From Tenacibaculum ovolyticum DSM 18103 (lineage in GTDB: Bacteria > Bacteroidota > Bacteroidia > Flavobacteriales > Flavobacteriaceae): a DNA stretch of 64,000 nucleotides. Location of the stretch: the NCBI RefSeq assembly GCF_000430545.1, contig NZ_KE387163.1:774439-838438 (forward strand), written 5' to 3'. The notes under the pieces are model-generated. The model saw only the letters and a list, made by a program, of their open reading frames with translations. It was not told the DNA's origin and made no database searches. The position numbers were made by a program, and so were the translations under genes. Of the stretch, positions 1-64,000 are shown piece after piece (position 1 is the stretch's first letter; each line of letters opens with the position of its first letter).

Positions 1-9
1 ATTTACTTT

Positions 10-996
10 TTATTTTCTAGCTAACTTACGCAAGGTAACCCATTGTTTCATCATTTCACGAGCATCTGTTGCTGGGTAGCCTACTACTGTCTTTCCTGCT
101 GGCACGTCTGCAATAACACCCGATCCTGCTCCTACTTTTGCTCCAGAATGAATCGTTGTATGATCTTTAATAGAAGCACTTCCTCCAATAATAACACCAT
201 CACCTAAAGTAACTGAACCTGCTAACCCACTATTTCCGGCCATAATACAAAACCTACCTAGTACAGAATTATGTCCTATCTGTACCAAATTATCAATTTT
301 ACATCCATCTCCTAAAATAGTAGCGCTAAATTTTCCTCTATCTACACATGAACTTGCTCCGATTTCAACTTGATTACCTATTATAACATTTCCTATATGC
401 GGAATTTTTGTTAATCCTTGTTCACTTGGCCTATATCCAAATCCATCTGCACCAATACTCACATTTGCATGAAAAATACAGTTTTTTCCTATTTCACTTC
501 GCTCCCTTATTACAGTTCCAGACCAAATAACAGTATTATCTCCAATTATAGAATCATCAAAAATTGAAACATTTGGGTATATAACTACTCCGTTTCCTAT
601 AACTACGTTTTTTCCGATATAGCTATTTGCACCTATTGTACATTTTTCACCTAATTTAACAGAACTATCAATTACTGCTGTTGGGTGAATAGCGATTTCA
701 ATATATGGTGCTTCAGGCTGAAAGGCTTCTAATAAAGTAGCCATCGCTAAATCTGCATTCGCAACTTTTATAAACGCTTTATTTTCTCCTGGTTGAATAT
801 CTAATTTATTATCTATGATGGCAGCACTTGCATTAGACTTTTCCCATAAACGTGTAAATTTCTTATTGCCAATAAAAGTAATTTCACCTTTTTTTGCCTT
901 TTCAATCTGTTCTGGAGCAGTAATTTTCTCAGAACAATCTCCTATCAATTCTCCATTAACTAGTGAATTAATTTCTTTTATTGTAAATGATTTCAT
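10..996 (-). CDS. lpxD: UDP-3-O-acylglucosamine N-acyltransferase LpxD
   Basis: LpxD adds the second hydroxyacyl chain to UDP-3-O-acyl-glucosamine in lipid A synthesis, using acyl-ACP in the cytoplasm. The 328-residue protein has the expected layout: an N-terminal uridine-binding domain (about 1-100) followed by a left-handed beta-helix of repeated I-G-x-x-x-x-I hexapeptides (about 105-305). QIGHNSVLG carries the likely catalytic His242, matching the E. coli active-site His. The length fits the family (about 340). It stands alone here, without lpxC, fabZ or lpxA next to it, so it may be a second copy in this genome; that cannot be judged from the window. Start ATG at 996. Confidence 0.93.
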   Translation of the reverse strand: MKSFTIKEINSLVNGELIGDCSEKITAPEQIEKAKKGEITFIGNKKFTRLWEKSNASAAIIDNKLDIQPGENKAFIKVANADLAMATLLEAFQPEAPYIEIAIHPTAVIDSSVKLGEKCTIGANSYIGKNVVIGNGVVIYPNVSIFDDSIIGDNTVIWSGTVIRERSEIGKNCIFHANVSIGADGFGYRPSEQGLTKIPHIGNVIIGNQVEIGASSCVDRGKFSATILGDGCKIDNLVQIGHNSVLGRFCIMAGNSGLAGSVTLGDGVIIGGSASIKDHTTIHSGAKVGAGSGVIADVPAGKTVVGYPATDAREMMKQWVTLRKLARK

Positions 997-1045
997 GTTG
1001 ATTTCTAGTGGTTAGTTTGCTAAAAATAGTGTTTAATTATTTAAC

Positions 1046-1078
1046 AAAAAAAATCCTGTAACATACAGGATTTTTTTT
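1046..1078 (-). terminator. Terminator after the FadH-like gene
   Basis: A perfect inverted repeat has 15-nt arms (1046-1060 and 1064-1078) with a core of ATCCTGTA/TACAGGAT, and A and T runs on the two sides. It lies 20 bp downstream of the dienoyl-CoA reductase stop and upstream of lpxD, so it separates the two transcripts. The flanking A/T runs let it work in either direction. Confidence 0.85.
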
Positions 1079-1098
1079 ATTAAATAATTAATTCAAAT

Positions 1099-3132
<2,034 letters not shown>

Positions 3133-3188
3133 TTAAATTTACTATGCATGCATAATACTTTGCAATATACAATTTTTTAGAAAACAAA

Positions 3189-3221
3189 AAACTCAAGTAT
3201 TTTAATAAAATACTTGAGTTT
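3189..3221 (-). terminator. Terminator after histidine decarboxylase gene
   Basis: An inverted repeat has 15-nt arms (3189-3203 and 3207-3221) with a core of ACTCAAGTATT/AATACTTGAGT and flanking A/T runs. It lies about 86 bp downstream of the decarboxylase stop codon. Confidence 0.75.
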
Positions 3222-3306
3222 GATTAAATTTAGAAAAAACGTCTACTTAACGGTAATAATATCTTTAGAATAAATACAGAAAGTAATAAATCTATAAGAT
3301 GTTTTT

Positions 3307-4422
3307 TTAAACCAAAGCAACTAAGTTTTCTTCCACTTCTTTTTTAAGATCTTCTAAAAAAATATTTAGCTGTTCCTTTTTAATACCTGGCATGCAAATT
3401 ACATGTGCAATATTTTCTTCTGAGGCTAATTGGTATTTTTTACATATTTCTTTAGAAGGTTTTTCTAATACAACAGTTAAAGCTTCATTATTTCTCCAGG
3501 CTTTTACTCCTATTTTATTAAGTTCTACTTCTAAATATGCAGCCAATTCTTGTGATTCTTTTACTCTATTTTTTAAACCTTCTTTTCCATGTTTTTTAAT
3601 AAAAGCCCATAAAAACAAAGGTGTTAATCCATTACGTGATCCAGTAATAGTAGTATCTAAAGTACCTACATAAGATACAGAATTTGCTATACGATCTCTG
3701 TGTTTTCTCTTAACCATTACAATTCCACAAGGTATTGGCCCTCCTATAAACTTATGACCAGATATTGCAATACTATCTACACCCTCTGCAAAATCAAACT
3801 TTGGTTTAGGCGTTACAAATGGTGCTATAGTTCCTAAAAATGCGGCATCACAATGTATATAATAATCTTTAATTGCGTACTTCTTAATTATTCTTTTAAC
3901 TTCATCAAGCTTATCTACAGCCTCAGTCATAGTAGTACCAATATTCAAAAAGAAAATAGCTGGTTTATCTCTACGCAACATTAATATCTGCTCTAAATCA
4001 TCATAATCCATTTCACCATTATCTTGACTTCTAACTACAATATTATTTATATTTAATAAATGTAAATTCTTCTTTACACTATAATGTGTTGATTCACTAT
4101 AATAAACAACTGCATCAGGGTAACTTTCTCTAGCAAGATATAAACCATACAAGTTTCCTTCAGTCCCCCCATTTGTTACATATCCCCATGTTTCTTTCGT
4201 ATTAGAAGAAAGTATATCTGCAAAAAAAGAAATACATTCTCTTTCTTGATCTTTAGTATCTATTGCTAAAGTTGAATCTGACTCAGGATCACCTACATTG
4301 TTGATACACAAATCTAAAAAAGGAGCAAATTCTTTATATGAAAAATCTTTCGCCAACGGATACCCTAAAAAAGTATTTGTATTCTCACTAATTCTATTAT
4401 ATATCTGATCTATTTCATTCAT
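3307..4422 (-). CDS. hdc: PLP-dependent histidine decarboxylase (group II)
   Basis: This 371-residue pyridoxal-phosphate enzyme has the length and motifs of Gram-negative histidine decarboxylases (about 378 residues), which convert histidine to histamine and CO2. Visible motifs are the substrate-loop region VTNGGTEGNLYGLYLAR, the PLP-contact segment YIHCDAAFLG, and SGHKFIGGPIPCG with Lys224 as the Schiff-base lysine. The S-G-H-K-F-I-G-x-P-x-P-C-G signature favours histidine (or the related plant serine) decarboxylase over glutamate decarboxylase. Serine decarboxylase activity cannot be excluded from sequence. A minus-strand TATCTTTG (-7 box) lies at 4449-4456. The gene is divergent from an Lrp/AsnC regulator that probably controls it. 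No histidine/histamine antiporter lies next to it, which is unusual for an acid-resistance role. Confidence 0.82.
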   Translation of the reverse strand: MNEIDQIYNRISENTNTFLGYPLAKDFSYKEFAPFLDLCINNVGDPESDSTLAIDTKDQERECISFFADILSSNTKETWGYVTNGGTEGNLYGLYLARESYPDAVVYYSESTHYSVKKNLHLLNINNIVVRSQDNGEMDYDDLEQILMLRRDKPAIFFLNIGTTMTEAVDKLDEVKRIIKKYAIKDYYIHCDAAFLGTIAPFVTPKPKFDFAEGVDSIAISGHKFIGGPIPCGIVMVKRKHRDRIANSVSYVGTLDTTITGSRNGLTPLFLWAFIKKHGKEGLKNRVKESQELAAYLEVELNKIGVKAWRNNEALTVVLEKPSKEICKKYQLASEENIAHVICMPGIKKEQLNIFLEDLKKEVEENLVALV

Positions 4423-4448
4423 ATCTCGCGTTGTTTATTTTTCCGACA

Positions 4449-4456
4449 CAAAGATA
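4449..4456 (-). promoter_or_regulatory. hdc promoter -7 box
   Basis: The minus strand reads TATCTTTG, a match to the Bacteroidota -7 consensus TAnnTTTG, 27 nt ahead of the hdc ATG. A TTG at 4480-4482 could serve as the -33 element with a long (23 nt) spacer; it sits at the edge of the inverted repeat at 4481-4510. Confidence 0.55.
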
Positions 4457-4480
4457 AAAATCAATTAAATAAAACTTGAC

Positions 4481-4510
4481 AAAAGTAAAATTTTGAAATA
4501 TTTTACTTTT
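4481..4510. promoter_or_regulatory. Candidate Lrp/AsnC operator
   Basis: Perfect 11-nt inverted arms AAAAGTAAAAT (4481-4491) and ATTTTACTTTT (4500-4510) lie in the divergent hdc/lrp intergenic region. A third half-site TTTACTTTT is at 4538-4546, 36 nt from its twin and closer to the regulator gene. Binding by the Lrp protein encoded next door is an inference. Confidence 0.55.
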
Positions 4511-4578
4511 AAAAATAGATATAAAAGAAAAATATACTTTACTTTTATTGTAATTAATCAGAAACAGAAATATATACT

Positions 4579-5043
4579 ATGCAACAATTAGATATTATCG
4601 ATTTACAGCTAATAAACGAGCTTCAAACTGACGGAAAACAATCAATAAAGCAACTTTCTCAAAAAGTAAATTTATCAATTACTCCAACACATGAACGCAT
4701 TAAAAAAATTGAAGCTAATGGTATTATTAAAAAATATGTTGCCATTGTTGATCCTGAATTAATAGACCGAAGTTTGATTGTATATTGCCAAATTACTTTA
4801 TTGAAGCATCAAGATGCAGCATTTAAAGAATTTGAAAAGTATATTAACTCTTTAGATGAAGTTATGGATGTTTCATATATAGCCGGTGGTTACGACTTTT
4901 TATTAAAAGTAATTGTAAAAGATATTAAAGAATATGAGTACTTCATCTTACATAAAATGTCTCAGCTTAAAATTATTTCAAATATTCAAAGCTCATTTGT
5001 AATACGACAACTAAAAAATGAGACTAAAATTACTGTAAAATAA
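4579..5043 (+). CDS. Lrp/AsnC family transcriptional regulator
   Basis: This 154-residue protein has the standard Lrp/AsnC layout. An N-terminal winged helix-turn-helix (about 5-60; KQLSQKVNLSITPTHERIKKIE as the DNA-binding helices) precedes a C-terminal RAM/ActD ligand-binding domain (about 65-145). Such proteins sense amino acids or related effectors and bind as dimers or octamers. Its divergent position next to histidine decarboxylase, 156 bp apart with an inverted repeat between them, suggests it controls hdc, perhaps with histidine or another amino acid as effector. That pairing is an inference. Start ATG at 4579; a terminator follows directly. Confidence 0.85.
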   Translation: MQQLDIIDLQLINELQTDGKQSIKQLSQKVNLSITPTHERIKKIEANGIIKKYVAIVDPELIDRSLIVYCQITLLKHQDAAFKEFEKYINSLDEVMDVSYIAGGYDFLLKVIVKDIKEYEYFILHKMSQLKIISNIQSSFVIRQLKNETKITVK

Positions 5044-5070
5044 AACCTCTAAAAATATTTTAGAGGTTTT
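5042..5070 (+). terminator. Terminator after Lrp gene
   Basis: Arms AAAACCTCTAAAA (5042-5054) and TTTTAGAGGTTTT (5058-5070) form a stem that begins at the stop codon. It is symmetric enough to stop the convergent pirin transcript too. Confidence 0.8.
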
Positions 5071-5096
5071 ATGAAATATCAAAACTATAAATTAAA

Positions 5097-5969
5097 CTAA
5101 TATAAATATCCCATTTTACCTTGTTGAAAATCACGCATTGCTTCAATAATTTCGGTTTGCGTATTCATTACATACGGACCGTATTGCGCAATTTTTTCTT
5201 TAATTGGGGCACCTGAAAGTATTAATAAAACACTTTCTTTTTTTGCTTCTATTTGAATAGTTTCACCATCATCTTCGTTAAAAGTTACCATTTGTGCTGC
5301 TCCTTTTTTTAATGTAGCTTGATTGTTTATAGTAACCTCACCTTCTAATAAATAAACTAAAGATTTATGATGTTTCGGAATATCTACAAACATTTCACCT
5401 TTAACTTCAGTTTTCATTGTAAATACATTTACCGAAGTTTGAGTTTCAATTAACCCCGCTTCTTTAGCTTGATTCCCTGCTATTATTTTAAGCTGAATTG
5501 TTTTGTCTTCATTTAGAATTAACGGAATATCTTCACTCTTTACGTGTTGATAGTTTGCAGGCATCATTTTTTTTTCTGCAGGTAGGTTTAGCCACAGCTG
5601 AATTCCTTCTAATTCCCCACCCTTTTCTACAAATTCTTTTGATGGTCCTTCTGCGTGTATAATTCCACGACCAGCTGTTGTCCATTGTACATCACCTACT
5701 TTTACTAACATTTCATTACCTAAAGAATCTCGGTGTAATTGCTCTCCTTTAAATAATAATGTAATTGGTTCAAACCCTCTATGCGGATGTGGTCCTAGAT
5801 CAAACGGATTATTAGATTGACTAATTGCATAAGGTCCATAATGGTGTAATAATAAAAACGGATCTACATTTTCGATACCTTCCGTAGGTAAAGGCTGTCT
5901 TAATTTTATTGGTCCCATGTTTACTAATGGGCTTCCTACTTTACGTTGTATTGTTTTTAGTTTTTTCAT
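5097..5969 (-). CDS. Pirin family protein (bicupin)
   Basis: This 290-residue pirin has two cupin domains. The N-terminal cupin carries the metal ligands His61 and His63 (GPHPHRGFE) and His105 and Glu107 (GIIHAEGPS), the usual iron site of pirins such as E. coli YhhW, which has quercetin dioxygenase activity in vitro. The C-terminal cupin (about 175-265) lacks these residues, as is normal. The gene follows a glutaredoxin-like/MarR operon on the same strand, and its upstream region holds one copy of the 18-bp palindrome shared by the local stress genes. A role in oxidative or electrophile stress is inferred from that context; the in vivo substrate is unknown. Confidence 0.87.
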   Translation of the reverse strand: MKKLKTIQRKVGSPLVNMGPIKLRQPLPTEGIENVDPFLLLHHYGPYAISQSNNPFDLGPHPHRGFEPITLLFKGEQLHRDSLGNEMLVKVGDVQWTTAGRGIIHAEGPSKEFVEKGGELEGIQLWLNLPAEKKMMPANYQHVKSEDIPLILNEDKTIQLKIIAGNQAKEAGLIETQTSVNVFTMKTEVKGEMFVDIPKHHKSLVYLLEGEVTINNQATLKKGAAQMVTFNEDDGETIQIEAKKESVLLILSGAPIKEKIAQYGPYVMNTQTEIIEAMRDFQQGKMGYLY

Positions 5970-5990
5970 TGATAATAGTTTTAAAGTAAA

Positions 5991-6008
5991 TATTTTCCAA
6001 GGAATATA
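5991..6008. promoter_or_regulatory. MarR-type palindrome upstream of the pirin gene
   Basis: TATTTTCCAAGGAATATA is a near-perfect 18-bp palindrome of the form TATWTTCC-WW-GGAWTATA, 22 bp ahead of the pirin start. The same element occurs at 6780-6797 and 8203-8220, each upstream of another gene in the stress group. No canonical TAnnTTTG box is placed well behind it here, so the promoter position is unclear. Confidence 0.6.
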
Positions 6009-6058
6009 TTTGTGTAAATTTTTTTTCTCTTTTTTTTATACTAATTCTATGAAACTAT

Positions 6059-6496
6059 TTACCTTATTTTATCTAATAAGTCACTTAATTGACCAGCTTC
6101 TTTTTCAGTTAAATTTTCTAAAAAATCTAATTCTAATGATTTATCAATCGTAGCCAATAAGCTCAATCCTTTTTCTGATATACTTATATAAACAACTCTT
6201 CTATCATGTTCACTTCGAATTCTTTCTATAAACTCTTTGTCACATAGTTTATCCATTAGGCGAGTTGCATTTGGTGCTCGCTCTATCATTCTATCTTTAA
6301 TAACTTGAACTTTTATAGCTTCTCCTGCACCTCTTAGAATTCTTAAAATATTAAATTGTTGTGGAGATATTCCGTAGGGTTTAAAAAAATCATTTTCGTT
6401 ACTACTTAACCAATTTGCAGTGTACTTTATATTGATTAATGCTTTTACTTTGTTATTTTTAAACTTAGACTTTATGTCTTTAGAAATATCTCCCAT
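6059..6496 (-). CDS. MarR family transcriptional regulator
   Basis: This 145-residue winged-helix regulator shows the MarR core: the dimer helix and YGISPQQFNILRILRG (about 41-56), the recognition helix region APNATRLMDKL (74-84), and the beta-wing with RSEHDRRVVYISISEKG. The wing Asp-Arg and the D-R-R pattern are hallmarks. A single cysteine, Cys85, sits at the end of the recognition helix, where it could sense thiol-reactive compounds as in YodB/QsrR-type regulators; that function is inferred. It starts 4 bp after the glutaredoxin-like gene ends, so the two are cotranscribed. It is the probable reader of the three TATWTTCC palindromes in this region. Confidence 0.87.
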   Translation of the reverse strand: MGDISKDIKSKFKNNKVKALINIKYTANWLSSNENDFFKPYGISPQQFNILRILRGAGEAIKVQVIKDRMIERAPNATRLMDKLCDKEFIERIRSEHDRRVVYISISEKGLSLLATIDKSLELDFLENLTEKEAGQLSDLLDKIR

Positions 6497-6500
6497 CTTC

Positions 6501-6740
6501 TTAATATAACTCTTTTATTATGCTATTAAATTCATCTGTGGTTGGGGTTAAATACACCTTATCGTTAACAAATAACGTTGGTACTTTTAACACTCCTCCA
6601 TATAGTTCCTTAGTATGATCATTAGCTTGTTCATCTATAGAAATATCTTTATATTCAAAAACAACATCTGTGCATTTTAAGTAATTTTTAAATGCAACTG
6701 AATACGCATGCCCTCTTTTACCATATAAAACCACTTTCAT
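6501..6740 (-). CDS. Glutaredoxin-like protein lacking the CxxC motif
   Basis: This 79-residue protein has a glutaredoxin/NrdH-type thioredoxin fold: beta strand VVLYG, helix, DISIDEQA, and the cis-proline loop VPTLFVND (Pro54). The position of the redox motif reads GHAYS (His11...Ser14) where glutaredoxins have CPYC, so both cysteines are absent; the only Cys is Cys23. It is therefore unlikely to be a dithiol oxidoreductase. It may bind a ligand or a partner, or act with the MarR regulator whose gene follows 4 bp downstream. The frame is open further upstream to a TTG (6761), but the ATG at 6740 puts the first beta strand at the N-terminus and sits behind a good promoter, so it was chosen. 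Confidence 0.72.
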   Translation of the reverse strand: MKVVLYGKRGHAYSVAFKNYLKCTDVVFEYKDISIDEQANDHTKELYGGVLKVPTLFVNDKVYLTPTTDEFNSIIKELY

Positions 6741-6758
6741 TTCTGCTAATTTTTTATA

Positions 6759-6797
6759 CAAATTTAATTAATTTTATTTTATACTCCAAGGAATATA
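6759..6797 (-). promoter_or_regulatory. Promoter and MarR-type operator of the glutaredoxin-like/MarR operon
   Basis: The minus strand has TAAATTTG (6759-6766) as -7 box and TTG (6787-6789) as -33 box, 20 nt apart. The -33 box lies in the centre of the palindrome TATACTCCAAGGAATATA (6780-6797). A repressor bound there would block RNA polymerase, which fits autoregulation by the MarR protein of this operon. Confidence 0.65.
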
Positions 6798-6815
6798 AAG
6801 TCGATACAAATATTT

Positions 6816-7349
6816 TTATTGTAACGAAATTTTAAATGCTTTAACAGCTTCATTTAATTGTGCATTTAAAACTGTTTCAATTATAGCTCCTTCTTTAAAA
6901 TTATCATAAAAGCTAGGTAAAGAAAAATCTGCTATTATATTTCCTCCCATGTGTGGAAATCCATTTTTAGCTATTGATAATACAGAAGCTCCACCTCTTC
7001 CTCCTGGTGATGTAGCCATTAATAACATTGGTATGTTATTCCATAATTTTTGATTAATACGAGACATCCAATCAAACATATTCTTAAATGCTACTGTAAA
7101 GTTTCCATTATGTTCTGCCAATGATAAAACAATACCATCTCCTTCTTGAATTAAATCAAAGAATTTTTGAGCGTTTTGAGGTATTCCATTTGCTGTTTCT
7201 TCATCTACACCATAAATAGGTAATGGATAATCATTTAAATCTAAAGTAATTACTTCAACTTCTTTTATTAAACTTGCTGTATACGTTACTAATTCTTTAT
7301 TGATTGATTTTTTACTATTACTACCTGAAAAGGTTATTATTTTCTTCAT
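6816..7349 (-). CDS. NAD(P)H-dependent FMN reductase family protein
   Basis: This 177-residue flavodoxin-fold oxidoreductase has the FMN phosphate loop FSGSNSKKSIN at its start, a second flavin contact SLAEHNGNFTVAFKNMFDW near 87-105, and a glycine-rich third loop (SPGGRGG). Members of the family reduce quinones, azo dyes, chromate or free flavins with NAD(P)H. It is the last gene of a doxX-osmC-reductase operon, which suggests quinone or electrophile detoxification. An upstream GTG at 7382 also opens the frame, but the ATG at 7349 starts at the first beta strand and has a purine-rich leader, so it was preferred. Confidence 0.82.
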   Translation of the reverse strand: MKKIITFSGSNSKKSINKELVTYTASLIKEVEVITLDLNDYPLPIYGVDEETANGIPQNAQKFFDLIQEGDGIVLSLAEHNGNFTVAFKNMFDWMSRINQKLWNNIPMLLMATSPGGRGGASVLSIAKNGFPHMGGNIIADFSLPSFYDNFKEGAIIETVLNAQLNEAVKAFKISLQ

Positions 7350-7397
7350 CTTTTTTATTTCTTTTATTAATTCAATATTCACTCGAACTATTTGTTT

Positions 7398-7805
7398 TTA
7401 TTTAATACTAGTTCGTATTTCTGTTTCTCCTTTTACCATTTTAGCTACGGGACACTTTCCTGCTATTTCTAACAATTTTGTTTTTTGTACTTCTGTAATT
7501 TCTTTTTCAAATGAAATTTCTTCAGTCAATGATTTTTTAATTCCATCAGGTGTTAGTTCTTCTTTCTGAGTTACATTTACAGTGATTTCACCTACATCCC
7601 ATTTTTTTCGTTCAGCATACATTCTTAAAGTCATTGAAACACAACCTCCAATTGCTGTTAATAAATACTCTACTGGGGTTGGCCCATTATTGTCTCCACC
7701 TCTATCTACTGGTTCGTCTAACACAGCAAAATGATTTCTCATCTTTGCCTCTGCTAAATAGTTACGATTGGTTAAAACAACTTTTGATGATACTTTTGCT
7801 GCCAT
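7398..7805 (-). CDS. OsmC family protein
   Basis: This 135-residue OsmC-like protein has the two conserved cysteines of the family: Cys55 in AIGGCVSMTLRMYAERK and Cys118 in AGKCPVAKM. These reduce organic or fatty-acid hydroperoxides in OsmC/Ohr proteins. The arrangement fits the OsmC/YhfA branch rather than Ohr. It lies 2 bp after doxX and 48 bp before the FMN reductase gene, in one operon under the shared palindrome at 8203-8220. A thiol-peroxidase role is known for the family; the substrate here is inferred. Confidence 0.87.
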   Translation of the reverse strand: MAAKVSSKVVLTNRNYLAEAKMRNHFAVLDEPVDRGGDNNGPTPVEYLLTAIGGCVSMTLRMYAERKKWDVGEITVNVTQKEELTPDGIKKSLTEEISFEKEITEVQKTKLLEIAGKCPVAKMVKGETEIRTSIK

Positions 7806-7807
7806 TT

Positions 7808-8158
7808 TTATATCTTTTTACTATATATATATGATACAACAAGTAATATCATTGCTATTATAGCCCCCATTTGTTCACCATCTCCTATCATTACATGGGC
7901 AAAAAACGCTAATATAAATGCAAAGAAAAAACCTGCATACGCCCATTCTTTAATTGTTTTATTCGCTACAAACCAAATAGCAACAACTCCTAAAAGTTTT
8001 GCAGCTGCATACGGATAAATAATATAAGTAGGGTAACCAAAACTTGTAAACATCCCCATTACTGCTTCGTGATTAAATAAATACATACCTGCAGAAAACA
8101 ACATTAATAATGTTAATAAACCAGTTGCTGAATAATAAATTATTTTGTCTTTTTTCAT
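7808..8158 (-). CDS. DoxX-like membrane protein
   Basis: This 116-residue protein has four predicted transmembrane helices (about 7-25, 45-65, 72-90 and 94-112). It matches the DoxX-like small membrane family in size and in the YPYAAAKLLGVVAIW segment. DoxX relatives such as CatD and MhqP-type proteins in Firmicutes are induced by quinones and catechols under MarR-type repressors, which parallels the context here. The frame is open upstream to 8278, but that extension has no family match and would cross the promoter; the ATG at 8158 gives a charged MKKDK start. Confidence 0.75.
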   Translation of the reverse strand: MKKDKIIYYSATGLLTLLMLFSAGMYLFNHEAVMGMFTSFGYPTYIIYPYAAAKLLGVVAIWFVANKTIKEWAYAGFFFAFILAFFAHVMIGDGEQMGAIIAMILLVVSYIYSKKI

Positions 8159-8181
8159 CTTAATTAACTTTAAGTTCAATA

Positions 8182-8220
8182 CAAAGGTACAAAAATATTT
8201 TTTATATTCCATGGTAAATA
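8182..8220 (-). promoter_or_regulatory. Promoter and MarR-type operator of the doxX operon
   Basis: The minus strand has a TACCTTTG -7 box (8182-8189). The -33 position falls in the palindrome TATATTCCATGGTAAATA (8203-8220), the third copy of the element seen upstream of the pirin and glutaredoxin-like genes. No clear TTG is present, so the promoter may be weak without an activator. Confidence 0.6.
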
Positions 8221-8255
8221 ATGTCACGGGTGTTAATTGTTTCACAAATACTATT

Positions 8256-8311
8256 TTGCCAAATAATAAAATAAGCATACATTTGCATAAGTGCTTATAT
8301 AAATACTTATT
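8256..8311 (+). promoter_or_regulatory. Promoter of the MarR-GNAT gene with inverted repeats
   Basis: TTG (8256-8258), 19 nt, then TACATTTG (8278-8285) is an exact Bacteroidota promoter. Directly downstream, 8287-8311 contains ATAAGTGCTTAT and its inverted partner TAAATACTTATT, overlapping the expected transcription start. That position suggests autorepression by the MarR domain of the encoded protein. Confidence 0.6.
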
Positions 8312-8319
8312 TAATAACT

Positions 8320-9276
8320 ATGGATGCATTAAAGAGTTTAGGAGAAATTGGTATTGGTTCTCGTTTAAAAAGAGTAAGTGAATATATGATGCGAGAAACT
8401 CAATTAGTATATAATACATTTAATATTGATTTTGACCCTTATTTATTTCCTGCTTTTAGAATCATAAAGAGTAAAAATGGGGTAACAAATACTGAGATAA
8501 CAAATAGTTTACATATTTCTCAACCTGCCACAACACAAGCTATTAATAAGCTTTTAAAAAAAGAACTAATCCTTTTAAAGGTTGATAAAATTGATAAGCG
8601 TAAAAAAGTTATAATCCTTTCTAAAAAAGGAAAAACCTTAGTTGAAAATGTAACCCCTATTTGGAATAGTATTGAATTTATAATTAAAGAATACACCCAA
8701 ATATCTTCAAATTCTTTAGTTGAAACTTTAAATATTCTAGAAGAAAAATTTAACAAAAAGTCTTTTAGCAAAGCAATTACAGAACATATACAAATGAATA
8801 TTAAAATTATGAATACCTTAGAAATTACAAATTATAAAAATGAATATGCTTCTCATTTTTATAATTTAAATATAGAGTGGTTAAAAAGCTTTTTTTATGT
8901 TGAGGCTTATGATGAAGAAGTATTAAGTAATCCTGATAAATACATTATCGATAAAGGTGGACACATATTCTTCGCAAAAATTAATAATGAAGTTGTTGGT
9001 ACGGTTGCTTTAATGCCAATAAATAGTGGTGCTTTTGAATTAACAAAAATGGCAGTATCTCCAAAACATAGAGGCTACAAAATAGGACAGCATCTTATGC
9101 AAAAATGCATTGATTTTGCTAAGGAAAATAGTTTTAAAAAACTTACGCTGTATTCAAATACTAAACTCGAAAATGCAATTTATATTTATAAAAAATACGG
9201 TTTTATAGAAATTCCTGTTGAAAAAAACTGCCCTTATGAGCGTTCTGATATAAAAATGGAATTAAAAATAGGATAA
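8320..9276 (+). CDS. MarR-GNAT bifunctional regulator/acetyltransferase
   Basis: This 318-residue fusion has an N-terminal MarR winged helix (about 20-140; NTEITNSLHISQPATTQAINKLLKK as HTH and KIDKRKKVIILSKKG as wing). A C-terminal GNAT acetyltransferase domain (about 165-316) carries the acetyl-CoA motif A MAVSPKHRGYKIGQHLMQK near 243-261. This two-domain family is widespread in Bacteroidota; a related Gram-positive or actinobacterial type is MarR-GNAT as in HpaR-like fusions, but targets are mostly unknown. It has its own promoter and a candidate autoregulatory repeat. The helices are Ile-rich and free of Cys in the MarR part. A terminator stem starts inside the last codons. Confidence 0.85.
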   Translation: MDALKSLGEIGIGSRLKRVSEYMMRETQLVYNTFNIDFDPYLFPAFRIIKSKNGVTNTEITNSLHISQPATTQAINKLLKKELILLKVDKIDKRKKVIILSKKGKTLVENVTPIWNSIEFIIKEYTQISSNSLVETLNILEEKFNKKSFSKAITEHIQMNIKIMNTLEITNYKNEYASHFYNLNIEWLKSFFYVEAYDEEVLSNPDKYIIDKGGHIFFAKINNEVVGTVALMPINSGAFELTKMAVSPKHRGYKIGQHLMQKCIDFAKENSFKKLTLYSNTKLENAIYIYKKYGFIEIPVEKNCPYERSDIKMELKIG

Positions 9277-9299
9277 GTCATATGGCTTATCCTATTTTT
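9264..9299 (+). terminator. Terminator after MarR-GNAT gene
   Basis: Arms AAAAATAGGATAAG (9264-9277) and CTTATCCTATTTTT (9286-9299) form a 14-bp stem overlapping the stop codon. A second stem (9309-9321 / 9327-9339) follows at the end of the convergent 566-residue gene and may end that transcript. Confidence 0.8.
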
Positions 9300-9318
9300 A
9301 AAGATATTAAAGAAAATT

Positions 9319-11019
9319 CTAGTTATTAGAATTTTCTTTAATTGAATCTATTTGTTTTTGGAGTTTATTAATTTTTTCTGCTTCAATTTTTTGTTTAGAA
9401 GCCAAAGCTATAGAATCTGTTTTAATACTAGTAGGCTCTATTTCCTTATTGAAGTTAATATTTTTAAAATAGTCATTCGAAGTTTCACTTTCTTTCCAAG
9501 CTTCACCTAATTGTTCATATACTGAAGCGTTCCATTTACTTGGGTGTTTTGCATCAATCCAAACGACGTCTCTGTATTCACTATCAATTAATGCTAAATC
9601 TGGTGTTGCCGAACCATCAAATTTATTTGAACCTTCTCTAATTGCTGAAACAGTACCTATAAAAAACAATCGTTTCTTACCTGCTATATTTTTTATATAA
9701 GGTCTAAATTCTACTGGTTTATTTACCGACCAATCAAACTCTTTACGTGATTCTATTACTTTTAAAGGCATTGCCGAGACGCCTGCATAACCTTGTTTTT
9801 TTGATGCATGATCGTAATAATAAAACTTATTAGTACCATCAGCAGGTACAAAAACACTGTAAGTTAAACTTGTTCTTTCATCTCCTACAGGTTCTAACCC
9901 AAACCAATGATATAAACCACTATAAGCATTTAAATTTGTTTCAGAGAAATCAAAATCTGTTACAAATGGTTGTTGATTTTGATCATCTGGTAAATTTGGT
10001 ATTTTTACCGCTGTTTTCATATTCCAAGGTAATGGATCACTAAATCCTCCTAAAAACTTTAGAGACTCTGCTTGTAAACGTGATACTTTTTCTGACAACG
10101 TATTTTGCCTTGTTAAATATGGATAATTTTTCATTTCCTCAGGGGAAATATAAGTTCCTTTTCCTAATAAAATACGCTCTACATAATCTCCAAAGTCGTG
10201 TTCTCCGTTCTCGACAACCATTACACCTCCAAAACTTGGGTACGGAAACAAAAAGCCTTTCCACTTTATTAAACTTACCACTTGCACCCATGCTCCTTTA
10301 TCATTTTTCATGTAAAAAGTATCACTTGGCTCAAGGTTAAATAACTGAAAAATACTGAATCGTTGTACAACTGCATTGTATGTATTACGACTAAACTTTA
10401 AAGATTCTCCTATTGAAAAGGTTACTGAAATTCTGTTTTCACTTGAAAATCGAGGAAATGGTGTTGTACTTGATACTGAAAAAACTTCTTCTGTATTGTC
10501 ACTAATTCCTTGCCAAACATATTTTTCGGTAGGCTGAATTGCCATCGTCCATTTATTAACTGAATCTACCCTAACCAAGTGTGGTAAAGAAACATCTTTT
10601 GTTTCTCCAACAGATTCATTTGCCATTGAAAAAATATTACGTAAAGGTTGTATTCTTTCATTTTGTGTTAAAGGCAATTCGGTTATTTGAATACGTTTTA
10701 GATTATTAAAAACATTATAGGTTTTCATATAATCGTACATTTTATAATGCCATCCAATACCATACAAAGCACCAAAAAATAAAATTAACATTCCTAAAAT
10801 AAAAACCCTTTTTCCAGAACTTGCTGATTTTCTAAAATTTCTTGATCCGAAAAACAACACACAAAAACTTAACAGAATTATAAAAATGTATTTTCTAATA
10901 AATAATAATGCTGGTTGGTAATCGTCTCTTAAAACGAATAACGCAATCAGTAATATAAAAGAAAACAATATAACTCTCCTCTTTTGTTTCCCTCCTTTTT
11001 GCCAGTATCTTTTAATCAT
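9319..11019 (-). CDS. Membrane protein of unknown function, last gene of the AAA+ cluster
   Basis: This 566-residue protein was not assigned to a family. Three hydrophobic helices lie near the N-terminus (about 15-32, 39-60 and 71-91). A large, probably extracytoplasmic domain of about 440 residues follows, rich in aromatic and beta-type segments (for example LTYSVFVPADGTNKFYYYDH), and a charged Lys/Glu/Ser tail after 530 looks like a short coiled coil. UPF0182-like proteins share an N-terminal helix bundle plus a large outer domain, but no clear motif match was seen. It lies 90 bp after the 178-residue membrane protein gene, on the same strand as the AAA+ ATPase cluster, and may be its envelope component. 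Start ATG at 11019. Confidence 0.6.
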   Translation of the reverse strand: MIKRYWQKGGKQKRRVILFSFILLIALFVLRDDYQPALLFIRKYIFIILLSFCVLFFGSRNFRKSASSGKRVFILGMLILFFGALYGIGWHYKMYDYMKTYNVFNNLKRIQITELPLTQNERIQPLRNIFSMANESVGETKDVSLPHLVRVDSVNKWTMAIQPTEKYVWQGISDNTEEVFSVSSTTPFPRFSSENRISVTFSIGESLKFSRNTYNAVVQRFSIFQLFNLEPSDTFYMKNDKGAWVQVVSLIKWKGFLFPYPSFGGVMVVENGEHDFGDYVERILLGKGTYISPEEMKNYPYLTRQNTLSEKVSRLQAESLKFLGGFSDPLPWNMKTAVKIPNLPDDQNQQPFVTDFDFSETNLNAYSGLYHWFGLEPVGDERTSLTYSVFVPADGTNKFYYYDHASKKQGYAGVSAMPLKVIESRKEFDWSVNKPVEFRPYIKNIAGKKRLFFIGTVSAIREGSNKFDGSATPDLALIDSEYRDVVWIDAKHPSKWNASVYEQLGEAWKESETSNDYFKNINFNKEIEPTSIKTDSIALASKQKIEAEKINKLQKQIDSIKENSNN

Positions 11020-11109
11020 ACTCTTTATTTTATTATTGCACCACTTTTAGTAAAGTTATAGCAAAATGTTTATTTATTTTAATCTGAAAGATTATTTTGT
11101 TGTTATTTA

Positions 11110-11646
11110 TTATAGCAACCCTTTATCTTTTAATCTTTCTCTAGCACTTTTTTCTTGCGCTTTTGGTTTTTCTACTTTTTTTAGTGCTTCATCGTTTTCA
11201 GTACTACTTGATGTAGTATCTGATTCTCCTTTTAAATCTTCAATAAAATCTTTTCCTTTTTCAATTGAATCGTTTACTATATTCTCTAAAGAATCAGATT
11301 GCTCTTCAATTATTTTTGATGATTTAAAAATTAAATCAGCCACATAAACACCTATTAATGTACCTACAATCATAAATATAAAAACAGATATCGTTGCCAA
11401 TGTTACTGGTATTAAAAATTGAATAACAATCACACTCATTAAATAAAATGCTGCAATAAAAACCAATCTTAATAAAAAAGTTTGTTGAAAGACAAATCCT
11501 TTTTTATTTGATGCTTTCATTTGCAATTCTTTCGAATTCAAAATTTTATTTACAAATCGATATAGTTTATTTCCTTTCGATTCTCTCCAGCAAACTAAAA
11601 TACCAAATAATATAGCGGCAATAAATACAATAAGTTCTGGTGTCAT
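11110..11646 (-). CDS. Small membrane protein with acidic coiled-coil tail (AAA+ cluster)
   Basis: This 178-residue protein was not recognised. It has a transmembrane helix at the extreme N-terminus (about 4-20), two further helices (about 55-75 and 79-105), and then a highly charged cytoplasmic or periplasmic tail with helix-forming segments EEQSDSLENIVNDSIEKG and a Lys/Glu-rich end. It starts 3 bp after the 411-residue gene, which implies translational coupling and a linked function. The tail could dock a partner such as the long coiled-coil protein of the cluster; that is an inference. Confidence 0.6.
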   Translation of the reverse strand: MTPELIVFIAAILFGILVCWRESKGNKLYRFVNKILNSKELQMKASNKKGFVFQQTFLLRLVFIAAFYLMSVIVIQFLIPVTLATISVFIFMIVGTLIGVYVADLIFKSSKIIEEQSDSLENIVNDSIEKGKDFIEDLKGESDTTSSSTENDEALKKVEKPKAQEKSARERLKDKGLL

Positions 11647-11649
11647 AAT

Positions 11650-12885
11650 TTATATATTTTTATTAATTGTTTCTATTACCCAATCTTGCATAGACGCATC
11701 CCAATTTAAATATTGCTTGTAAAACTCTTCTTTATCATACCAATATAAAAACAACACATCGTTTGGTGAAATGTTAACCAATAGTTTCCAAATTAAATCT
11801 TGATGATTTGATCTTAATGATGAATGTGGTTTATGTAAAGAAAAATACACACTATTATCAATAATATCTTTAATTTTTGTTTCGTTATTAATTTTCAGTT
11901 TATCTAAATACCTATCTACACTCATTACTTTTTTACGAGTTTCAATATTTAATTTATTCAAATAACTTTTAAATAACATATTGTCTTCTAATATATCTTT
12001 TATTGGATGGTTTACTTCTTCTAAATGTTTTGAAAATAAATATTTTTGTATTCGCTCATAACGATTAAACGTTCTTTCTTCTTTTAAATCACACTCTGTT
12101 ATTAAATGATCTCTTAATTTCTCCATTAATTCTGAGTGAGAAATATGATACATTAAAACATCATGCACTGTATCGTTTATAGCTTCTTTATAAGCTTCTT
12201 TTTCTTCAAATATTAAAATAGGTGTTAAAAAATTACGCAATAAATACATACCACCAAATGCTTTTGTATAAAAAGAGTCTGATGTAAAAACAATATCTTC
12301 TAAGTTTAAATCTCTATTTCTTAAATCTCCATATTTATTAGCAGAATCTAATAATTGTTGATGAATCTTTTCGTCTATAAAGTTATTGTCTTTGTTAAAA
12401 TTTGCTATTAATTGTAATTGCTCTTCTTTTACTTTATCTAAATTATCTATTAGTCGAAAACGAATTACAACATCTGTATATCTTAAAACATCTAATGGTT
12501 CGTAAAAAACATCTATATTCTGATCAAAATCGACACAAATTGCTGAGTCTCGCGTAATATTTTGAATTTTAGTTTCATGTATTTTAAAAACCAATTTCAT
12601 TAAGTCTTTATCAAAAGAATGAAACGGATTGTATATTGGTAATCCTTTTTGAAACGGTGTAATAATAATACAATGAGAGTTTGCATCTCCATTATTTAAA
12701 TAATGAATATCTTTTTTTTCTTCAGATATTTCAGGGCTCCAACCGAGTCCGTCAATAGAAAACGTTTGTAGTTTTGTTACTGTAAGTCCTAATTTAATTA
12801 AGCATTTATTATAACGCTCTACTAACTTTCCGCTTACAGGAATTAACTCACTTCTATATAAATTGGCTTCTTTTAATTTTTGCAT
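11650..12885 (-). CDS. Hypothetical soluble protein (AAA+ cluster)
   Basis: This 411-residue protein has no signal peptide or transmembrane helix. No family was recognised. The first 130 residues are mixed alpha/beta (IDGLGWSPEISEEKKDIHYL; HCIIITPFQKGLP), and the rest is strongly helical and charged. It lies 7 bp after the 165-residue gene and 3 bp before the small membrane protein gene. The tight packing places it in the same functional unit as the AAA+ ATPase, possibly as an adaptor or substrate-binding partner. Confidence 0.6.
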   Translation of the reverse strand: MQKLKEANLYRSELIPVSGKLVERYNKCLIKLGLTVTKLQTFSIDGLGWSPEISEEKKDIHYLNNGDANSHCIIITPFQKGLPIYNPFHSFDKDLMKLVFKIHETKIQNITRDSAICVDFDQNIDVFYEPLDVLRYTDVVIRFRLIDNLDKVKEEQLQLIANFNKDNNFIDEKIHQQLLDSANKYGDLRNRDLNLEDIVFTSDSFYTKAFGGMYLLRNFLTPILIFEEKEAYKEAINDTVHDVLMYHISHSELMEKLRDHLITECDLKEERTFNRYERIQKYLFSKHLEEVNHPIKDILEDNMLFKSYLNKLNIETRKKVMSVDRYLDKLKINNETKIKDIIDNSVYFSLHKPHSSLRSNHQDLIWKLLVNISPNDVLFLYWYDKEEFYKQYLNWDASMQDWVIETINKNI

Positions 12886-12892
12886 TATAATT

Positions 12893-13390
12893 TTACTCTT
12901 TAATAAAAGTTTCTCTGTTTATATATCTTAATTTAAATAATAATTTACTGAAAAAAGAATTCCATTGATATCTTAAACCTCCTAACTCCCAATTAACATC
13001 AAATTTTTGGTTTTGATGTTTCCTATAAAAAGGAATATTTAATTTAGAATGAATCATTGACTTATTATTTTTAACCTCCTCAAAAAACTCTTCCTCTAAA
13101 AATTTCTTAAGAAAATACTTAATTACGATAATTGTTTCATCTTTTTTTGAAGCATAAATATGAAAGTTCAAATCATATATATCAAAATAAATTTTAGATA
13201 AATCTTCCGACACCTCTTTTATTAATTTCAGTTTTTTCTTTTTTACAACGTTACCTCTTTCGTTCGAAATTTCATGTAAAAAATATTTATAATTATCTGA
13301 TAAAACATTCCAACAATTCCTTTTTACTATTTCATTTAAATCTATAGTAGAATTCTCAATTATCGTTTTCACCTCCTTTATAGTAGCCAT
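12893..13390 (-). CDS. Hypothetical basic protein (AAA+ cluster)
   Basis: This 165-residue, Lys-rich, mostly helical protein has no membrane segment and no recognised domain. It starts 3 bp after the AAA+ ATPase stop and ends 7 bp before the 411-residue gene, so it is certainly cotranscribed. Its AT-rich, Lys/Ile-rich composition resembles its neighbours. It may be a small adaptor for the ATPase. The ATG at 13390 follows directly on the ATPase gene. Confidence 0.55.
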   Translation of the reverse strand: MATIKEVKTIIENSTIDLNEIVKRNCWNVLSDNYKYFLHEISNERGNVVKKKKLKLIKEVSEDLSKIYFDIYDLNFHIYASKKDETIIVIKYFLKKFLEEEFFEEVKNNKSMIHSKLNIPFYRKHQNQKFDVNWELGGLRYQWNSFFSKLLFKLRYINRETFIKE

Positions 13391-13393
13391 TTA

Positions 13394-15358
13394 CTAGCTT
13401 CTTTCATTAAACTGTCCTCTAGCCTCTAAATCAATATTCATTTGGTTTACTCTAGCATCTACTTTTCGTTTAAAATCGGTATCAGCAATTGTTGCTACGT
13501 TATCTAAATATCTAACTACTTCTTGTCTTCTTACTTCAGAAAAATTCAATCCTTTCATATTCGATTTCATTAATTCTTGTAGCATATTAAACTTTGTTTC
13601 GTAATTCTGCTTAAAATAAATTTCTGGTTTATCAAACCAATCTTGTTCTAAATCGAAATCGGTTAATCGTAATGATATTGCCGACTGAATGTTACGAACA
13701 TCTCTTGATGAGAAAAACGGAAATATATTCTGAATTTCTTTATACAAACTTGCATAAAACAAATGGTCATTCGTTTTATGTAGTTTTTCTGCTTTATCAT
13801 ACGCTTCTAAAACTCGTGCCTCAGATGGTTTTTCTACAGCGTTTAAAATATCTCCCATGCTTTTTGCCAATCCTTGATCTTTCAGATACTCATAATCCGA
13901 AGGACTTGTCATATTTACAAAATCGGGCATTGTTTTTTGCAACTTACGCCACCATAAATGATCTTGATCTAAAAAATCATGTTCTGTTCTTGCTCCGTCA
14001 ATTTTAAATCGCCCTTGTACACGAGAAATAACTGCTTTATCAAGCATTTCAGGTAAATTTGTGAATAAACCAATAGAACTATTCCCGTAATTTACAGCGT
14101 ATGCTCCTTCTGTATATCGTAAGAAAACTCCGATAACTTCTTTTACTCCGGCTGATACTCCTTGTGCTGTACGTTCTTGTAAATTATTTTCAGCATCGTC
14201 AATCGGTGCAAATATTAATTTTGATGGATCTTGCATTGGCTTCATCCATTCTACCATTTTTTCTGCCGATCCTCCTTGAAATGTAGAAATTAAGGTGTCT
14301 GGCATTGGGTGAAATAAAAACGGAATGTCTAAATTATCACTATGTTCTTTTAATCGTGTTGCAATTGCCGCAATTAACATCGATTTTCCTGTTCCTGGAA
14401 TTCCATATCCCATAAACACAGGCATGAATCCTCCTAATTCTTGAAACGGATTTTTCTTTGCTTCAAAATCGTAACTTAACATTCGTTCTGTTAATCTACG
14501 AGCAAAGTGTTTTGCATCTCTATTACCAACAATTTGTTCAAACTTAATTTTATTAAATTCAATACTTTTTGCTGTTCCAGAAAATGCATTTTCCCAACCA
14601 GAAATTGCAAATTCGCTCTTTTCTAATTTATAGGTTCTGTCGGTAATCGTTTCTGTATACTCTAAACTACTTTTTCGTAATTGAATTTCATCTACTAAAG
14701 CTTCAAAATACACCACTGTAAAATCAATAACATCTTTATCTGATTTTATAATATCTGGATGTCCTAAATATTTTTCATAATAAAACAAACTACATGCTAC
14801 TCCTTTTAATGGAGATATAAACGAAACTTCAGGAATTCCTGCAAATTTCTGTTTCATTACTGATAAATCGTCAGATGCATGTGGTTTTAAATCGTGTAAT
14901 ACTTTATAAGATGTAGCAAACAATTGAAAGGCTGTTGCGGTTTGCATTTTACTTTCAAATTCTCGTTTTCCGTTTGCGTCTAAAGCAGCTATTCGTTCTC
15001 GTAAGCTCGATAAACCTGAGGCATCATAGTAACTATCTTTTATCCAAATACCTAAAGTAAGCCCTTCTTGAACTGCGTACAGTGTTTGATTTAAATACAC
15101 AGGTATTGCGATAGAATCTGGTAATAATCGTTTTTTTAATGCTAATATTGTTTTAGATACCGAAGTTACTTCTGTTGTTGAACTTCCGTTGTTTGCTCTA
15201 GATAAATATAATAATATAGAGTCGTCTTTGGTGTCTTTATTTTTATTTTTTGCTCGTTGCCCTTGTTCCCATTGAATACTTTTTAAGTATCCACTTGCTT
15301 CATCTCGAAGCATATCAAGTTCATTCTGTTTTATTGGAAAAGTTGAATTGTGTTCCAT
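13394..15358 (-). CDS. AAA+ family ATPase, core of the eight-gene cluster
   Basis: This 654-residue protein has an N-terminal helical region of about 280 residues with no recognised domain and a single AAA+ module (about 310-470). Walker A reads GIPGTGKSM near 317-325. Walker B reads LIFAPIDDAEN near 380-390, with Asp-Asp where most AAA+ proteins have Asp-Glu. Probable arginine-finger residues lie in ISRVQGRF near 445-452. A helical C-terminal part of about 180 residues follows. AAA+ proteins of this kind remodel proteins or membranes with ATP. The cluster (coiled-coil protein upstream, membrane proteins downstream) suggests an envelope-linked remodelling machine. Start ATG at 15358; the gene stop is 3 bp from the next start. 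Confidence 0.8.
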   Translation of the reverse strand: MEHNSTFPIKQNELDMLRDEASGYLKSIQWEQGQRAKNKNKDTKDDSILLYLSRANNGSSTTEVTSVSKTILALKKRLLPDSIAIPVYLNQTLYAVQEGLTLGIWIKDSYYDASGLSSLRERIAALDANGKREFESKMQTATAFQLFATSYKVLHDLKPHASDDLSVMKQKFAGIPEVSFISPLKGVACSLFYYEKYLGHPDIIKSDKDVIDFTVVYFEALVDEIQLRKSSLEYTETITDRTYKLEKSEFAISGWENAFSGTAKSIEFNKIKFEQIVGNRDAKHFARRLTERMLSYDFEAKKNPFQELGGFMPVFMGYGIPGTGKSMLIAAIATRLKEHSDNLDIPFLFHPMPDTLISTFQGGSAEKMVEWMKPMQDPSKLIFAPIDDAENNLQERTAQGVSAGVKEVIGVFLRYTEGAYAVNYGNSSIGLFTNLPEMLDKAVISRVQGRFKIDGARTEHDFLDQDHLWWRKLQKTMPDFVNMTSPSDYEYLKDQGLAKSMGDILNAVEKPSEARVLEAYDKAEKLHKTNDHLFYASLYKEIQNIFPFFSSRDVRNIQSAISLRLTDFDLEQDWFDKPEIYFKQNYETKFNMLQELMKSNMKGLNFSEVRRQEVVRYLDNVATIADTDFKRKVDARVNQMNIDLEARGQFNERS

Positions 15359-15375
15359 AGTATTTTAATGTTATC

Positions 15376-15451
15376 CGTCATTACGAATGAAATGAAGTAA
15401 TCTCTTATTTTAAAAGGATACCTATGTTATTTTCTTCTTCTTGCTATGACG
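15376..15451. repeat. Palindromic intergenic repeat inside the AAA+ operon
   Basis: The 76-bp element begins CGTCATTACGAATGAAATGA and ends TTGCTATGACG, so the ends are imperfect inverted repeats (CGTCATxxC). It resembles the common bacterial intergenic repeat family that starts GTCATTGCGAGCGAA. It fills the whole gap between the ATPase gene and the upstream 124-residue gene. Family membership is from memory and was not searched. Confidence 0.55.
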
Positions 15452-15826
15452 TTATTTATTTTTTTTATTTCTTCTTTCAGAAAACTTAACTCTACTTATA
15501 TCTTTCAAGTATCTTTCTGATTTAACGTACTGAACTTTTTCTTTTAATATCCCTTTCTTTAATTCAGAGAGATCTTTAAAATTTGCATTCTCAATATTTT
15601 TAATTATTGAATTTTCTATTTTTGACCTTTGATTAATTAATTTATCATTAAAATAGATTCTTCCTGGTAATTTAAGTTCCTTTATTGTTTCCCAAATTAC
15701 ATTTTGAGTAAAATGAATTTTAAACTCTTGCTTTTTTTCATTTTCACAAATCAATGTTAGAGATCCTCCATCCATCCAAGTTTGGAGTTCTAAAATAATT
15801 GTTTTTGTTTCTAAATCTATTTTCAA
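15452..15826 (-). CDS. Hypothetical small basic protein (AAA+ cluster)
   Basis: This 124-residue, Lys/Ile-rich protein has no membrane segment or recognised domain; the first 55 residues look like beta strands (TKTIILELQTWMDGGSLTLI) and the rest helical. The only upstream start is TTG at 15826, directly preceded in frame by a TAG stop; the first ATG is residue 18. Given the 7-bp gap to the upstream gene, TTG initiation by translational coupling is plausible, but a shorter form from Met18 is possible. Confidence 0.5.
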   Translation of the reverse strand: MKIDLETKTIILELQTWMDGGSLTLICENEKKQEFKIHFTQNVIWETIKELKLPGRIYFNDKLINQRSKIENSIIKNIENANFKDLSELKKGILKEKVQYVKSERYLKDISRVKFSERRNKKNK

Positions 15827-15833
15827 ACTAACT

Positions 15834-16883
15834 TTACTGCTTACTTATTTTAAGTTCTGCTACTTGTATTGGTGGTTTTGCCAAATTATTAAGCACATTA
15901 GGTGCTTTGTTGTGTAGCATTTGTATAATTCTATGCGGTGCAAAAACATATTTTTTCTGCTCTACTGCATTCCATTTTTGCATGGTTCGTTTCGAAAAGA
16001 AACTTCCTTCTTTAAAAGTGTCTCCAGAAAAAACCTCATCTATTTTAAATGACAATGCGTATGATTCTAAAGGAATTTCTTTTTTTGCAATTCCTCCTAA
16101 AATAGCGTGAGTTATTTCATTTTCATCTTTTGCAAATACATTATGTAAAGGACCTAAATCGATTCTTTTTATATGTTTTGGATATACTTCTGGTAATTTC
16201 CTGTCGATATTATATGCCATTGTATCTAACGACATTTCTCTATCGGCACTTTCTTTTAATACTTTATATATTTCTTCTTTCGCTTTTTCTACTCGTTTAC
16301 CATCATAATCGAAATACATAAAACACATATAAGGTCTGTTTGTACTTACATCGTAAAAACTCCAACTTATTAATAAGCTTGCATTGCTATTTTTTGGTGC
16401 ATCGATTATTTTTCCTTGTACAAATTTGTTAAATATGTATTGTTGTTTTACAGATTTGTAATAAACAATTGATGCTGCTTTAAAGAGTTCGTTCTTTTTT
16501 ATTGGTTGTTTTTTTCGTAATAGTGTATCTAAAAACTCTTCTTTTAATATGCTTGTGTCTTGTAATTTATCTAAGTATTCGTTTCGTAACTCTAAATCGT
16601 TGTATAAATATCGAAATTCTAGATAATTTGGAAAGCCAGAATCGGTTAAATCTACTTTCATATTATCTTCTTCGTCATACATATATTTAACTCGCATTGC
16701 TTCTATTGAATACAATAACAAATCGGAATATTGCTTGAAAAAAATTAGTTCTTGGTAAGTACACAACTCATTTTGCTGTACACTCACTATTAATTCTTTC
16801 AACGCAAAATCTACCATTTTATGGTAAAAAACATATTGTTCTTTTGTGTTTAATATTGCCGAATCTAAAGGTGTTACAATCAT
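15834..16883 (-). CDS. Hypothetical protein (AAA+ cluster)
   Basis: This 349-residue soluble protein was not recognised. The N-terminal half (about 1-160) is helical, with many Tyr and Leu residues; the C-terminal half has alternating beta and helix segments (ASLLISWSFYDVSTNRPYMC; YALSFKIDEVFSG). No signal peptide, Cys pair or nucleotide-binding motif was seen. It is 7 bp upstream of the 124-residue gene and about 200 bp downstream of the coiled-coil gene, separated from it by stem-loops. Start ATG at 16883. Confidence 0.55.
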   Translation of the reverse strand: MIVTPLDSAILNTKEQYVFYHKMVDFALKELIVSVQQNELCTYQELIFFKQYSDLLLYSIEAMRVKYMYDEEDNMKVDLTDSGFPNYLEFRYLYNDLELRNEYLDKLQDTSILKEEFLDTLLRKKQPIKKNELFKAASIVYYKSVKQQYIFNKFVQGKIIDAPKNSNASLLISWSFYDVSTNRPYMCFMYFDYDGKRVEKAKEEIYKVLKESADREMSLDTMAYNIDRKLPEVYPKHIKRIDLGPLHNVFAKDENEITHAILGGIAKKEIPLESYALSFKIDEVFSGDTFKEGSFFSKRTMQKWNAVEQKKYVFAPHRIIQMLHNKAPNVLNNLAKPPIQVAELKISKQ

Positions 16884-16998
16884 ATTATTTTGTAAACAAT
16901 ATTTGTTTAATAGCTATTTTATTGTTGCTTTTGTTTGCGTTAAGGATTGAATTGGTATCCTTTTTTCTTTTTCGAAAAAAGATTGAAATGAAAGCCTG

Positions 16999-17026
16999 AC
17001 CTTCTTTTGTTTTTCAAAAAGAAGGT
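16999..17026 (-). terminator. Stem-loop between coiled-coil gene and the rest of the AAA+ cluster
   Basis: Arms ACCTTCTTTT (16999-17008) and AAAAGAAGGT (17017-17026) form a hairpin, with a second T-rich/A-rich stem near 16960-16985. It may attenuate transcription after the coiled-coil gene. The T-tract after it on the minus strand is weak, so full termination is uncertain. Confidence 0.4.
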
Positions 17027-17086
17027 AACGCCCTCATTATTATTTTTTCTCTTTTTTATACTTAAAAACCTCTTTCAAAAATGTTT

Positions 17087-18427
17087 TTAAGATAACATAT
17101 CGTCATCATTCGTTTCTGGTGCTGGAGCTTTTTCTGGTTCTCCTTCGTTTGAAGGTGTGTTTTTTTCTGCTTTATAGTAATCTTCAAATAGCTCTTTCAT
17201 ATCTATACCATAACGGTCGGCAAAGTTTTTTTGAATGTCAACATCTTTTTCTCTGATTTCATGTAATGCCTCAGCATAACTACCGTATACTCCCTGCATA
17301 ACTTTTTCGTGTACAGGAATATTGTCCATCATTTCTTGACGTGCTTTTGCACTTGCTGAATGCATTGATGCTAAGGTTGCTCCGATATGTTCGTCTGTTT
17401 TTACACCTAAATGTTCTAAAATGGCTGCAAATTCTTGATCTGTTCTTGCTTTTAACGCAACTACATATCCGTCATAATACTTTAAACGCTCTTCAGTGTC
17501 TGATTTTAGTTTTGCTCTATGTGTTTGCAAGTTACTACGTAAAGAGGTTAATACTTTTATAGTTAAATTATGCTTGTGTACAAAACTATCTTTACTGGCA
17601 GCCAAGGTAGTATAGGCATTTTTAAGACCTTCTAATTCCTCTACTTTTTGCTCAACCTTTGTCATTCTACCTATTATTTCTGAATAGGCTGGTGATTGTT
17701 TGTCTACCGTTTCTTCTAATTCTTGTCGTACTTGTTTTAATAAAACATACTGTTCTTCTAACTTACCTTCTACTTCAAGCTTTTTTTCTAATGCTTTTGT
17801 ATGGTTTTTTGTTGCCTCTACAATAGCCGTTTGTAGTTTATCCTCTACTTCTTTAATTTCTACTTCACGGTTTTTTAATCGGGTAACAGCTGCTTGAGAT
17901 TTGTATGATAATTCATTTAAAAGTGTTTGAATATCTGCGCTTTCAATACGCTCTTGAAACATTGCTTTTGCTTTATTGTCTGCTCCTTCTCTTGTTTTTT
18001 CAACAACTTTTAGTTCGTCTTCAGCTTTTTTAATCTTGCTTTTTCTTCCCCAAAGGTTATTCCACCAAGTATCTGGTTTATTTTGAGCGTCTTCTAACTT
18101 AATTTTAGCACGTTCTAATGCTTTTTGAGCATCGTCAATTACTTTTTGTTCTTCTGGATTTAATGTAGAGAATTTTTCGAATATAATTCCTACTTCATCC
18201 TGATAGTCTGTTAAATCTTTAATAGCATCTAATAGTGTTGCTCTATCTTTTTCTGCCATATGCACCACATCATCTAATGTTGCATCTAGTATTTTTTGAC
18301 GTGTTTGCGGATCTTCTTCATGTGCTAATTTAGACTTCATTGTGTCTATGGTTTTACCCCAATTAACATCTACTTTCTCAGTTTTTTCGTTTGAATTAGT
18401 TTCTAATAAATCAAAATCATCTGACAT
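17087..18427 (-). CDS. Long coiled-coil protein, first gene of the AAA+ cluster
   Basis: This 446-residue, cytoplasmic, highly charged protein is almost all helical. Coiled-coil segments run from about 85 to 300 (for example LERAKIKLEDAQNKPDTWW and LEEQYVLLKQVRQELEETVD). A distinctive WWNNLWGRKSK segment lies near 120-130, and an acidic, Pro-rich tail ends in DDDMLS. No signal peptide or membrane helix was seen. Similar proteins in related genomes are annotated as TelA-like or as generic coiled-coil/microtubule-binding proteins; neither match was verified here. It heads the cluster and would be the most abundant product. A scaffold or membrane-associated polymer remodelled by the AAA+ ATPase is one reading. 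Confidence 0.6.
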   Translation of the reverse strand: MSDDFDLLETNSNEKTEKVDVNWGKTIDTMKSKLAHEEDPQTRQKILDATLDDVVHMAEKDRATLLDAIKDLTDYQDEVGIIFEKFSTLNPEEQKVIDDAQKALERAKIKLEDAQNKPDTWWNNLWGRKSKIKKAEDELKVVEKTREGADNKAKAMFQERIESADIQTLLNELSYKSQAAVTRLKNREVEIKEVEDKLQTAIVEATKNHTKALEKKLEVEGKLEEQYVLLKQVRQELEETVDKQSPAYSEIIGRMTKVEQKVEELEGLKNAYTTLAASKDSFVHKHNLTIKVLTSLRSNLQTHRAKLKSDTEERLKYYDGYVVALKARTDQEFAAILEHLGVKTDEHIGATLASMHSASAKARQEMMDNIPVHEKVMQGVYGSYAEALHEIREKDVDIQKNFADRYGIDMKELFEDYYKAEKNTPSNEGEPEKAPAPETNDDDMLS

Positions 18428-18573
18428 GTTGCTTCGTGTTTTTTTTAGTTGAACAATTTTTGGTTAAGCAATTTCGTTATTTTTTTTTAATTAAAACATG
18501 AATCGCATAACTTATATGTAGCAACTGAGGTCTTTTTGTTACAAAAACCTTATTTAATCATATTTACAACCAT

Positions 18574-18604
18574 AAAAAAACTCCCTTGACTATTATCAAG
18601 GGAG
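18574..18604 (-). terminator. Terminator after aceA
   Basis: Arms CTCCCTTGA (18581-18589) and TCAAGGGAG (18596-18604), followed on the minus strand by a run of seven T (18574-18580), form a strong rho-independent terminator. It lies about 135 bp past the aceA stop. The 18428-18738 gap otherwise holds only the promoter region of the coiled-coil gene, where no exact TAnnTTTG box was placed. Confidence 0.85.
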
Positions 18605-18738
18605 CAACTTCAATTGTTAAAAATTTATAAACAACTACTTATAAATCCACTATTTACCGATTGATTTTTAAATCAATCCTTTAAAAACTCCTGCACTGTT
18701 TAACAAAACAAACAAATGCAGGAACTAATTACACTTCA

Positions 18739-20370
18739 TTAAACTGCAATTTCTCTTTGAACTTTAATGCTATCCTCTTGCTTTACTGAACCAAACTGAT
18801 TAGAAGTATTTTTTGTTCCTCCGGCTATTAAAGCATTATCACCTGCAAAGAATGTTTTATGGTCATCTCCTAAATCAGAACCTGCCATTCTTTGATGCTT
18901 TACGCATGATACTCCTTTGCGAATTTCTTGACGCTGCACTCCTTTTACATATGCTAGCATTCCTTCTTCTCCAAAATATCCTGCTGTTAAATCATTCATG
19001 TGAAGTGCCGTTGTATGATAGGTTGGTAATGTAATTAAATGATGAAAAATACCCGCTTCTCTTGCTCCATCTATTTGAAAAGTTTTAATTTTTTCATCTG
19101 CACGATAGCATAGTTCTGAATCATCATATTGAGCATCCATTAAATTATTTCTATCATAATCATTCATATTTTCTCCTTCAGAAAGCATTTCATCGTAAGC
19201 TTGATTACGGAAATTAAGTGTCCAGTTAAATGAAGGTGAATTATTATACACCAATTTAGCATTTGGAATTACTTCTTTTACTCGATTAACCATATGCGCA
19301 ATTTGCCCAACATGTGGAGTTGGTGTTTCGATCCATAATAAATCTGCGCCATTCTGAAGACTTGTTATACAATCTAAAACTACACGATCTATATTCGTTC
19401 CTTCTCTAAATTTATACAGTCCATTTGCTAATCTTACCGGGCGTACTAGTTTTCCATTACGTTTTAATAAAACATCATTTTCACTTGCATCGTCTACCGC
19501 TATTTCTTCAGCTTCAACAAAAGCTAAATACTGAGAAGCTAAATCTCCTGGCTCTTGACTTACTGGTAATTTTTGAGTAAGACCAGCCCCTTCAGAATCT
19601 GTTCTCGCAACTATAATACCTTCTTCTACTCCTAATTCTAAAAACGCATATCTAATTGCATTTAGTTTTGCTATAAAATCTTCATGCGGTACAGTTACCT
19701 TTCCGTCTTGATGTCCGCATTGTTTTGCATCTGACACCTGATTTTCAATTTGAATAGCACAAGCGCCTGCCTGAATCATTTTTTTTGCCAACAAATATGT
19801 AGCTTCTTCATTTCCGAATCCAGCATCTATATCTGCAATAATAGGCACTACGTGTGTTTCAAAATTATCGATTTGATCCTGCACATCTTCTCCACCTTCT
19901 AATCGTCTAAACAAATCGTTTAACTCAATAGCATCTGCTTGACGCAAAAAATCATAAATCTCTTCAATTAATGAAGCTACGGCTGTTTTCTCATGCATTG
20001 ATTGATCTGGCAACGGTCCGAATTCTGAACGCAATGCTGCAACCATCCACCCTGATAAATACAAATATCTTTTACTCGTTGTTTTATGATGCTTTTTTAC
20101 TGAAATCATTTTTTGTTGCGCCACGAATCCATGCCAACAACCTAACGACTGTGTATATTTAGAAGAATCAGCATCATAAGCTGCCATATCTTCTCTCATA
20201 ATTGCCGCTGTATATTTAGCAATATCTAAACCTGTTTTAAAACGGTTTTGAGCAATCATTCGAGCTGCATTTTCAGAAGTAATCGCACTCCAAGTACTTC
20301 CATATTTTTGCTTTAAAGTCTTTACTGTTTCTAATGCTGAATTATAACTTCCGTGAGCTAAATTTTTCAT
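18739..20370 (-). CDS. aceA: Isocitrate lyase
   Basis: Isocitrate lyase splits isocitrate into succinate and glyoxylate, the first step of the glyoxylate shunt, which allows growth on acetate or fatty acids. The 543-residue protein belongs to the longer (about 530) subfamily, as in Pseudomonas, and has the catalytic loop KQCGHQDGK with Cys218 instead of the E. coli KKCGHxGGK. Other signatures are ADIDAGFGN, IVARTDSEGAG and NNSPSFNWTLNF. The frame is open to a GTG at 20400, but ATG at 20370 (MKNLAHGSY) matches the family start. It follows malate synthase in the same orientation with 258 bp between them, including an inverted repeat, so it may have its own promoter as well. Confidence 0.95.
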   Translation of the reverse strand: MKNLAHGSYNSALETVKTLKQKYGSTWSAITSENAARMIAQNRFKTGLDIAKYTAAIMREDMAAYDADSSKYTQSLGCWHGFVAQQKMISVKKHHKTTSKRYLYLSGWMVAALRSEFGPLPDQSMHEKTAVASLIEEIYDFLRQADAIELNDLFRRLEGGEDVQDQIDNFETHVVPIIADIDAGFGNEEATYLLAKKMIQAGACAIQIENQVSDAKQCGHQDGKVTVPHEDFIAKLNAIRYAFLELGVEEGIIVARTDSEGAGLTQKLPVSQEPGDLASQYLAFVEAEEIAVDDASENDVLLKRNGKLVRPVRLANGLYKFREGTNIDRVVLDCITSLQNGADLLWIETPTPHVGQIAHMVNRVKEVIPNAKLVYNNSPSFNWTLNFRNQAYDEMLSEGENMNDYDRNNLMDAQYDDSELCYRADEKIKTFQIDGAREAGIFHHLITLPTYHTTALHMNDLTAGYFGEEGMLAYVKGVQRQEIRKGVSCVKHQRMAGSDLGDDHKTFFAGDNALIAGGTKNTSNQFGSVKQEDSIKVQREIAV

Positions 20371-20503
20371 AAGTTTGTTTTTTAATAAGTTATTAATCAC
20401 TGATAGCTTCGCCCTTAAAATGTTGCCGCATTTTAGGGGCTTTTATTTTATATTCTATAAAGGTCAGTAGGTAATTACGTATTATATAATAAGTAAATTA
20501 CTT

Positions 20504-20571
20504 GTCTGTTCGAGCGCAGTCGAGAACTTTTAAACTATAGTGAATAGGTCTCGACTGCGCTCGACCTGACA
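20504..20571. repeat. Inverted repeat of the GTCGAGCGCAGTCGAGA type
   Basis: Perfect 16-nt arms TCGAGCGCAGTCGAGA (20510-20525) and its complement (20549-20564) are extended by TGTC (20504) and GACA (20568-20571). This GC-rich, REP-like element stands out in the AT-rich background between aceB and aceA. Similar sequences are common between genes of many bacteria. It could form a strong mRNA stem that protects or separates the two messages. Confidence 0.75.
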
Positions 20572-20628
20572 TAGTTAGTCTAAAAATCATTAAAAAAACA
20601 CGTATCTATTTTACTAACCTCTGATATT

Positions 20629-22224
20629 TTAAATGTATTGATACGCTGGTAAAGTTAAAAACTCTACAAATTCCTTATTTAATACCAACTTATCAAATAA
20701 TTGAATTGCTAATTCAAATTTCCCATTTACATACTGAGTATCTCCAACATATTTTTTAATCTTTTCAATTTCTTCTTCTTTTAATTGCTGATACATTTCT
20801 TGCGTAAAAACCCTTCCGTCTTCTAGCTGAATATTTTTATGTAACCATTGCCACACTTGAGTTCTAGAAATTTCTGCTGTTGCCGCATCTTCCATTAAAT
20901 TATATATTGCTGCGGCTCCATTACCTCTTAACCAAGATTCTATATACAAAATACCCACATTAATATTCTTACGAACTCCTTCTTCTGTAATTGTTCCTTT
21001 AGGTATTTCTACTAAATCTTTTTCTTGAATGTTAACATCTGCTCTACTTACATGAATTTGATTTTTAGTAGTCATATTTTCATTAAAAACATTCATTGCT
21101 AAATCTACCATCCCTGGATGCGCCACCCAAGTACCATCATGCCCATTTTTAACTTCTTGCTCTTTATCTTTTAACACCTTTGCAAACGCTAATTCATTTG
21201 CTTTATCATCATTTTTTACAGGAATTTGCGCTGCCATTCCTCCCATTGCATGCACTCCGCGTTTATGACAACGTTGAACCACTCTTAAGGAATACGACTT
21301 CATAAAAGGAGTACTCATAGTTACCTGATCTCTATTAGGAACTACAAAATTTGGATGATTTCTAAATTTTTTGATATATGAAAAAATATAATCCCAACGA
21401 CCACAGTTTAAACCTGCCATGTGGTCTCTTAATTCATAAATAATTTCGTCTAACTGAAAGCTTGCTGTAATTGTTTCAATTAAAACTGTTGCTTTTATAG
21501 ATTTTTGTGGAATACCTAAATAATCTTGCGCAAAAACAAAAACCTCATTCCACCAACGAGCTTCCTTATAATGCTCTAATTTTGGCAAATAAAAATATGC
21601 TCCTGAATCTCTTTCTTGAAGTGTTTTAATATTATGAAAAAAATACAACCCAAAATCTACCAAAGATCCTGACATTGCAACACCATCTACCAAGAAATGC
21701 TTTTCATCTAAATGCAATCCTCTCGGACGCACTAACAATACAGCTACTTGCTCATTTAATTGATAGGTTTTATCTTTCTTCTCGTTATAAAAAGAAATTG
21801 TTCTATTATTAGCATCACGCAAATTTATTTGTCCGTTTAACTGATTTATTATACCCGGTGAGTTACTGTCTTCGAAATCTGCCATAAAAGTTTTGGCCCC
21901 CGAATTCAAAGCATTGATTACCATCTTTCTATCAACAGGACCTGTTATTTCTACCCTCCTATCTAACAAATCTTCTGGCAACTCGGCACACACCCAATCA
22001 CTTTCACGAATATCTTTTGTTTCATCTGGAAACTTTGGATAGTTGTCAGCATCAAAATAGACCTGCTGATTTTCTCTTTCTTTTAATAAATTTAATCTTT
22101 TATCATTAAACTTATCATGTAACTCTAACAAGAAATTCTTTGCTTCAGAAGATAAAACCTGACGGTATTCCCCTAACTCAAAACCCTTAAAATCAATTTC
22201 TTTCGTAATACTATTTTGTTGCAT
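20629..22224 (-). CDS. aceB: Malate synthase A
   Basis: This enzyme joins glyoxylate and acetyl-CoA to form malate, the second step of the glyoxylate shunt. The 531-residue length matches malate synthase A (E. coli AceB, 533). Conserved segments are VRPRGLHLDEKHF (catalytic Arg region), AGLNCGRWDYIFSYIKKF and GVHAMGGMAAQIP. It is the promoter-proximal gene of the aceB-aceA pair and is divergent from an XRE/ScfR-like regulator. Its promoter region carries a 14-bp palindrome at 22282-22295. Start ATG at 22224. Confidence 0.95.
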   Translation of the reverse strand: MQQNSITKEIDFKGFELGEYRQVLSSEAKNFLLELHDKFNDKRLNLLKERENQQVYFDADNYPKFPDETKDIRESDWVCAELPEDLLDRRVEITGPVDRKMVINALNSGAKTFMADFEDSNSPGIINQLNGQINLRDANNRTISFYNEKKDKTYQLNEQVAVLLVRPRGLHLDEKHFLVDGVAMSGSLVDFGLYFFHNIKTLQERDSGAYFYLPKLEHYKEARWWNEVFVFAQDYLGIPQKSIKATVLIETITASFQLDEIIYELRDHMAGLNCGRWDYIFSYIKKFRNHPNFVVPNRDQVTMSTPFMKSYSLRVVQRCHKRGVHAMGGMAAQIPVKNDDKANELAFAKVLKDKEQEVKNGHDGTWVAHPGMVDLAMNVFNENMTTKNQIHVSRADVNIQEKDLVEIPKGTITEEGVRKNINVGILYIESWLRGNGAAAIYNLMEDAATAEISRTQVWQWLHKNIQLEDGRVFTQEMYQQLKEEEIEKIKKYVGDTQYVNGKFELAIQLFDKLVLNKEFVEFLTLPAYQYI

Positions 22225-22252
22225 AACTATAATTTTTTCGATTCAACACTAC

Positions 22253-22346
22253 AATACTATAAAATATTTTTGAACTCCACAAGCGAACGTTCGCTAATTA
22301 ATTAAAATAATTAATTTTTATTAATTCGCTAATTTACATACCTTTG
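22253..22346. promoter_or_regulatory. Divergent promoters and operator of aceB and its regulator
   Basis: For the plus-strand regulator gene, TACCTTTG (22339-22346) is a -7 box about 27 nt ahead of the TTG start. For aceB on the minus strand, a TTG (about 22277-22279) and TAGTATTG (about 22249-22256) form an approximate promoter. The palindrome AGCGAACGTTCGCT (22282-22295) abuts the aceB -33 box. Its half-site TTCGCTAATT occurs at 22290-22299 and again at 22325-22334, inside the regulator promoter. This fits a regulator that controls both aceB and itself. Confidence 0.6.
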
Positions 22347-22372
22347 AATTACGAATATCTTAATCAATTACT

Positions 22373-23857
22373 TTGGAAGAAGAATACATCCGCTTAATTT
22401 TTGGCCTTAAACTAAAACAAATACGTACCGACAGAAAACTCTCTCTCTTCGGATTAGCAAAGCTCACTGGTTTATCTAAATCTTATTTAAACGAAATTGA
22501 AAAAGGAAAAAAATACCCAAAAACGGATAAAATTGTACTTCTATCAGAAAATTTGGAAGTACCATATGATCATTTAGTTTCCTTAAAACTTGATAAAAAC
22601 CTTGCTCCCATTGGAGAAATTCTTCAATCTAAAATTTTAAAAGAAATTCCGTTAGATCTATTTGGTATTAAAGAAAACAACTTAATTGATATCATTGCCA
22701 ATGCTCCAGCCAAGGTAAATGCATTCATTAGTACCATTATTAAAATATCTCAGAACTATAATCTTACTCGAGAAAGCTTTTTTTTAGCTGCTCTTCGTTC
22801 TTATCAAGAAGCTCATAACAACTATTTTGGAGAAATTGAAATTGAAGCTGAAAACTTTGCAAAATCTTACCATATAGATTTAAACAAGCCTGTTCTTTCA
22901 AAAGATTTAGAAGAAATATTAATAGAAGAGTTTAACTACACCATTGATACGGAAGAGCTTTCTAAACACCAAAATCTTTCTGAGTTACGAACCATTTTCA
23001 TTCCTAAAAAGAAAACCTTATTAATATACGATGAAATAAGTGAAGCTCAAAAAACGTTTATTTACGCCAAAGAATTAGCTTATAATTTTCTAAAAATTGA
23101 AAATAGATTATACACTTTTCCTTGGGTAAAGTTTGATAGTTTTGATCAAGTTTTAAATAATTTTATTGCCTCTTACTTTGCTGGCGCTTTAATTATTCCT
23201 AAAAAATCACTTATTCAACAATTAACAGACTTCTTTGCTTTAGAAGAATGGAAACCTTTTAATTTACATAGAATAATTAAACACTATAATTGTTCTCATG
23301 AAACTTTTTACCAACGCCTAACCAATATTTTACCTAAACATTTTAACATTAAAAACTTATTCTTTTTACGATTTACCCATAAAGTTAACTCTCCTATACA
23401 TAGATTAAGTAAAGAATTACACGTTACACAGCAACAGGCTCCGCATGCCAATAGAAATAATGAGCATTATTGCAGGCGATGGATTTCTTTAAAAACAATT
23501 CAAGACCTAGAAGAATTAGAAAAGAGCAAAGCTACTTTTGGTGTTCAAATTTCCTCTTACGAAAATGAGAAAAACGAATACCTTGTACTTTCTTCAGCAA
23601 CACCCGATCCTTTTAAAAAAGAAATTAACAGAAGTGTTAGCATTGGAATGCTACTATCTCCTCACTTAAAAAAGAAGCTTCGTTTTTTCAAAGAAGATGT
23701 TTTTACTAAAAAAATTGTTGGAGTAACTTGTGAAACCTGTGCTGTTAAAAATTGCAAAGAACGTGTTGCTGAACCTTGGAGACTTGAACGCTCAAACCAA
23801 TATGAAGAAATTTCTAAAGCGGTTGAAAACATAATATCTTCTTACCAAAACACATAA
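22373..23857 (+). CDS. XRE/ScfR-like regulator of the glyoxylate shunt (RamB-type)
   Basis: This 494-residue regulator has an N-terminal XRE helix-turn-helix (about 10-65; LTGLSKSYLNEIEKGKKYP), a middle IrrE/ImmA-like domain (about 150-265) and a C-terminal short-chain-acyl regulator domain with a Cys cluster, CETCAVKNC. This is the layout of RamB and ScfR-type regulators, which control acetate and propionate metabolism including isocitrate lyase in Actinobacteria. The IrrE-like segment reads AKELAYNF where peptidases have HExxH, so it is not a protease. It is divergent from aceB. The start is TTG at 22373: a TAA stop is four codons upstream and no ATG occurs in the N-terminal region, while MEEEYIRLIFGLKLKQIR gives the HTH a full lead-in. 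Confidence 0.85.
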   Translation: MEEEYIRLIFGLKLKQIRTDRKLSLFGLAKLTGLSKSYLNEIEKGKKYPKTDKIVLLSENLEVPYDHLVSLKLDKNLAPIGEILQSKILKEIPLDLFGIKENNLIDIIANAPAKVNAFISTIIKISQNYNLTRESFFLAALRSYQEAHNNYFGEIEIEAENFAKSYHIDLNKPVLSKDLEEILIEEFNYTIDTEELSKHQNLSELRTIFIPKKKTLLIYDEISEAQKTFIYAKELAYNFLKIENRLYTFPWVKFDSFDQVLNNFIASYFAGALIIPKKSLIQQLTDFFALEEWKPFNLHRIIKHYNCSHETFYQRLTNILPKHFNIKNLFFLRFTHKVNSPIHRLSKELHVTQQQAPHANRNNEHYCRRWISLKTIQDLEELEKSKATFGVQISSYENEKNEYLVLSSATPDPFKKEINRSVSIGMLLSPHLKKKLRFFKEDVFTKKIVGVTCETCAVKNCKERVAEPWRLERSNQYEEISKAVENIISSYQNT

Positions 23858-23940
23858 AAGACTCGTATATGGCAGCTCTTTAAATTGAGATACACACTAA
23901 AAAATTTAGGGTTTATTATAAACAGTTATTAAAAAATAAA

Positions 23941-24270
23941 ATGTGGAGTTTATTTAACAGAAAGAAATTAATAATAGAATCAGATAGAGATAGTGTTTGT
24001 ATGGGAGACGACATGTCTAGACACAATAAGTTTTCTAAATTCTCTGAAAACACAAAAATGAGCAAATTAATTAGAGAACTTATAAAAATCCATCCTATCT
24101 CTGAAAATTGGGCTATTTGGGCAGGAACTTATGATAATTTTAAATGCATAAGAGATTCTAATGGAAATTGGTTAATAAATGAGAAAACTTCTATAAAGGT
24201 TTTTTTTCAAGATGTTAAAAAATATGTTTTTTTTGATAAAGAATCTTTTGAAAAAAAATGCAGAAAATAA
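23941..24270 (+). CDS. Hypothetical protein, 109 residues
   Basis: This small soluble protein was not recognised. It is basic and rich in Lys, Phe and Asn, with a WAIWAGTYDNFKCIRDSNGNW segment that looks like a beta hairpin. No signal peptide or membrane helix was seen. It is the first gene of the accessory region that follows the glyoxylate regulator, and is probably transcribed alone; an AT-rich leader but no exact promoter was placed. Start ATG at 23941. Confidence 0.5.
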   Translation: MWSLFNRKKLIIESDRDSVCMGDDMSRHNKFSKFSENTKMSKLIRELIKIHPISENWAIWAGTYDNFKCIRDSNGNWLINEKTSIKVFFQDVKKYVFFDKESFEKKCRK

Positions 24271-24319
24271 ACCCCTAAATTTGTACAGCTTTATTTATTT
24301 TTAAAACTTCTGTTACCTT

Positions 24320-24383
24320 TTACATTTACTATTCAACTAATACATAAACACATTTCAATATATTAATATCCAATAAACAGGAA
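24320..24383. repeat. Imperfect 64-bp repeat, copy 1
   Basis: This sequence, about 70 bp upstream of the phosphatase gene, aligns with 25221-25284 at roughly 80% identity; the best-conserved stretches are CAACTAATA and ATTTCAATATATTA. The two copies lie about 900 bp apart, each upstream of a gene on the plus strand. Confidence 0.6.
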
Positions 24384-24451
24384 TACTAACGCTATGCAAC
24401 CAACATAAATCATTCAACTATAAATAAGTTAACTAATATTAAAAGCAAAAA

Positions 24452-25117
24452 ATGTCTATATACGCAATTGGAGATATTCACGGTTGTTTAAAGGCCTTAA
24501 AAACCATTTTTAAACAAAATTCAATAAAAAAAGACGACACTGTTGTCTTTCTCGGAGATTACATAGATAGAGGACCTGACAGCAAGGGAGTCATTAAGTG
24601 GTTGCTTAAAAACAAAGAGAACTATAACTTTAAATTCATCTTAGGTAACCATGAAATAATGATGCTAGCAGCTAAAAAATCTCACGAAAGATTAGCTGAA
24701 TGGTTATACTTTGGAGGTTCACAAACTTTAGCTTCTTATAAAACTAGAGGTGACTCTAATTGGGTAAACAAAATTAACAAAACTCATTGGGAATTTATTG
24801 AATCTTGTGAATCTTATTACGAAATAGGTAATTTTATTTTTGTTCACGCTGGTCTTGAAATAGGAAAAACATTGAAAGATCAAAATAAATTTCATCTATT
24901 TTGGAAAAAATATGAAACAACTGAATTATACAGCTCTAGCAAAATAGTTATTTGCGGACACACTTCGAGAAAAAATGGAGAAATTGCCAATTTCGGACAC
25001 ACCATCTGTATAGACACGTATGCCTATGGAGGAAAATGGCTATCATGTCTGAATGTTGAAACCAAAGAATATATAAAAGCCAATAATATAGGGGAAATTA
25101 AAAATGGCACACTATAA
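24452..25117 (+). CDS. PrpA-like metallophosphoesterase (serine/threonine phosphatase family)
   Basis: This 221-residue protein of the calcineurin-like family has all core motifs: GDIHG (about 7-11), GDYIDRGPD (about 33-41) and GNHE (about 67-70), with downstream metal His residues in VHAGLE and CGHTSR. This is the pattern of the bacterial protein phosphatases PrpA/PphA and of diadenosine-tetraphosphatase relatives. Both roles are possible; GDYIDRGPDS favours the PrpA group. It is not in an obvious operon with a kinase. Start ATG at 24452. Confidence 0.85.
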   Translation: MSIYAIGDIHGCLKALKTIFKQNSIKKDDTVVFLGDYIDRGPDSKGVIKWLLKNKENYNFKFILGNHEIMMLAAKKSHERLAEWLYFGGSQTLASYKTRGDSNWVNKINKTHWEFIESCESYYEIGNFIFVHAGLEIGKTLKDQNKFHLFWKKYETTELYSSSKIVICGHTSRKNGEIANFGHTICIDTYAYGGKWLSCLNVETKEYIKANNIGEIKNGTL

Positions 25118-25220
25118 ACATTCTTCCAATCAAGCAAGAAAATAAATAAAACTAAACATCTCAATTATTAGAACTATTATTATATTATCAATGCCAATAA
25201 AATATTTTAGTCCATTTTTT

Positions 25221-25284
25221 TACATCTACCACTCAACTAATATCTGAACGCATTTCAATATATTAGTATCCAAAAACAAAAATC
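25221..25284. repeat. Imperfect 64-bp repeat, copy 2
   Basis: Second copy of the element at 24320-24383, 27 bp upstream of the serine hydrolase gene. One single-base indel and scattered substitutions separate the two copies. Confidence 0.6.
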
Positions 25285-25311
25285 CCTCATATAAATTAAG
25301 GACAATAAAAA

Positions 25312-26772
25312 ATGAAGCACACACTCTTAACATTAGTCCTTTTGATCATTCTATATGGATGCAAATCACCCAAAGGAATAGTCGAAAAGCAAAATAAAAA
25401 ACAAGATTGGGTCAATTATCTTTTCCAAAATTACACAGGAAAGAAACCGAGTGCAAGTTTTATTGTTTTAAAGGACGGAAAAATAAAAAAATGCCAAAGC
25501 TTTGGATATGCTGATTTAGAAAATAAAATTCTCGCAAATTGCGAAACTAATTATCGACTTGGTTCAGTAACCAAGCAGTTTACAGCAATAGCTACTTTAA
25601 TTTTAATAAACAAAGGAAAGCTAAGCTATGAAACTAAATTAACAGAGATCATTCCTGAATTTCCAAATTATGGAAAAGAAATTACCATAAAAGATTTACT
25701 TTCACATAGATCAGGACTAGAGAGCTACTTTAAATTACATCCAAAAAAATCAAAAAAACAACTCGTAGATAAAGATGTTTTAAATCTTTTAAAAAAACAA
25801 AATGGCCTTCTATTTCCTGCCAACTCAAAATATAGGTACAGTAATTCTGGTTATGCTATTTTAGCCCTCATTGTAGAAAGAGTTTCTAATAAATCTTTTA
25901 AACGATTTATGGATGATGAAATTTTCCAAAAACTAAACATGTCTGCAAGTACTGTATATCAAAAAAACTTAATAATAAAAAATCGTGCATACGGCTATGA
26001 GTTAAATGATACAATATTTGAAAGAAAAGACCAAAATGCTTGGTCAGCAGTTCAAGGTGATGGCGGAATTTACTCATCTGTAAATGATTATTACCTATGG
26101 GATAAAAATCTTTATAACGAAACACTAATAACCACAAACTTAAAAGAAGATGCTTTTACAATTTGGGATGATATTGGAAAAAATAGAGGTGCTGGTTATG
26201 GCTTTGGATGGCACATTGAAATTAAAGATGGAAGGAAATATTTAACGCATGGTGGTAATACTACTGGTTTTAGAAATTATTCTTTACGTATTCCTTCTGA
26301 AAAAATTTCAGTAGCGATTTATACTAACACAGCTAATTACGGAACATTTGAACTAAAACGTAAAGCATTATTTTTAGCTAGCTTATATTCTGATAGTCAA
26401 TTATTAATTCCTATTGACATCATACTAGAAAAGGAAATTAATATTAACGGGAGTAAGAACATAAAAAAATACTACAGTAAACTTACTTCTGTAAAAAACA
26501 AATACGATACCAATCCTAAAAATTTAGTTTCGTTGGGTTTTAATTACAAGAGAAATAAAGAAGATAAAAACTGCTTGAATGTATTTAATTTCGTTTGTGA
26601 AAAATTTCCCAATTATTATGGTGGTTATTATGGATTAGCTCAATATTATAAAACAAAAAAGAATTACGAAAAGGCTATTAAATACTATAAAATAGTTACA
26701 CAACTAGCAACAAGTAATAACCAACGAAGAATTGATTATGCAAAAAAAATGATTATGAAATTGAGTAAATAA
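25312..26772 (+). CDS. Beta-lactamase family serine hydrolase lipoprotein with TPR tail
   Basis: This 486-residue class C beta-lactamase/DD-peptidase-fold hydrolase shows the catalytic SxxK in GSVTKQFTA (about 84-92), the YxN motif in YRYSNSGYA (about 172-180) and the third motif HGG in THGGNTTG (about 318-325). The N-terminus has a lipoprotein signal ending in YGC (Cys17), so it is probably membrane-anchored and periplasmic or surface-exposed. After about 380 the sequence has TPR-like helices (ALAQYYKTKKNYEKAIKYYKI near 450). Many relatives are esterases or peptidases and not true beta-lactamases, so antibiotic resistance should not be assumed. It stands alone. Confidence 0.85.
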   Translation: MKHTLLTLVLLIILYGCKSPKGIVEKQNKKQDWVNYLFQNYTGKKPSASFIVLKDGKIKKCQSFGYADLENKILANCETNYRLGSVTKQFTAIATLILINKGKLSYETKLTEIIPEFPNYGKEITIKDLLSHRSGLESYFKLHPKKSKKQLVDKDVLNLLKKQNGLLFPANSKYRYSNSGYAILALIVERVSNKSFKRFMDDEIFQKLNMSASTVYQKNLIIKNRAYGYELNDTIFERKDQNAWSAVQGDGGIYSSVNDYYLWDKNLYNETLITTNLKEDAFTIWDDIGKNRGAGYGFGWHIEIKDGRKYLTHGGNTTGFRNYSLRIPSEKISVAIYTNTANYGTFELKRKALFLASLYSDSQLLIPIDIILEKEININGSKNIKKYYSKLTSVKNKYDTNPKNLVSLGFNYKRNKEDKNCLNVFNFVCEKFPNYYGGYYGLAQYYKTKKNYEKAIKYYKIVTQLATSNNQRRIDYAKKMIMKLSK

Positions 26773-26861
26773 AATCGCGTTTAACTTAAAAATAACTGAG
26801 GTAAAATTCAATAATTTATTCACTATTATTCTAAACTCAAGATAATATCATTTAATTTTTT

Positions 26862-26893
26862 TTGAGTTTATTTGGTTATTAAATATATCTTTG
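26862..26893 (+). promoter_or_regulatory. Promoter of the M43 protease gene
   Basis: TTG (26862-26864), 21 nt and TATCTTTG (26886-26893) form a Bacteroidota-type promoter about 70 nt ahead of the ATG. Confidence 0.55.
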
Positions 26894-26963
26894 TAAAACC
26901 CTTCCCATAGTATCCTTACTAAACAATATAACTTACTAAAATAATACAAACCCCAATTTTATA

Positions 26964-27872
26964 ATGAATAAAATTTTAGCAATCGTTGTTACACTCTGTT
27001 TCTTTATATCATGCTCTAAGCACGAAGCGATTCCAGTTGTAAAAAACCCCACTATACCTTCAACTGAAGTTATTACAATTCCAATTGTTGTTCATGTAAT
27101 TAACTACACTCCAGACCCATTTGTAATTAGTGATGAAAAAATACACTCACAAATAGTTGTTTTAAATAAAGATTTTCGAAAATTGAATCCAGATCACTTA
27201 AATACTCCCGATGAGTTTATTAATTTGGTTGCTGATGTTGGTATTGAGTTTCGTTTAGCTACTGTAGACCCAAATGGAAAACCAACCACCGGAATTATCA
27301 GATCAGAAAGCACTATAATCGCTGGTAATGGTCAACAAATAGGTGATCACAAAATTGAAGATTTAGCACTATATTTCACTAAAAAAGGAGGGCAAGATGC
27401 TTGGCCAAATGATAAATATTTAAATATTTGGATAGCCGATTCATCAAATCGTTTCGGAGATTTAGGTCTTCCTGGATATGCCAACCCTCCTGGATCAGAT
27501 CCTAGAATAGATGGTATTGTAATGGATCCTAGAGTGTTTGGCACCCTAGAGCCATTAGTTCCATATAACAATTTAGGGAGAACAGCCACACACGAAATTG
27601 GTCATTGGCTAAATCTTAAACATATTTATGCAGGCGAGAAAAATTGTGATACTTCAGATCTTGTTGATGACACACCTAATCAATATGAATCATATTCAGG
27701 AAAGCCTACTTATCCTCAAGCATCATGTGGCAGCAATGATATGTTTATGAATTTTATGGATTATGTTGCTGACGATGCAATGTATATGTTCACTGAAGGA
27801 CAAAAAGAAAGAATGAGAGCACTTTTTAAAGAAGGAGGACTTAGACGTGACCTATATTTAAATAGTAAATAG
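26964..27872 (+). CDS. M43 (pappalysin/ulilysin-type) zinc metalloprotease lipoprotein
   Basis: This 302-residue secreted protease of the metzincin clan has the extended zinc motif HEIGHWLNLKH (His210, Glu211, His214, His220) and a Met-turn in MFMNFMDY near 258-265. These are the marks of peptidase family M43 (ulilysin, pappalysin). A lipoprotein signal ends at Cys17 (FFISC). The IVVHVINY segment and the DTPNQY segment are also typical. It probably sits on the outer surface or in the periplasm and degrades proteins. It has its own promoter. The DinB gene follows 26 bp downstream on the same strand and may be cotranscribed. Confidence 0.9.
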   Translation: MNKILAIVVTLCFFISCSKHEAIPVVKNPTIPSTEVITIPIVVHVINYTPDPFVISDEKIHSQIVVLNKDFRKLNPDHLNTPDEFINLVADVGIEFRLATVDPNGKPTTGIIRSESTIIAGNGQQIGDHKIEDLALYFTKKGGQDAWPNDKYLNIWIADSSNRFGDLGLPGYANPPGSDPRIDGIVMDPRVFGTLEPLVPYNNLGRTATHEIGHWLNLKHIYAGEKNCDTSDLVDDTPNQYESYSGKPTYPQASCGSNDMFMNFMDYVADDAMYMFTEGQKERMRALFKEGGLRRDLYLNSK

Positions 27873-27898
27873 TTAGCTGCAAGTTAAAAAAGAACTAA

Positions 27899-28429
27899 AT
27901 GATTAAACACATAGAATTTCCATTACAAGATGAATACCCAAATTATGCAGAAATGTATATGAAATTGGTTAAAAAAGATGGAAGTCTTATTGAGCAATTA
28001 AAAGTAAGCTTACAGACAACAAAGTCATTAATTTGTAGCCTATCTGATAACGAATTAAATTTTCGTTATCAAAAAAACAAATGGTCTATAAAAGAAATAT
28101 TAGTACATATAATTGACGACGAAAGAATATATGGGTATAGAGCTCTTTGTTTTGCTAGAAATGATAAAACGAACCTTCCCGGTTTTGAACAAGATGATTA
28201 CAACCTTAACTCAGATACATCAGAGAGAACTATTAAGAATATATTAGACGAGTATGAAGCAGTAAGATTATCAACTATTGCTTTATTTAATGGATTATCA
28301 GAAAGATCATTAGAACGTATTGGAATTGCAAATGAAAACAAAGCAAGTGTAAGAGCTTTAGGATATCACATTCTCGGACACGACTTACACCACATTAAAA
28401 TAATAGAAAGTTTATATTTAAAAAAGTAA
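27899..28429 (+). CDS. DinB family protein
   Basis: This 176-residue four-helix-bundle protein belongs to the DinB/YfiT family, with the three metal His at VHIIDDERIYGY (about 77) and GHDLHHIKII (about 160-170). Family members include bacillithiol- or mycothiol-type S-transferases and many proteins of unknown role. No thiol cofactor genes are near. Start ATG at 27899, 26 bp after the M43 protease stop. Confidence 0.85.
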   Translation: MIKHIEFPLQDEYPNYAEMYMKLVKKDGSLIEQLKVSLQTTKSLICSLSDNELNFRYQKNKWSIKEILVHIIDDERIYGYRALCFARNDKTNLPGFEQDDYNLNSDTSERTIKNILDEYEAVRLSTIALFNGLSERSLERIGIANENKASVRALGYHILGHDLHHIKIIESLYLKK

Positions 28430-28710
28430 CGCCTAAAAAAGAATACTCAATTACTGAAATTTATGAATTAAAAGTAATACGACTTACAACTAAAAATTCC
28501 GCATATTAGTCGTTTCTTTTTCCCTTCCACATCGTTAAAAAAAGAAACCATAACTAAGGCTATGCTTTATTTTTTCGCCTTGTTTAAAGAAAAAATAATT
28601 CAACTAATTTATACGAAGTTTTTAATCATAAATCGTATAAATCTTAATTTTGATTAATATTTACCATTTTTACTCACAATATCTTTGCTTTAAATAAAAT
28701 ATAACTAAAA

Positions 28711-29001
28711 ATGAAAAAAAAAGTAATTTTAGAGTTTAAAGTAAATTCAGAGAAAATAAAAGAGCTAATGAATTTTCTAGAAAATAATTTAGAAAATGTC
28801 AGAAGTTTTAAAGGTTGTTCACAAGTTAAGGTTTATTACAATGCTGATGATTCGAAAATGATATTTGATGAAACATGGAAGACTACAGCACATCATAAAG
28901 AGTACCTTAATTTTATTACTGAAAATGGTATTATGGAAAAGCTTTTATCTTTTACCGTATCAACACCTGAAATAAAATATTTCGATATTGTTAGTTTATA
29001 A
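28711..29001 (+). CDS. Antibiotic biosynthesis monooxygenase (ABM)-domain protein
   Basis: This 96-residue ferredoxin-like protein has the ABM fold: VILEFKVNSEKIKELMNFL, then FKGCSQVKVYYNADD and FDETWKTTAHHKEYLNF. Close relatives act as quinol monooxygenases (YgiN type) or heme-degrading or stress proteins. The particular substrate cannot be inferred. A TATCTTTG -7 box is at 28680-28687, 24 nt ahead of the ATG, without a well-spaced TTG. It is a single-gene unit. Confidence 0.75.
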   Translation: MKKKVILEFKVNSEKIKELMNFLENNLENVRSFKGCSQVKVYYNADDSKMIFDETWKTTAHHKEYLNFITENGIMEKLLSFTVSTPEIKYFDIVSL

Positions 29002-29358
29002 TAGTTCAAAAAATTACATCTCTTACTTCATGAACACAAGGTGATATGACTATAAATCAGATTCAATACAAGTTAACCATTCTTCACCTAAAATCGTACA
29101 AAATTCTTCTAGAGGTATTCCTATTATCATGAAAAAACAAGCCTATCCTCATTTTAAGAATGATACGGTTATTCTATAAATTTAATTTTATTCATTAATT
29201 TTTCTTTTATAATTATAGCTATTTATAAATCTTTTGTAAGTTTTAAAACATTAGAACGTCTAACTCAATGAATTTGAATTATTCAAAGTGTATTTACTTT
29301 AAATTAGGAGCATGTAATTATGCTCCTTTTTTTATACTGTTTTATTTATTTTTGCTGT
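29002..29358. other. Gap without a supported gene, 29002-29358
   Basis: This AT-rich stretch holds a short minus-strand open frame (about 27 codons, near 29050-29130; MIIGIPLEEFCTIL...) that looks like a gene fragment, but no family was identified. A terminator hairpin lies at 29306-29334. Nothing else was seen. Confidence 0.4.
29306..29334 (+). terminator. Terminator upstream of the small membrane protein gene
   Basis: Arms AGGAGCAT (29306-29313) and ATGCTCCT (29320-29327), followed by an eight-T run, form a classic plus-strand terminator. It lies about 300 bp after the ABM gene, and the region between may once have held a gene. Confidence 0.75.
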
Positions 29359-29628
29359 ATGAAAAAGATATTCCTTACCTTTTATCCTATTTGTTTAATC
29401 TGTTTAGATGTTATAATATTTCTGTGTTTAGATATCGAAAAGTTTAATATTTACATATTTTACTATAAATTTGTGGCATTGATTTTTTGCATCACCTTGT
29501 TTACTCTCTGCTTAATAAACACATACAAATCCTACCGAATTCACTACACTTTTGGTTTAATATTAAATTTACTTAGTATCATCGCTTCATTAATTTCACC
29601 AATTTTATTAGCCTTGGGAATACTATAG
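29359..29628 (+). CDS. Small hypothetical membrane protein
   Basis: This protein of about 89 residues is mostly hydrophobic with three or four predicted helices (for example FLTFYPICLICLDVIIFLCL and IIASLISPILLALGIL). The frame is open from an ATG at 29320, but that start lies inside the terminator hairpin, so the internal ATG at 29359 (MKKIFL) is preferred. No family was recognised. Its reality is uncertain because AT-rich sequence favours hydrophobic open frames. Confidence 0.4.
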   Translation: MKKIFLTFYPICLICLDVIIFLCLDIEKFNIYIFYYKFVALIFCITLFTLCLINTYKSYRIHYTFGLILNLLSIIASLISPILLALGIL

Positions 29629-29971
29629 GAAAGCCATTATTTTTTTAACTACACTTATTTATTATCTATCTACTTAAATATTCACAAAAAAACACCTCAT
29701 TAAAGCTGTTCTTCGGTTAGTACATATACTGAGTTAACGTTAAATCCATTTCCAATAAACTAATAAAAAAATTATAATCGCAAAATCGAGGTTACCTCAT
29801 GGCGAAAGGTACGTTTCTCTATTACCTAAACAACTAGCAATTATACAGGAAGTAAAAACTCAAAATACAAGTAGTAGTAGTAGTAGTAGTATTTTGAGCC
29901 TAGAATAATATTATACAAAATTAATGAAGAATTTGTTTAGTTTTCACCTCAGCTCTTTGTTAGGCTACGTT
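29629..29971. other. Gap with a short open frame and AGT microsatellite
   Basis: A plus-strand frame without a clear ATG (about 29770-29905) reads IIIAKSRLPHGERYVSLLPK and ends in a Ser run encoded by AGT repeats. It may be a gene remnant, but no family could be assigned. No other feature was seen. Confidence 0.35.
29859..29898. repeat. Tandem (AGT)7 microsatellite in an inverted repeat
   Basis: Seven perfect AGT triplets (29870-29890) sit between the arms CTCAAAATAC (29859-29868) and GTATTTTGAG (29889-29898). Triplet runs are prone to slippage. The arms make a hairpin that presents the repeat in its loop. Confidence 0.85.
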
Positions 29972-30691
29972 TTATTTAATTAAAAAAGGAATTACAATTT
30001 TTTTTGCAATTTTCTCTCCCTCAAATTCGGCTGGATTCCATTTTTCATTCATAAGTTTTGTAACTCTCAAAGCCTCTAGGTCTAAGATGTCATTTATTCC
30101 TCTTAAAATATTTATATCCGTTAATGTTCCATCTTTATTAAGTATTGCTCCGATATAAATAGTCCCTTTTGAGCTAGAAATTTTGGTTAATTCAGAATAG
30201 TTATAATTTTTTTTAATAAAATTGATTAAATCACTTTTACCATTTTTAAATTCAGGATTTTTATCTGAAAATACTAATCCGCGATACTTTCCATTTCCAA
30301 TTTTGACTATTTCTTTTTCTTTAAAAGGTCCTTCATTTGTTAAGATTTCTTTTTCGAAATTATATGTTTGTATTAGTTCATCTCTATTGTTGAAAAAACT
30401 CCAAATTCCAATTCGCTTTCCTTTCTCATAGTTTCCTTCAGTGCTTTTTGTAGAGTTTTTATGATAAGTTTTCCAAATCCCATTTTTCTTGTTTTCTAAA
30501 TAATTACCACTAACCTTAAGTTTTTTGCTTTCAAACAATTTATAACTCCCTTGTTTATGTGAATTATCAGATTTTAACGCATAAAAAATTTCAATTGAGT
30601 TATCAGAAATTTTATTTTTTATCTTTTTAGTTGATTGTCCATTCACAATAAATGGAATACTTAAAAGTAGAAAGTAGATGTTTTTTTTCAT
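29972..30691 (-). CDS. MORN-repeat/TonB C-terminal domain protein
   Basis: This 239-residue exported protein has a signal peptide (ending near VNGQ, residue 19) and three MORN-type repeats of the YwqK kind (about 45-115; GNYLENKKNGIWKTYHKN and GNYEKGKRIGIWSFFNN). A TonB C-terminal-like domain follows (about 150-239; GTIYIGAILNKDGTLTDINI). Such MORN-TonB-C proteins are common in Bacteroidota; they lack the TonB transmembrane and Pro-rich parts and are not energisers. The role is unknown. It is a single-gene unit on the minus strand. Confidence 0.75.
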   Translation of the reverse strand: MKKNIYFLLLSIPFIVNGQSTKKIKNKISDNSIEIFYALKSDNSHKQGSYKLFESKKLKVSGNYLENKKNGIWKTYHKNSTKSTEGNYEKGKRIGIWSFFNNRDELIQTYNFEKEILTNEGPFKEKEIVKIGNGKYRGLVFSDKNPEFKNGKSDLINFIKKNYNYSELTKISSSKGTIYIGAILNKDGTLTDINILRGINDILDLEALRVTKLMNEKWNPAEFEGEKIAKKIVIPFLIK

Positions 30692-30843
30692 TTTTTCTAT
30701 AGCTTATAACGTGTTGTGTATGGTTAGTTGCTCTATTTTACCAAAAGTAATTAAGAATTCTTGCTTTTAATCTTTTACGATTACTTTCTTAAGTAGTTTG
30801 AAATAAGCAATTAATTATACATTTTATTGGCTTTTAATGCTTT

Positions 30844-31752
30844 TTAATTATCTAAATATTTTTCAATTGTGATTCCTCTATTTTTATAATGTTCTACTAT
30901 ATCAAAATCGTTAATACTCTCACCTGTATCTAAGTCATAATCTACACCACCAGTTCCATAATCTAAAGAACCTAATAATTTAGAATTAGTTCTTTGTTTC
31001 GCTGTTTCCCAACACTTAAACATGATTTCAGAGAACGAATTATAGGTATATTCTGCATAATCATCATAATAATCACCTACAAGAATACTTAGATCGTTAA
31101 AAATTGCGTATTCTATTTCATGAATATTTATATTAAATTCATGTTTTAATTCAAATTCAGGTAGATGCTCTGAATATTTTTCATTGTGAAATAATCTAGA
31201 AGGTTCAGCACACAGATAAAAGCTAGAATTATCACACAAAAAATAAATTAGACTAATTACTTTAAGAGAAACATTCGTTTCAGGGTTTCTCAATTTTTGA
31301 CTGTTATTAAGAATATTAGTTAGAAAATCGGTTATAATATTTTCTGTTAGCTCTAAATTCCTTTTATATAATTCTTTGGTTAAGTATTTATTAAATGATA
31401 AATCATAAACAATTTGTTCTTCTTTGAAATTAGTATCATTTCTCATGGCTCTAACTTCTTCTTTAATTACATAATAATATTTAGAAATATAGTCCCAATT
31501 GTCTAATATTATTTGTGAAGACACATCGGGTTTATCTATTTCGACAGTTTTAGAACCATTTATAATCTTATTCCAGTACTCGTATTTATATGGATTATTT
31601 TGAACCTCTAGCTTTCTTTTTCCCGATTTTTGTTTAGAATTTAATGTGACTTCTTCAGATAATTGATTCAGTTTTTTTTTACTTTTCTGTTGTATAATTA
31701 ATTTAATTATAACAAGAATTAAAATTAAAACCAAAAATATTCCAGCTACCAT
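30844..31752 (-). CDS. Hypothetical membrane-anchored protein, 302 residues
   Basis: The N-terminus has one hydrophobic helix (about 3-20), followed by a Lys-rich linker and a soluble helical domain of about 240 residues with conserved-looking Tyr/Asp clusters (LVGDYYDDYAEYTYNSFSEI). No family was recognised. The C-terminus ends in DIVEHYKNRGITIEKYLDN. It could be a cytoplasmic-face or periplasmic membrane-anchored protein. The gap between it and yebC holds a separate hairpin, so it is transcribed alone. Confidence 0.5.
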   Translation of the reverse strand: MVAGIFLVLILILVIIKLIIQQKSKKKLNQLSEEVTLNSKQKSGKRKLEVQNNPYKYEYWNKIINGSKTVEIDKPDVSSQIILDNWDYISKYYYVIKEEVRAMRNDTNFKEEQIVYDLSFNKYLTKELYKRNLELTENIITDFLTNILNNSQKLRNPETNVSLKVISLIYFLCDNSSFYLCAEPSRLFHNEKYSEHLPEFELKHEFNINIHEIEYAIFNDLSILVGDYYDDYAEYTYNSFSEIMFKCWETAKQRTNSKLLGSLDYGTGGVDYDLDTGESINDFDIVEHYKNRGITIEKYLDN

Positions 31753-31956
31753 TTTTCTAAAGTTCTTTTTTATAGATTGATTTTTTTTGCATTAAAGCCA
31801 ACAATTAAATACATGCACTAGTACATATATTTCTGCTATATTTTTTCACCAAAATAAGCCTTTTTTTTAATTAATTTAAAGCTATAAAACATTTTAAACT
31901 TAATCAATAATAACTACGGTTAATTTATTATCCGTTTACTTAAATTTTAAGCATAA

Positions 31957-31983
31957 AAAACAACATCCTGTGAGTGTTGTTTT
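31957..31983 (-). terminator. Orphan hairpin
   Basis: Arms AAAACAACA (31957-31965) and TGTTGTTTT (31975-31983), with a T-run on the minus strand after the stem. It lies 230 bp beyond the yebC terminator, with no gene between them to terminate. Confidence 0.5.
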
Positions 31984-32214
31984 ATGGTAAATAATATTTT
32001 TTTACTCTTTATTTTTTTACCCAATTGATTTGGTAAAACAGATGTATTAATACTTATGTATTGAACATCATTTTGACTTGTAAAAAATCGCTACCTAATA
32101 GCCTGAGTACCATTTTATTTTTTATAAGTGTTAATTTATAGGTTGAAATTCATTGTACATTATTTGTTCATAATTTCGATAAAAATGAACAAAAAACAAC
32201 AGATGTAAAAAATA

Positions 32215-32239
32215 AAGCCCTCTATTAAATAGAGGGCTT
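32215..32239 (-). terminator. Terminator after yebC
   Basis: Arms AAGCCCTCTAT (32215-32225) and ATAGAGGGCTT (32229-32239) form a GC-rich stem 28 bp past the yebC stop, with an A/T run beyond. Confidence 0.8.
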
Positions 32240-32266
32240 AAGTGATATATACTATGTTTATTGGTA

Positions 32267-32983
32267 TTACATAACCATACTGTGATATACATTTTGAACA
32301 TCGTCATCTTCTTCTAGTTTCTCTAAAAGCTTCTCAACATCTGCTTGCTGTTCTTCAGAAAGCCCAGATGTTGTTGTTGGTATTCTTTCAAACCCTGAAG
32401 ATAAAATTTCTACATTATTTTCTTCAAAATATGATTGAATAGAACCAAACTGCTCAAACGGTGCGTAAATAATAATTCCTTCATCATCATTAAAAACTTC
32501 TTCTACATCAAAGTCTATTAATTCAAGCTCAAGTTCTTCTAAATCAACAGTAATATCTTCTTTCTTTACTGTAAAGTTACAAACACGATCAAACATAAAA
32601 ATTACTGAACCTGATGTACCTAAATTACCATTACACTTATTAAAAACAGCACGTACATTGGCAACGGTTCTGTTATTGTTATCAGTAGCTGTTTCTACTA
32701 CAACAGCAATCCCGTGAGGTGCATAACCTTCAAATAAAGCTTCTTTATAATTACTAGTGTCTTTATCCGCAGCTTTTTTTATCGCGCGCTCTACATTATC
32801 CTTAGGCATATTTGCTGCCTTTGCATTTTGCATTACAGCTCTTAATCGTGAGTTTGTATCTGGATTTGGCCCACCATCTTTAATAGCCATTACAATATCT
32901 TTACCTATTCTGGTAAATGTTTTAGCCATTGCAGACCAACGTTTCATCTTACGTCCTTTTCTAAGTTCGAATGCTCTTCCCAT
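32267..32983 (-). CDS. yebC: YebC/PmpR family protein
   Basis: This 238-residue YebC family protein has the conserved start MGRAFELRKGRKMKRWSAMA, the internal AAKAANMPKDNVERAIKKA helix and the VVETATDNNNRT segment. Family members were long described as transcription regulators (PmpR), and recent work links them to relief of ribosome stalling at proline-rich or otherwise difficult sites (TACO1 in mitochondria). Length and sequence are typical. Start ATG at 32983. The 663-residue gene stop lies 57 bp upstream on the same strand. Confidence 0.92.
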   Translation of the reverse strand: MGRAFELRKGRKMKRWSAMAKTFTRIGKDIVMAIKDGGPNPDTNSRLRAVMQNAKAANMPKDNVERAIKKAADKDTSNYKEALFEGYAPHGIAVVVETATDNNNRTVANVRAVFNKCNGNLGTSGSVIFMFDRVCNFTVKKEDITVDLEELELELIDFDVEEVFNDDEGIIIYAPFEQFGSIQSYFEENNVEILSSGFERIPTTTSGLSEEQQADVEKLLEKLEEDDDVQNVYHSMVM

Positions 32984-33040
32984 TTCTTTAAATTATGTTT
33001 ACGCAACGGCAAATGTAACTATTGCGTTAATTATTTACAA

Positions 33041-35032
33041 TTAAAATCTTTTTTTGATTAATAACTTACTATCTTTTTCATCATAAGCGCGCCATGTACC
33101 AGATTGTTTTCCGTTTTTATAGCTTCCTTTTAACTTCAAGTTTCCGTTAGGATAGTACATTTTATAATCTCCATCTAACATACCATCATCTAATTCCACT
33201 TCAAATTTTAACTTACCATCGTCATAATACTCTTTGTAATTTGGTGCGCTTAAATCAGAAGGATTAATTTCTTTTATTTGGAAATTTGATTCTATTTTAG
33301 CTACGGAATCAGCACTTAATTCCATTTTCTTTGTTAATTCCTTTTTTAATTTTCGATCTAAACTTATTTTCTCTTTTACCTGTATAGGATCATTAAATGT
33401 AGTAGTTATATTACTTTTAAAAATATTCCCTTCAGATGTTAATTGAATACCTAGTTGAGAAAAACATATAATATAATCTTTATGCTTTTTTATTTGAAGC
33501 TGTGTTTTTCTGTCAGCAAAACTTACCAAATCAGTATAAATGTAAGGTGTATTTATGTAGGTGAAAATAGTAGATTTATCATCAAACAAATAATTGAACT
33601 CTTCAAACTCTTTAGAAGAAGTCAGTGTGTAATTTGTTATTTTATTATTTATAATTTCTTTTAATGTGTTTGGGCTTGCACTAAAAATAACAAAATCGTC
33701 AATAATAGTAAAATATGGTTTTTCCATTTTTTTAAACATATTACCAACTATCATTTTAAAGAAACCTTTTAAATCTAAAAAATTAATAGTGTGCTCTTTG
33801 TAAGTAATTTGTTTAAACTGTAATGGTGTTTTTTCTTTTATTTTAGATAAAATAAAGTTTAAATTTTCAGTAGCGTCATCAATATCAGTTGTTTTAAAAA
33901 CAGCAGCAACATCTTTTTTATTTCTTGAAAGCGAAGAGTTAAAGTGTATAAGAGCAACCTCATCTCCTATCCAACTAAAAACATTTTCTTTTACACTAAT
34001 ATCTAGCTTACTTTCAATGTCTGTAATTTGCTTATTATAAATTTCAAACTCTTGAGGTTTCTCTTTTTTAAGATCTTCAAAATTTTCTTGAAACAGTTCA
34101 AAACTATCAAAAGCAAAACTTAAATAAAGCGCTGTATTCTTAGGCGCAATACTCGCAATCGTTCTTTTTCCTTTTCCTGATTTTTGAATGGCTGTTAGAT
34201 AACTTTCAGAATTTTCTTTAACATTACTATAACCATCTGCCTGAATAATTGTTCCTTCAATTAAAGAAACATCAAAACCTGAATAAAAAAGTGAACTCTG
34301 GATATTTTTAACAACCTCGTCATTTGTTTTATTCGTAAAACAAGAAAGGTACTTGTTTAAGTATTTATATTGAAAAAACAATTTAAAAAAACCGTCTTCA
34401 GGAGTTTCTTTAGTAATCTCTACAAAATTAACATCTCTACCAATTATTGGTTTTTGATATTGATTTATAGAATTTTCTATTAATACATGCGTATAAGATG
34501 CTATTAATTGATTTTTAATAAACGCTATATGCAGCGTTTCTCTTTCAGTTTTGTTATATAATTCAGTTATTTCATGGTTTAAATATGTTCTCTTCGTAAT
34601 TTTATAATTATCTCCTGCTAATTTAGAAATACTACTTTTTAAAAAATTAAGTTTTGATAATTTTTCAAGATCAACTACATATAAGAAATCATATTTTTTT
34701 GGTTTGTAAACATGAGCAGAGATAAGAACATCACGTTCACCAATAAAGTTAAGTATACTTTTTTGTTCTTTAACAACTTTATCAAGTGTATTTAAACTCT
34801 TACTAATTTCATTAAAATAAGTGTTCTTTTGTAAATGTTTCCAAATATCACTAGCACTAATTTCATCCCAAGTATCAATCGGTCTTTCTGTATCTAACAC
34901 AAAAACAGCATCGCTAGGTACAAGATAAATAGGTTTAATATTATCTTCATCAGCAAGTGTAAAAATGTAAGTTTGATAAATAGCAAAACCAATTATTGCA
35001 ATTACAAGCGTTGATATAATTTTCTTCTTCAT
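33041..35032 (-). CDS. Exported protein with MORN-like C-terminal repeats
   Basis: This 663-residue protein has an N-terminal signal anchor (about 5-22) followed by a large domain of about 560 residues with repeated helical and beta segments; it resembles DUF3352-type periplasmic proteins of Bacteroidota but was not matched. The last 65 residues carry three MORN-like repeats (KEYYDDGKLKFEVELDDG, YPNGNLKLKGSYKNG), as in YwqK-type proteins. It is cotranscribed with yebC on the minus strand, or has an independent end. Function is unknown. Start ATG at 35032. Confidence 0.6.
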   Translation of the reverse strand: MKKKIISTLVIAIIGFAIYQTYIFTLADEDNIKPIYLVPSDAVFVLDTERPIDTWDEISASDIWKHLQKNTYFNEISKSLNTLDKVVKEQKSILNFIGERDVLISAHVYKPKKYDFLYVVDLEKLSKLNFLKSSISKLAGDNYKITKRTYLNHEITELYNKTERETLHIAFIKNQLIASYTHVLIENSINQYQKPIIGRDVNFVEITKETPEDGFFKLFFQYKYLNKYLSCFTNKTNDEVVKNIQSSLFYSGFDVSLIEGTIIQADGYSNVKENSESYLTAIQKSGKGKRTIASIAPKNTALYLSFAFDSFELFQENFEDLKKEKPQEFEIYNKQITDIESKLDISVKENVFSWIGDEVALIHFNSSLSRNKKDVAAVFKTTDIDDATENLNFILSKIKEKTPLQFKQITYKEHTINFLDLKGFFKMIVGNMFKKMEKPYFTIIDDFVIFSASPNTLKEIINNKITNYTLTSSKEFEEFNYLFDDKSTIFTYINTPYIYTDLVSFADRKTQLQIKKHKDYIICFSQLGIQLTSEGNIFKSNITTTFNDPIQVKEKISLDRKLKKELTKKMELSADSVAKIESNFQIKEINPSDLSAPNYKEYYDDGKLKFEVELDDGMLDGDYKMYYPNGNLKLKGSYKNGKQSGTWRAYDEKDSKLLIKKRF

Positions 35033-35107
35033 TTTTTAAATGAATTTGTATTAGATGTATATAACTAAATATTGAAAAAGTAAATTTAGTTGTTTAATAA
35101 TGTGTTT

Positions 35108-36421
35108 TTAATTCATTTTGATAAACTCAACACGCCTATTATTTTCCTTCTCAAGAGCATTTGCATTCTTATTTAAAGGCGCCGTTTCTCCTTTACCAAC
35201 AGTAAACAATCTGTTCGGTAAAATACCTTGTAAAACAATTGCTTGCTTAACAGATTCCGCACGTTTTTTTGAAAGTTCTAAATTTATTGACGCATTACCA
35301 TCGTTATCCGTATGTCCTACAATTTCAAATTTCCAATCAGGTTTCTCTTTAAGGATAGAGACTATTTTATTTATAACTCCCATAGATTGAGCTTTAAGTA
35401 TCGCTTTACCAGAATCAAACAAAATACCGTTAGTTACATATTTTCCTTCACTCATAATACGCTTATACATTTGACCTCCACCATGTGCTAATCGTATGTT
35501 TTTTAAAGCTGTTTTTAAAGTGTTTTTTCCTAAAGACACATTTCTTTCTGTATAATCTACAGGCTTTAATAATTTAATTGCAAATCCATTTATTAATGTT
35601 TTATAATTAGGAAGGTTAACTATTCGTTTATCATTAAAATAAACCTTTAGTTTTTTCTTATAATAAGAAATAGACACATGATGCCATTGGTTTAATTCGA
35701 TACTCTTTTTAGCTACTTTTTCGAAAGGAAAATTATCATAAGAAGCAGTTAAATCTTTATGAACTTTACCTTCTAACCCATTTTTGTTTAACTCAAATTC
35801 AATATCACCATTCGAGTACCCTCCATAAATCCCTCTTTTGTCAGAAAAATTTTTAGTGTTGGTTTCAAATGAAACTGAAAAGTGCTGCTCATCATATTGA
35901 TCTTTTAAATTATCTATATAAATATCAAACTCAATAGTGAACTCATCACCTAAGTAATCTCCATTATTAAACATTGGCATTATAATATTCCCATCAGAAT
36001 CATCTTCTGAAGTAGGTATTATAACTTTTTCATTATTTAAAGTAGCTACTTCTGTGCCTCCTTTTAATAAATCCCATTTAGAAGGAAACTCCCCAACTTC
36101 TTCGTATTTTAAATCGTCATAAAAAATAACTTTCTCACCTGGTATAAATTTAAAATTACGCCAAACTTCTGGTGATTTATTTTTTATAGAAGAAGAAGAA
36201 TCTGATATTTTTTTATTTGGTTTTTTACTAGTTTCTTTTTTTACCTCTTCTTTTTCTTCTGACTTTTTACCATCAGTTTTTTTATCTAGTTCTTTTTCTA
36301 CTTTTTTAACAACTACTTTTTCAGCTGCTTTTTTTATTTTATTCCAAAATTGAGCTTGTATAGTTGAAGTAAAAACAAAAAATAAAACAATTACGATGTA
36401 AGTATTTCTATTAGCTTTCAT
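35108..36421 (-). CDS. OmpA family protein with concanavalin/laminin-G-like domain
   Basis: This 437-residue exported protein has a signal peptide (about 1-23), a Lys-rich linker (30-75), a jelly-roll domain of the laminin-G/concanavalin kind (about 90-300) and a C-terminal OmpA-like peptidoglycan-binding domain (about 315-437). The last domain shows FDSGKAILKAQ, EIVGHTDNDGNASINLELSKKRAESV and ENNRRVEFIKMN, the expected pattern of residues that hold peptidoglycan. It probably links the outer membrane or an extracellular glycan to the cell wall. Start ATG at 36421. The neighbouring 663-residue gene lies 75 bp downstream. Confidence 0.85.
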   Translation of the reverse strand: MKANRNTYIVIVLFFVFTSTIQAQFWNKIKKAAEKVVVKKVEKELDKKTDGKKSEEKEEVKKETSKKPNKKISDSSSSIKNKSPEVWRNFKFIPGEKVIFYDDLKYEEVGEFPSKWDLLKGGTEVATLNNEKVIIPTSEDDSDGNIIMPMFNNGDYLGDEFTIEFDIYIDNLKDQYDEQHFSVSFETNTKNFSDKRGIYGGYSNGDIEFELNKNGLEGKVHKDLTASYDNFPFEKVAKKSIELNQWHHVSISYYKKKLKVYFNDKRIVNLPNYKTLINGFAIKLLKPVDYTERNVSLGKNTLKTALKNIRLAHGGGQMYKRIMSEGKYVTNGILFDSGKAILKAQSMGVINKIVSILKEKPDWKFEIVGHTDNDGNASINLELSKKRAESVKQAIVLQGILPNRLFTVGKGETAPLNKNANALEKENNRRVEFIKMN

Positions 36422-36518
36422 TATTCATAGGTGTTTTTAAGTAATGTATTAATAACCACAAAGTTAGTATATTTATTAAAATAATAAACGGGTAACTTTA
36501 TGGTTATTGCTTTAAAAT

Positions 36519-38147
36519 TTAAACTTGTATTACTCCTAAGTTAAATTTCTTTTCAATTGGTGCATGATTTGCTGCTTCAATTCCCATAGAAATCCAAGTT
36601 CTAGTATCTAATGGATTAATAACGCCATCTGTCCAAATTCTTGCCGCTGCATAATATGGTGAAATTTGGTTATCGTAACGAGATTTTATTTTATCGAATA
36701 ATTCAGCTTCTTTTTCTGGTGTAATTTCTTCTCCACGCTTTTTTAAAGATGCAGTTTCTATTTGAAGTAAAACTTTAGCCGCAGAGTTTCCACTCATTAC
36801 AGCTAATTCGGCACTAGGCCATGCAGCAATAAGTCTTGGATCATAAGCTTTACCACACATTGCATAGTTACCTGCTCCGTAAGAATTACCTATAACAATT
36901 GTAAATTTAGGTACAACAGAATTACTTACTGCATTAACCATTTTTGCTCCGTCTTTTATAATCCCTCCATGTTCAGATTTAGATCCTACCATAAAACCTG
37001 TAACATCTTGTAAAAATACTAATGGAATTTTTTTCTGATTACAGTTTGCTATAAAACGAGTTGACTTATCAGCTGAATCGTTATAAATAACACCACCAAA
37101 TTGCATTTCTCCTTTTTTAGTTTTCACTAATTTTCTTTGATTAGCAACAATACCAACTGCCCAACCATCAATACGACCATACCCCGTAATAATAGTTTTA
37201 CCGTAGCCTTCTTTATATTGTTCAAATTCAGAGTTATCAACCAAGCGGTGGATAATATCTAACATGTCATATTGTGCATTTCTTTCTTTTGGTAGAATAC
37301 CAAAAATATCTTCTTCATTTTCTTTTGGAGGGAAAGCTTCTTTACGGCTAAAACCAGCTTTGTCATAATCCCCTATTTTATCAACAATAAACTTTATTTT
37401 ATCTAAAGCATCTTTATCGTCTTTAGCTTTATAATCAGTAACACCAGAGATTTCACAATGCGTAGTTGCTCCGCCTAATGTTTCATTGTCAATACTCTCT
37501 CCAATTGCAGCTTTCACTAAATAGCTTCCTGCTAGAAAAATACTTGCTGTTTTATCAACAATCATAGCTTCATCACTCATGATTGGTAAATAAGCTCCAC
37601 CAGCAACACAACTTCCCATTACAGCAGATATTTGGGTAATTCCCATACTACTCATAACTGCGTTGTTTCTAAAAATTCGTCCAAAGTGTTCTTTATCTGG
37701 AAAAATTTCATCTTGTAAAGGAAGATATACCCCTGCAGAATCTACCAAATATATAATTGGCAACTTGTTTTCTATAGATATCTCTTGAGCTCTTAAGTTC
37801 TTTTTTCCTGTAATAGGAAACCAAGCACCTGCTTTAACAGTTGCATCATTGGCTACAACAATACATTGTTTACCACTTACGTATCCCATTTTTACAACAA
37901 CACCACCAGAAGGGCATCCACCATGCTCTTTGTACATGTCTTCACCTGCAAAAGCTCCAATTTCAATTGATTTAGCATTATCATCTAAAAGGTAATCAAC
38001 ACGCTCTCTAGCTGTTAATTTTCCTTTTGCATGATGTTTATCAATACGCTTTTGTCCTCCTCCCAGTTTAACTTTAGCAAAGCGTCTTCGTAAATCTGAT
38101 GCTAAAAGTTTATTATGATCTTCGTTTTTGTTAAAGTTAAGGTCCAT
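36519..38147 (-). CDS. Acyl-CoA carboxylase beta subunit (methylcrotonyl-CoA carboxylase-like carboxyltransferase)
   Basis: This 542-residue carboxyltransferase moves CO2 from carboxybiotin to an acyl-CoA. The family signatures are clear: KLTARERVDYLLD, GGCPSGGVV, MGSCVAGGAYLPIMSDEA, and the GYGRIDGWAVGIVANQR and GNSYGAGNYAMCGKAYDP loops. The GITQISAVMGSCVAGGAYLP and FPDKEHFGRIF segments are nearest to methylcrotonyl-CoA carboxylase subunit B (leucine degradation), but propionyl-CoA specificity is possible. The biotinylated alpha subunit is not adjacent. HMG-CoA lyase, also in leucine breakdown, lies about 18 kb away. Start ATG at 38147. Confidence 0.9.
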   Translation of the reverse strand: MDLNFNKNEDHNKLLASDLRRRFAKVKLGGGQKRIDKHHAKGKLTARERVDYLLDDNAKSIEIGAFAGEDMYKEHGGCPSGGVVVKMGYVSGKQCIVVANDATVKAGAWFPITGKKNLRAQEISIENKLPIIYLVDSAGVYLPLQDEIFPDKEHFGRIFRNNAVMSSMGITQISAVMGSCVAGGAYLPIMSDEAMIVDKTASIFLAGSYLVKAAIGESIDNETLGGATTHCEISGVTDYKAKDDKDALDKIKFIVDKIGDYDKAGFSRKEAFPPKENEEDIFGILPKERNAQYDMLDIIHRLVDNSEFEQYKEGYGKTIITGYGRIDGWAVGIVANQRKLVKTKKGEMQFGGVIYNDSADKSTRFIANCNQKKIPLVFLQDVTGFMVGSKSEHGGIIKDGAKMVNAVSNSVVPKFTIVIGNSYGAGNYAMCGKAYDPRLIAAWPSAELAVMSGNSAAKVLLQIETASLKKRGEEITPEKEAELFDKIKSRYDNQISPYYAAARIWTDGVINPLDTRTWISMGIEAANHAPIEKKFNLGVIQV

Positions 38148-38311
38148 TGTAAGTTATTTATTTGCGATTGCTAAAGTAAGAAAAACCATGTAGAATACAA
38201 GGTGGTTAAATGTACGTTTAAATGATGTTTTCTATGTTTTTATTAGAAATGCTTCTTTAAAAAATAATTATCCGTTTAAAATAATTATGACAAATCAAAT
38301 AAAAGCACAAA

Positions 38312-38345
38312 AAAACGCTGTTAATAATTAAATTAACAGCGTTTT
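38312..38345 (-). terminator. Terminator after guaB
   Basis: Arms AAAACGCTGTTAAT (38312-38325) and ATTAACAGCGTTTT (38332-38345) form a perfect 14-bp stem 22 bp past the guaB stop. Confidence 0.85.
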
Positions 38346-38367
38346 ACTTTATAAATTTTGTAAAAAA

Positions 38368-39843
38368 TTATCTTCTACTATAATTTGGAGCTTCTTTAGT
38401 AATCGCTACATCATGTGGATGACTTTCATTAATTCCACTAGCTGTTATACGTACAAACTTACCTGTATTTTTTAATGTTTCTATATCTCCAGAACCACAA
38501 TATCCCATACCTGCTCTTAAACCACCTACAAATTGATGAATGCTTTCTTCTAATTCACCTTTATATGGTACTCTACCAACAATACCTTCTGGTACTAATT
38601 TTTTAATATCATCTTCAACATCTTGAAAGTAACGATCTTTAGACCCTTGTTTCATTGCCTCTACCGATCCCATACCTCTGTAAGACTTAAACTTACGTCC
38701 TTCATAAATAATAGTTTCACCAGGAGATTCTTTTGTTCCTGCTAATAAAGATCCTAACATTACACAATCTGCACCTGCTGCAATTGCCTTTGGAATATCA
38801 CCCGTATAACGGATTCCTCCATCTGCAATTACTGGTACTCCACTACCTTTTATTGCTGCTGCAACTTCTAATACTGCAGAAAACTGAGGAAACCCAACTC
38901 CTGCTACAACTCGCGTTGTACAAATAGAACCTGGTCCGATACCTACTTTTACAGCATCTGCTCCAGCTTCAACTAAGTATTTAGCAGCTTCTGGCGTAGC
39001 AATGTTACCTACAATAACATCTAATTCAGGAAACTTTGCTTTTACTTCTTTTAATACATTTACCACACCTTTGGTATGCCCATGAGCTGTATCAATAATA
39101 ACAGCATCAACTCCTGCTTTTACTAAAGCTTCAGCTCTTACAACGGCATCAGCAGTAACTCCCAATGCAGCTGCAACACGTAAACGTCCGTAAGTATCTT
39201 TATTTGCTATTGGTTTCTGAGTAACTTTAGTAATATCTCTAAATGTTATTAATCCTGAAAGTTTATAATTATCGTCTACGATTAATAATTTTTCAATTTT
39301 ATTTTCTTGTAAAATACTTTCGGCAGATTTTAATGAAGTACCCACTGCTGCAGTAACTAAATTTTCTTTAGTCATTACTTCTACAATAGCTCTATCGTTT
39401 TTATGCTCGAAACGTAAATCGCGATTCGTTACAATTCCTTTTAAAATACCATTTTCATCAACAACAGGAATCCCACCTATGCTATGCTCTTTCATTAACA
39501 TTTTAGCATCATAAACAACAGCTGTTAATGGTAAAGTAACTGGATCGATAATCATACCTGATTCTGCACGCTTTACTTTACGAACTTCTTGAGCTTGCTG
39601 CTCAATCGTCATATTTTTATGCAATACTCCTATACCTCCTTCTCTAGCCATTGCAATTGCCATAGCTGATTCGGTAACTGTATCCATAGCTGCAGATACT
39701 ATAGGTACGTTAATTGTTATATTTTTAGTGAATTTTGTTTGAATAGAAACTTCTCTTGGAAGTATTTCTGAATAAGCTGGTATTAATAAAACATCATCAT
39801 ATGTTAAACCTTCGCCTATAATTTTTGATTGGTGAGCTTGCAT
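38368..39843 (-). CDS. guaB: IMP dehydrogenase
   Basis: GuaB oxidises IMP to XMP with NAD+, the committed step of GMP synthesis. The 491-residue length fits. The (beta/alpha)8 barrel is interrupted by two CBS domains (about 95-205; the adenine-nucleotide sensors). The catalytic loop [11 protein letters not shown] contains the active-site Cys, and the flap ends near RGMGSVEAM. The frame is open two codons further to a TTG, but the ATG at 39843 ([10 protein letters not shown]) is the normal start. A minus-strand TATCTTTG (-7 box) is at 39881-39888. Confidence 0.95.
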
Positions 39844-40154
39844 GTGCAATTAATTTAGTGGGTTGTTAATTAATTGCATGCAAAGATACGACTTATAAAG
39901 ATAATTCCACCTTAATTTAACGTTAACATATCCACCTTTATTATTTAAAATAATTCTAAATAATATTTTTAATATAATCTATTATTCTTTCGTGTAATTA
40001 AATTGAATCTGTAATATCATTTTGATACTAATCAAGGTAAAATGAATAAAGTAATTAAAAAGTTTTATTTTAAATAAGTCTAAATAACTTTTGAATAATA
40101 GAAAAACTAAAATATATTTGCACTTTATTTTAAATAAATCTAAATAAACAGATA
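39844..40154. other. Divergent intergenic region between guaB and the iron locus
   Basis: This 311-bp gap holds the guaB -7 box and the promoter and two operator copies of the iron locus (40064-40147). No further gene was seen. Confidence 0.5.
40064..40147 (+). promoter_or_regulatory. Iron-locus promoter with two 24-bp operator copies
   Basis: TTG (40091-40093), 19 nt and TATATTTG (40113-40120) form a perfect promoter for the first imelysin gene. A 24-bp element (TTTATTTTAAATAA, then RTC, then TAAATAA) occurs at 40064-40087 and again at 40124-40147, exactly 60 bp apart. One copy ends at the -33 box and the other overlaps the start site. The same element recurs upstream of the DUF4856 gene and in partial form at other iron genes, which fits a repressor such as a Fur- or DtxR-type protein. 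The protein is not encoded in this window. Confidence 0.65.
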
Positions 40155-41375
40155 ATGAAAAAAATATTAGGATTATGTTTAGTAGCTATTGCTATGACAT
40201 CATGTTCAGATGACAACGAAAACATTAAAGATACACCTACAAAAGCAAAGTTTATAGAAAACTATGCGAACATTGCTGCCGCTAATTATGATGATGCATA
40301 CACTACAGCAGTGACAATGAAAACTAAAATTGATGCTTTTTTAACTACACCAACTGAAGAAACACATAAAGCTGCGCAAAATGCTTGGTTATATGCAAGA
40401 GATTTTTATGGACAGACAGAAGCTTTTCGTGCTGCTAATGGTCCTATAGATAATGAAGATGCAGGATCTATTGAGGGTATATTAAATACTGAAGGTCGTA
40501 TTAATGCATGGCCTTTAGACGAAGGTTTTATCGATTATGTTTCTGATAACAAAGGAGGTGCAGTACAAAACGGTTTAATTGGTGATGTAACTTTCGATTT
40601 AACCGAAGCAAATATTATAGGTAAAAATGAATTTAACAATTTAGCAGATAATGTTGCTACTGGATGGCATGCTATTGAGTTTTTATTATGGGGACAAGAT
40701 TTAAATTATAACCCAACTACGCACATGCAAGATAATTATGCAGCAGCTGGGAAAAGAGGTTATACTGATTATACAACTGCTGATTTTGCTGAAAGAAGAA
40801 AGCAATATTTACAGATTGTAACTGATTTATTAGTTAATGATTTAAAAGATTTAAGAAATACTTGGGCTGATGGAGGTTTATACAGAACTGCATTTGCTAA
40901 ATTAAATGAAGCTACCGCTTTAAAAAACATTTTAAACGGTGTTGGTTTTATTTCTAACGGAGAAATTGCTTTAGAAAGAATTATACCAGCTGTAGAAGAA
41001 GGTCAAGAAAATGAACATTCTTGCTTTTCTGACAATACGAATCAAGATATGTGGGCTAACGTTAATGGAATTAACAATGTGATTATTGGTGCGTACAAAA
41101 GAGCTGATGGTACAAAAATATCAGGAGTTTCTTTAACTGCTATCACAAAAACTTTAAACGTAGAGATTTCTAATAACTTAGAAACAAAAGCGCAAACAAC
41201 TTTAGATAAATTAGATGCTCTTTTAGCTTTAAATAAAAGTTTTGATGAAATTATTTCTCAAGAAACACTTACCAGTAATGGACCAGCAATACAATTATCA
41301 AATGCTTTAAAAGCTCAAGGAGTTGCTATTGCAGAAGTTGCTACTACATTAGGGGTTAGCATTACGATAGATTAA
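40155..41375 (+). CDS. Imelysin family lipoprotein (IrpA/EfeO-M75-like), intact GxHxxE
   Basis: This 406-residue lipoprotein (signal ending at Cys17, IAMTSC) belongs to the imelysin/M75 family, which includes the iron-regulated IrpA of cyanobacteria and the M75 part of EfeO. The family motif GxHxxE is intact as GWHAIE (Gly170, His172, Glu175), followed by FLLWGQD. Other features are YARDFYGQTEAFR and a bundle of helices. It probably binds iron or a metal complex at the outer surface or periplasm. It is the first gene of the imelysin, di-heme, imelysin transcript and has the strong promoter with both operator copies. Terminator-like stem 41399-41431 follows, so it may be made in excess of the downstream genes. 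Confidence 0.87.
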   Translation: MKKILGLCLVAIAMTSCSDDNENIKDTPTKAKFIENYANIAAANYDDAYTTAVTMKTKIDAFLTTPTEETHKAAQNAWLYARDFYGQTEAFRAANGPIDNEDAGSIEGILNTEGRINAWPLDEGFIDYVSDNKGGAVQNGLIGDVTFDLTEANIIGKNEFNNLADNVATGWHAIEFLLWGQDLNYNPTTHMQDNYAAAGKRGYTDYTTADFAERRKQYLQIVTDLLVNDLKDLRNTWADGGLYRTAFAKLNEATALKNILNGVGFISNGEIALERIIPAVEEGQENEHSCFSDNTNQDMWANVNGINNVIIGAYKRADGTKISGVSLTAITKTLNVEISNNLETKAQTTLDKLDALLALNKSFDEIISQETLTSNGPAIQLSNALKAQGVAIAEVATTLGVSITID

Positions 41376-41398
41376 TATAACTTATATATTTAATTAAG

Positions 41399-41431
41399 AA
41401 ACTGAAACTAGAAATTCTCTAGTTTCAGTTT
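41399..41431 (+). terminator. Stem-loop after first imelysin gene
   Basis: Arms AAACTGAAACTAGA (41399-41412) and TCTAGTTTCAGTTT (41418-41431) form a 14-bp stem with a T-run. It lies between two genes that otherwise form an operon, so it may be a partial terminator that sets their ratio. Confidence 0.65.
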
Positions 41432-41450
41432 TATTGTTTACAATACTTAC

Positions 41451-42860
41451 ATGAAAAATAATATTTTTTTTATTAGCATATTATTTATATTAATATCTTG
41501 TTCTAAAGATGATGATGTATATAAACCTGTTGAATTTGAATACGAATTAGGAGAAGAAAACTTAGTTTCAGAGTTATCTATAGAGGCTTTTAATGCCGAT
41601 AAAGCCTTTGGTAGAGGTATTCCTTCTTTATCTAATTTACAATCATCTTTTTTTGGTATTGGTGATGCTATGTTTAACCAAAGTTGGGTATCAGCTCCTG
41701 CTACAACAACATCTAGAGATGGTTTAGGTCCTATTTTTAATGCAAGAGCATGTAGTGCTTGTCATTTAAATGATGGAAGAGGTGAGCCAATTTTAGAAAC
41801 AGGTGCCAGTTCAAAAGGTTTATTAATCCGCTTAAGTACTGGTAACTCAATTACTACAGGTCCAGTTGGACATGGAGCGTATGGAGGGCAATTACAAGAT
41901 AAATCTAACCTAGGCATTAATAATGAAGCTGATATTCAAGTAGTTTTTTCTTATATAAAAGGTACGTATGCTGATGGTAGCACTTATGAATTAAGAAAAC
42001 CAAACTACACAATTATCAATGAAAATTACGGTAGTCTAGTTGGCGTACAAACATCTCCAAGAATAGGGCAACAATTAATTGGTCTTGGTTTTATAGATGC
42101 ACTTTCTGAAGCTAGTATTTTAGAAAATGCTGATCCCAATGATGCTAATAACGATGGAATTTCTGGAAGAGCAAATTATGTTTGGAATGTTAAAAAAGAT
42201 AAACTTACTATAGGTAAATTTGGGTGGAAATCAAACCAACCTACTCTAAACCAACAAGTAGCTGGCGCTTTTAATGGAGACATGGGCTTAACAACATCTA
42301 TTTTCCCAGATGAAAATTGCCCTGACGGAGTAGACTGTTCACAATTATTTAATGGTAATAACCCAGGAGAAGATGTTGAAGTACCAGATAAACAATTTAG
42401 CAGAATGGCATTATACATGGCTGCTATATCTGTACCAAAGAGAAGAAATTACAAAGAAGAGGCTGTACTTAAAGGAAAGAAAATTTTTAGAGATTTAAAA
42501 TGTGTCTCTTGTCACGTAGATAATTTTACAACAGGTACAAATGAAATTTTATCGCAGATAAATAATATTAAAATAAGTCCGTTTTCTGACTTTTTACTTC
42601 ATGATATGGGTAATGAATTAGCTGATAACAGAGCTGATTTTTTAGCTAGCGGTAATGAATGGAGAACACAACCTTTATGGGGATTAGGACTTATTGAAGC
42701 TGTAAATGGACATACATTTTTACTACATGACGGTAGAGCTAGAAACATAGAAGAAGCTATTTTATGGCATGGTGGGGAAGCTGAAAGCGCAAAAGAAAGC
42801 TTTAAGCAAAAAACAAAAACTGAACGAGAAGAATTATTACAATATTTAAACTCTTTATAA
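41451..42860 (+). CDS. Di-heme oxidoreductase family lipoprotein (DHOR)
   Basis: This 469-residue lipoprotein (signal ending at Cys17) has two c-type heme sites: CSACH (Cys101, Cys104, His105) and CVSCH (Cys351, Cys354, His355). Surrounding signatures, such as GLGPIFNARACSACHLNDGRG-like and QPLWGLGLIEAVNGHTFLLHDG-like segments (about 88-112 and 405-425), identify the di-heme oxidoreductase/DUF1111 family. Such proteins shuttle electrons in the periplasm. Between two imelysins, it may change the redox state of iron. Stop and next start are one base apart (42860/42862), so the genes are coupled. Confidence 0.88.
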   Translation: MKNNIFFISILFILISCSKDDDVYKPVEFEYELGEENLVSELSIEAFNADKAFGRGIPSLSNLQSSFFGIGDAMFNQSWVSAPATTTSRDGLGPIFNARACSACHLNDGRGEPILETGASSKGLLIRLSTGNSITTGPVGHGAYGGQLQDKSNLGINNEADIQVVFSYIKGTYADGSTYELRKPNYTIINENYGSLVGVQTSPRIGQQLIGLGFIDALSEASILENADPNDANNDGISGRANYVWNVKKDKLTIGKFGWKSNQPTLNQQVAGAFNGDMGLTTSIFPDENCPDGVDCSQLFNGNNPGEDVEVPDKQFSRMALYMAAISVPKRRNYKEEAVLKGKKIFRDLKCVSCHVDNFTTGTNEILSQINNIKISPFSDFLLHDMGNELADNRADFLASGNEWRTQPLWGLGLIEAVNGHTFLLHDGRARNIEEAILWHGGEAESAKESFKQKTKTEREELLQYLNSL

Positions 42861-42861
42861 A

Positions 42862-43923
42862 ATGAAAAAAATATTATTAGGAATAATTATACTAACTGCT
42901 ATAATTACTTGCAAAAGCGAAGATGAAGAGCCTGTAATGAATACTAATTTTTTTGAAACTTATTACTCAGACAATATTTTACCAAGTATAAAGAACTTAA
43001 AAATAGCTCTAGAAACTCAACAGACCAATATTACAAATTTTCAAGCATCAAAGAGTAATGAAGATTATGAAAAATTACTTTCTCAATGGTTAACTTCTGC
43101 GAAAGCATATTCAAAATATGAAATCTATAATCTAGGAGTAATTAAAAAAAGTTTTTATAACATAAGCATCTATAACTATCCTGTAAACATTAGCGCTATT
43201 GAAAAAAACATTACAGATAAATCTATTTATAACGAATCATATTTTTCAACGCAAAGTACTACTGCAAAAGGGCTTGCTACTTTAGAATATTTACTTTTTG
43301 GTAATCAAAATTCTACTGAGGCTAAAACGCTTTTATTAAACGACTCGTATAGAATAGCTTATCTAGCTGGTGTTAATCAGGAACTTATTAGACTTACTAA
43401 TGCTATCATTGACACCTGGGAAAACGGTTATAAAGACACCTTTATAGCTGCTAATGGTTCTATTTGTACAAATAACGCTAAATGTTTAAGTATAAATCAA
43501 ATTATTAATGTGCTAGATGTAGCCAAAGTTACTAAAATTGGAAAAACAGCTGGTTTTGAAAAATCTAACAATACTGTTCTTACAAATTTACAAGCCTATA
43601 GAAGTAAAAACTCATTACTTTTAATACAAGCAATGTTAGCAGAAGTTAAAGATGTTTACTTTAATAGTAGCACTAATTTCGCAACTATGGTAAATGCTAT
43701 TAATACATCAGAAGAAATTTCAAACAAAATAGCTGCAAAATTTAGTGATATTGAACAAGAAGTTACAACTTTAAATAATACTCTTTTTGAAGCAATAAGT
43801 ACCAATCCAGAAAGTGTAAGATCTGTTTACAATAACTTAAGAGATTTAAGTATTTTATTCTCTGTAGATATAACAAGTACCTTATCTGTTACTGTACTTC
43901 CAACAGATAATGACGGTGATTAA
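42862..43923 (+). CDS. Imelysin family lipoprotein, divergent (lost GxHxxE)
   Basis: This 353-residue lipoprotein (signal ending at Cys17, ITC) aligns with the imelysin family in its helical layout, but the GxHxxE position reads GLATLEYLLFGNQ, so the His is replaced by Ala while Glu is kept. The last residues are PTDNDGD; the third imelysin at 51682 also ends in DNDGD. It starts one base after the di-heme gene, so the pair is cotranslated. A metal-binding role is less certain than in the first imelysin because of the missing His. Confidence 0.78.
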   Translation: MKKILLGIIILTAIITCKSEDEEPVMNTNFFETYYSDNILPSIKNLKIALETQQTNITNFQASKSNEDYEKLLSQWLTSAKAYSKYEIYNLGVIKKSFYNISIYNYPVNISAIEKNITDKSIYNESYFSTQSTTAKGLATLEYLLFGNQNSTEAKTLLLNDSYRIAYLAGVNQELIRLTNAIIDTWENGYKDTFIAANGSICTNNAKCLSINQIINVLDVAKVTKIGKTAGFEKSNNTVLTNLQAYRSKNSLLLIQAMLAEVKDVYFNSSTNFATMVNAINTSEEISNKIAAKFSDIEQEVTTLNNTLFEAISTNPESVRSVYNNLRDLSILFSVDITSTLSVTVLPTDNDGD

Positions 43924-43930
43924 TTAAAAG

Positions 43931-43958
43931 AAAAGCGAAAAGTAAAATTTTCGCTTTT
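43931..43958. terminator. Bidirectional terminator between the two arms of the iron locus
   Basis: Arms AAAAGCGAAAA (43931-43941) and TTTTCGCTTTT (43948-43958), flanked by A- and T-runs, lie between the convergent imelysin and fbpC-like genes, 8 bp after the first and touching the stop of the second. Confidence 0.8.
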
Positions 43959-43959
43959 T

Positions 43960-44676
43960 TTATATGCTATCAAACAATAATTTTACATAACCTTCTTTTG
44001 GTTTTTCATAAACCTCTTTTGTTATTCCTTGTTGCAATACATTTCCGTTTTGTAATACTAATATTTCATCAGAAATTTCAATAGCATCTTTAATATCATG
44101 TGTAACAAAAATTGCAGTTGTATTTGTCTCCTTTAAGATTCTTTGAACGTCTTTACGTAACTGATTTCTTAAAATAACATCTAAATTACTAAAAGGTTCA
44201 TCTAAAATTAATAATTCAGGTTTTGGCGCTAATGCCCTTGCTAAAGCAACACGTTGTTGTTGTCCTCCTGATAATTCATGCGGGTAATTTTTCTCTTTAT
44301 CAGATAATCCTACTAAATCTAATACCTCTTTTACTCTTTCTTTCTTGTTTGGTAATTTAGAAATTCCATAAGCAATATTATCAAATATTGTAAAGTGAGG
44401 AAATAAAGCATAGTCTTGAAAAACCATCCCCACGTTTCTAAATTGTGGTTCTATAAAAACTGAATTTGAAGAAACCACCTTGTTTTTTAATGAAATAGTA
44501 CCTGAATCTAACACTTCTAACCCCGTTATTAAACGAATTAGTGTGGTTTTTCCACTTCCACTTTCTCCTACTATTGCAACAATATTTCCTTTAATTAAAG
44601 ACAAGGAAACATTATTTAGTGCAACAATATTTCCTTTATTAAATGTTTTTTTTACCTCTTTTACTTCTAATAACAT
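43960..44676 (-). CDS. Iron(III) ABC transporter ATP-binding protein (FbpC-like)
   Basis: This 238-residue ABC ATPase has Walker A GESGSGKTT (about 35-43), the Q-loop, the signature LSGGQQQR (about 133-140) and Walker B LLILDEPFS (about 154-162). It follows the permease gene by 7 bp and completes an FbpABC-type ferric iron uptake system with the permease (44684) and binding protein (46693). It is shorter than many FbpC proteins because the C-terminal regulatory domain is absent. Start ATG at 44676. Confidence 0.88.
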   Translation of the reverse strand: MLLEVKEVKKTFNKGNIVALNNVSLSLIKGNIVAIVGESGSGKTTLIRLITGLEVLDSGTISLKNKVVSSNSVFIEPQFRNVGMVFQDYALFPHFTIFDNIAYGISKLPNKKERVKEVLDLVGLSDKEKNYPHELSGGQQQRVALARALAPKPELLILDEPFSNLDVILRNQLRKDVQRILKETNTTAIFVTHDIKDAIEISDEILVLQNGNVLQQGITKEVYEKPKEGYVKLLFDSI

Positions 44677-44683
44677 AATTTAG

Positions 44684-46300
44684 TTAACTTTCTTTAGCTA
44701 TTAATCTATTTAAAAATAATATAGGTATTATTCCTGTTAAAATGATAAATAATGATGGCAATGCTGCTTCTGCAATTAACTCATCACTTGCATATTCATA
44801 TGCTTTAACAGCTAATGTATTTATGTGGTACGGCTTTAAAATTAAAGTTAAAGGCAGTTCTTTCATTACATCAACAAAAACCAAAATAAAAGCACTTAAT
44901 ATTGCTGGTTTTAATAGCGGAAATTCTATTCTTATAAATGTACTAATATTACTGCTTCCTAAAATTTTTGATACTTCCGATAATGAACCCCCAAATTTTA
45001 ACGTACTTGATTCTATAGGGTTGAAAGCTACTGCTAAAAACCGAACAATATAAGCATAAACTAAAACCATTATTGTTCCGTTTATTAAAAATCCAATCTT
45101 TACATCGAAAACATTCTTCATGAAAACCACTAACCATTTATCAAAAGATAATGTAGGTATTAAAACACCTACAGCAATTACTGCTCCAGGAATTGCATAC
45201 CCCAAAACACCTATTTTAGCAATTGACTTCATAAATGATAATCGATTCCATTTTGACAAAAAAATTAAAAGCAAAGAAAAAAACACCGTACAAAACGCTG
45301 AAATCATTGCTACTCCTAAACTCTCAAGTGATAAGTATATAAACTCAAAAGTAAACACTTCTTTATAGGTTAAAAATGCCCAATATAACAGTTGAAATAA
45401 CGGTAATATAAAACCAAATAACACTGGTATAAAGGCAATTGTAAAGAAAACCATTTTCAATTTATTGGAAATAGTTGCTCTTTTTACCTTTTGATGATTT
45501 TTAGTCGCGTTAAAATATCCTATTTTTCTTCGTTGCCATTTTTCTACCGATATTAATAAAAATATTATTGTTACTAAAATTGCTGACAAATAAATAGCGG
45601 TTTCTGGTTCTTCTAAAGAAAACCAAGCTCTAAAAATCCCTGTAGTAAATGTGTTTATACCATAATATTTAGCTGCTCCATAATCATTTAGTACTTCCAT
45701 CAAAACCAAAATTAAACCACCAATAAATGCAGGTCTTGCTAATGGTAAAATCAATTTAAAAAATGTTTTTCGCTCTCCTGCTCCTAATAATTTTGAAGCT
45801 TCTATTATATTATTAGATTGGTTTAAAAAGAAAGCTCTTGACGCTACATATACATAAGGGTATAATGAAATACTAAGCACAAAAATTAGTCCTAAATGAT
45901 TCATTACATCAATCTTAACACCAAGTACATTTTCTATAATTCCGCCATAATCAAAAATACCCGCATACGCATACGCCGTAATATATGAGGGAATTGCCAG
46001 TGGAAGTATTAATAGCCATTCTAATTGCTTTTTTAATGGAATATAATAACGAGAAACTATCCAGGCAGATGAAACACCTAAAAGTAAAGTTAAAATACTT
46101 GTACCAAAAATTAACAAAACTGAGTTTTTAATATAATTTGGTAATAAATTATCTACTAAATGATTCCATGTTTCACCCGGGCCATAAAGTAAATTAATAA
46201 AAACAGTAAGTATAGGAATAGCTACAAACAAAACAATGGTCAATAAAAATATTGACCATTTATTGGTATCTCTTTGTATGTTTTTAATACTATATTTCAC
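44684..46300 (-). CDS. Iron(III) ABC transporter permease (FbpB-like)
   Basis: This 538-residue double-length permease has two homologous halves, each with about six helices and an EAA-type loop (for example EASKLLGAGERKTFFKLILPLARPAFIGG). This is the FbpB/AfuB type found with ferric-binding proteins. It brings iron across the inner membrane. Stop is 7 bp before the ATPase gene, so they are cotranslated. A small membrane protein gene lies between it and the binding protein. Confidence 0.9.
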   Translation of the reverse strand: MKYSIKNIQRDTNKWSIFLLTIVLFVAIPILTVFINLLYGPGETWNHLVDNLLPNYIKNSVLLIFGTSILTLLLGVSSAWIVSRYYIPLKKQLEWLLILPLAIPSYITAYAYAGIFDYGGIIENVLGVKIDVMNHLGLIFVLSISLYPYVYVASRAFFLNQSNNIIEASKLLGAGERKTFFKLILPLARPAFIGGLILVLMEVLNDYGAAKYYGINTFTTGIFRAWFSLEEPETAIYLSAILVTIIFLLISVEKWQRRKIGYFNATKNHQKVKRATISNKLKMVFFTIAFIPVLFGFILPLFQLLYWAFLTYKEVFTFEFIYLSLESLGVAMISAFCTVFFSLLLIFLSKWNRLSFMKSIAKIGVLGYAIPGAVIAVGVLIPTLSFDKWLVVFMKNVFDVKIGFLINGTIMVLVYAYIVRFLAVAFNPIESSTLKFGGSLSEVSKILGSSNISTFIRIEFPLLKPAILSAFILVFVDVMKELPLTLILKPYHINTLAVKAYEYASDELIAEAALPSLFIILTGIIPILFLNRLIAKES

Positions 46301-46409
46301 AGGTTATTTCGTATATAATATTCTTATGACTGATAACATATCATGAAGAATTATATTAGTTTTTATTTTTAATAAAAATCACAAATAAGCAATATATTAC
46401 AATAAATAT

Positions 46410-46658
46410 CTATACATTATTTTTAGAATCTTCATCTTTTATTTCTTTTGGTTTTCTCCATAAAAGAAGACATACTCCCATCCAAAGTAGTACTATTACA
46501 ACCATTCCAATAAAAAACATATCTTGCCCTCTATCTAATGAATAGTCAAGTATTCCAAATATATAATACGCTAAAACAGCTATAAATATAACCTGACCTA
46601 CAAAGTAAGCTATTACTCCTTTTTTTGTTAAATATTTTAATACTAACGCTTCTAACAT
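46410..46658 (-). CDS. Small two-helix membrane protein in the Fbp operon
   Basis: This 82-residue protein has two transmembrane helices (about 14-33 and 44-64) and a short charged C-terminal tail. No family was recognised. It lies between the binding protein and permease genes (34 bp and 109 bp away) on the same strand, and may be a helper of the iron transporter. The frame is open to 46715, but the ATG at 46658 (MLEALVLKYL) is the more natural start; the upstream part overlaps the binding protein stop region. Confidence 0.55.
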   Translation of the reverse strand: MLEALVLKYLTKKGVIAYFVGQVIFIAVLAYYIFGILDYSLDRGQDMFFIGMVVIVLLWMGVCLLLWRKPKEIKDEDSKNNV

Positions 46659-46692
46659 TTTATTTTTTATTATTAAAAAAGTATCTACAAAA

Positions 46693-47724
46693 TTACTTCC
46701 AACCAGCAATATCAAAAGTTAATACCGCTTTTTTATTATTCTCTCCTAGTTTAGTTAGTGATAAAGTATCTTCTTTAAAACTTCCCCAAGACTCTAATAA
46801 ATATGACGGTGAAACTTCAGGATTTACTGGATATTCATAATTTGCTTTTGCAAATACTTTTTGTGATTTTTTACTTGCTAAAAACTCTATAAATTTAATT
46901 GCGTTTCCTTTATTGGGTGCGTATTTTGCTACTCCTGCCCCACTAACATTAATATGTGTTCCGCTATCATTTTGGTTAGGGAAAAATATTTTAACTCCTT
47001 TACCTGCTTTTACCTCTTCTGGGTTCTTAGAATTTAATAATTTACCAATATAATACGTATTAACTACTGCAATATCTCCTTCACCAGCAACAACAGCTTT
47101 TACTTGATCTCTATCGTTTCCTTTTGGTGAACGTGCCATATTAGCAACAATACCCTTTGCCCATTCTGCTGCTTTTTCTTCACCTTTATTCGCTATAATT
47201 GAAGCTAATAATGATTGATTATAGATATTACCTGATGAACGAATTAAAATTCTATTTTTCCATTTAGCCTCTGTTAAGCCTTCATAAGTCGTTAACTCTT
47301 CTTCGGTTACATTCTTTGGGTTGTACACAATAACACGTGCTCTTTTTGTTAAAGCAAACCAGTTATTATCTTTATCTTTTAAATGAGAAGGAATCGTTTT
47401 GTTCAAAAATTCTGAAGTAGCTGCTTGTAATAATCCTTTCTTTTTTGCTCTTACTAAACGACCAGCATCAACTGTTATTAAAACATCTGCTGGAGATTGC
47501 TCTCCTTCAAGGCTCATTTTTTGCATTAACTCATCAGCCTTTGCATTTACTACATTTACTTTAATTCCTGTTTCTTTTTCAAACTGTGCAAATAACTCTT
47601 GATCTGCTTTATAATGACGGTGCGTATATACATTTACTTCTTGTTTTTTAATTTCTTTTTTTTGTTCTGATTTACAAGAAAAAAGTACAATTGACGCTAT
47701 AAAAATTAATATGATTTGTTTCAT
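46693..47724 (-). CDS. Iron(III) ABC transporter substrate-binding lipoprotein (FbpA-like)
   Basis: This 343-residue lipoprotein (signal ending at Cys17, LFSC) belongs to the FbpA/transferrin-like ferric-binding proteins. It has the family pattern VYTHRHYKADQELFAQFEKE, then IAVVNTYYIGKLL, with the adjacent tyrosines that usually bind Fe3+. Two alpha/beta lobes are evident. It heads the fbpA, small protein, fbpB, fbpC operon. A partial copy of the iron-operator element is at 47781-47799, upstream of its start. Start ATG at 47724. Confidence 0.9.
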   Translation of the reverse strand: MKQIILIFIASIVLFSCKSEQKKEIKKQEVNVYTHRHYKADQELFAQFEKETGIKVNVVNAKADELMQKMSLEGEQSPADVLITVDAGRLVRAKKKGLLQAATSEFLNKTIPSHLKDKDNNWFALTKRARVIVYNPKNVTEEELTTYEGLTEAKWKNRILIRSSGNIYNQSLLASIIANKGEEKAAEWAKGIVANMARSPKGNDRDQVKAVVAGEGDIAVVNTYYIGKLLNSKNPEEVKAGKGVKIFFPNQNDSGTHINVSGAGVAKYAPNKGNAIKFIEFLASKKSQKVFAKANYEYPVNPEVSPSYLLESWGSFKEDTLSLTKLGENNKKAVLTFDIAGWK

Positions 47725-47780
47725 TTCTAAAATAATTTTGTTAAAATTTAAATTTTGTATTTACTATAAATACATTGCTC

Positions 47781-47799
47781 TATTTAGAATAAAAATAAA
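47781..47799. promoter_or_regulatory. Partial iron-operator element upstream of fbpA-like gene
   Basis: TATTTAGAATAAAAATAAA resembles the 24-bp element at 40064 and 54151 and lies about 55 bp ahead of the fbpA-like start. Similarity is weaker than in the other copies. Confidence 0.4.
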
Positions 47800-47805
47800 T
47801 GAAAT

Positions 47806-50277
47806 TTATATTTTAAATTCTAATGTTACATACCAATTTCTTGAAGATGATGGTATAATTCCAGGTCCTGGATAACCAGTTGCTCTACGTGTAAAATACT
47901 TCTCATCAAGTAAATTATTTATCCCTGCTTCTATCTTAAACATTTTATATTTATAAGATGTAGAAAAGTCTAATACATTATATGATGGAATCAATCCATT
48001 AATAGCACTAAAATCCGAAATAACAGAGTTTGAGGCATCTGTAAATTGCTCTCCTAAATATGTATATTGAAAACTAGTTAAAAAGTTTTTATAACCAAAC
48101 TTTACTCCTGTTTTTAAATTAAAATCTGGTACAAATTCTACTTGATTGCCCTTAACCCCATTGATCTGAGATTCAGTATATTTCGATTTAATAAACGAAG
48201 TATTAACAAAATAATTAAAACTAAAATCATTATTAATATCTAGTATTTTTTTCAGATTAAAATCAAACAAACTCTCAATACCTAAAATACGAGCTTTACC
48301 AACGTTTCCTCTCTCTAAAACAGCCCTCCCATCAGGTAATCCTTTTGATATTACACCGATTCTATCATTATAAAACAGCCCAAAAACACCTAGATCATAA
48401 GATATTAAACGCTTGTAATTTCCTCGCATTCCAAAATCAGAAGTATATCCTTTTTCATCACCAATTAACGGATTTATACTAAAAGATTGGTTTACTATAT
48501 TCAAATCTGAAAATGTTACAGAACGATAATTCTGAGATATATTTCCATAAAATTCCAAATTACTATTTGGTTTATAACTAGCTCCTATACCTAATAATAA
48601 AAAAGTACGTTGATTACTATCATTGCTATAGTCTGTTTCATTTAAGATAACATTACCAGCACCATCTCTGTTAATTTTTTTATAGAAACCATCACTTTCG
48701 GTTTTTATATATTCAAACCTAAAACCTGGAGTTATTGAAAATTTATCATTTAAATAGAATATATTTTCTCCGAAAACAGCAATATTCAAATTAGGGTTTG
48801 TGTAATTAGATTGGTTATTATAATCAGGGTAATTAGCTATAGCCGAAGAAAAATTTGCGTCAGCTCCATTAGTTCCAGGCCCTTGTATAGAAGTGTTTTC
48901 TGCTTTATAAAACTTTGTTCCTATTAAAAAAGTAGCTTTTTTATTAAAAATTGTGTACTTACTTAATATGCGAGATTCAAAACCAAAGTTTTTAAAATCA
49001 CCTGTAATTAAATCACGTTCATTATTATCATCTTCTTGATCAACACGATTTGTTCTATAACCAATAGTCTTTCTAGCAGCATCTAAACCGAATAAATTAA
49101 ATGTGAAATTGGTATTCTCTGAAAATTTATGTGATAATTTTAAATTATACAACAACCAATCTATTTGAAACCAATTTCTAGTTCTATTACTTTGTAATGG
49201 GTTTTCATTAAACATAGCATCTGTTAAACCACCTCCTTGGTGTGCTAGATATGTTAAATAGGTAACTTCTGCTTCTAATTTAGTACTATTGTTAAATTCA
49301 TAACCTAAATGCGCAAAGGCATTTTTAGAGTGAAATTCAGAGTTTGGACGAAATCCATCTCCTTGTTTATAATTATAATAAGCAAAGTAACTAAACTTAT
49401 TTTTTGTACCGCTTACACTCGTAAAATTTGTAAATAAATTATTACTTCCTAAAGTATTTCTAGTAATAATTTCTAATGGTTCATTAGCATTTGGTTTTTT
49501 CATTACAAAATTTACCAAACCTCCAAACTGTGTACCGTATTGTAATGAAGCAGCACCACGAACAATTTGAATTTTCTCTAATGCTTCTGCCGGAGGCGTA
49601 TAATAACTCTCGGGGTACCCTAATACATCTGCGCTAATATCGTAACCGTTTTGACGGGTATTAAAATTAGAAGTTCTATTAGGATCTAAACCTCGACCAC
49701 CAATATTTAATTGTAAACCTGCATCGTCATTTTGAAAAATATTTAACCCCACAACTTGGCTATAAATTTGACGTGCATTATTTGATGCTAAAGCAGCAGA
49801 AGTTTCGCTTACTAAAACTACTTCATTTTTTTTCCCTGCAAATATTGCAGTTTGTTCTACATCTTTTAAACGTGTTAATTCAAATACCTTTCTACGTTGT
49901 GCTTTTATTACTATTTCAGTTAATTCTTCAGTAAAAGATTGTAGCTTTATATTTAAAATAAGGTTTTTAGTTACAACTATTTCTTGTTCTTTTAACTGAA
50001 ATTCATTCGCATAAAAAACCACAATAAATTTTTGTTTATCTGTAGTGTATTGATATAATCCTTTTGAATTTGTTACCGCAAGTAATTTCCCTGATTTTGC
50101 ATAAATCTTAACTTTATTTAAAGGCACATTTTTTTCTGAAGTTATAACTCCAGATACTTTATGTTGTGCATAAATTGTTGTTGAAAACAACAAAAACACG
50201 ATTGCTAAAACTTTTAATATACTCTGATTAAATTTAGAACACTTACACTTGTATTTGAACATATTTTTAAAGTCCAT
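47806..50277 (-). CDS. FecA-like TonB-dependent receptor
   Basis: This outer-membrane receptor of about 823 residues has a carboxypeptidase-regulatory-like beta-sandwich (about 35-115), a plug domain (about 120-240) and a 22-strand barrel. The plug signatures GLNIFQNDDAG, NIGGRGLDPN and EKIQIVRGAASLQYGTQFGG match FecA-type ferric citrate receptors. It lies 10 bp overlapping the HTTM gene end, in an operon running from the third imelysin through HTTM to this gene. The frame continues upstream to 50352, inside HTTM. ATG at 50277 (MDFKNMFKYK) or at 50262 (MFKYK) are the likely starts; 50277 is listed because it overlaps the HTTM stop. Confidence 0.88.
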   Translation of the reverse strand: MDFKNMFKYKCKCSKFNQSILKVLAIVFLLFSTTIYAQHKVSGVITSEKNVPLNKVKIYAKSGKLLAVTNSKGLYQYTTDKQKFIVVFYANEFQLKEQEIVVTKNLILNIKLQSFTEELTEIVIKAQRRKVFELTRLKDVEQTAIFAGKKNEVVLVSETSAALASNNARQIYSQVVGLNIFQNDDAGLQLNIGGRGLDPNRTSNFNTRQNGYDISADVLGYPESYYTPPAEALEKIQIVRGAASLQYGTQFGGLVNFVMKKPNANEPLEIITRNTLGSNNLFTNFTSVSGTKNKFSYFAYYNYKQGDGFRPNSEFHSKNAFAHLGYEFNNSTKLEAEVTYLTYLAHQGGGLTDAMFNENPLQSNRTRNWFQIDWLLYNLKLSHKFSENTNFTFNLFGLDAARKTIGYRTNRVDQEDDNNERDLITGDFKNFGFESRILSKYTIFNKKATFLIGTKFYKAENTSIQGPGTNGADANFSSAIANYPDYNNQSNYTNPNLNIAVFGENIFYLNDKFSITPGFRFEYIKTESDGFYKKINRDGAGNVILNETDYSNDSNQRTFLLLGIGASYKPNSNLEFYGNISQNYRSVTFSDLNIVNQSFSINPLIGDEKGYTSDFGMRGNYKRLISYDLGVFGLFYNDRIGVISKGLPDGRAVLERGNVGKARILGIESLFDFNLKKILDINNDFSFNYFVNTSFIKSKYTESQINGVKGNQVEFVPDFNLKTGVKFGYKNFLTSFQYTYLGEQFTDASNSVISDFSAINGLIPSYNVLDFSTSYKYKMFKIEAGINNLLDEKYFTRRATGYPGPGIIPSSSRNWYVTLEFKI

Positions 50278-51631
50278 TAATTTTAATTTTATTGGTAAAA
50301 GGTAATATCCATTTTTTGTGTTTAAAACCTTCCTTTTGTTGATATAAATCAATATTTGAATTTATATACGATTCACTTAAACGGCCATTTAATGCTACAA
50401 AACTCTCTACATATACTTCTATATTTTTATGTCCGTCATTTTTAAAATGATCTCCTAAATAATGTGCATATTCTAAAATAAAATCGGGCTGAAAACTCAT
50501 TTGTTTTTCTTGATATGTTGTTAAAAAATCGGTATTATCAACATAAAAAAAATCACCTGTTTTACCATCTACTATTTTAAAACTTGCATAACCTGCCTTT
50601 TCCATTAACATTACTCGCCAAGAAAACCGATATCCTTCTTCTGTCCAAAATAACTCTCCAGGATATAATAAGTATCGCCAAGGCATTAAAAGTTGAATTA
50701 TTAAAAATACACCAACTGTTACCGTAATCGTTTTTCTTTTTGCATTTGTATACTGGTAATTAGCAATACTTTGTATTTTTTCTGTGGGTAATTTAAAAAC
50801 ACGTTTTATATTATTGATTATTTTCTCATGGAATGTACCTTCAAAGAAAATAAGTGTTGCTATTATCATTATAAACGGAAACATTCCGATAGGAAATAAA
50901 ATTCGAGTAAACACATGAAAAAAGACAACTAATGTAAAAGCCAATAAGCGTGTTCTTTTCCATAATAATAAAAAAGGAATGCTTAAATCATATAACGCTC
51001 CGCTCCAACTCATTGCATAATGAAACCATTCTTGTTGCATTAGGTTATTTCCTATAAACGGTATATCGTACTTTGATGGTAACCATATTTTTAATGGCAT
51101 TGCTCTAAATAACCAATCGGAATTTAACTTTGCCAATCCTGCATAAAAATAAACAATTCCTAATAAGAGCTTTATACTATCTATTGTCCATTTTGGAATG
51201 TTTTTAAATTCTTTTTTTAAAAGAAAACTATCTAATGAGAAGTATTTGTTTGCTGGTAAAAAAATTAATAAAAAACTTAATAAACTTATAAAATAATAAT
51301 GGTTTAAATAAGTTGTTTTATCCATTAGTTCAATATAAGTAAAACTTAAAAAGAAAAAAATAATTGCCAATCTATACTTGTAACCTATCGTTATAAATAT
51401 TGCTGATAAACCACATAAAATAAAAAGTAGATAGGTATAGGTTCCTATTGGTTGTACCCATTCAAAACCATAATATGTAAAATGAAACTTAGGTTCTAAG
51501 TATAATTTTTCTATCCATCCATTATACCAAAACCTAATAATGCTGGCAAGCATCATTATACCAAATAAAATACGAAAAACCGCTAAAGGAGCGGCATTTG
51601 TTTGATTCTTTATATATTTTTCTTTGGCCAT
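50267..51631 (-). CDS. HTTM domain (vitamin K-dependent gamma-carboxylase-like) membrane protein
   Basis: This 454-residue polytopic protein has the HTTM/VKG-carboxylase layout: four hydrophobic helices in the first half (for example FRILFGIMMLASIIRFWYNGW) and a long soluble C-terminal part after about 290. The family includes the vertebrate gamma-glutamyl carboxylase; bacterial members mostly have no known function. It sits in an operon with a ferric receptor and an imelysin, which suggests modification of, or helper action for, the iron-uptake lipoproteins. Start ATG at 51631, just after a stem-loop. The stop overlaps the receptor start. Confidence 0.8.
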   Translation of the reverse strand: MAKEKYIKNQTNAAPLAVFRILFGIMMLASIIRFWYNGWIEKLYLEPKFHFTYYGFEWVQPIGTYTYLLFILCGLSAIFITIGYKYRLAIIFFFLSFTYIELMDKTTYLNHYYFISLLSFLLIFLPANKYFSLDSFLLKKEFKNIPKWTIDSIKLLLGIVYFYAGLAKLNSDWLFRAMPLKIWLPSKYDIPFIGNNLMQQEWFHYAMSWSGALYDLSIPFLLLWKRTRLLAFTLVVFFHVFTRILFPIGMFPFIMIIATLIFFEGTFHEKIINNIKRVFKLPTEKIQSIANYQYTNAKRKTITVTVGVFLIIQLLMPWRYLLYPGELFWTEEGYRFSWRVMLMEKAGYASFKIVDGKTGDFFYVDNTDFLTTYQEKQMSFQPDFILEYAHYLGDHFKNDGHKNIEVYVESFVALNGRLSESYINSNIDLYQQKEGFKHKKWILPFTNKIKINGL

Positions 51632-51639
51632 TAATTATA

Positions 51640-51666
51640 AAAAGCTGCCCAAATAGGACAGCTTTT
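51640..51666 (-). terminator. Stem-loop between third imelysin and HTTM genes
   Basis: Arms AAAAGCTGCCC (51640-51650) and GGACAGCTTTT (51656-51666) form a stem with one mismatch and a T-run on the minus strand. It probably gives partial termination, with read-through to HTTM and the receptor. Confidence 0.6.
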
Positions 51667-51681
51667 ATTTTTTATCTTTTA

Positions 51682-52797
51682 TTAATCTCCGTCATTATCT
51701 ACATACCCAGCATCTAAGCTTATACCAAATGCTTGCATCATACCTACTTTTAAAGATATTATATTTTTTTGTAGTTCATCAAATGCTTTTGTCATTACTA
51801 CATTATTGCTTGTAATTTGTTCAGTAAAGTTATCACCTAGCGTATTAATTTGCGTTCTCGCATTATCAAATTGACTATTTATTGATGTTCCTAAATCATT
51901 TCTATCTAAAGCTATTAAATATGCTTTAAAGCCTAATTTCTCAACATTAGAAGCTCCAAAATTCTTTCCATTAAAAAAGTCCTGTGATGCATCTAACGCT
52001 TCTAAAGCCAATTCTTTTGAAAAGTTCTTTTGGTAAAAAGCTTCTACCTTGTTAGGAAAAGTTGTTCCTCCTGAGAAACTACCTACTGGAATACCAAATT
52101 TATTACTCCTGATACCTTTTTCATAATGAAAAACATAGTCATTCACTATTTTATTAACTGAAGCTGTTCCTGAATTCCCTGAATTATTTACAAAAGAATC
52201 TCTAAATGCCCCATTCCAATCACTAACTACAAGAGTCATAACTTCACTCATTTTAGCTACAACATCTGTAAGGTATTTTTTATACTTTACAGCATCTACT
52301 CCTGTATATTTTGCTACGATTGCTGTATCATCTACTGCAACTCCGTAAAACAAATAATCTAACGCAGGAAATCCTATTTCATCTTTTGAATTAGTATGTG
52401 ATAAATCATATGTACCACTCGTTATATTTGTTTCAACTTGAGCAACGTTAGTAGGAAAAATATTAAAGTAATTTACAAATTGTAATTCTTCCGCCTTACC
52501 TATATTAAACATAGCTACGTGCTGCCAAGCTTTATATGCGCTATTATAAGAAACACGAACATCTTGTAAGGTAATGATGCTTGGTGTACTATTATAAGTT
52601 GTTGTTTTTTCTTTTAAAACAATTAACTTATCATTAAACTCTTTAAAAGCAGGTATAATGATATCATCAGCCATATGTGTTAACATTGCTTTTCTATCAA
52701 AATTATCTGCTGGTGTTGGGTTGTCTGAATTAGAACTGCTACAAGCATAAACCGTTATAGCAACAACTAAAATTAAAATTATTTTCTTCATAATCAT
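51682..52797 (-). CDS. Imelysin family lipoprotein, third copy, divergent
   Basis: This lipoprotein of 369-371 residues has a signal ending at Cys17 of the MKKII start and the helical imelysin layout. The GxHxxE position reads GFPALDYLFYG, with no His and Asp for Glu, so metal binding would need other residues. The C-terminus ends DNDGD, like the imelysin at 42862. Two ATGs in frame (52797 and 52791) are both plausible; the second gives MKKIIL. A TATATTTG promoter box and an iron-operator-like element lie directly upstream. Confidence 0.78.
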   Translation of the reverse strand: MIMKKIILILVVAITVYACSSSNSDNPTPADNFDRKAMLTHMADDIIIPAFKEFNDKLIVLKEKTTTYNSTPSIITLQDVRVSYNSAYKAWQHVAMFNIGKAEELQFVNYFNIFPTNVAQVETNITSGTYDLSHTNSKDEIGFPALDYLFYGVAVDDTAIVAKYTGVDAVKYKKYLTDVVAKMSEVMTLVVSDWNGAFRDSFVNNSGNSGTASVNKIVNDYVFHYEKGIRSNKFGIPVGSFSGGTTFPNKVEAFYQKNFSKELALEALDASQDFFNGKNFGASNVEKLGFKAYLIALDRNDLGTSINSQFDNARTQINTLGDNFTEQITSNNVVMTKAFDELQKNIISLKVGMMQAFGISLDAGYVDNDGD

Positions 52798-52803
52798 TAT
52801 TCC

Positions 52804-52833
52804 TATTTATTCTAAATAAATTATGCAAATATA
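52804..52833 (-). promoter_or_regulatory. Promoter and operator of third imelysin gene
   Basis: The minus strand has TATATTTG (52826-52833) as -7 box. The element TATTTATTCTAAATAAA (52804-52820), related to the 24-bp iron operator, lies between it and the start codon, overlapping the transcription start. No TTG is well spaced. Confidence 0.5.
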
Positions 52834-52835
52834 AA

Positions 52836-52866
52836 AAAAAGTAGCTGTTTAAGACAGCTACTTTTT
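52836..52866 (-). terminator. Terminator after DUF4856 gene
   Basis: Arms AAAAAGTAGCTGT (52836-52848) and ACAGCTACTTTTT (52854-52866) form a strong stem. It overlaps the promoter of the next gene, so the two iron units share this region. Confidence 0.8.
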
Positions 52867-52886
52867 AATAAAATATATTTTTCAAA

Positions 52887-54086
52887 TTAATTTACAGTTT
52901 CTGCTACTGTAAAATTAAACTTAGCTGCTATTTTACTAGAAACAGCATCTAATGTAGCTACGGTTGAAGCTTCCCACAACCCGTTACCTGTATCTAATAA
53001 ATCGCTTAAGTATCCATCAATCTCAGCTTTTGTAAAGTATGAACTTGCACTATTAGATTTACGTGTAAATTGTAAACTATAAAGAAATCCTAAACCTTCT
53101 GAAAGATCATGAAAAGCTGCTGCTTTATCAGTAGCTAATAATGTTTTACCTGCTTGTAAATAATGAACTGTTCTAATAGCTATTACTTCTGATATTTTTT
53201 CACGTATAATTTCTGCTTGTTTATCACGTAATGTATAATCTTTAGCTACAATTGCTGCTCTACCCAACTTAAATGCATCATAAATACTTTTTGCAACACC
53301 TGCAAAATCTGAATCGGCTTCAACTTTCCCTAAATATTTATTTAAAAAACTGTCTGCACCCAAAACTGGAACTGCTGGATTAGCTTCATTACCATACAAG
53401 TAACCATAAGCTTCGTCCCATTTATGTTCCATTGTAGTATAGTCTTTACCTGTAGCAACAGTACTTGCATTATTATCTGCAATATTTGTACCTGCATCTA
53501 AAACCGCAGAACTTAAATAATTATTTAATATTTGATCAGTCATTAAAGCACCTATTAAACCTTTTGCAAAAATTTGATTTAATTCTACTCCTTTGCCATT
53601 AATATATCTTGCTGTACCACTATTTTGCTCTAACTTCCCTGCTATTCCTGCAACTGCATTAGCAGTCCAATTTGGATATACATCAGCTACTTGTTCAGTT
53701 ATCCAAGAATCGAATTTTGCTTTAATTGCGTTTGCATCAGTAGTATTAGCAGCAAAAAAATCAGCAGATGCTGCAACTTTACTACGTACACTTTTACTTG
53801 AGGTATTTAAATCTGCATCAGAAAAATCTGCATTACCTGCAGTATGTGCAAACATTCCATTTAACGCAACTTCAGTTTTGGTTTCATCTTTTAAGGCAGA
53901 TGCTAACTCTGTTGCCATTTTAATACGCGTTGTTTGCCCCGAAAAACTAACAGAAGAGTTTCCGTTTCTTTCAAACTTATATGTTGTTGGTGCTGTAACG
54001 TTATTAATTGGTGTATCTCCATCACTAGAACAAGATGTAAATACTAAAGCTGATATAGCTAATACTGAAAAAACAACTTTCTTCAT
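52887..54086 (-). CDS. DUF4856 domain lipoprotein
   Basis: This 399-residue lipoprotein (signal ending at Cys19, FTSC) matches DUF4856 in size and in segments such as TTMEHKWDEAYGYLYG and YLQAGKTLLATDKAAAFHDLSEGLGFLYSL, which also recall imelysin helices. DUF4856 proteins are often neighbours of imelysin and HTTM genes in Bacteroidota. It has a perfect promoter (TTG, 19 nt, TAGATTTG) with two operator copies, like the first imelysin. It is probably an iron-regulated surface protein; the biochemical role is unknown. Start ATG at 54086. Confidence 0.78.
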   Translation of the reverse strand: MKKVVFSVLAISALVFTSCSSDGDTPINNVTAPTTYKFERNGNSSVSFSGQTTRIKMATELASALKDETKTEVALNGMFAHTAGNADFSDADLNTSSKSVRSKVAASADFFAANTTDANAIKAKFDSWITEQVADVYPNWTANAVAGIAGKLEQNSGTARYINGKGVELNQIFAKGLIGALMTDQILNNYLSSAVLDAGTNIADNNASTVATGKDYTTMEHKWDEAYGYLYGNEANPAVPVLGADSFLNKYLGKVEADSDFAGVAKSIYDAFKLGRAAIVAKDYTLRDKQAEIIREKISEVIAIRTVHYLQAGKTLLATDKAAAFHDLSEGLGFLYSLQFTRKSNSASSYFTKAEIDGYLSDLLDTGNGLWEASTVATLDAVSSKIAAKFNFTVAETVN

Positions 54087-54087
54087 T

Positions 54088-54174
54088 TTATTTAGATTTA
54101 ATTTTAATAAATTTATGCAAATCTATGTAACAAATCTAATCTATCAAATTTTATTTGGATTTATTTTAAATAAA
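54088..54174 (-). promoter_or_regulatory. Promoter and two operator copies of DUF4856 gene
   Basis: On the minus strand, TTG (54145-54147), 19 nt and TAGATTTG (54118-54125) form the promoter. A 24-bp operator copy at 54151-54174 differs from the 40124 copy (opposite strand) at one base of 24; a second copy at 54088-54111 matches at about 22 of 24. One lies just upstream of -33 and the other near the start codon, the same architecture as at 40064-40147. Confidence 0.65.
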
Positions 54175-54215
54175 AACAAGCAATTTTATTACATTATCAA
54201 ATAAACTGAAAGGCT

Positions 54216-55769
54216 CTATATTTTTTTCAAATGACTAATAACAGCACGTCTAATATCATAACCTAAATCAGATGCATTTGGTTTATATATAGCAAGTATA
54301 TTGGGGTTTTTATCTGATAACATAGGAATATCTAATCCTCTTAATAAGTAATCAGAAAAAGCTACTTTATAAACTTCGTTATCGCTTATTACCTTATTAT
54401 TTATTATCCATTCATTACCTTTTTTACTAACATTATAACGTTGTAAATAAGCACCAGTACCAGTAGCCTTCAATCCGTAATCTAAAACATCTTTAAGTAA
54501 AACTCCTTTTATATCAACTTTTAAGATTGCTCCACCGTATGGTAAAACTCTAAAGATATCTACAATATTAACATCTCCTTCTAAAATATCGTCAATACGA
54601 ACAGAACCTCCGTTTACCAAGGCACAATCAACTTTATCATCATAAGCCAAACTCATAGCTTTTGTAATGATTTTTCCCATATTGGTTTGAACACTTCTAA
54701 TTTCAGTTTCTCTAGCTTCTAATGGAATTGTTGCCTTATATATTACTTCATAAGGGTTTGATACAATATCTTGTATCTGCATTTTTAACTTCTTTTGCCA
54801 TTTATCAACAATTGCCCCTACTTTTTTATTTGCAGTAATTTTATCGTTAATTTCCTTTAATTCTGACTTTAATTTTACTTTTTTTGTAATTGGATCATAC
54901 TCAAAACGATGAATATAAGCTGTTTTAGCATTCGCATCAGCTTTTGCTATAACTGTATTTCCTATACTATCATAACTATTAGCATGCTCATGCCCTCCCA
55001 TTATTAAAGGAACATTTGGCAATAGTTCAGCAACTTTCTTATCTTGATCAAGTGTTAAGTGTGTTAAACCTATAACAATATCTACCTTATTTTTAACTTC
55101 ATTATATGATTTTTTAATTTCTTCATAGATATCTCCATAATACACATAACTACGAGGGTTTGAAGGAATACATGCACTTATAAAACCGACTTTTAATTTT
55201 GTACCATCAGCATTATCAAACTCTTTTATGTATGAATTTTTTAAATATTCTTTTTTTCCGTTGATTACTTTATGAAAGTATTCATGATTCCCATCTTTAT
55301 TGTGAAAAGTATTTGCCGAAATCCAATTAAATTTACTTTCATTTAATCTTTTTTGCAAGCTAGAGTAGCTCAAATCAAACTCATGATTACCAAAAGCTAC
55401 AAGGTCGAAATTCATTGCATTCATAACCTCAATCATTTGTTTACCTCTAACTCTTTCTCCGTCTATTTTCATAGTACCTATTAAAGATGGATTTAAAAAA
55501 TCTCCTGCCAAAACAAGCATTGTATTTTTATCTTCTTTTAATAAATTTTGATGAACAGTTTCAACTCTTGCCATTCCTCCAAATTGCCCTCCTTGAATTG
55601 ACGCAATCTCATAAACATCGTTTAACTGAAGTATATTAAAATATGTTTTACTTGCTTCTTTTTTAAAACGAGATACAGGTTCTGATATTTTTTGTGTGTT
55701 TTTTTTAAAATTACAACTAACAATTAAAGCAGTCAATACTGCTATAAATAATAATTTAAAATGGTTCAT
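54216..55769 (-). CDS. 5'-nucleotidase-family bifunctional metallophosphatase lipoprotein
   Basis: This lipoprotein of 517 residues (signal ending at Cys19, IVSC) has an N-terminal metallophosphatase domain (about 40-290; QLNDVYEI, GDFLNPS, GNHEFD, GGHEH) and a C-terminal 5'-nucleotidase domain (about 340-510; ALVNGGSVRIDDI, VLPYGGAILKV). It probably releases phosphate or nucleosides from nucleotides at the surface. The first metal motif is LNDVYEI where many members have NDxHG. ATG at 55769 (MNHFKLL) is used instead of an upstream TTG. The HExxH protein gene ends 33 bp upstream. Confidence 0.85.
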   Translation of the reverse strand: MNHFKLLFIAVLTALIVSCNFKKNTQKISEPVSRFKKEASKTYFNILQLNDVYEIASIQGGQFGGMARVETVHQNLLKEDKNTMLVLAGDFLNPSLIGTMKIDGERVRGKQMIEVMNAMNFDLVAFGNHEFDLSYSSLQKRLNESKFNWISANTFHNKDGNHEYFHKVINGKKEYLKNSYIKEFDNADGTKLKVGFISACIPSNPRSYVYYGDIYEEIKKSYNEVKNKVDIVIGLTHLTLDQDKKVAELLPNVPLIMGGHEHANSYDSIGNTVIAKADANAKTAYIHRFEYDPITKKVKLKSELKEINDKITANKKVGAIVDKWQKKLKMQIQDIVSNPYEVIYKATIPLEARETEIRSVQTNMGKIITKAMSLAYDDKVDCALVNGGSVRIDDILEGDVNIVDIFRVLPYGGAILKVDIKGVLLKDVLDYGLKATGTGAYLQRYNVSKKGNEWIINNKVISDNEVYKVAFSDYLLRGLDIPMLSDKNPNILAIYKPNASDLGYDIRRAVISHLKKI

Positions 55770-55801
55770 TGTTTTCTTTTTAATATAGGAAATCAAAAAA
55801 A

Positions 55802-56608
55802 TTAGTGAAGGTATTTACGTGTATTTCTCCTGATTTCTTTTCGGTATGCAACCAATTCAGGAAATTGATAAAAGAAGTTCATTTTTTTTTCTGCAATTGT
55901 TTTAGGGTTTCTAATTTTTGGCCTTAAAACAAATGCTGTCCAACTTTCAACAATATCTTCTTCTGGACTTTCAACTGCATAATCAGTAATGAACTCAGTA
56001 TCATTATTCATATACAATAAATCATGTTTCTTCTTTACACAATTTGCTTCGGTATAACAATAATCCCTTTGTATAACGTCCCAACTATCTAATAAAGCAC
56101 CTTTCCAAAATAAATTAACAAATTTATTTATATAGCTTTTCTTATAAGCTTCTCCTTCTAAAGTTAAATACGACTCTCCTTCTCCTTGCAAATTTTTCTT
56201 TGTTGGTCTTATCTGAGTCTTGTTCAATGTTAATAAATGTCCAAATTCATGAACCATTGTATAAATAGATTCATGTAATCTTTTTTTATCTCTAGTTTTA
56301 AGATTTACATCTCTAACGTCAATCTCTAACATCCATTTATCATTCCTCGAGTTTAATGAAATAAGTGCACCTGTTTTTTCATCTACGCCATCTGTCATTA
56401 AAAGAATTCTCTTAATGTATTTCTTTGTTAATTCTTTAGGGAAAATCCGATAAAACTCTTCCCAATAATCATTTGCTAGGTCATTTTTATTAGATCCATT
56501 TTTAATTAAAACTCCATTTTGAATCTGCCATACACCTATCCTTATATCAACTTGAGATTGACAAAAGATAGAGAAGAGTAGAAAAAGAGTAAAAATTTTA
56601 AATTTCAT
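55802..56608 (-). CDS. Secreted putative zinc metallopeptidase (HExxH)
   Basis: This 268-residue exported protein has a signal peptide (about 1-18, ending CQSQ) and a TMVHEFGHLLTLN motif (His120, Glu121, His124), typical of zinc peptidases. No third-ligand motif or family was assigned; it may belong to a group of Bacteroidota-specific secreted putative metallopeptidases. It is between the 5'-nucleotidase-like and HMG-CoA lyase genes on the same strand (7 bp after HMG-CoA lyase), so it is probably cotranscribed with them. Start ATG at 56608. Confidence 0.65.
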   Translation of the reverse strand: MKFKIFTLFLLFSIFCQSQVDIRIGVWQIQNGVLIKNGSNKNDLANDYWEEFYRIFPKELTKKYIKRILLMTDGVDEKTGALISLNSRNDKWMLEIDVRDVNLKTRDKKRLHESIYTMVHEFGHLLTLNKTQIRPTKKNLQGEGESYLTLEGEAYKKSYINKFVNLFWKGALLDSWDVIQRDYCYTEANCVKKKHDLLYMNNDTEFITDYAVESPEEDIVESWTAFVLRPKIRNPKTIAEKKMNFFYQFPELVAYRKEIRRNTRKYLH

Positions 56609-56615
56609 AAATATA

Positions 56616-57473
56616 TTAAAATACGTCTAGTGCCTTATTGTAAGCACTTTCAAAACTCATTGGTTTTATATTTGTTTCTATTTTTTGAGTAGTAAAATAG
56701 GATATTAATTTTTCAGTAGGCATATTACCTGTTAATTCATCTTTTGCCATTGGGCAACCTCCATAACCTTTAATAGCGCCATCAAAACGACGGCAGCCTG
56801 CTTTAAAAGCACTATCTACTTTCTCAAACCACTTTGCTGGAGTCGTATGTAAATGCGCTCCAAACTCTATTTGAGGGTAACTTTGTATTAAGTTAGAAAA
56901 CAAATAATCTATATCTTCAGGAGTTGAACTACCAACCGTATCTGATAAAGATAAGATTTTCACACCTAATTTCGACAATTTTTCTGTCCATTCTCCAACT
57001 ATTTCCACGTTCCAAGGATCTCCGTAAGGATTTCCAAATCCCATTGATAAATAAGCTACCACTTCTTTATTCGTTCTATTAGCAATTGCTAATACTTCTT
57101 TTAGCGTATCAATAGATTGTGCTATCGTTTTATGCGTATTACGCATTTGAAAGTTTTCAGATATCGAAAAAGGATATCCTAAATAATTTATCTCTTCAAA
57201 TTGAGAAGCATCATTAGCTCCTCTAACGTTAGCTACAATTGCTAATAATTTACTTCTTGTTGTAGATAAATCTAACTTTGATAACACCTCAGCTGTATCT
57301 CTCATTTGCGGGATTGCCTTTGGTGATACAAAACTGCCAAAATCTATAGTATCAAATCCTACCTTTAACAAAGAATTTATATACTTTGCCTTCGCTTCTG
57401 TAGAAATAAAATGACTTTTTATTCCCTGCATCGCATCACGAGGGCATTCTATAATTTTTATACTGTCAATCAT
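56616..57473 (-). CDS. Hydroxymethylglutaryl-CoA lyase
   Basis: This 285-residue HMGL-like TIM barrel splits HMG-CoA to acetoacetate and acetyl-CoA, the last step of leucine degradation. It has ECPRDAMQG at the start (the metal-site Asp), FGAHLHTTP with metal His residues, and GAIKGYGGCPMA with the catalytic Cys of the GGCP signature. GAIKGYGGCPMA differs from the mammalian GLGGCPYA, as in other Bacteroidota. The methylcrotonyl-CoA carboxylase-like gene lies about 18 kb away. Start ATG at 57473. Confidence 0.85.
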   Translation of the reverse strand: MIDSIKIIECPRDAMQGIKSHFISTEAKAKYINSLLKVGFDTIDFGSFVSPKAIPQMRDTAEVLSKLDLSTTRSKLLAIVANVRGANDASQFEEINYLGYPFSISENFQMRNTHKTIAQSIDTLKEVLAIANRTNKEVVAYLSMGFGNPYGDPWNVEIVGEWTEKLSKLGVKILSLSDTVGSSTPEDIDYLFSNLIQSYPQIEFGAHLHTTPAKWFEKVDSAFKAGCRRFDGAIKGYGGCPMAKDELTGNMPTEKLISYFTTQKIETNIKPMSFESAYNKALDVF

Positions 57474-57673
57474 TATGCCAAATATACAAATTTTGATTCG
57501 TTTTATTAATTTTGTTTTTCTTGATAATGTTAAAGGTATTATAAATATATTTTAACTCAACAAAAGATTATTACCCACTTTACCTACTCTTTTATTATAA
57601 TAAATATTTATTTTTATGAAATAAACTGTCACAACTTAAAAGTTAAATTGTCTATACTATAGAATCATTCTCT

Positions 57674-58240
57674 TTGGAATTTAAAACAACGCATATCAAC
57701 CAACTAATAGAACGCTGTAAAAAAAATGATAGCAATGCACAAATGCAAGTGTATAATGACTATCATAAAGCAATGTATAATACTGCTTATCGCATTTTAA
57801 AAGATGAATTTGAAGCTGAAGATTTAATTCAAGAAGCTTTTTTAACTGCTTTTACTAAGTTAAATACTTTTAAAGGAGACGTAACCTTTGGTGCTTGGTT
57901 AAAAAGAATTGTAATCAACAAAAGCATTACACAACTAAAGAAAAGTAATCGATACAACGAAGTTAAAATGGAAATTATTCCTAATCCGGAAGAAGAAGAA
58001 ACAACTGTAAATTACAGTTCTTTAACCATAAAAGAAGTTATGAATAGTTTACTTAACTTAAAAGAAAATTATCGCGTTATTTTGACTTTAAACTTAATAG
58101 AAGGCTATGATTATGAAGAGATATCTCAAATATTAAATTACACAAACGAAAATGTACGTACAACAATTTCTAGAGCTAAGAAAAAATTAAAACAAGTATT
58201 ACTTGCTAACACAAAAAACACACAAGTATATGGAAGATAA
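57674..58240 (+). CDS. ECF-type RNA polymerase sigma factor
   Basis: This 188-residue sigma-70 family protein has region 2 (about 27-92; YRILKDEFEAEDLIQEAFLTAF) and region 4 (about 125-180; YDYEEISQILNYTNENVRTTISRAKKKL). The start is TTG at 57674: no ATG occurs before codon 24, inside region 2, and MEFKTTHINQLIERCKKNDS is the normal lead-in of this group. It overlaps the anti-sigma gene by 11 bp and is cotranscribed with two surface proteins. The regulon and signal are unknown; a stress or envelope role is suggested by the companions. Confidence 0.88.
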   Translation: MEFKTTHINQLIERCKKNDSNAQMQVYNDYHKAMYNTAYRILKDEFEAEDLIQEAFLTAFTKLNTFKGDVTFGAWLKRIVINKSITQLKKSNRYNEVKMEIIPNPEEEETTVNYSSLTIKEVMNSLLNLKENYRVILTLNLIEGYDYEEISQILNYTNENVRTTISRAKKKLKQVLLANTKNTQVYGR

Positions 58241-58760
58241 ATTAAAAGAGTTTTTTAATGAAAACAATTTTGATATATACGAACCGCATTCAGGTCATTC
58301 GAATCGATTTCAAAGAAAACTTCAACAACAGAAAAAACAGTATAAACCAACAATATTTTGGATGAGTATTGCGGCCTCTATTGTACTCGTTCTAGGTTTT
58401 TATCTTGGGAGTTATCAGCAGAATAATAATTATGACTTAGCTGATATTTCACCAAAAATGGCCGAAACTCAAAGTTTTTTTGTTTCAACTATTAATCAAG
58501 AATTAAAAGAAATAGAACAGTATCGAAATATAGAAACTGAAAAAATAATTGAAGATTCTTTAGATAAAATTGAAGAATTAGAAGACCATTATAAAGCACT
58601 CATTAGCGAGTTATCAAAAAATGAGAACAAACGTCAAGTCATTCAAAAAATGATTGGTAATTACCAACAAAGGTTAACTGTTTTAGATAGACTTTTACTA
58701 CAATTAGAACTACAAAAAAATCCTGCAAAATTAGAAATATTAGATGATGAAATTATATAA
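58230..58760 (+). CDS. Membrane-anchored anti-sigma factor candidate
   Basis: This 176-residue protein starts inside the sigma gene (ATG at 58230, overlapping its stop by 11 bp). It has a cytoplasmic N-terminal part of about 38 residues, one transmembrane helix (about 40-60, IFWMSIAASIVLVLGFYLG), and an extracytoplasmic coiled-coil domain (about 85-170). The short inner part is where sigma factors are held. There is no zinc-binding anti-sigma motif. The role is inferred from position and topology. Confidence 0.72.
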   Translation: MEDKLKEFFNENNFDIYEPHSGHSNRFQRKLQQQKKQYKPTIFWMSIAASIVLVLGFYLGSYQQNNNYDLADISPKMAETQSFFVSTINQELKEIEQYRNIETEKIIEDSLDKIEELEDHYKALISELSKNENKRQVIQKMIGNYQQRLTVLDRLLLQLELQKNPAKLEILDDEII

Positions 58761-59820
58761 ACTCCTATTCTTTTTTATTTTAATACCAACTATTATGGTA
58801 GCTAATGATAAAAAGAAGCATGAAAAAAGTAAAACAATAAGTAAAAGTTTTTCTGTAAACGAAAATGCTACCTTATATATTAATAATAAATATGGTAAAG
58901 TTAATGTAACAACATGGAATGAAAACCGTATTGAAATTGAGGTTAAAATTATCGTAAAAGGAAATGATTTAAAAAATATTGATCGAAAATTAAATTCAAT
59001 TAATGTTCTTTTTGAAGCTTCAAAAAACTTAGTAGAAGCTCGTACTAAAATAGAAAGTTCAAAATCTAGCTGGTCATGGTGGGGTTCTAGCAACATAAAT
59101 TATAAAATTAATTATTTTATAAAAATGCCGATAACCAATAATGCTGATTTACATAATAAATATGGCGCTATTGAATTAGATAGACTTAGTGGTAAAGCTA
59201 ATTTAAATTGTGATTATGGAAACATTGAAATAGATCAATTATTAAATGACTCAAATTCAATAATTTTGAATTACTGTGGAGATTCTGAAATTAATTTCAT
59301 GAAATCTGGTAGTCTAAATATCGATTACTCTAAACTACAAATAAAAGAATCAAAATCACTTAACGTTAATGGCGACTATTCAACCGTAAAACTTGGTAAA
59401 ACTAACAGCGTAAAATTTAGCTGCGATTATGGTAGTATTTCTATAAATGATGCTGAAAATATATCAGGAAGTTCAGACTATACTAGTATAAGAGTAGGAA
59501 CGTTGAGAAAAAACCTTAAAATTAATACTGATTTCGGAAGTGTTAAAGTTAAAAACTTAACAAAAAACTTTGAAAACGTTACCATTGATGGAAGTTATGC
59601 TAGCATTAAATTAGGTACTAGTAGTGATAACGCTTTTAATTTTAATATTGATTTAGGTTACGCTAGTTTTAATTATCCTGAAAATAAAGTAGAATTCACT
59701 AAAAGCATTAAAAAGAACACAAAGAAATACTATGAAGGTTCTTTTGGTAACGGGAAAGTTAATTCAACTATAATGATAAAATCTAGATATGGAGGGGTTT
59801 CTCTTAAATTAAACGATTAA
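58744..59820 (+). CDS. Exported DUF4097-type beta-helix protein
   Basis: This 358-residue protein has a signal peptide (about 1-20, IPTIMVAND) and then a repetitive beta-structure with short motifs such as NKYGKVNVTTW, DYGNIEIDQL and DYGSISINDA, typical of DUF4097 right-handed beta-helix proteins. It overlaps the anti-sigma gene by 17 bp and so is translationally coupled. These proteins are often in ECF sigma operons and are thought to sit at the envelope. The start is ATG at 58744 or 58747. Confidence 0.75.
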   Translation: MMKLYKLLFFFILIPTIMVANDKKKHEKSKTISKSFSVNENATLYINNKYGKVNVTTWNENRIEIEVKIIVKGNDLKNIDRKLNSINVLFEASKNLVEARTKIESSKSSWSWWGSSNINYKINYFIKMPITNNADLHNKYGAIELDRLSGKANLNCDYGNIEIDQLLNDSNSIILNYCGDSEINFMKSGSLNIDYSKLQIKESKSLNVNGDYSTVKLGKTNSVKFSCDYGSISINDAENISGSSDYTSIRVGTLRKNLKINTDFGSVKVKNLTKNFENVTIDGSYASIKLGTSSDNAFNFNIDLGYASFNYPENKVEFTKSIKKNTKKYYEGSFGNGKVNSTIMIKSRYGGVSLKLND

Positions 59821-59893
59821 AAATTTGTTTACAACCTCTACAATAAAATCACACATATACAAAACATCAACACTAACTTTAAAACAAACCAAA

Positions 59894-60622
59894 ATGAAAA
59901 AACAATTTATAACAACCTTAATTATTTTTATTTCTCTTACTTTAAATGCGCAAAGCTGGTGGGGAGGTAAAAAAGTTAAAGGAAATGGAAAAATTATCAC
60001 AAAAACTAGATCAATAAGTAAATTTGATAAGGTTAGCGTTGGTGGTTCATTTGATGTTAATTTAGTAGCAGGAACTGAAGGTAAAATTACTCTTAAAGGA
60101 GAAGAAAATTTACTACCTTATATTGAAACAACAGTAAAAAACGGAAAATTAAAAGTTCAATTTAAAGAAAACACCAATATTAGAACAACTAAACGTTTAA
60201 TTGTAACAATTGCTTTCGAAAGTATCGACGCTGTTTCTTTAGGCGGTTCTGGAGATGTAAGTGTACAAAAAGTAATTAAATCGGATGAAGTATCTATTAG
60301 CATAGGAGGCTCTGGTAGCATCACAGCAAATATTGATGTGAACACTTTAAAAGCTTCAATTGGTGGCTCTGGAAACATAAAATTAAAAGGAACTACAAAT
60401 AACCTTAAATGCTCTATAGCTGGATCTGGTAATATAAAAGCATATGATTTAGATACTGAAACTTTAAAAGCTAGTATTGCAGGTTCAGGTAACATACAAA
60501 CAACCGTAAATAATAAAATAAAAGCAACTGTTGCAGGCTCTGGTAGCGTTCACTACAAAGGAAACCCTACTAACATTAGCACTAATTCTATTGGTTCTGG
60601 AGATGTAATTGATAAGAACTAA
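59894..60622 (+). CDS. Head GIN domain (DUF2807) exported protein
   Basis: This 242-residue secreted protein has a signal peptide (about 1-20, LTLNAQ) and a DUF2807 head GIN domain built of repeating beta strands with GGSGDV, GGSGSI, GGSGNI, AGSGNI and AGSGSV motifs (about 100-235). It follows the DUF4097 protein by 73 bp and closes the sigma operon. The open frame begins 23 codons earlier at 59825, but the ATG at 59894 gives the signal peptide. Such proteins are thought to act as cell-surface or adhesion components. Confidence 0.82.
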   Translation: MKKQFITTLIIFISLTLNAQSWWGGKKVKGNGKIITKTRSISKFDKVSVGGSFDVNLVAGTEGKITLKGEENLLPYIETTVKNGKLKVQFKENTNIRTTKRLIVTIAFESIDAVSLGGSGDVSVQKVIKSDEVSISIGGSGSITANIDVNTLKASIGGSGNIKLKGTTNNLKCSIAGSGNIKAYDLDTETLKASIAGSGNIQTTVNNKIKATVAGSGSVHYKGNPTNISTNSIGSGDVIDKN

Positions 60623-60637
60623 TAAAATATTAATTCA

Positions 60638-60676
60638 AAAAAAGCCAGTTAAGTATTATTCTTAACTGGCTTTTTT
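60638..60676. terminator. Bidirectional terminator between sigma operon and valS
   Basis: Arms AAAAAAGCCAGTTAAG (60638-60653) and CTTAACTGGCTTTTTT (60661-60676) form a 16-bp stem with A- and T-runs, between convergent genes. Confidence 0.9.
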
Positions 60677-60695
60677 ACTATAATTAAAAGAAATT

Positions 60696-63335
60696 TTAAC
60701 TCAAACTAGCCAAACTTGCTTTAATAGTTTCAATTTTTGCCAATGAGTCTGACTCTTTCTTACGCTCAACAGTAATTACTTGCTCTGGCGCATTACTAAC
60801 AAAACGTTCGTTAGACAATTTCTTTTGAACTCCAAACAAGAAACCTTCTGCACGTTTTAATTCAGCATTTAATTTTTTTATTTCAGCTTCTACATCAATG
60901 TTATCTAACGATATTGGCACAAAATATTCATTTGACTTTACTCTAAAAGAAGCAGCTCCTTCAACTTTTTCAGTTACATAATTAATAACTGAAGCATTTG
61001 TTAGCTTCTTAATTATTACATCAAAATCTGTAATGTACTTTTCACTATTTACAACAGATAACTCTATTGCTTCTTTAAACGAAATATTTTTATTCTTTCT
61101 TATTGTTCTTATTCCAGAAACAACCTCCGTAGCAAACTCAAAATTAGTAATTAATTCTTCATTAACACTTGCTACTTTAGGATATAAAGCTATTACCAAT
61201 GCCTCTTCAGGTGTTCTTTCTGTAATGTGCTGCCAAATTTCTTCTGATAAAAATGGCATAAATGGATGTAATATTTTCAAGTTATTTTCTAAAACTTGTA
61301 TTACTTCCGCATATGTTTTAGCATCAATTGGTTCTTGATACCCTGGCTTTACTATTTCTAATAACCAAGAAGAAAAATCATCTGTGATTAACTTATAAAT
61401 AGTCATTAAAGCATCAGACAAACGATATTTAGAAAAATGATCTTCTATTTCTACTAACGCCTTTTGAAACTTAGATTCATACCATGTTAATCCTATTTTT
61501 GCAGTTTCAGGCTGTTCTAAATTAGCGTCAATCTCCCAACCTTTTATTAAACGGAAAGTATTCCAAATTTTATTTGAGAACCCTTTTCCTTGCTGACATA
61601 AATCTTCATCAAACATTAAATCATTACCTGCAGCTGAACTTAATAATAAACCAACTCTTACTCCATCTGCTCCGTATTCTTCAATCAATTTTAAAGCATC
61701 TGGTGAATTACCTAATGATTTAGACATTTTTCTACGTTGCTTATCACGAACTAAACCTGTTAAATAAACATTTTCAAACGGACGTTCATCTTTATATTCA
61801 TAACCAGCAACAATCATACGTGCAACCCAGAAAAATAAAATATCTGGCCCAGTAACTAAATCGTTTGTTGGATAATAATATTTAATTTCTTCGTTCTCAG
61901 GATTATTAATTCCATCAAAAACACTCATTGGCCATAACCAAGAAGAAAACCAAGTATCTAACGCGTCTTCATCTTGTCTTAAATCTGTTGCCAATAAATC
62001 TGCCTTACCAGTTCTTTCTTTTGCTAAGACTACAGCTTTTTCAATACTTTCTGCAACAACAAAATCTTCTTTTCCATCTCCATAGAAGTAAGCAGGTATT
62101 TGTTGTCCCCACCATAATTGACGAGAAATATTCCAATCACGAACATTTTCCATCCAATGACGGTAAGTATTTTCGAATTTTTTTGGATATAATGTAACTT
62201 CACTATCTTCTCCTAAAACAGCTTCAATAGCAGGTTTTGCTAAATCTTCCATTTTTAAGAACCACTGATCTGATAATCTAGGTTCTATTACAGCTTTGGT
62301 TCTTTCTGAGGTTCCTACTTTATTCGTATGAACTTCTGTTTTTACTAAAATTCCTTTTTCTTCTAACTCTTTAACAACTTCTTTACGAGCTACAAAACGG
62401 TCTTTTCCTTTATAATGTAATCCGAAAGAATTTAAAGAGGCATCATCATTAAAAATATCAATTACCTCTAATTTATGTTTATCTCCAAGAACTTTATCAT
62501 TTTCATCATGTGCTGGTGTTACCTTTAAACAACCTGTTCCAAACTCAACATCTACATATTCATCTTCTATAATAGGAATAACGCGATTGCATAACGGTAC
62601 AATTGCTTTCTTTCCTTTTAAATGTGTAAAACGTTCATCGTTTGGATTAATACAAATTGCGCTATCTCCAAAAATAGTTTCAGGACGCGTAGTAGCAATT
62701 GTTAATTTATCTTCTGACCCTTCAATTTTATATTCTAAATAATAAAGATTTCCTTGCTTTTCTACGTGAATAACTTCTTCATCAGAAAGCGTTGTTTTTG
62801 CTTCAGGATCCCAATTCACCATTCTATATCCACGGTAAATCAATCCTTTATTGTATAAGTCAACAAATACTTTTATTACAGATTCAGACAAAGCAGGATC
62901 CATTGTAAAAGCAGTACGCTCCCAATCGCAAGAAGCTCCTAACTTTTTTAATTGCTCTAAAATAATTCCACCATACTCATTTTTCCATTCCCAAGCATGT
63001 GCCAAAAACTCTTCACGTGTTAAATCATTCTTATCAATTCCTTGCTCTTTTAACTTTGCTACAACTTTTGCTTCTGTAGCAATAGATGCATGATCTGTAC
63101 CAGGAACCCAACAAGCATTTTTACCTTGTAAACGTGCGCGACGAATTAATACATCTTGAATGGTATTATTTAACATATGCCCCATATGTAATACTCCTGT
63201 AACATTTGGTGGAGGTATTACAATTGTATACGGCTCTCTTTCATCTACTTCTGAATGAAAGTAATTATGTTTCATCCAGTAATCATACCACTTCCCTTCT
63301 ACTTCTTTAGAATTATATTTTGATGGAATATTCAT
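60696..63335 (-). CDS. valS: Valyl-tRNA synthetase
   Basis: ValS charges tRNA-Val. The 879-residue class I synthetase has the HIGH motif as HMGH in [15 protein letters not shown] (about 40-54), the CP1 editing domain (about 195-340), the KMSKS loop in [10 protein letters not shown] (about 530-540), the anticodon domain and a C-terminal coiled-coil tail (about 815-879). It is a single-copy core gene. Start ATG at 63335. Confidence 0.97.
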
Positions 63336-63455
63336 CTGTTTTTTATATCTTTATAACCAAATAATTAAGCTTCGTGCTTTTTGGCATTGTTTTTGAAATT
63401 GAATAAGCAAAAATACAACTATCTCTGATGTTCAGAAAATAAGATGTTGATTTTT

Positions 63456-63484
63456 TTGGAACTAAAAAAATAATACTAAATTTG
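63456..63484 (+). promoter_or_regulatory. Promoter of the DUF1573 gene
   Basis: TTG (63456-63458), 18 nt and TAAATTTG (63477-63484) match the Bacteroidota promoter, 36 nt ahead of the ATG. Confidence 0.6.
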
Positions 63485-63519
63485 TAACGGTCTAAGCCCC
63501 TAAATTAACATTATCAATT

Positions 63520-63927
63520 ATGAAAACAATTTTATCATTTATCGCTGTTTGTTTTATTACATTAACAATAAACGCACAAGAATTTAAATTTGAAACTGAA
63601 ACTATTGACTACGGAAAAGTAGCTATTGGTTCTGAAGGAAAACGTGTATTTGAATTTACCAATGTAGGTGATGCTCCTTTAATTATTAAAGATATTAAAT
63701 CTACTTGTGGATGTACTGTTCCTAAAAAACCTGAAGCACCAATTATGCCAGGTCAAAAAGGAGAAATTGAAGTATCTTATGACACAAAAAGACCAGGAGG
63801 ATTTTCTAAAGCAATTACAGTAATTTCAAATGCTAAGAAATCTAGAACAATGCTTAAAATTAAAGGTTTTATTTCTAAGGATGCTGTTCCTGCGAAAGCA
63901 AAAACTATGGTGAATGATAGTGAGTAA
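63520..63927 (+). CDS. Exported DUF1573 domain protein
   Basis: This 135-residue protein has a signal peptide (about 1-19, TINAQ) and a single immunoglobulin-like DUF1573 domain (about 25-120) with the hallmark STCGCTVPKKP near 62-72. DUF1573 proteins are abundant in Bacteroidota and lie in the periplasm or envelope; the two Cys may form a disulfide. The function is unknown. It is a single-gene unit with its own promoter and terminator. Confidence 0.87.
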   Translation: MKTILSFIAVCFITLTINAQEFKFETETIDYGKVAIGSEGKRVFEFTNVGDAPLIIKDIKSTCGCTVPKKPEAPIMPGQKGEIEVSYDTKRPGGFSKAITVISNAKKSRTMLKIKGFISKDAVPAKAKTMVNDSE

Positions 63928-63947
63928 TTACTAAAACACTTAAATAT

Positions 63948-63983
63948 AAAAAAAGCGTCAATTTATAAATTGACGCTTTTTTT
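63948..63983 (+). terminator. Terminator after the DUF1573 gene
   Basis: Arms GCGTCAATTT (63955-63964) and AAATTGACGC (63967-63976), flanked by seven A and seven T, form a strong rho-independent terminator. Confidence 0.9.
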
Positions 63984-64000
63984 ATATTTTTTTTTCTAAT

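Follow-up and report, generated by a model that had tools for sequence, protein, structure and literature searches.

The locus and its iron-linked setting

The gene under study occupies exactly positions 50267-51631 on the minus strand of the window, the whole 64,000-nucleotide stretch of DNA that was analysed, and encodes, from an ATG start, a protein of 454 amino acids. This protein carries an HTTM domain (Pfam PF05090, E = 9e-79) and a VKGC lumenal domain (PF22777, E = 2.6e-60), and its residues 8-445 match the solved chains of human GGCX over human residues 56-505 (E = 2.4e-43). Based on both domains and on the match to the human chains, the predicted product is a true GGCX homologue.

The first-pass annotation had placed an HTTM-type protein here, behind an imelysin gene and inside an iron-uptake operon, and all three statements were borne out: the gene for an M75/imelysin lipoprotein lies upstream, its end 50 bp away, and the enzyme lies within a Fur-type operon with a Fur-box-like promoter (Table 1). 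The same annotation described the enzyme as fused by overlapping codons to a FecA-like receptor. With an ATG at 50277, the receptor gene shares 11 bases with the end of the HTTM gene, and therefore the two genes overlap but are not fused. The protein is indeed a TonB-dependent receptor, but it scored 98.5 bits against the NCBIfam FecA equivalog, whose cut-off is 1100, so that the FecA label is a loose one. Our data support an operon for Fur-type iron uptake composed of the DUF4856 lipoprotein, the imelysin lipoprotein, the HTTM/VKGC enzyme and the TonB receptor. For the solute-binding lipoprotein encoded next to it, we infer a ferric-binding role.

Table 1. Genes and predicted regulatory sites in the operon and its surroundings (window coordinates)
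Feature	Position	Strand	Remarks
Second-unit imelysin, canonical	40155..41375	+	motif GWHAIE; adjacent unit
Di-haem oxidoreductase (DUF1111/DHOR, PF06537)	41451..42860	+	adjacent unit
Second imelysin of adjacent unit	42862..43923	+	motif GLATLE; also ends in DNDGD
Fur-box-like site	39943-39961		third site upstream of adjacent imelysin unit; 1 mismatch
Two Fur-box-like sites	40067..40145		40067-40085 and 40127-40145; upstream of adjacent imelysin unit
ABC transporter ATPase	43960..44676	-	named from sequence, without library comparison
ABC transporter permease	44684..46300	-	
Solute-binding lipoprotein, SBP_bac_6 type	46693..47724	-	Tyr224-Tyr225
Fur-box-like site	47782..47800		3 mismatches; upstream of solute-binding protein gene
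TonB-dependent receptor	47806..50277	-	carboxypeptidase-regulatory-like N-terminus; listed ORF runs to TTG at 50352
HTTM + VKGC lumenal-domain enzyme, 454 aa	50267..51631	-	K168, H111, N110, Y334 align with human GGCX K218, H160, N159, Y395
Imelysin (M75) lipoprotein, IPPA-type	51682..52797	-	motif GFPALD in place of GxHxxE; C-terminal tail DNDGD
DUF4856 lipoprotein	52887..54086	-	first gene of the operon
Fur-box-like site	54153..54171		3 mismatches; 67 bp upstream of DUF4856 start

Of 101 operon promoters, 70 contained a Fur-box-like site with at most three mismatches, compared with 5 of 2,020 shuffles (one of the 102 eligible promoters was omitted because of its short length, and the window was excluded). 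Judged by these predicted sites, the operon would be a member of a Fur-type regulon. Published data from Riemerella show a gene run of the same kind rising under iron restriction, and the enzyme family is apparently switched on by iron lack. In Bizionia, a receptor gene of the MliR regulon, which contains an imelysin, went up when ferric citrate was added (PMC9478572); this gene may possibly belong to an operon of the present type.

Conservation of the gene order

In 395 genomes of the phylum, drawn independently of the operon, an imelysin match was present within 3 kb and on the same strand at 69 of 96 VKGC-domain matches. Imelysin was found in 72 of the 82 genomes with the domain versus 18 of the 313 without it, a comparison between related genomes, whose p-values exaggerate independence; in 14 of the 82 no imelysin match lay beside the domain. 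We also compared 161 loci, partly hand-chosen (80 picked from the listed matches, the best 80 named of 557 relatives, and the window) and including at least two repeated records (L102/L193 and L126/L195). Imelysin was directly upstream of the enzyme in 106 and the receptor directly downstream in 105, with both in place in 103. The imelysin-enzyme-receptor association is thus more than chance, and the operon occurs widely in one bacterial phylum. Of the 103 full arrangements, 18 gave no DUF4856 match above 50 bits; some of these 18 have a weak DUF4856-like match (30-41 bits) in its place.

A tree built by a quick method with a midpoint root (159 of 161 rows distinct, human included) gathered the operon enzymes on one supported side, made up of 108 operon and three solitary rows (SH-aLRT 99). 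A single row above 600 aa (L186, 647 aa) was excluded from both the tree and the residue counts. The outermost row of the operon side is a planctomycete with the gene order imelysin-DUF1111-imelysin-HTTM, and no receptor homologue was found in 13.3 kb of its locus, so that the link with imelysin is the one that goes deepest. The three solitary enzymes of class A (L096, L122 and L217) sit away from imelysin and receptor and are left out of the residue counts by group. The solitary class B enzymes of Flavobacteriaceae have housekeeping genes around them, in a cluster with a ribF-like gene on one side and a serS-like gene on the other (20 loci for each, names taken from sequence starts), and this neighbourhood offered no clue to a substrate.

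In the open PMC literature we found no joint treatment of HTTM and imelysin, and DUF4856 was likewise absent there. Gamma-carboxylase and imelysin appeared together in the Riemerella Fur paper alone, and for a bacterial HTTM carboxylase only a human-genetics review turned up.

Active site of the operon enzymes

The roles of the GGCX residues discussed here, that is, the base, the Glu gamma-carboxylate holders N159, H160 and Y395, and the naphthoquinone pocket, are those described in PMC12589487. The first-pass annotation had tied its reading to the conserved Lys and His of the carboxylase active site, and both are kept: the equivalents of the catalytic base K218 and of H160 are Lys and His in 108/108 operon enzymes. 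The N159 equivalent is also retained in all 108, so that the active-site residues are present, and the Y395 equivalent is Tyr in 93 and Phe in 15. Five of the six pocket positions agree with the human enzyme, F286, F294, F299 and W223 being invariant (108/108) and V210 being Val in 99 of 108, with M401 replaced by Val throughout.

Other parts of the human enzyme are changed. Of the two holders of the Gla-domain backbone, N158 is Leu in 108/108 and R436 is Arg in none; the coupling residue K217, L394 and the C99-C450 disulfide are replaced or lost, and N290 has become Thr in an operon-specific change. Additionally, the second lobe, which binds the propeptide in GGCX, is absent, as the match ends at human residue 505 and the protein nine residues later, and the propeptide-related Y425 position is Tyr in 46 of 108.

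Partner proteins

The imelysin of the operon matches PF09375 (E = 2.8e-19), and its predicted model (pLDDT 92.7) matches 3pf0 (E = 1.8e-8). By these predictions it belongs to the imelysin superfamily, in the IPPA branch, with a GxxxxE-type motif without His; the last motif residue is Asp in 85 and Glu in 14 of 106 partner imelysins. The C-terminus of these proteins is a floppy DGD tail that hardly varies, as counted among ORFs of at least 80 aa from overlapping loci, in which some genes were counted more than once. In the 4.12 Mb genome to which the window belongs, the pattern D-x-D-G-D-stop occurs twice, both times on window imelysins, while the backward control matched once. A tie between the tail and the enzyme was considered and rejected, since the tail persists in operons without HTTM, on imelysins not adjoining HTTM, including those beside DUF1111, and in Psychrobacter IPPA, whose C-terminus reads STDGD. 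It marks, therefore, a branch of imelysins and not the enzyme.

Two imelysin Glu residues are well conserved, E226 (100/106) and E252 (106/106). Either lipoprotein of the window has at most four Glu per 45 residues and the receptor seven, with no Gla-domain-like Glu cluster in the window's own operon proteins; among orthologues the maxima reach 9 for imelysin, 10 for DUF4856 and 11 for the receptor (medians 6, 6 and 7).

As a partner of the enzyme, imelysin makes the stronger candidate. DUF4856 looks like a less probable target of modification, given the full arrangements in which it went undetected above 50 bits. No solved relative of DUF4856 was found, and none of the fold matches was clear: its model aligned with 3n8u (Z 4.7, 143 residues, rmsd 4.8) and 4ecg (Z 4.0, 157 residues, rmsd 5.6) below the level of unrelated helical bundles, Foldseek gave no match under E 1, and the profile comparison aligned no more than 38 columns, which lay at the signal peptide.

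Operons without the enzyme

Three genomes from two genera have the operon without HTTM, meaning without a PF22777 match, a status that for some genomes was inferred from absence among the matches listed. Each of them carries a gene of the FA_hydroxylase family (PF04116) in the slot or beside the operon, the exact slot being occupied in one genome only (91% complete, 220 contigs). Three other genomes with that hydroxylase, including the window's own, have it elsewhere, and the HTTM gene is present in all three. Proteins of PF04116 are usually O2-using di-iron enzymes, and the substrates of FA hydroxylases are mostly lipids or small molecules, a preference that would argue against a protein as the target.

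Partner columns conserved in at least 93% were compared for two of these operons, L271 and L272 (the third is L282). Changes in one or the other affected 6 of 29 columns in imelysin, 1 of 25 in DUF4856 and 6 of 157 in the receptor; none was a change of Glu, and no substrate site emerged from the residues lost. As the imelysins of all three operons also keep the DGD tail, no feature of the partners follows the presence or absence of the enzyme. Most other imelysins examined adjoin a di-haem DUF1111 gene, with G501 as an exception, and an oxidative enzyme beside imelysin is the common pattern.

Possible function of the enzyme

We favour, although tentatively and from sequence comparison, the reading that the enzyme depends on menaquinol and O2 and serves a Fur-controlled operon for iron uptake by maturing one of its proteins, most likely the imelysin. 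The enzyme would sit in the inner membrane with its active site probably facing the periplasm, as that of GGCX faces the ER lumen. Judging by the intact residues, Lys168 would deprotonate menaquinol and O2 would convert it to a strong-base intermediate, ending as menaquinone epoxide. Asn110, His111 and Tyr334 may hold the carboxylate of the substrate, whose modification, most simply carboxylation, would be driven by the strong base. The likeliest substrate would be the imelysin encoded just upstream, at a buried acidic residue or at its exposed acidic C-terminal tail, and the modified protein might bind or hand over ferric iron. We count in favour of maturation the invariant catalytic and pocket residues, the conserved gene order, the co-occurrence with imelysin across genomes and its depth in the tree, the Fur-box-like promoters, the iron response in Riemerella, the FA_hydroxylase stand-ins and the DUF1111 genes beside other imelysins. 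Counting against it are the well-conserved Glu columns left unchanged in the two enzyme-free operons compared, the independence of the DGD tail from HTTM, the lipid and small-molecule substrates usual for FA hydroxylases, the Leptospira homologue reported to epoxidise without detectable carboxylation, the 14 of 82 VKGC genomes without an adjacent imelysin match and the ferric-citrate rise in Bizionia.

The first-pass annotation had proposed that Glu residues of the neighbouring lipoproteins are modified. In its full form, with Glu converted to metal-binding Gla on both imelysin and DUF4856, this partly overlaps with maturation of imelysin and appears unlikely to us. The GGCX homology and the retained K218, N159 and H160, with Tyr or Phe at Y395, speak for it, as do E226, E252 and the Glu-rich stretches of some orthologues. 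However, the Gla-backbone holders, K217 and L394 as well as the disulfide and the propeptide lobe have been altered or lost, the window lipoproteins are poor in Glu, conserved Glu columns stay intact where the enzyme is missing, and DUF4856 is not a constant member of the arrangement. Glu carboxylation by the enzyme as such is possible. An epoxidase or other oxidative enzyme acting on a non-protein substrate, such as a lipid anchor, a lipid or a small iron chelator imported by the receptor, is a possibility of rather modest probability. It would fit the lipid- and small-molecule preference of the FA_hydroxylase family that possibly stands in for HTTM in three operons, the loss of the peptide-backbone holders, and the Leptospira homologue, reportedly an epoxidase without carboxylase activity; yet the carboxylate holders N159 and H160 are kept, with Tyr or Phe at Y395, and no chelator-synthesis gene was noticed among the ORFs of 44000-58000, eight of which were compared with libraries.

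If the enzyme were dead, one would not expect the base, H160, N159 and the pocket Phe and Trp residues to be invariant. This makes it improbable that the protein is a non-catalytic structural element or chaperone, such as an inner-membrane dock for imelysin, even though the operon-specific changes of M401, N290 and N158 at substrate and quinone positions would suit it. Still smaller is the chance that menaquinol oxidation is itself the point, as a quinone-epoxide signal or a removal of O2 near labile iron, coupled to iron uptake only through regulation. The conserved quinone site, the Fur-box-like promoters and two VKOR-like matches in the genome, which might recycle quinone, are consistent with such a gauge, but it does not account for the position of the gene immediately between those for imelysin and receptor, and, according to PMC4555120, the bacterial VKORs studied up to then do not reduce the epoxide.

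An extension of the maturation proposal to which we give very little credence is that the DxDGD tail of IPPA-type imelysins acts, much like a siderophore, as an iron ligand that is part of the protein itself and needs chemical maturation by an oxidative enzyme. With the menaquinol strong base, the enzyme of GGCX type would carboxylate a tail Asp (or Glu), the FA-hydroxylase stand-in of some relatives would hydroxylate Asp, and DUF1111 would serve the sister imelysins. If true, protein beta-carboxy- or beta-hydroxy-aspartate would make an Fe(III) site that is encoded in the genome, and the origin of vitamin-K carboxylation would lie in the iron chemistry of bacteria.

A family with intact catalytic residues and few named partners, together with natural enzyme-free operons, makes the role of the bacterial relatives of vitamin K carboxylase directly testable. 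The physiological substrate of a bacterial homologue could thereby come to light, and perhaps an ancestral use of carboxylase chemistry; such a result would also help to explain the frequent oxidative enzyme beside imelysins.

Comparison with known systems

Human GGCX modifies blood-clotting proteins with vitamin K. It shares with the window enzyme the HTTM and lumenal domains and the catalytic and most pocket residues (PDB 9bvk, 9l20, 9wf2 and others), but has 758 residues, including a second propeptide lobe, a jelly roll and an arch that the window enzyme lacks, and differs from the operon enzymes at K217, N158, R436, L394, M401, N290 and the C99-C450 disulfide. Another bacterial GGCX homologue is the vitamin K carboxylase homologue of Leptospira, whose locus was not among the best 80 of 557 relatives. 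Rishavy et al. in 2005 reportedly saw it epoxidise vitamin K with no detectable carboxylation, and we know of no other bacterial GGCX homologue tested biochemically. The receptor resembles the ferric-citrate receptor FecA in its TonB-type barrel and plug and its link to iron, but falls well below the FecA cut-off.

In MbnP-MbnH, a copper-binding protein is matured by a co-encoded di-haem oxidative enzyme, with tryptophan as the target. The pair serves here as a model, by analogy, for a metal-binding protein and its maturing oxidative enzyme. Imelysins that are linked to iron or Fur and have an oxidative enzyme next to them are described for Leptospira lruB/LIC10711-10714, where a TonB receptor is nearby, for Pseudomonas PA4370-4372 and for EfeUOB (PMC3143127, PMC13066512, PMC7567364). 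The window carries one such unit at 40155-43923. The operon studied here differs from these units in that its oxidative enzyme is of the GGCX type instead of a di-haem DUF1111 protein, and its imelysin has the motif GFPALD and not GxHxxE.

An HTTM Enzyme in an Imelysin-Receptor Operon

The HTTM enzyme, a 454-aa homologue of human vitamin K gamma-carboxylase (GGCX), is encoded immediately after an imelysin gene, as the first-pass annotation had it; the fusion to a TonB-dependent receptor that it also proposed gave way to two separate genes that only overlap. The protein shows an HTTM domain (PF05090, E 9e-79) together with a lumenal domain of the VKGC type (PF22777, E 2.6e-60); its residues 8-445 align with human GGCX (E 2.4e-43), and its own genome contains no other PF05090 match reaching E 0.001. 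Two VKOR-like matches, either of which might recycle menaquinone epoxide, were also seen in this genome (contigs C8:2051-2422 and C14:91494-91865, in frames of 532 and 542 aa).

The structural model of the DUF4856 lipoprotein is confident and mostly helical, with conserved residues near EHxWDEA and HxLSE; no solved relative was found, and its matches to imelysins were weak. Upstream of the operon lies a 5'-nucleotidase/metallophosphoesterase lipoprotein gene (54216-55796), relatives of which occur near the operon in several loci (e.g., L060, L063 and L067).

Coordinates of the operon, its surroundings and related loci
Feature	Position	Strand	Remark
DUF4856 lipoprotein	52887-54086	-	transcribed first; 89 bp gap before imelysin
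Imelysin lipoprotein	51682-52797	-	second gene; 50 bp gap before HTTM enzyme
HTTM/VKGC enzyme	50267-51631	-	single ORF, 454 aa, ATG start, stop 50267-50269
TonB-dependent receptor	ATG at 50277	-	last of four; 11-base overlap with HTTM stop
Solute-binding lipoprotein	46693-47724		beyond receptor
Permease and ATPase	43960-46300		beyond solute-binding lipoprotein
Imelysin, di-haem DUF1111 oxidoreductase, imelysin	40155-43923	+	complete unit beside operon
Fur-box-like site	54153		upstream of DUF4856 gene
Fur-box-like site	47782		upstream of solute-binding protein gene
Fur-box-like sites (three)	39943, 40067, 40127		upstream of neighbouring imelysin unit
FA_hydroxylase-family gene	L272:7749-8699	-	in or beside HTTM-less operon
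FA_hydroxylase-family gene	L271:9943-10890	-	in or beside HTTM-less operon
FA_hydroxylase-family gene	L282:2343-3311	+	in or beside HTTM-less operon
Own-genome hydroxylase homologue	contig C8 175321-176256 (L280)		48% identical; no imelysin within 1.5 kb
Planctomycete operon	L153:75-5341		imelysin (GWHAIE), DUF1111, imelysin (tail SPNDGD), HTTM

Within the family, 115 of 149 genomes carry a PF22777 match, and within the phylum 82 of 395 do. In the phylum set, 69 of 96 matches (68 genomes) have a same-strand imelysin within 3 kb, such a neighbour being missing in 14 of the 82 domain-carrying genomes. Imelysin is present in 72 of these 82 genomes versus 18 of the 313 without the domain (Fisher 3e-50, inflated by genome kinship), and DUF4856 in 53/82 versus 5/313 of the same related genomes. 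Among 161 loci (80 hand-chosen, 80 named loci, the best 80 of 557 relatives listed, and the window), imelysin lies immediately upstream in 106, the receptor immediately downstream in 105 and both in 103, while 88 contain DUF4856 above 50 bits. Carriers include Flavobacterium, Maribacter, Kordia, Pontibacter, Hymenobacter, Algoriphagus, Flammeovirga and Fodinibius, as well as Thermochlorobacteriaceae and Rhodothermaceae MAGs.

Active Site and History of the Enzyme

Human GGCX uses K218 as its base and grips the Glu side chain with N159, H160 and Y395 and the Gla backbone with N158 and R436; its naphthoquinone pocket is lined by F286, F294, F299, H160, V210, M401 and W223, and K217 links the membrane domain to the propeptide domain, so that losing it impairs the binding of substrate and leaves catalysis intact (PMC12589487). 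L394 and W399 fall within the older glutamate-binding stretch 393-404 (PMC5343777). The active-site residues on which the first-pass annotation depended are in place: K218, H160 and N159 are invariant in 108/108 operon enzymes, as are F286, F294, F299, W223, A214, W390, W399, M402, D263 and H287. The Y395 position is Y in 93 and F in 15 of them, and His in 23/23 enzymes of class B (the second, solitary VKGC-like class of Flavobacteriaceae) and in 25/26 other solitary enzymes. Besides Y395, the operon-specific positions are N158, changed to L (108/108, and in 24/26 other solitary enzymes), M401, changed to V (108/108), and N290, changed to T (107/108). K217 is replaced by A and L394 by G (107/108 each). 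Unlike human GGCX, the HTTM enzyme has no second propeptide lobe, since the match stops at human residue 505. Read from the alignment, the operon enzymes appear to have kept quinone chemistry and carboxylate holding, and not peptide and propeptide recognition.

A quick ML tree (161 rows) places the operon enzymes, with three solitary ones, together on one side of a branch (111 rows, SH-aLRT 99), and the operon label requires 4 changes on it versus a shuffled mean of 44.8. The outermost row on this side is the planctomycete L153, whose 13.3 kb of covered sequence showed no receptor homologue; its arrangement suggests, from one deep row, that pairing with a tailed imelysin predates pairing with the receptor. 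This operon may bridge the two kinds of imelysin unit; it is followed on the opposite strand by a gene resembling cytochrome c peroxidase, named by sequence. Class B loci (L080-L099 without L083 and L096) occupy a housekeeping cluster between ribF-like and serS-like genes, and none of the 25 neighbour clusters listed for solitary enzymes of other phyla was common to more than three loci.

Iron Control

Using the Fur box of Riemerella anatipestifer from PMC5609570, with at most three mismatches, we found six matches at five places in the window (shuffles: mean 0.53, maximum 3). A site of this kind is present in 70 of 101 operon promoters versus 5 of 2,020 shuffled sequences. The solute-binding lipoprotein, whose NCBIfam matches all fell under cut-off, may bind a ferric ligand, judging from its neighbours, the Fur-like site and a Tyr-Tyr pair, which we take to be a ferric-binding motif.

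Table 4 of the Riemerella study lists consecutive tags for a TonB receptor, a "vitamin K-dependent gamma-carboxylase", an imelysin and a hypothetical protein, assumed here to be the DUF4856 protein, with WT-Fe/WT+Fe ratios of 2.11, 2.64, 3.07 and 2.41 and delta-fur+Fe/WT+Fe ratios of 1.90, 1.39, 1.93 and 1.36, respectively; the iron effect in that table is thus clearer than the fur effect (PMC5609570). Outer-membrane vesicles of Tenacibaculum maritimum are described as rich in a FecA homologue and four imelysin-like lipoproteins (PMC10288586). On the other hand, a receptor gene of the Bizionia MliR regulon, which might be linked to an operon of this kind, is reported to go up with ferric citrate (PMC9478572).

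Possible Substrates

Homology, intact catalytic residues, gene order and Fur-box-like promoters are in place for a reading that we favour tentatively, at somewhat less than an even chance: the HTTM enzyme would mature one of the iron-uptake proteins that the operon encodes, the imelysin being the likeliest. Its active site would face the periplasm and use menaquinol and O2 on a carboxylate, presumably of the imelysin, and the modified imelysin might benefit iron handling. This imelysin belongs to the IPPA branch, which lacks the motif His (model pLDDT 92.7, top structural match 3pf0); P occupies that position in 81 of 106 operon imelysins, and the motif ends with D in 85 and with E in 14. The final residue is Asp in 106/106, with a DGD ending in 105/106, on a tail of low model confidence (pLDDT 58 to 44); the corresponding C-terminal end, residues 384-389, is disordered in the IPPA crystal (PMC3143127). 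In the 4.12 Mb of its own genome, D-x-D-G-D-stop matches only this imelysin and the second one of the neighbouring unit (42862-43923), with one match for the backward control, and all 144 [DS]xDGD endings among ORFs of at least 80 aa in the loci collected, overlapping loci being counted repeatedly, are imelysins. Such a tail does not mark out partners of the HTTM enzyme, being found also on DUF1111-adjacent imelysins (L222, L224, L229 and L230) and in HTTM-less operons. In genome G016 (L255, L263 and L273), a tailed imelysin in two frames (288 and 94 aa) has a canonical imelysin gene and DUF1111 as neighbours. That the imelysin and the DUF4856 lipoprotein both simply acquire Gla, as the first-pass annotation read it, seems improbable to us; each reaches 4 Glu in 45 residues in the window, and orthologues reach up to 9 (imelysin) and 10 (DUF4856), with medians of 6 and 6.

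The main rival, an action on a non-protein substrate, is unlikely, if less so. It is favoured by the Leptospira GGCX homologue, which reportedly performs vitamin K epoxidation without detectable carboxylation, and by a hydroxylase that may stand in for the enzyme in operons lacking it. Imelysin occurs in 8 of 80 genomes taken as lacking PF22777; the DUF4856-imelysin-receptor set was found in two of these 8, G002 and G016, and also in G617 (of the same genus as G002), with no full HTTM match in any of the three, that of G002 (25.3 bits) being under cut-off. The exact slot between imelysin and receptor is filled in G016 by a protein of the FA_hydroxylase family (PF04116, E 1.1e-23, with His-box motifs); its homologue in G002 and G617 lies just past the receptor on the opposite strand, separated from it in G002 by a small haem-binding-domain gene. 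Homologues of the hydroxylase at E 1e-40 or better are rare, with 6 carriers among 299 family genomes. The three carriers not yet named (the window's own genome, G033 and G639) all have an HTTM gene, and no imelysin or receptor was seen in the 1.5 kb flanks of their hydroxylase, so that its standing in for the HTTM enzyme in the HTTM-less operons is suggested rather than proven.

Comparison with Known Systems

The neighbouring unit, with a canonical imelysin (GWHAIE) and a second one (GLATLE), is of the same kind as the Leptospira lruB and Pseudomonas units described in PMC3143127, PMC7567364, PMC13066512 and PMC8638967, the Leptospira one being also induced by peroxide (PMC7567364). Since it adjoins the operon, the locus combines two imelysin systems, each of which has an oxidative enzyme of another kind.

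The GGCX/HTTM family itself, including the Leptospira enzyme, is already known. A gamma-carboxylase gene is listed in the Riemerella Fur regulon, its role uncommented in the Table 4 section (PMC5609570), and we found no other paper naming both imelysin and gamma-carboxylase in the open PMC literature. What therefore seems new is an enzyme of the GGCX type that has a distinct active-site signature and is committed to an iron-uptake operon.
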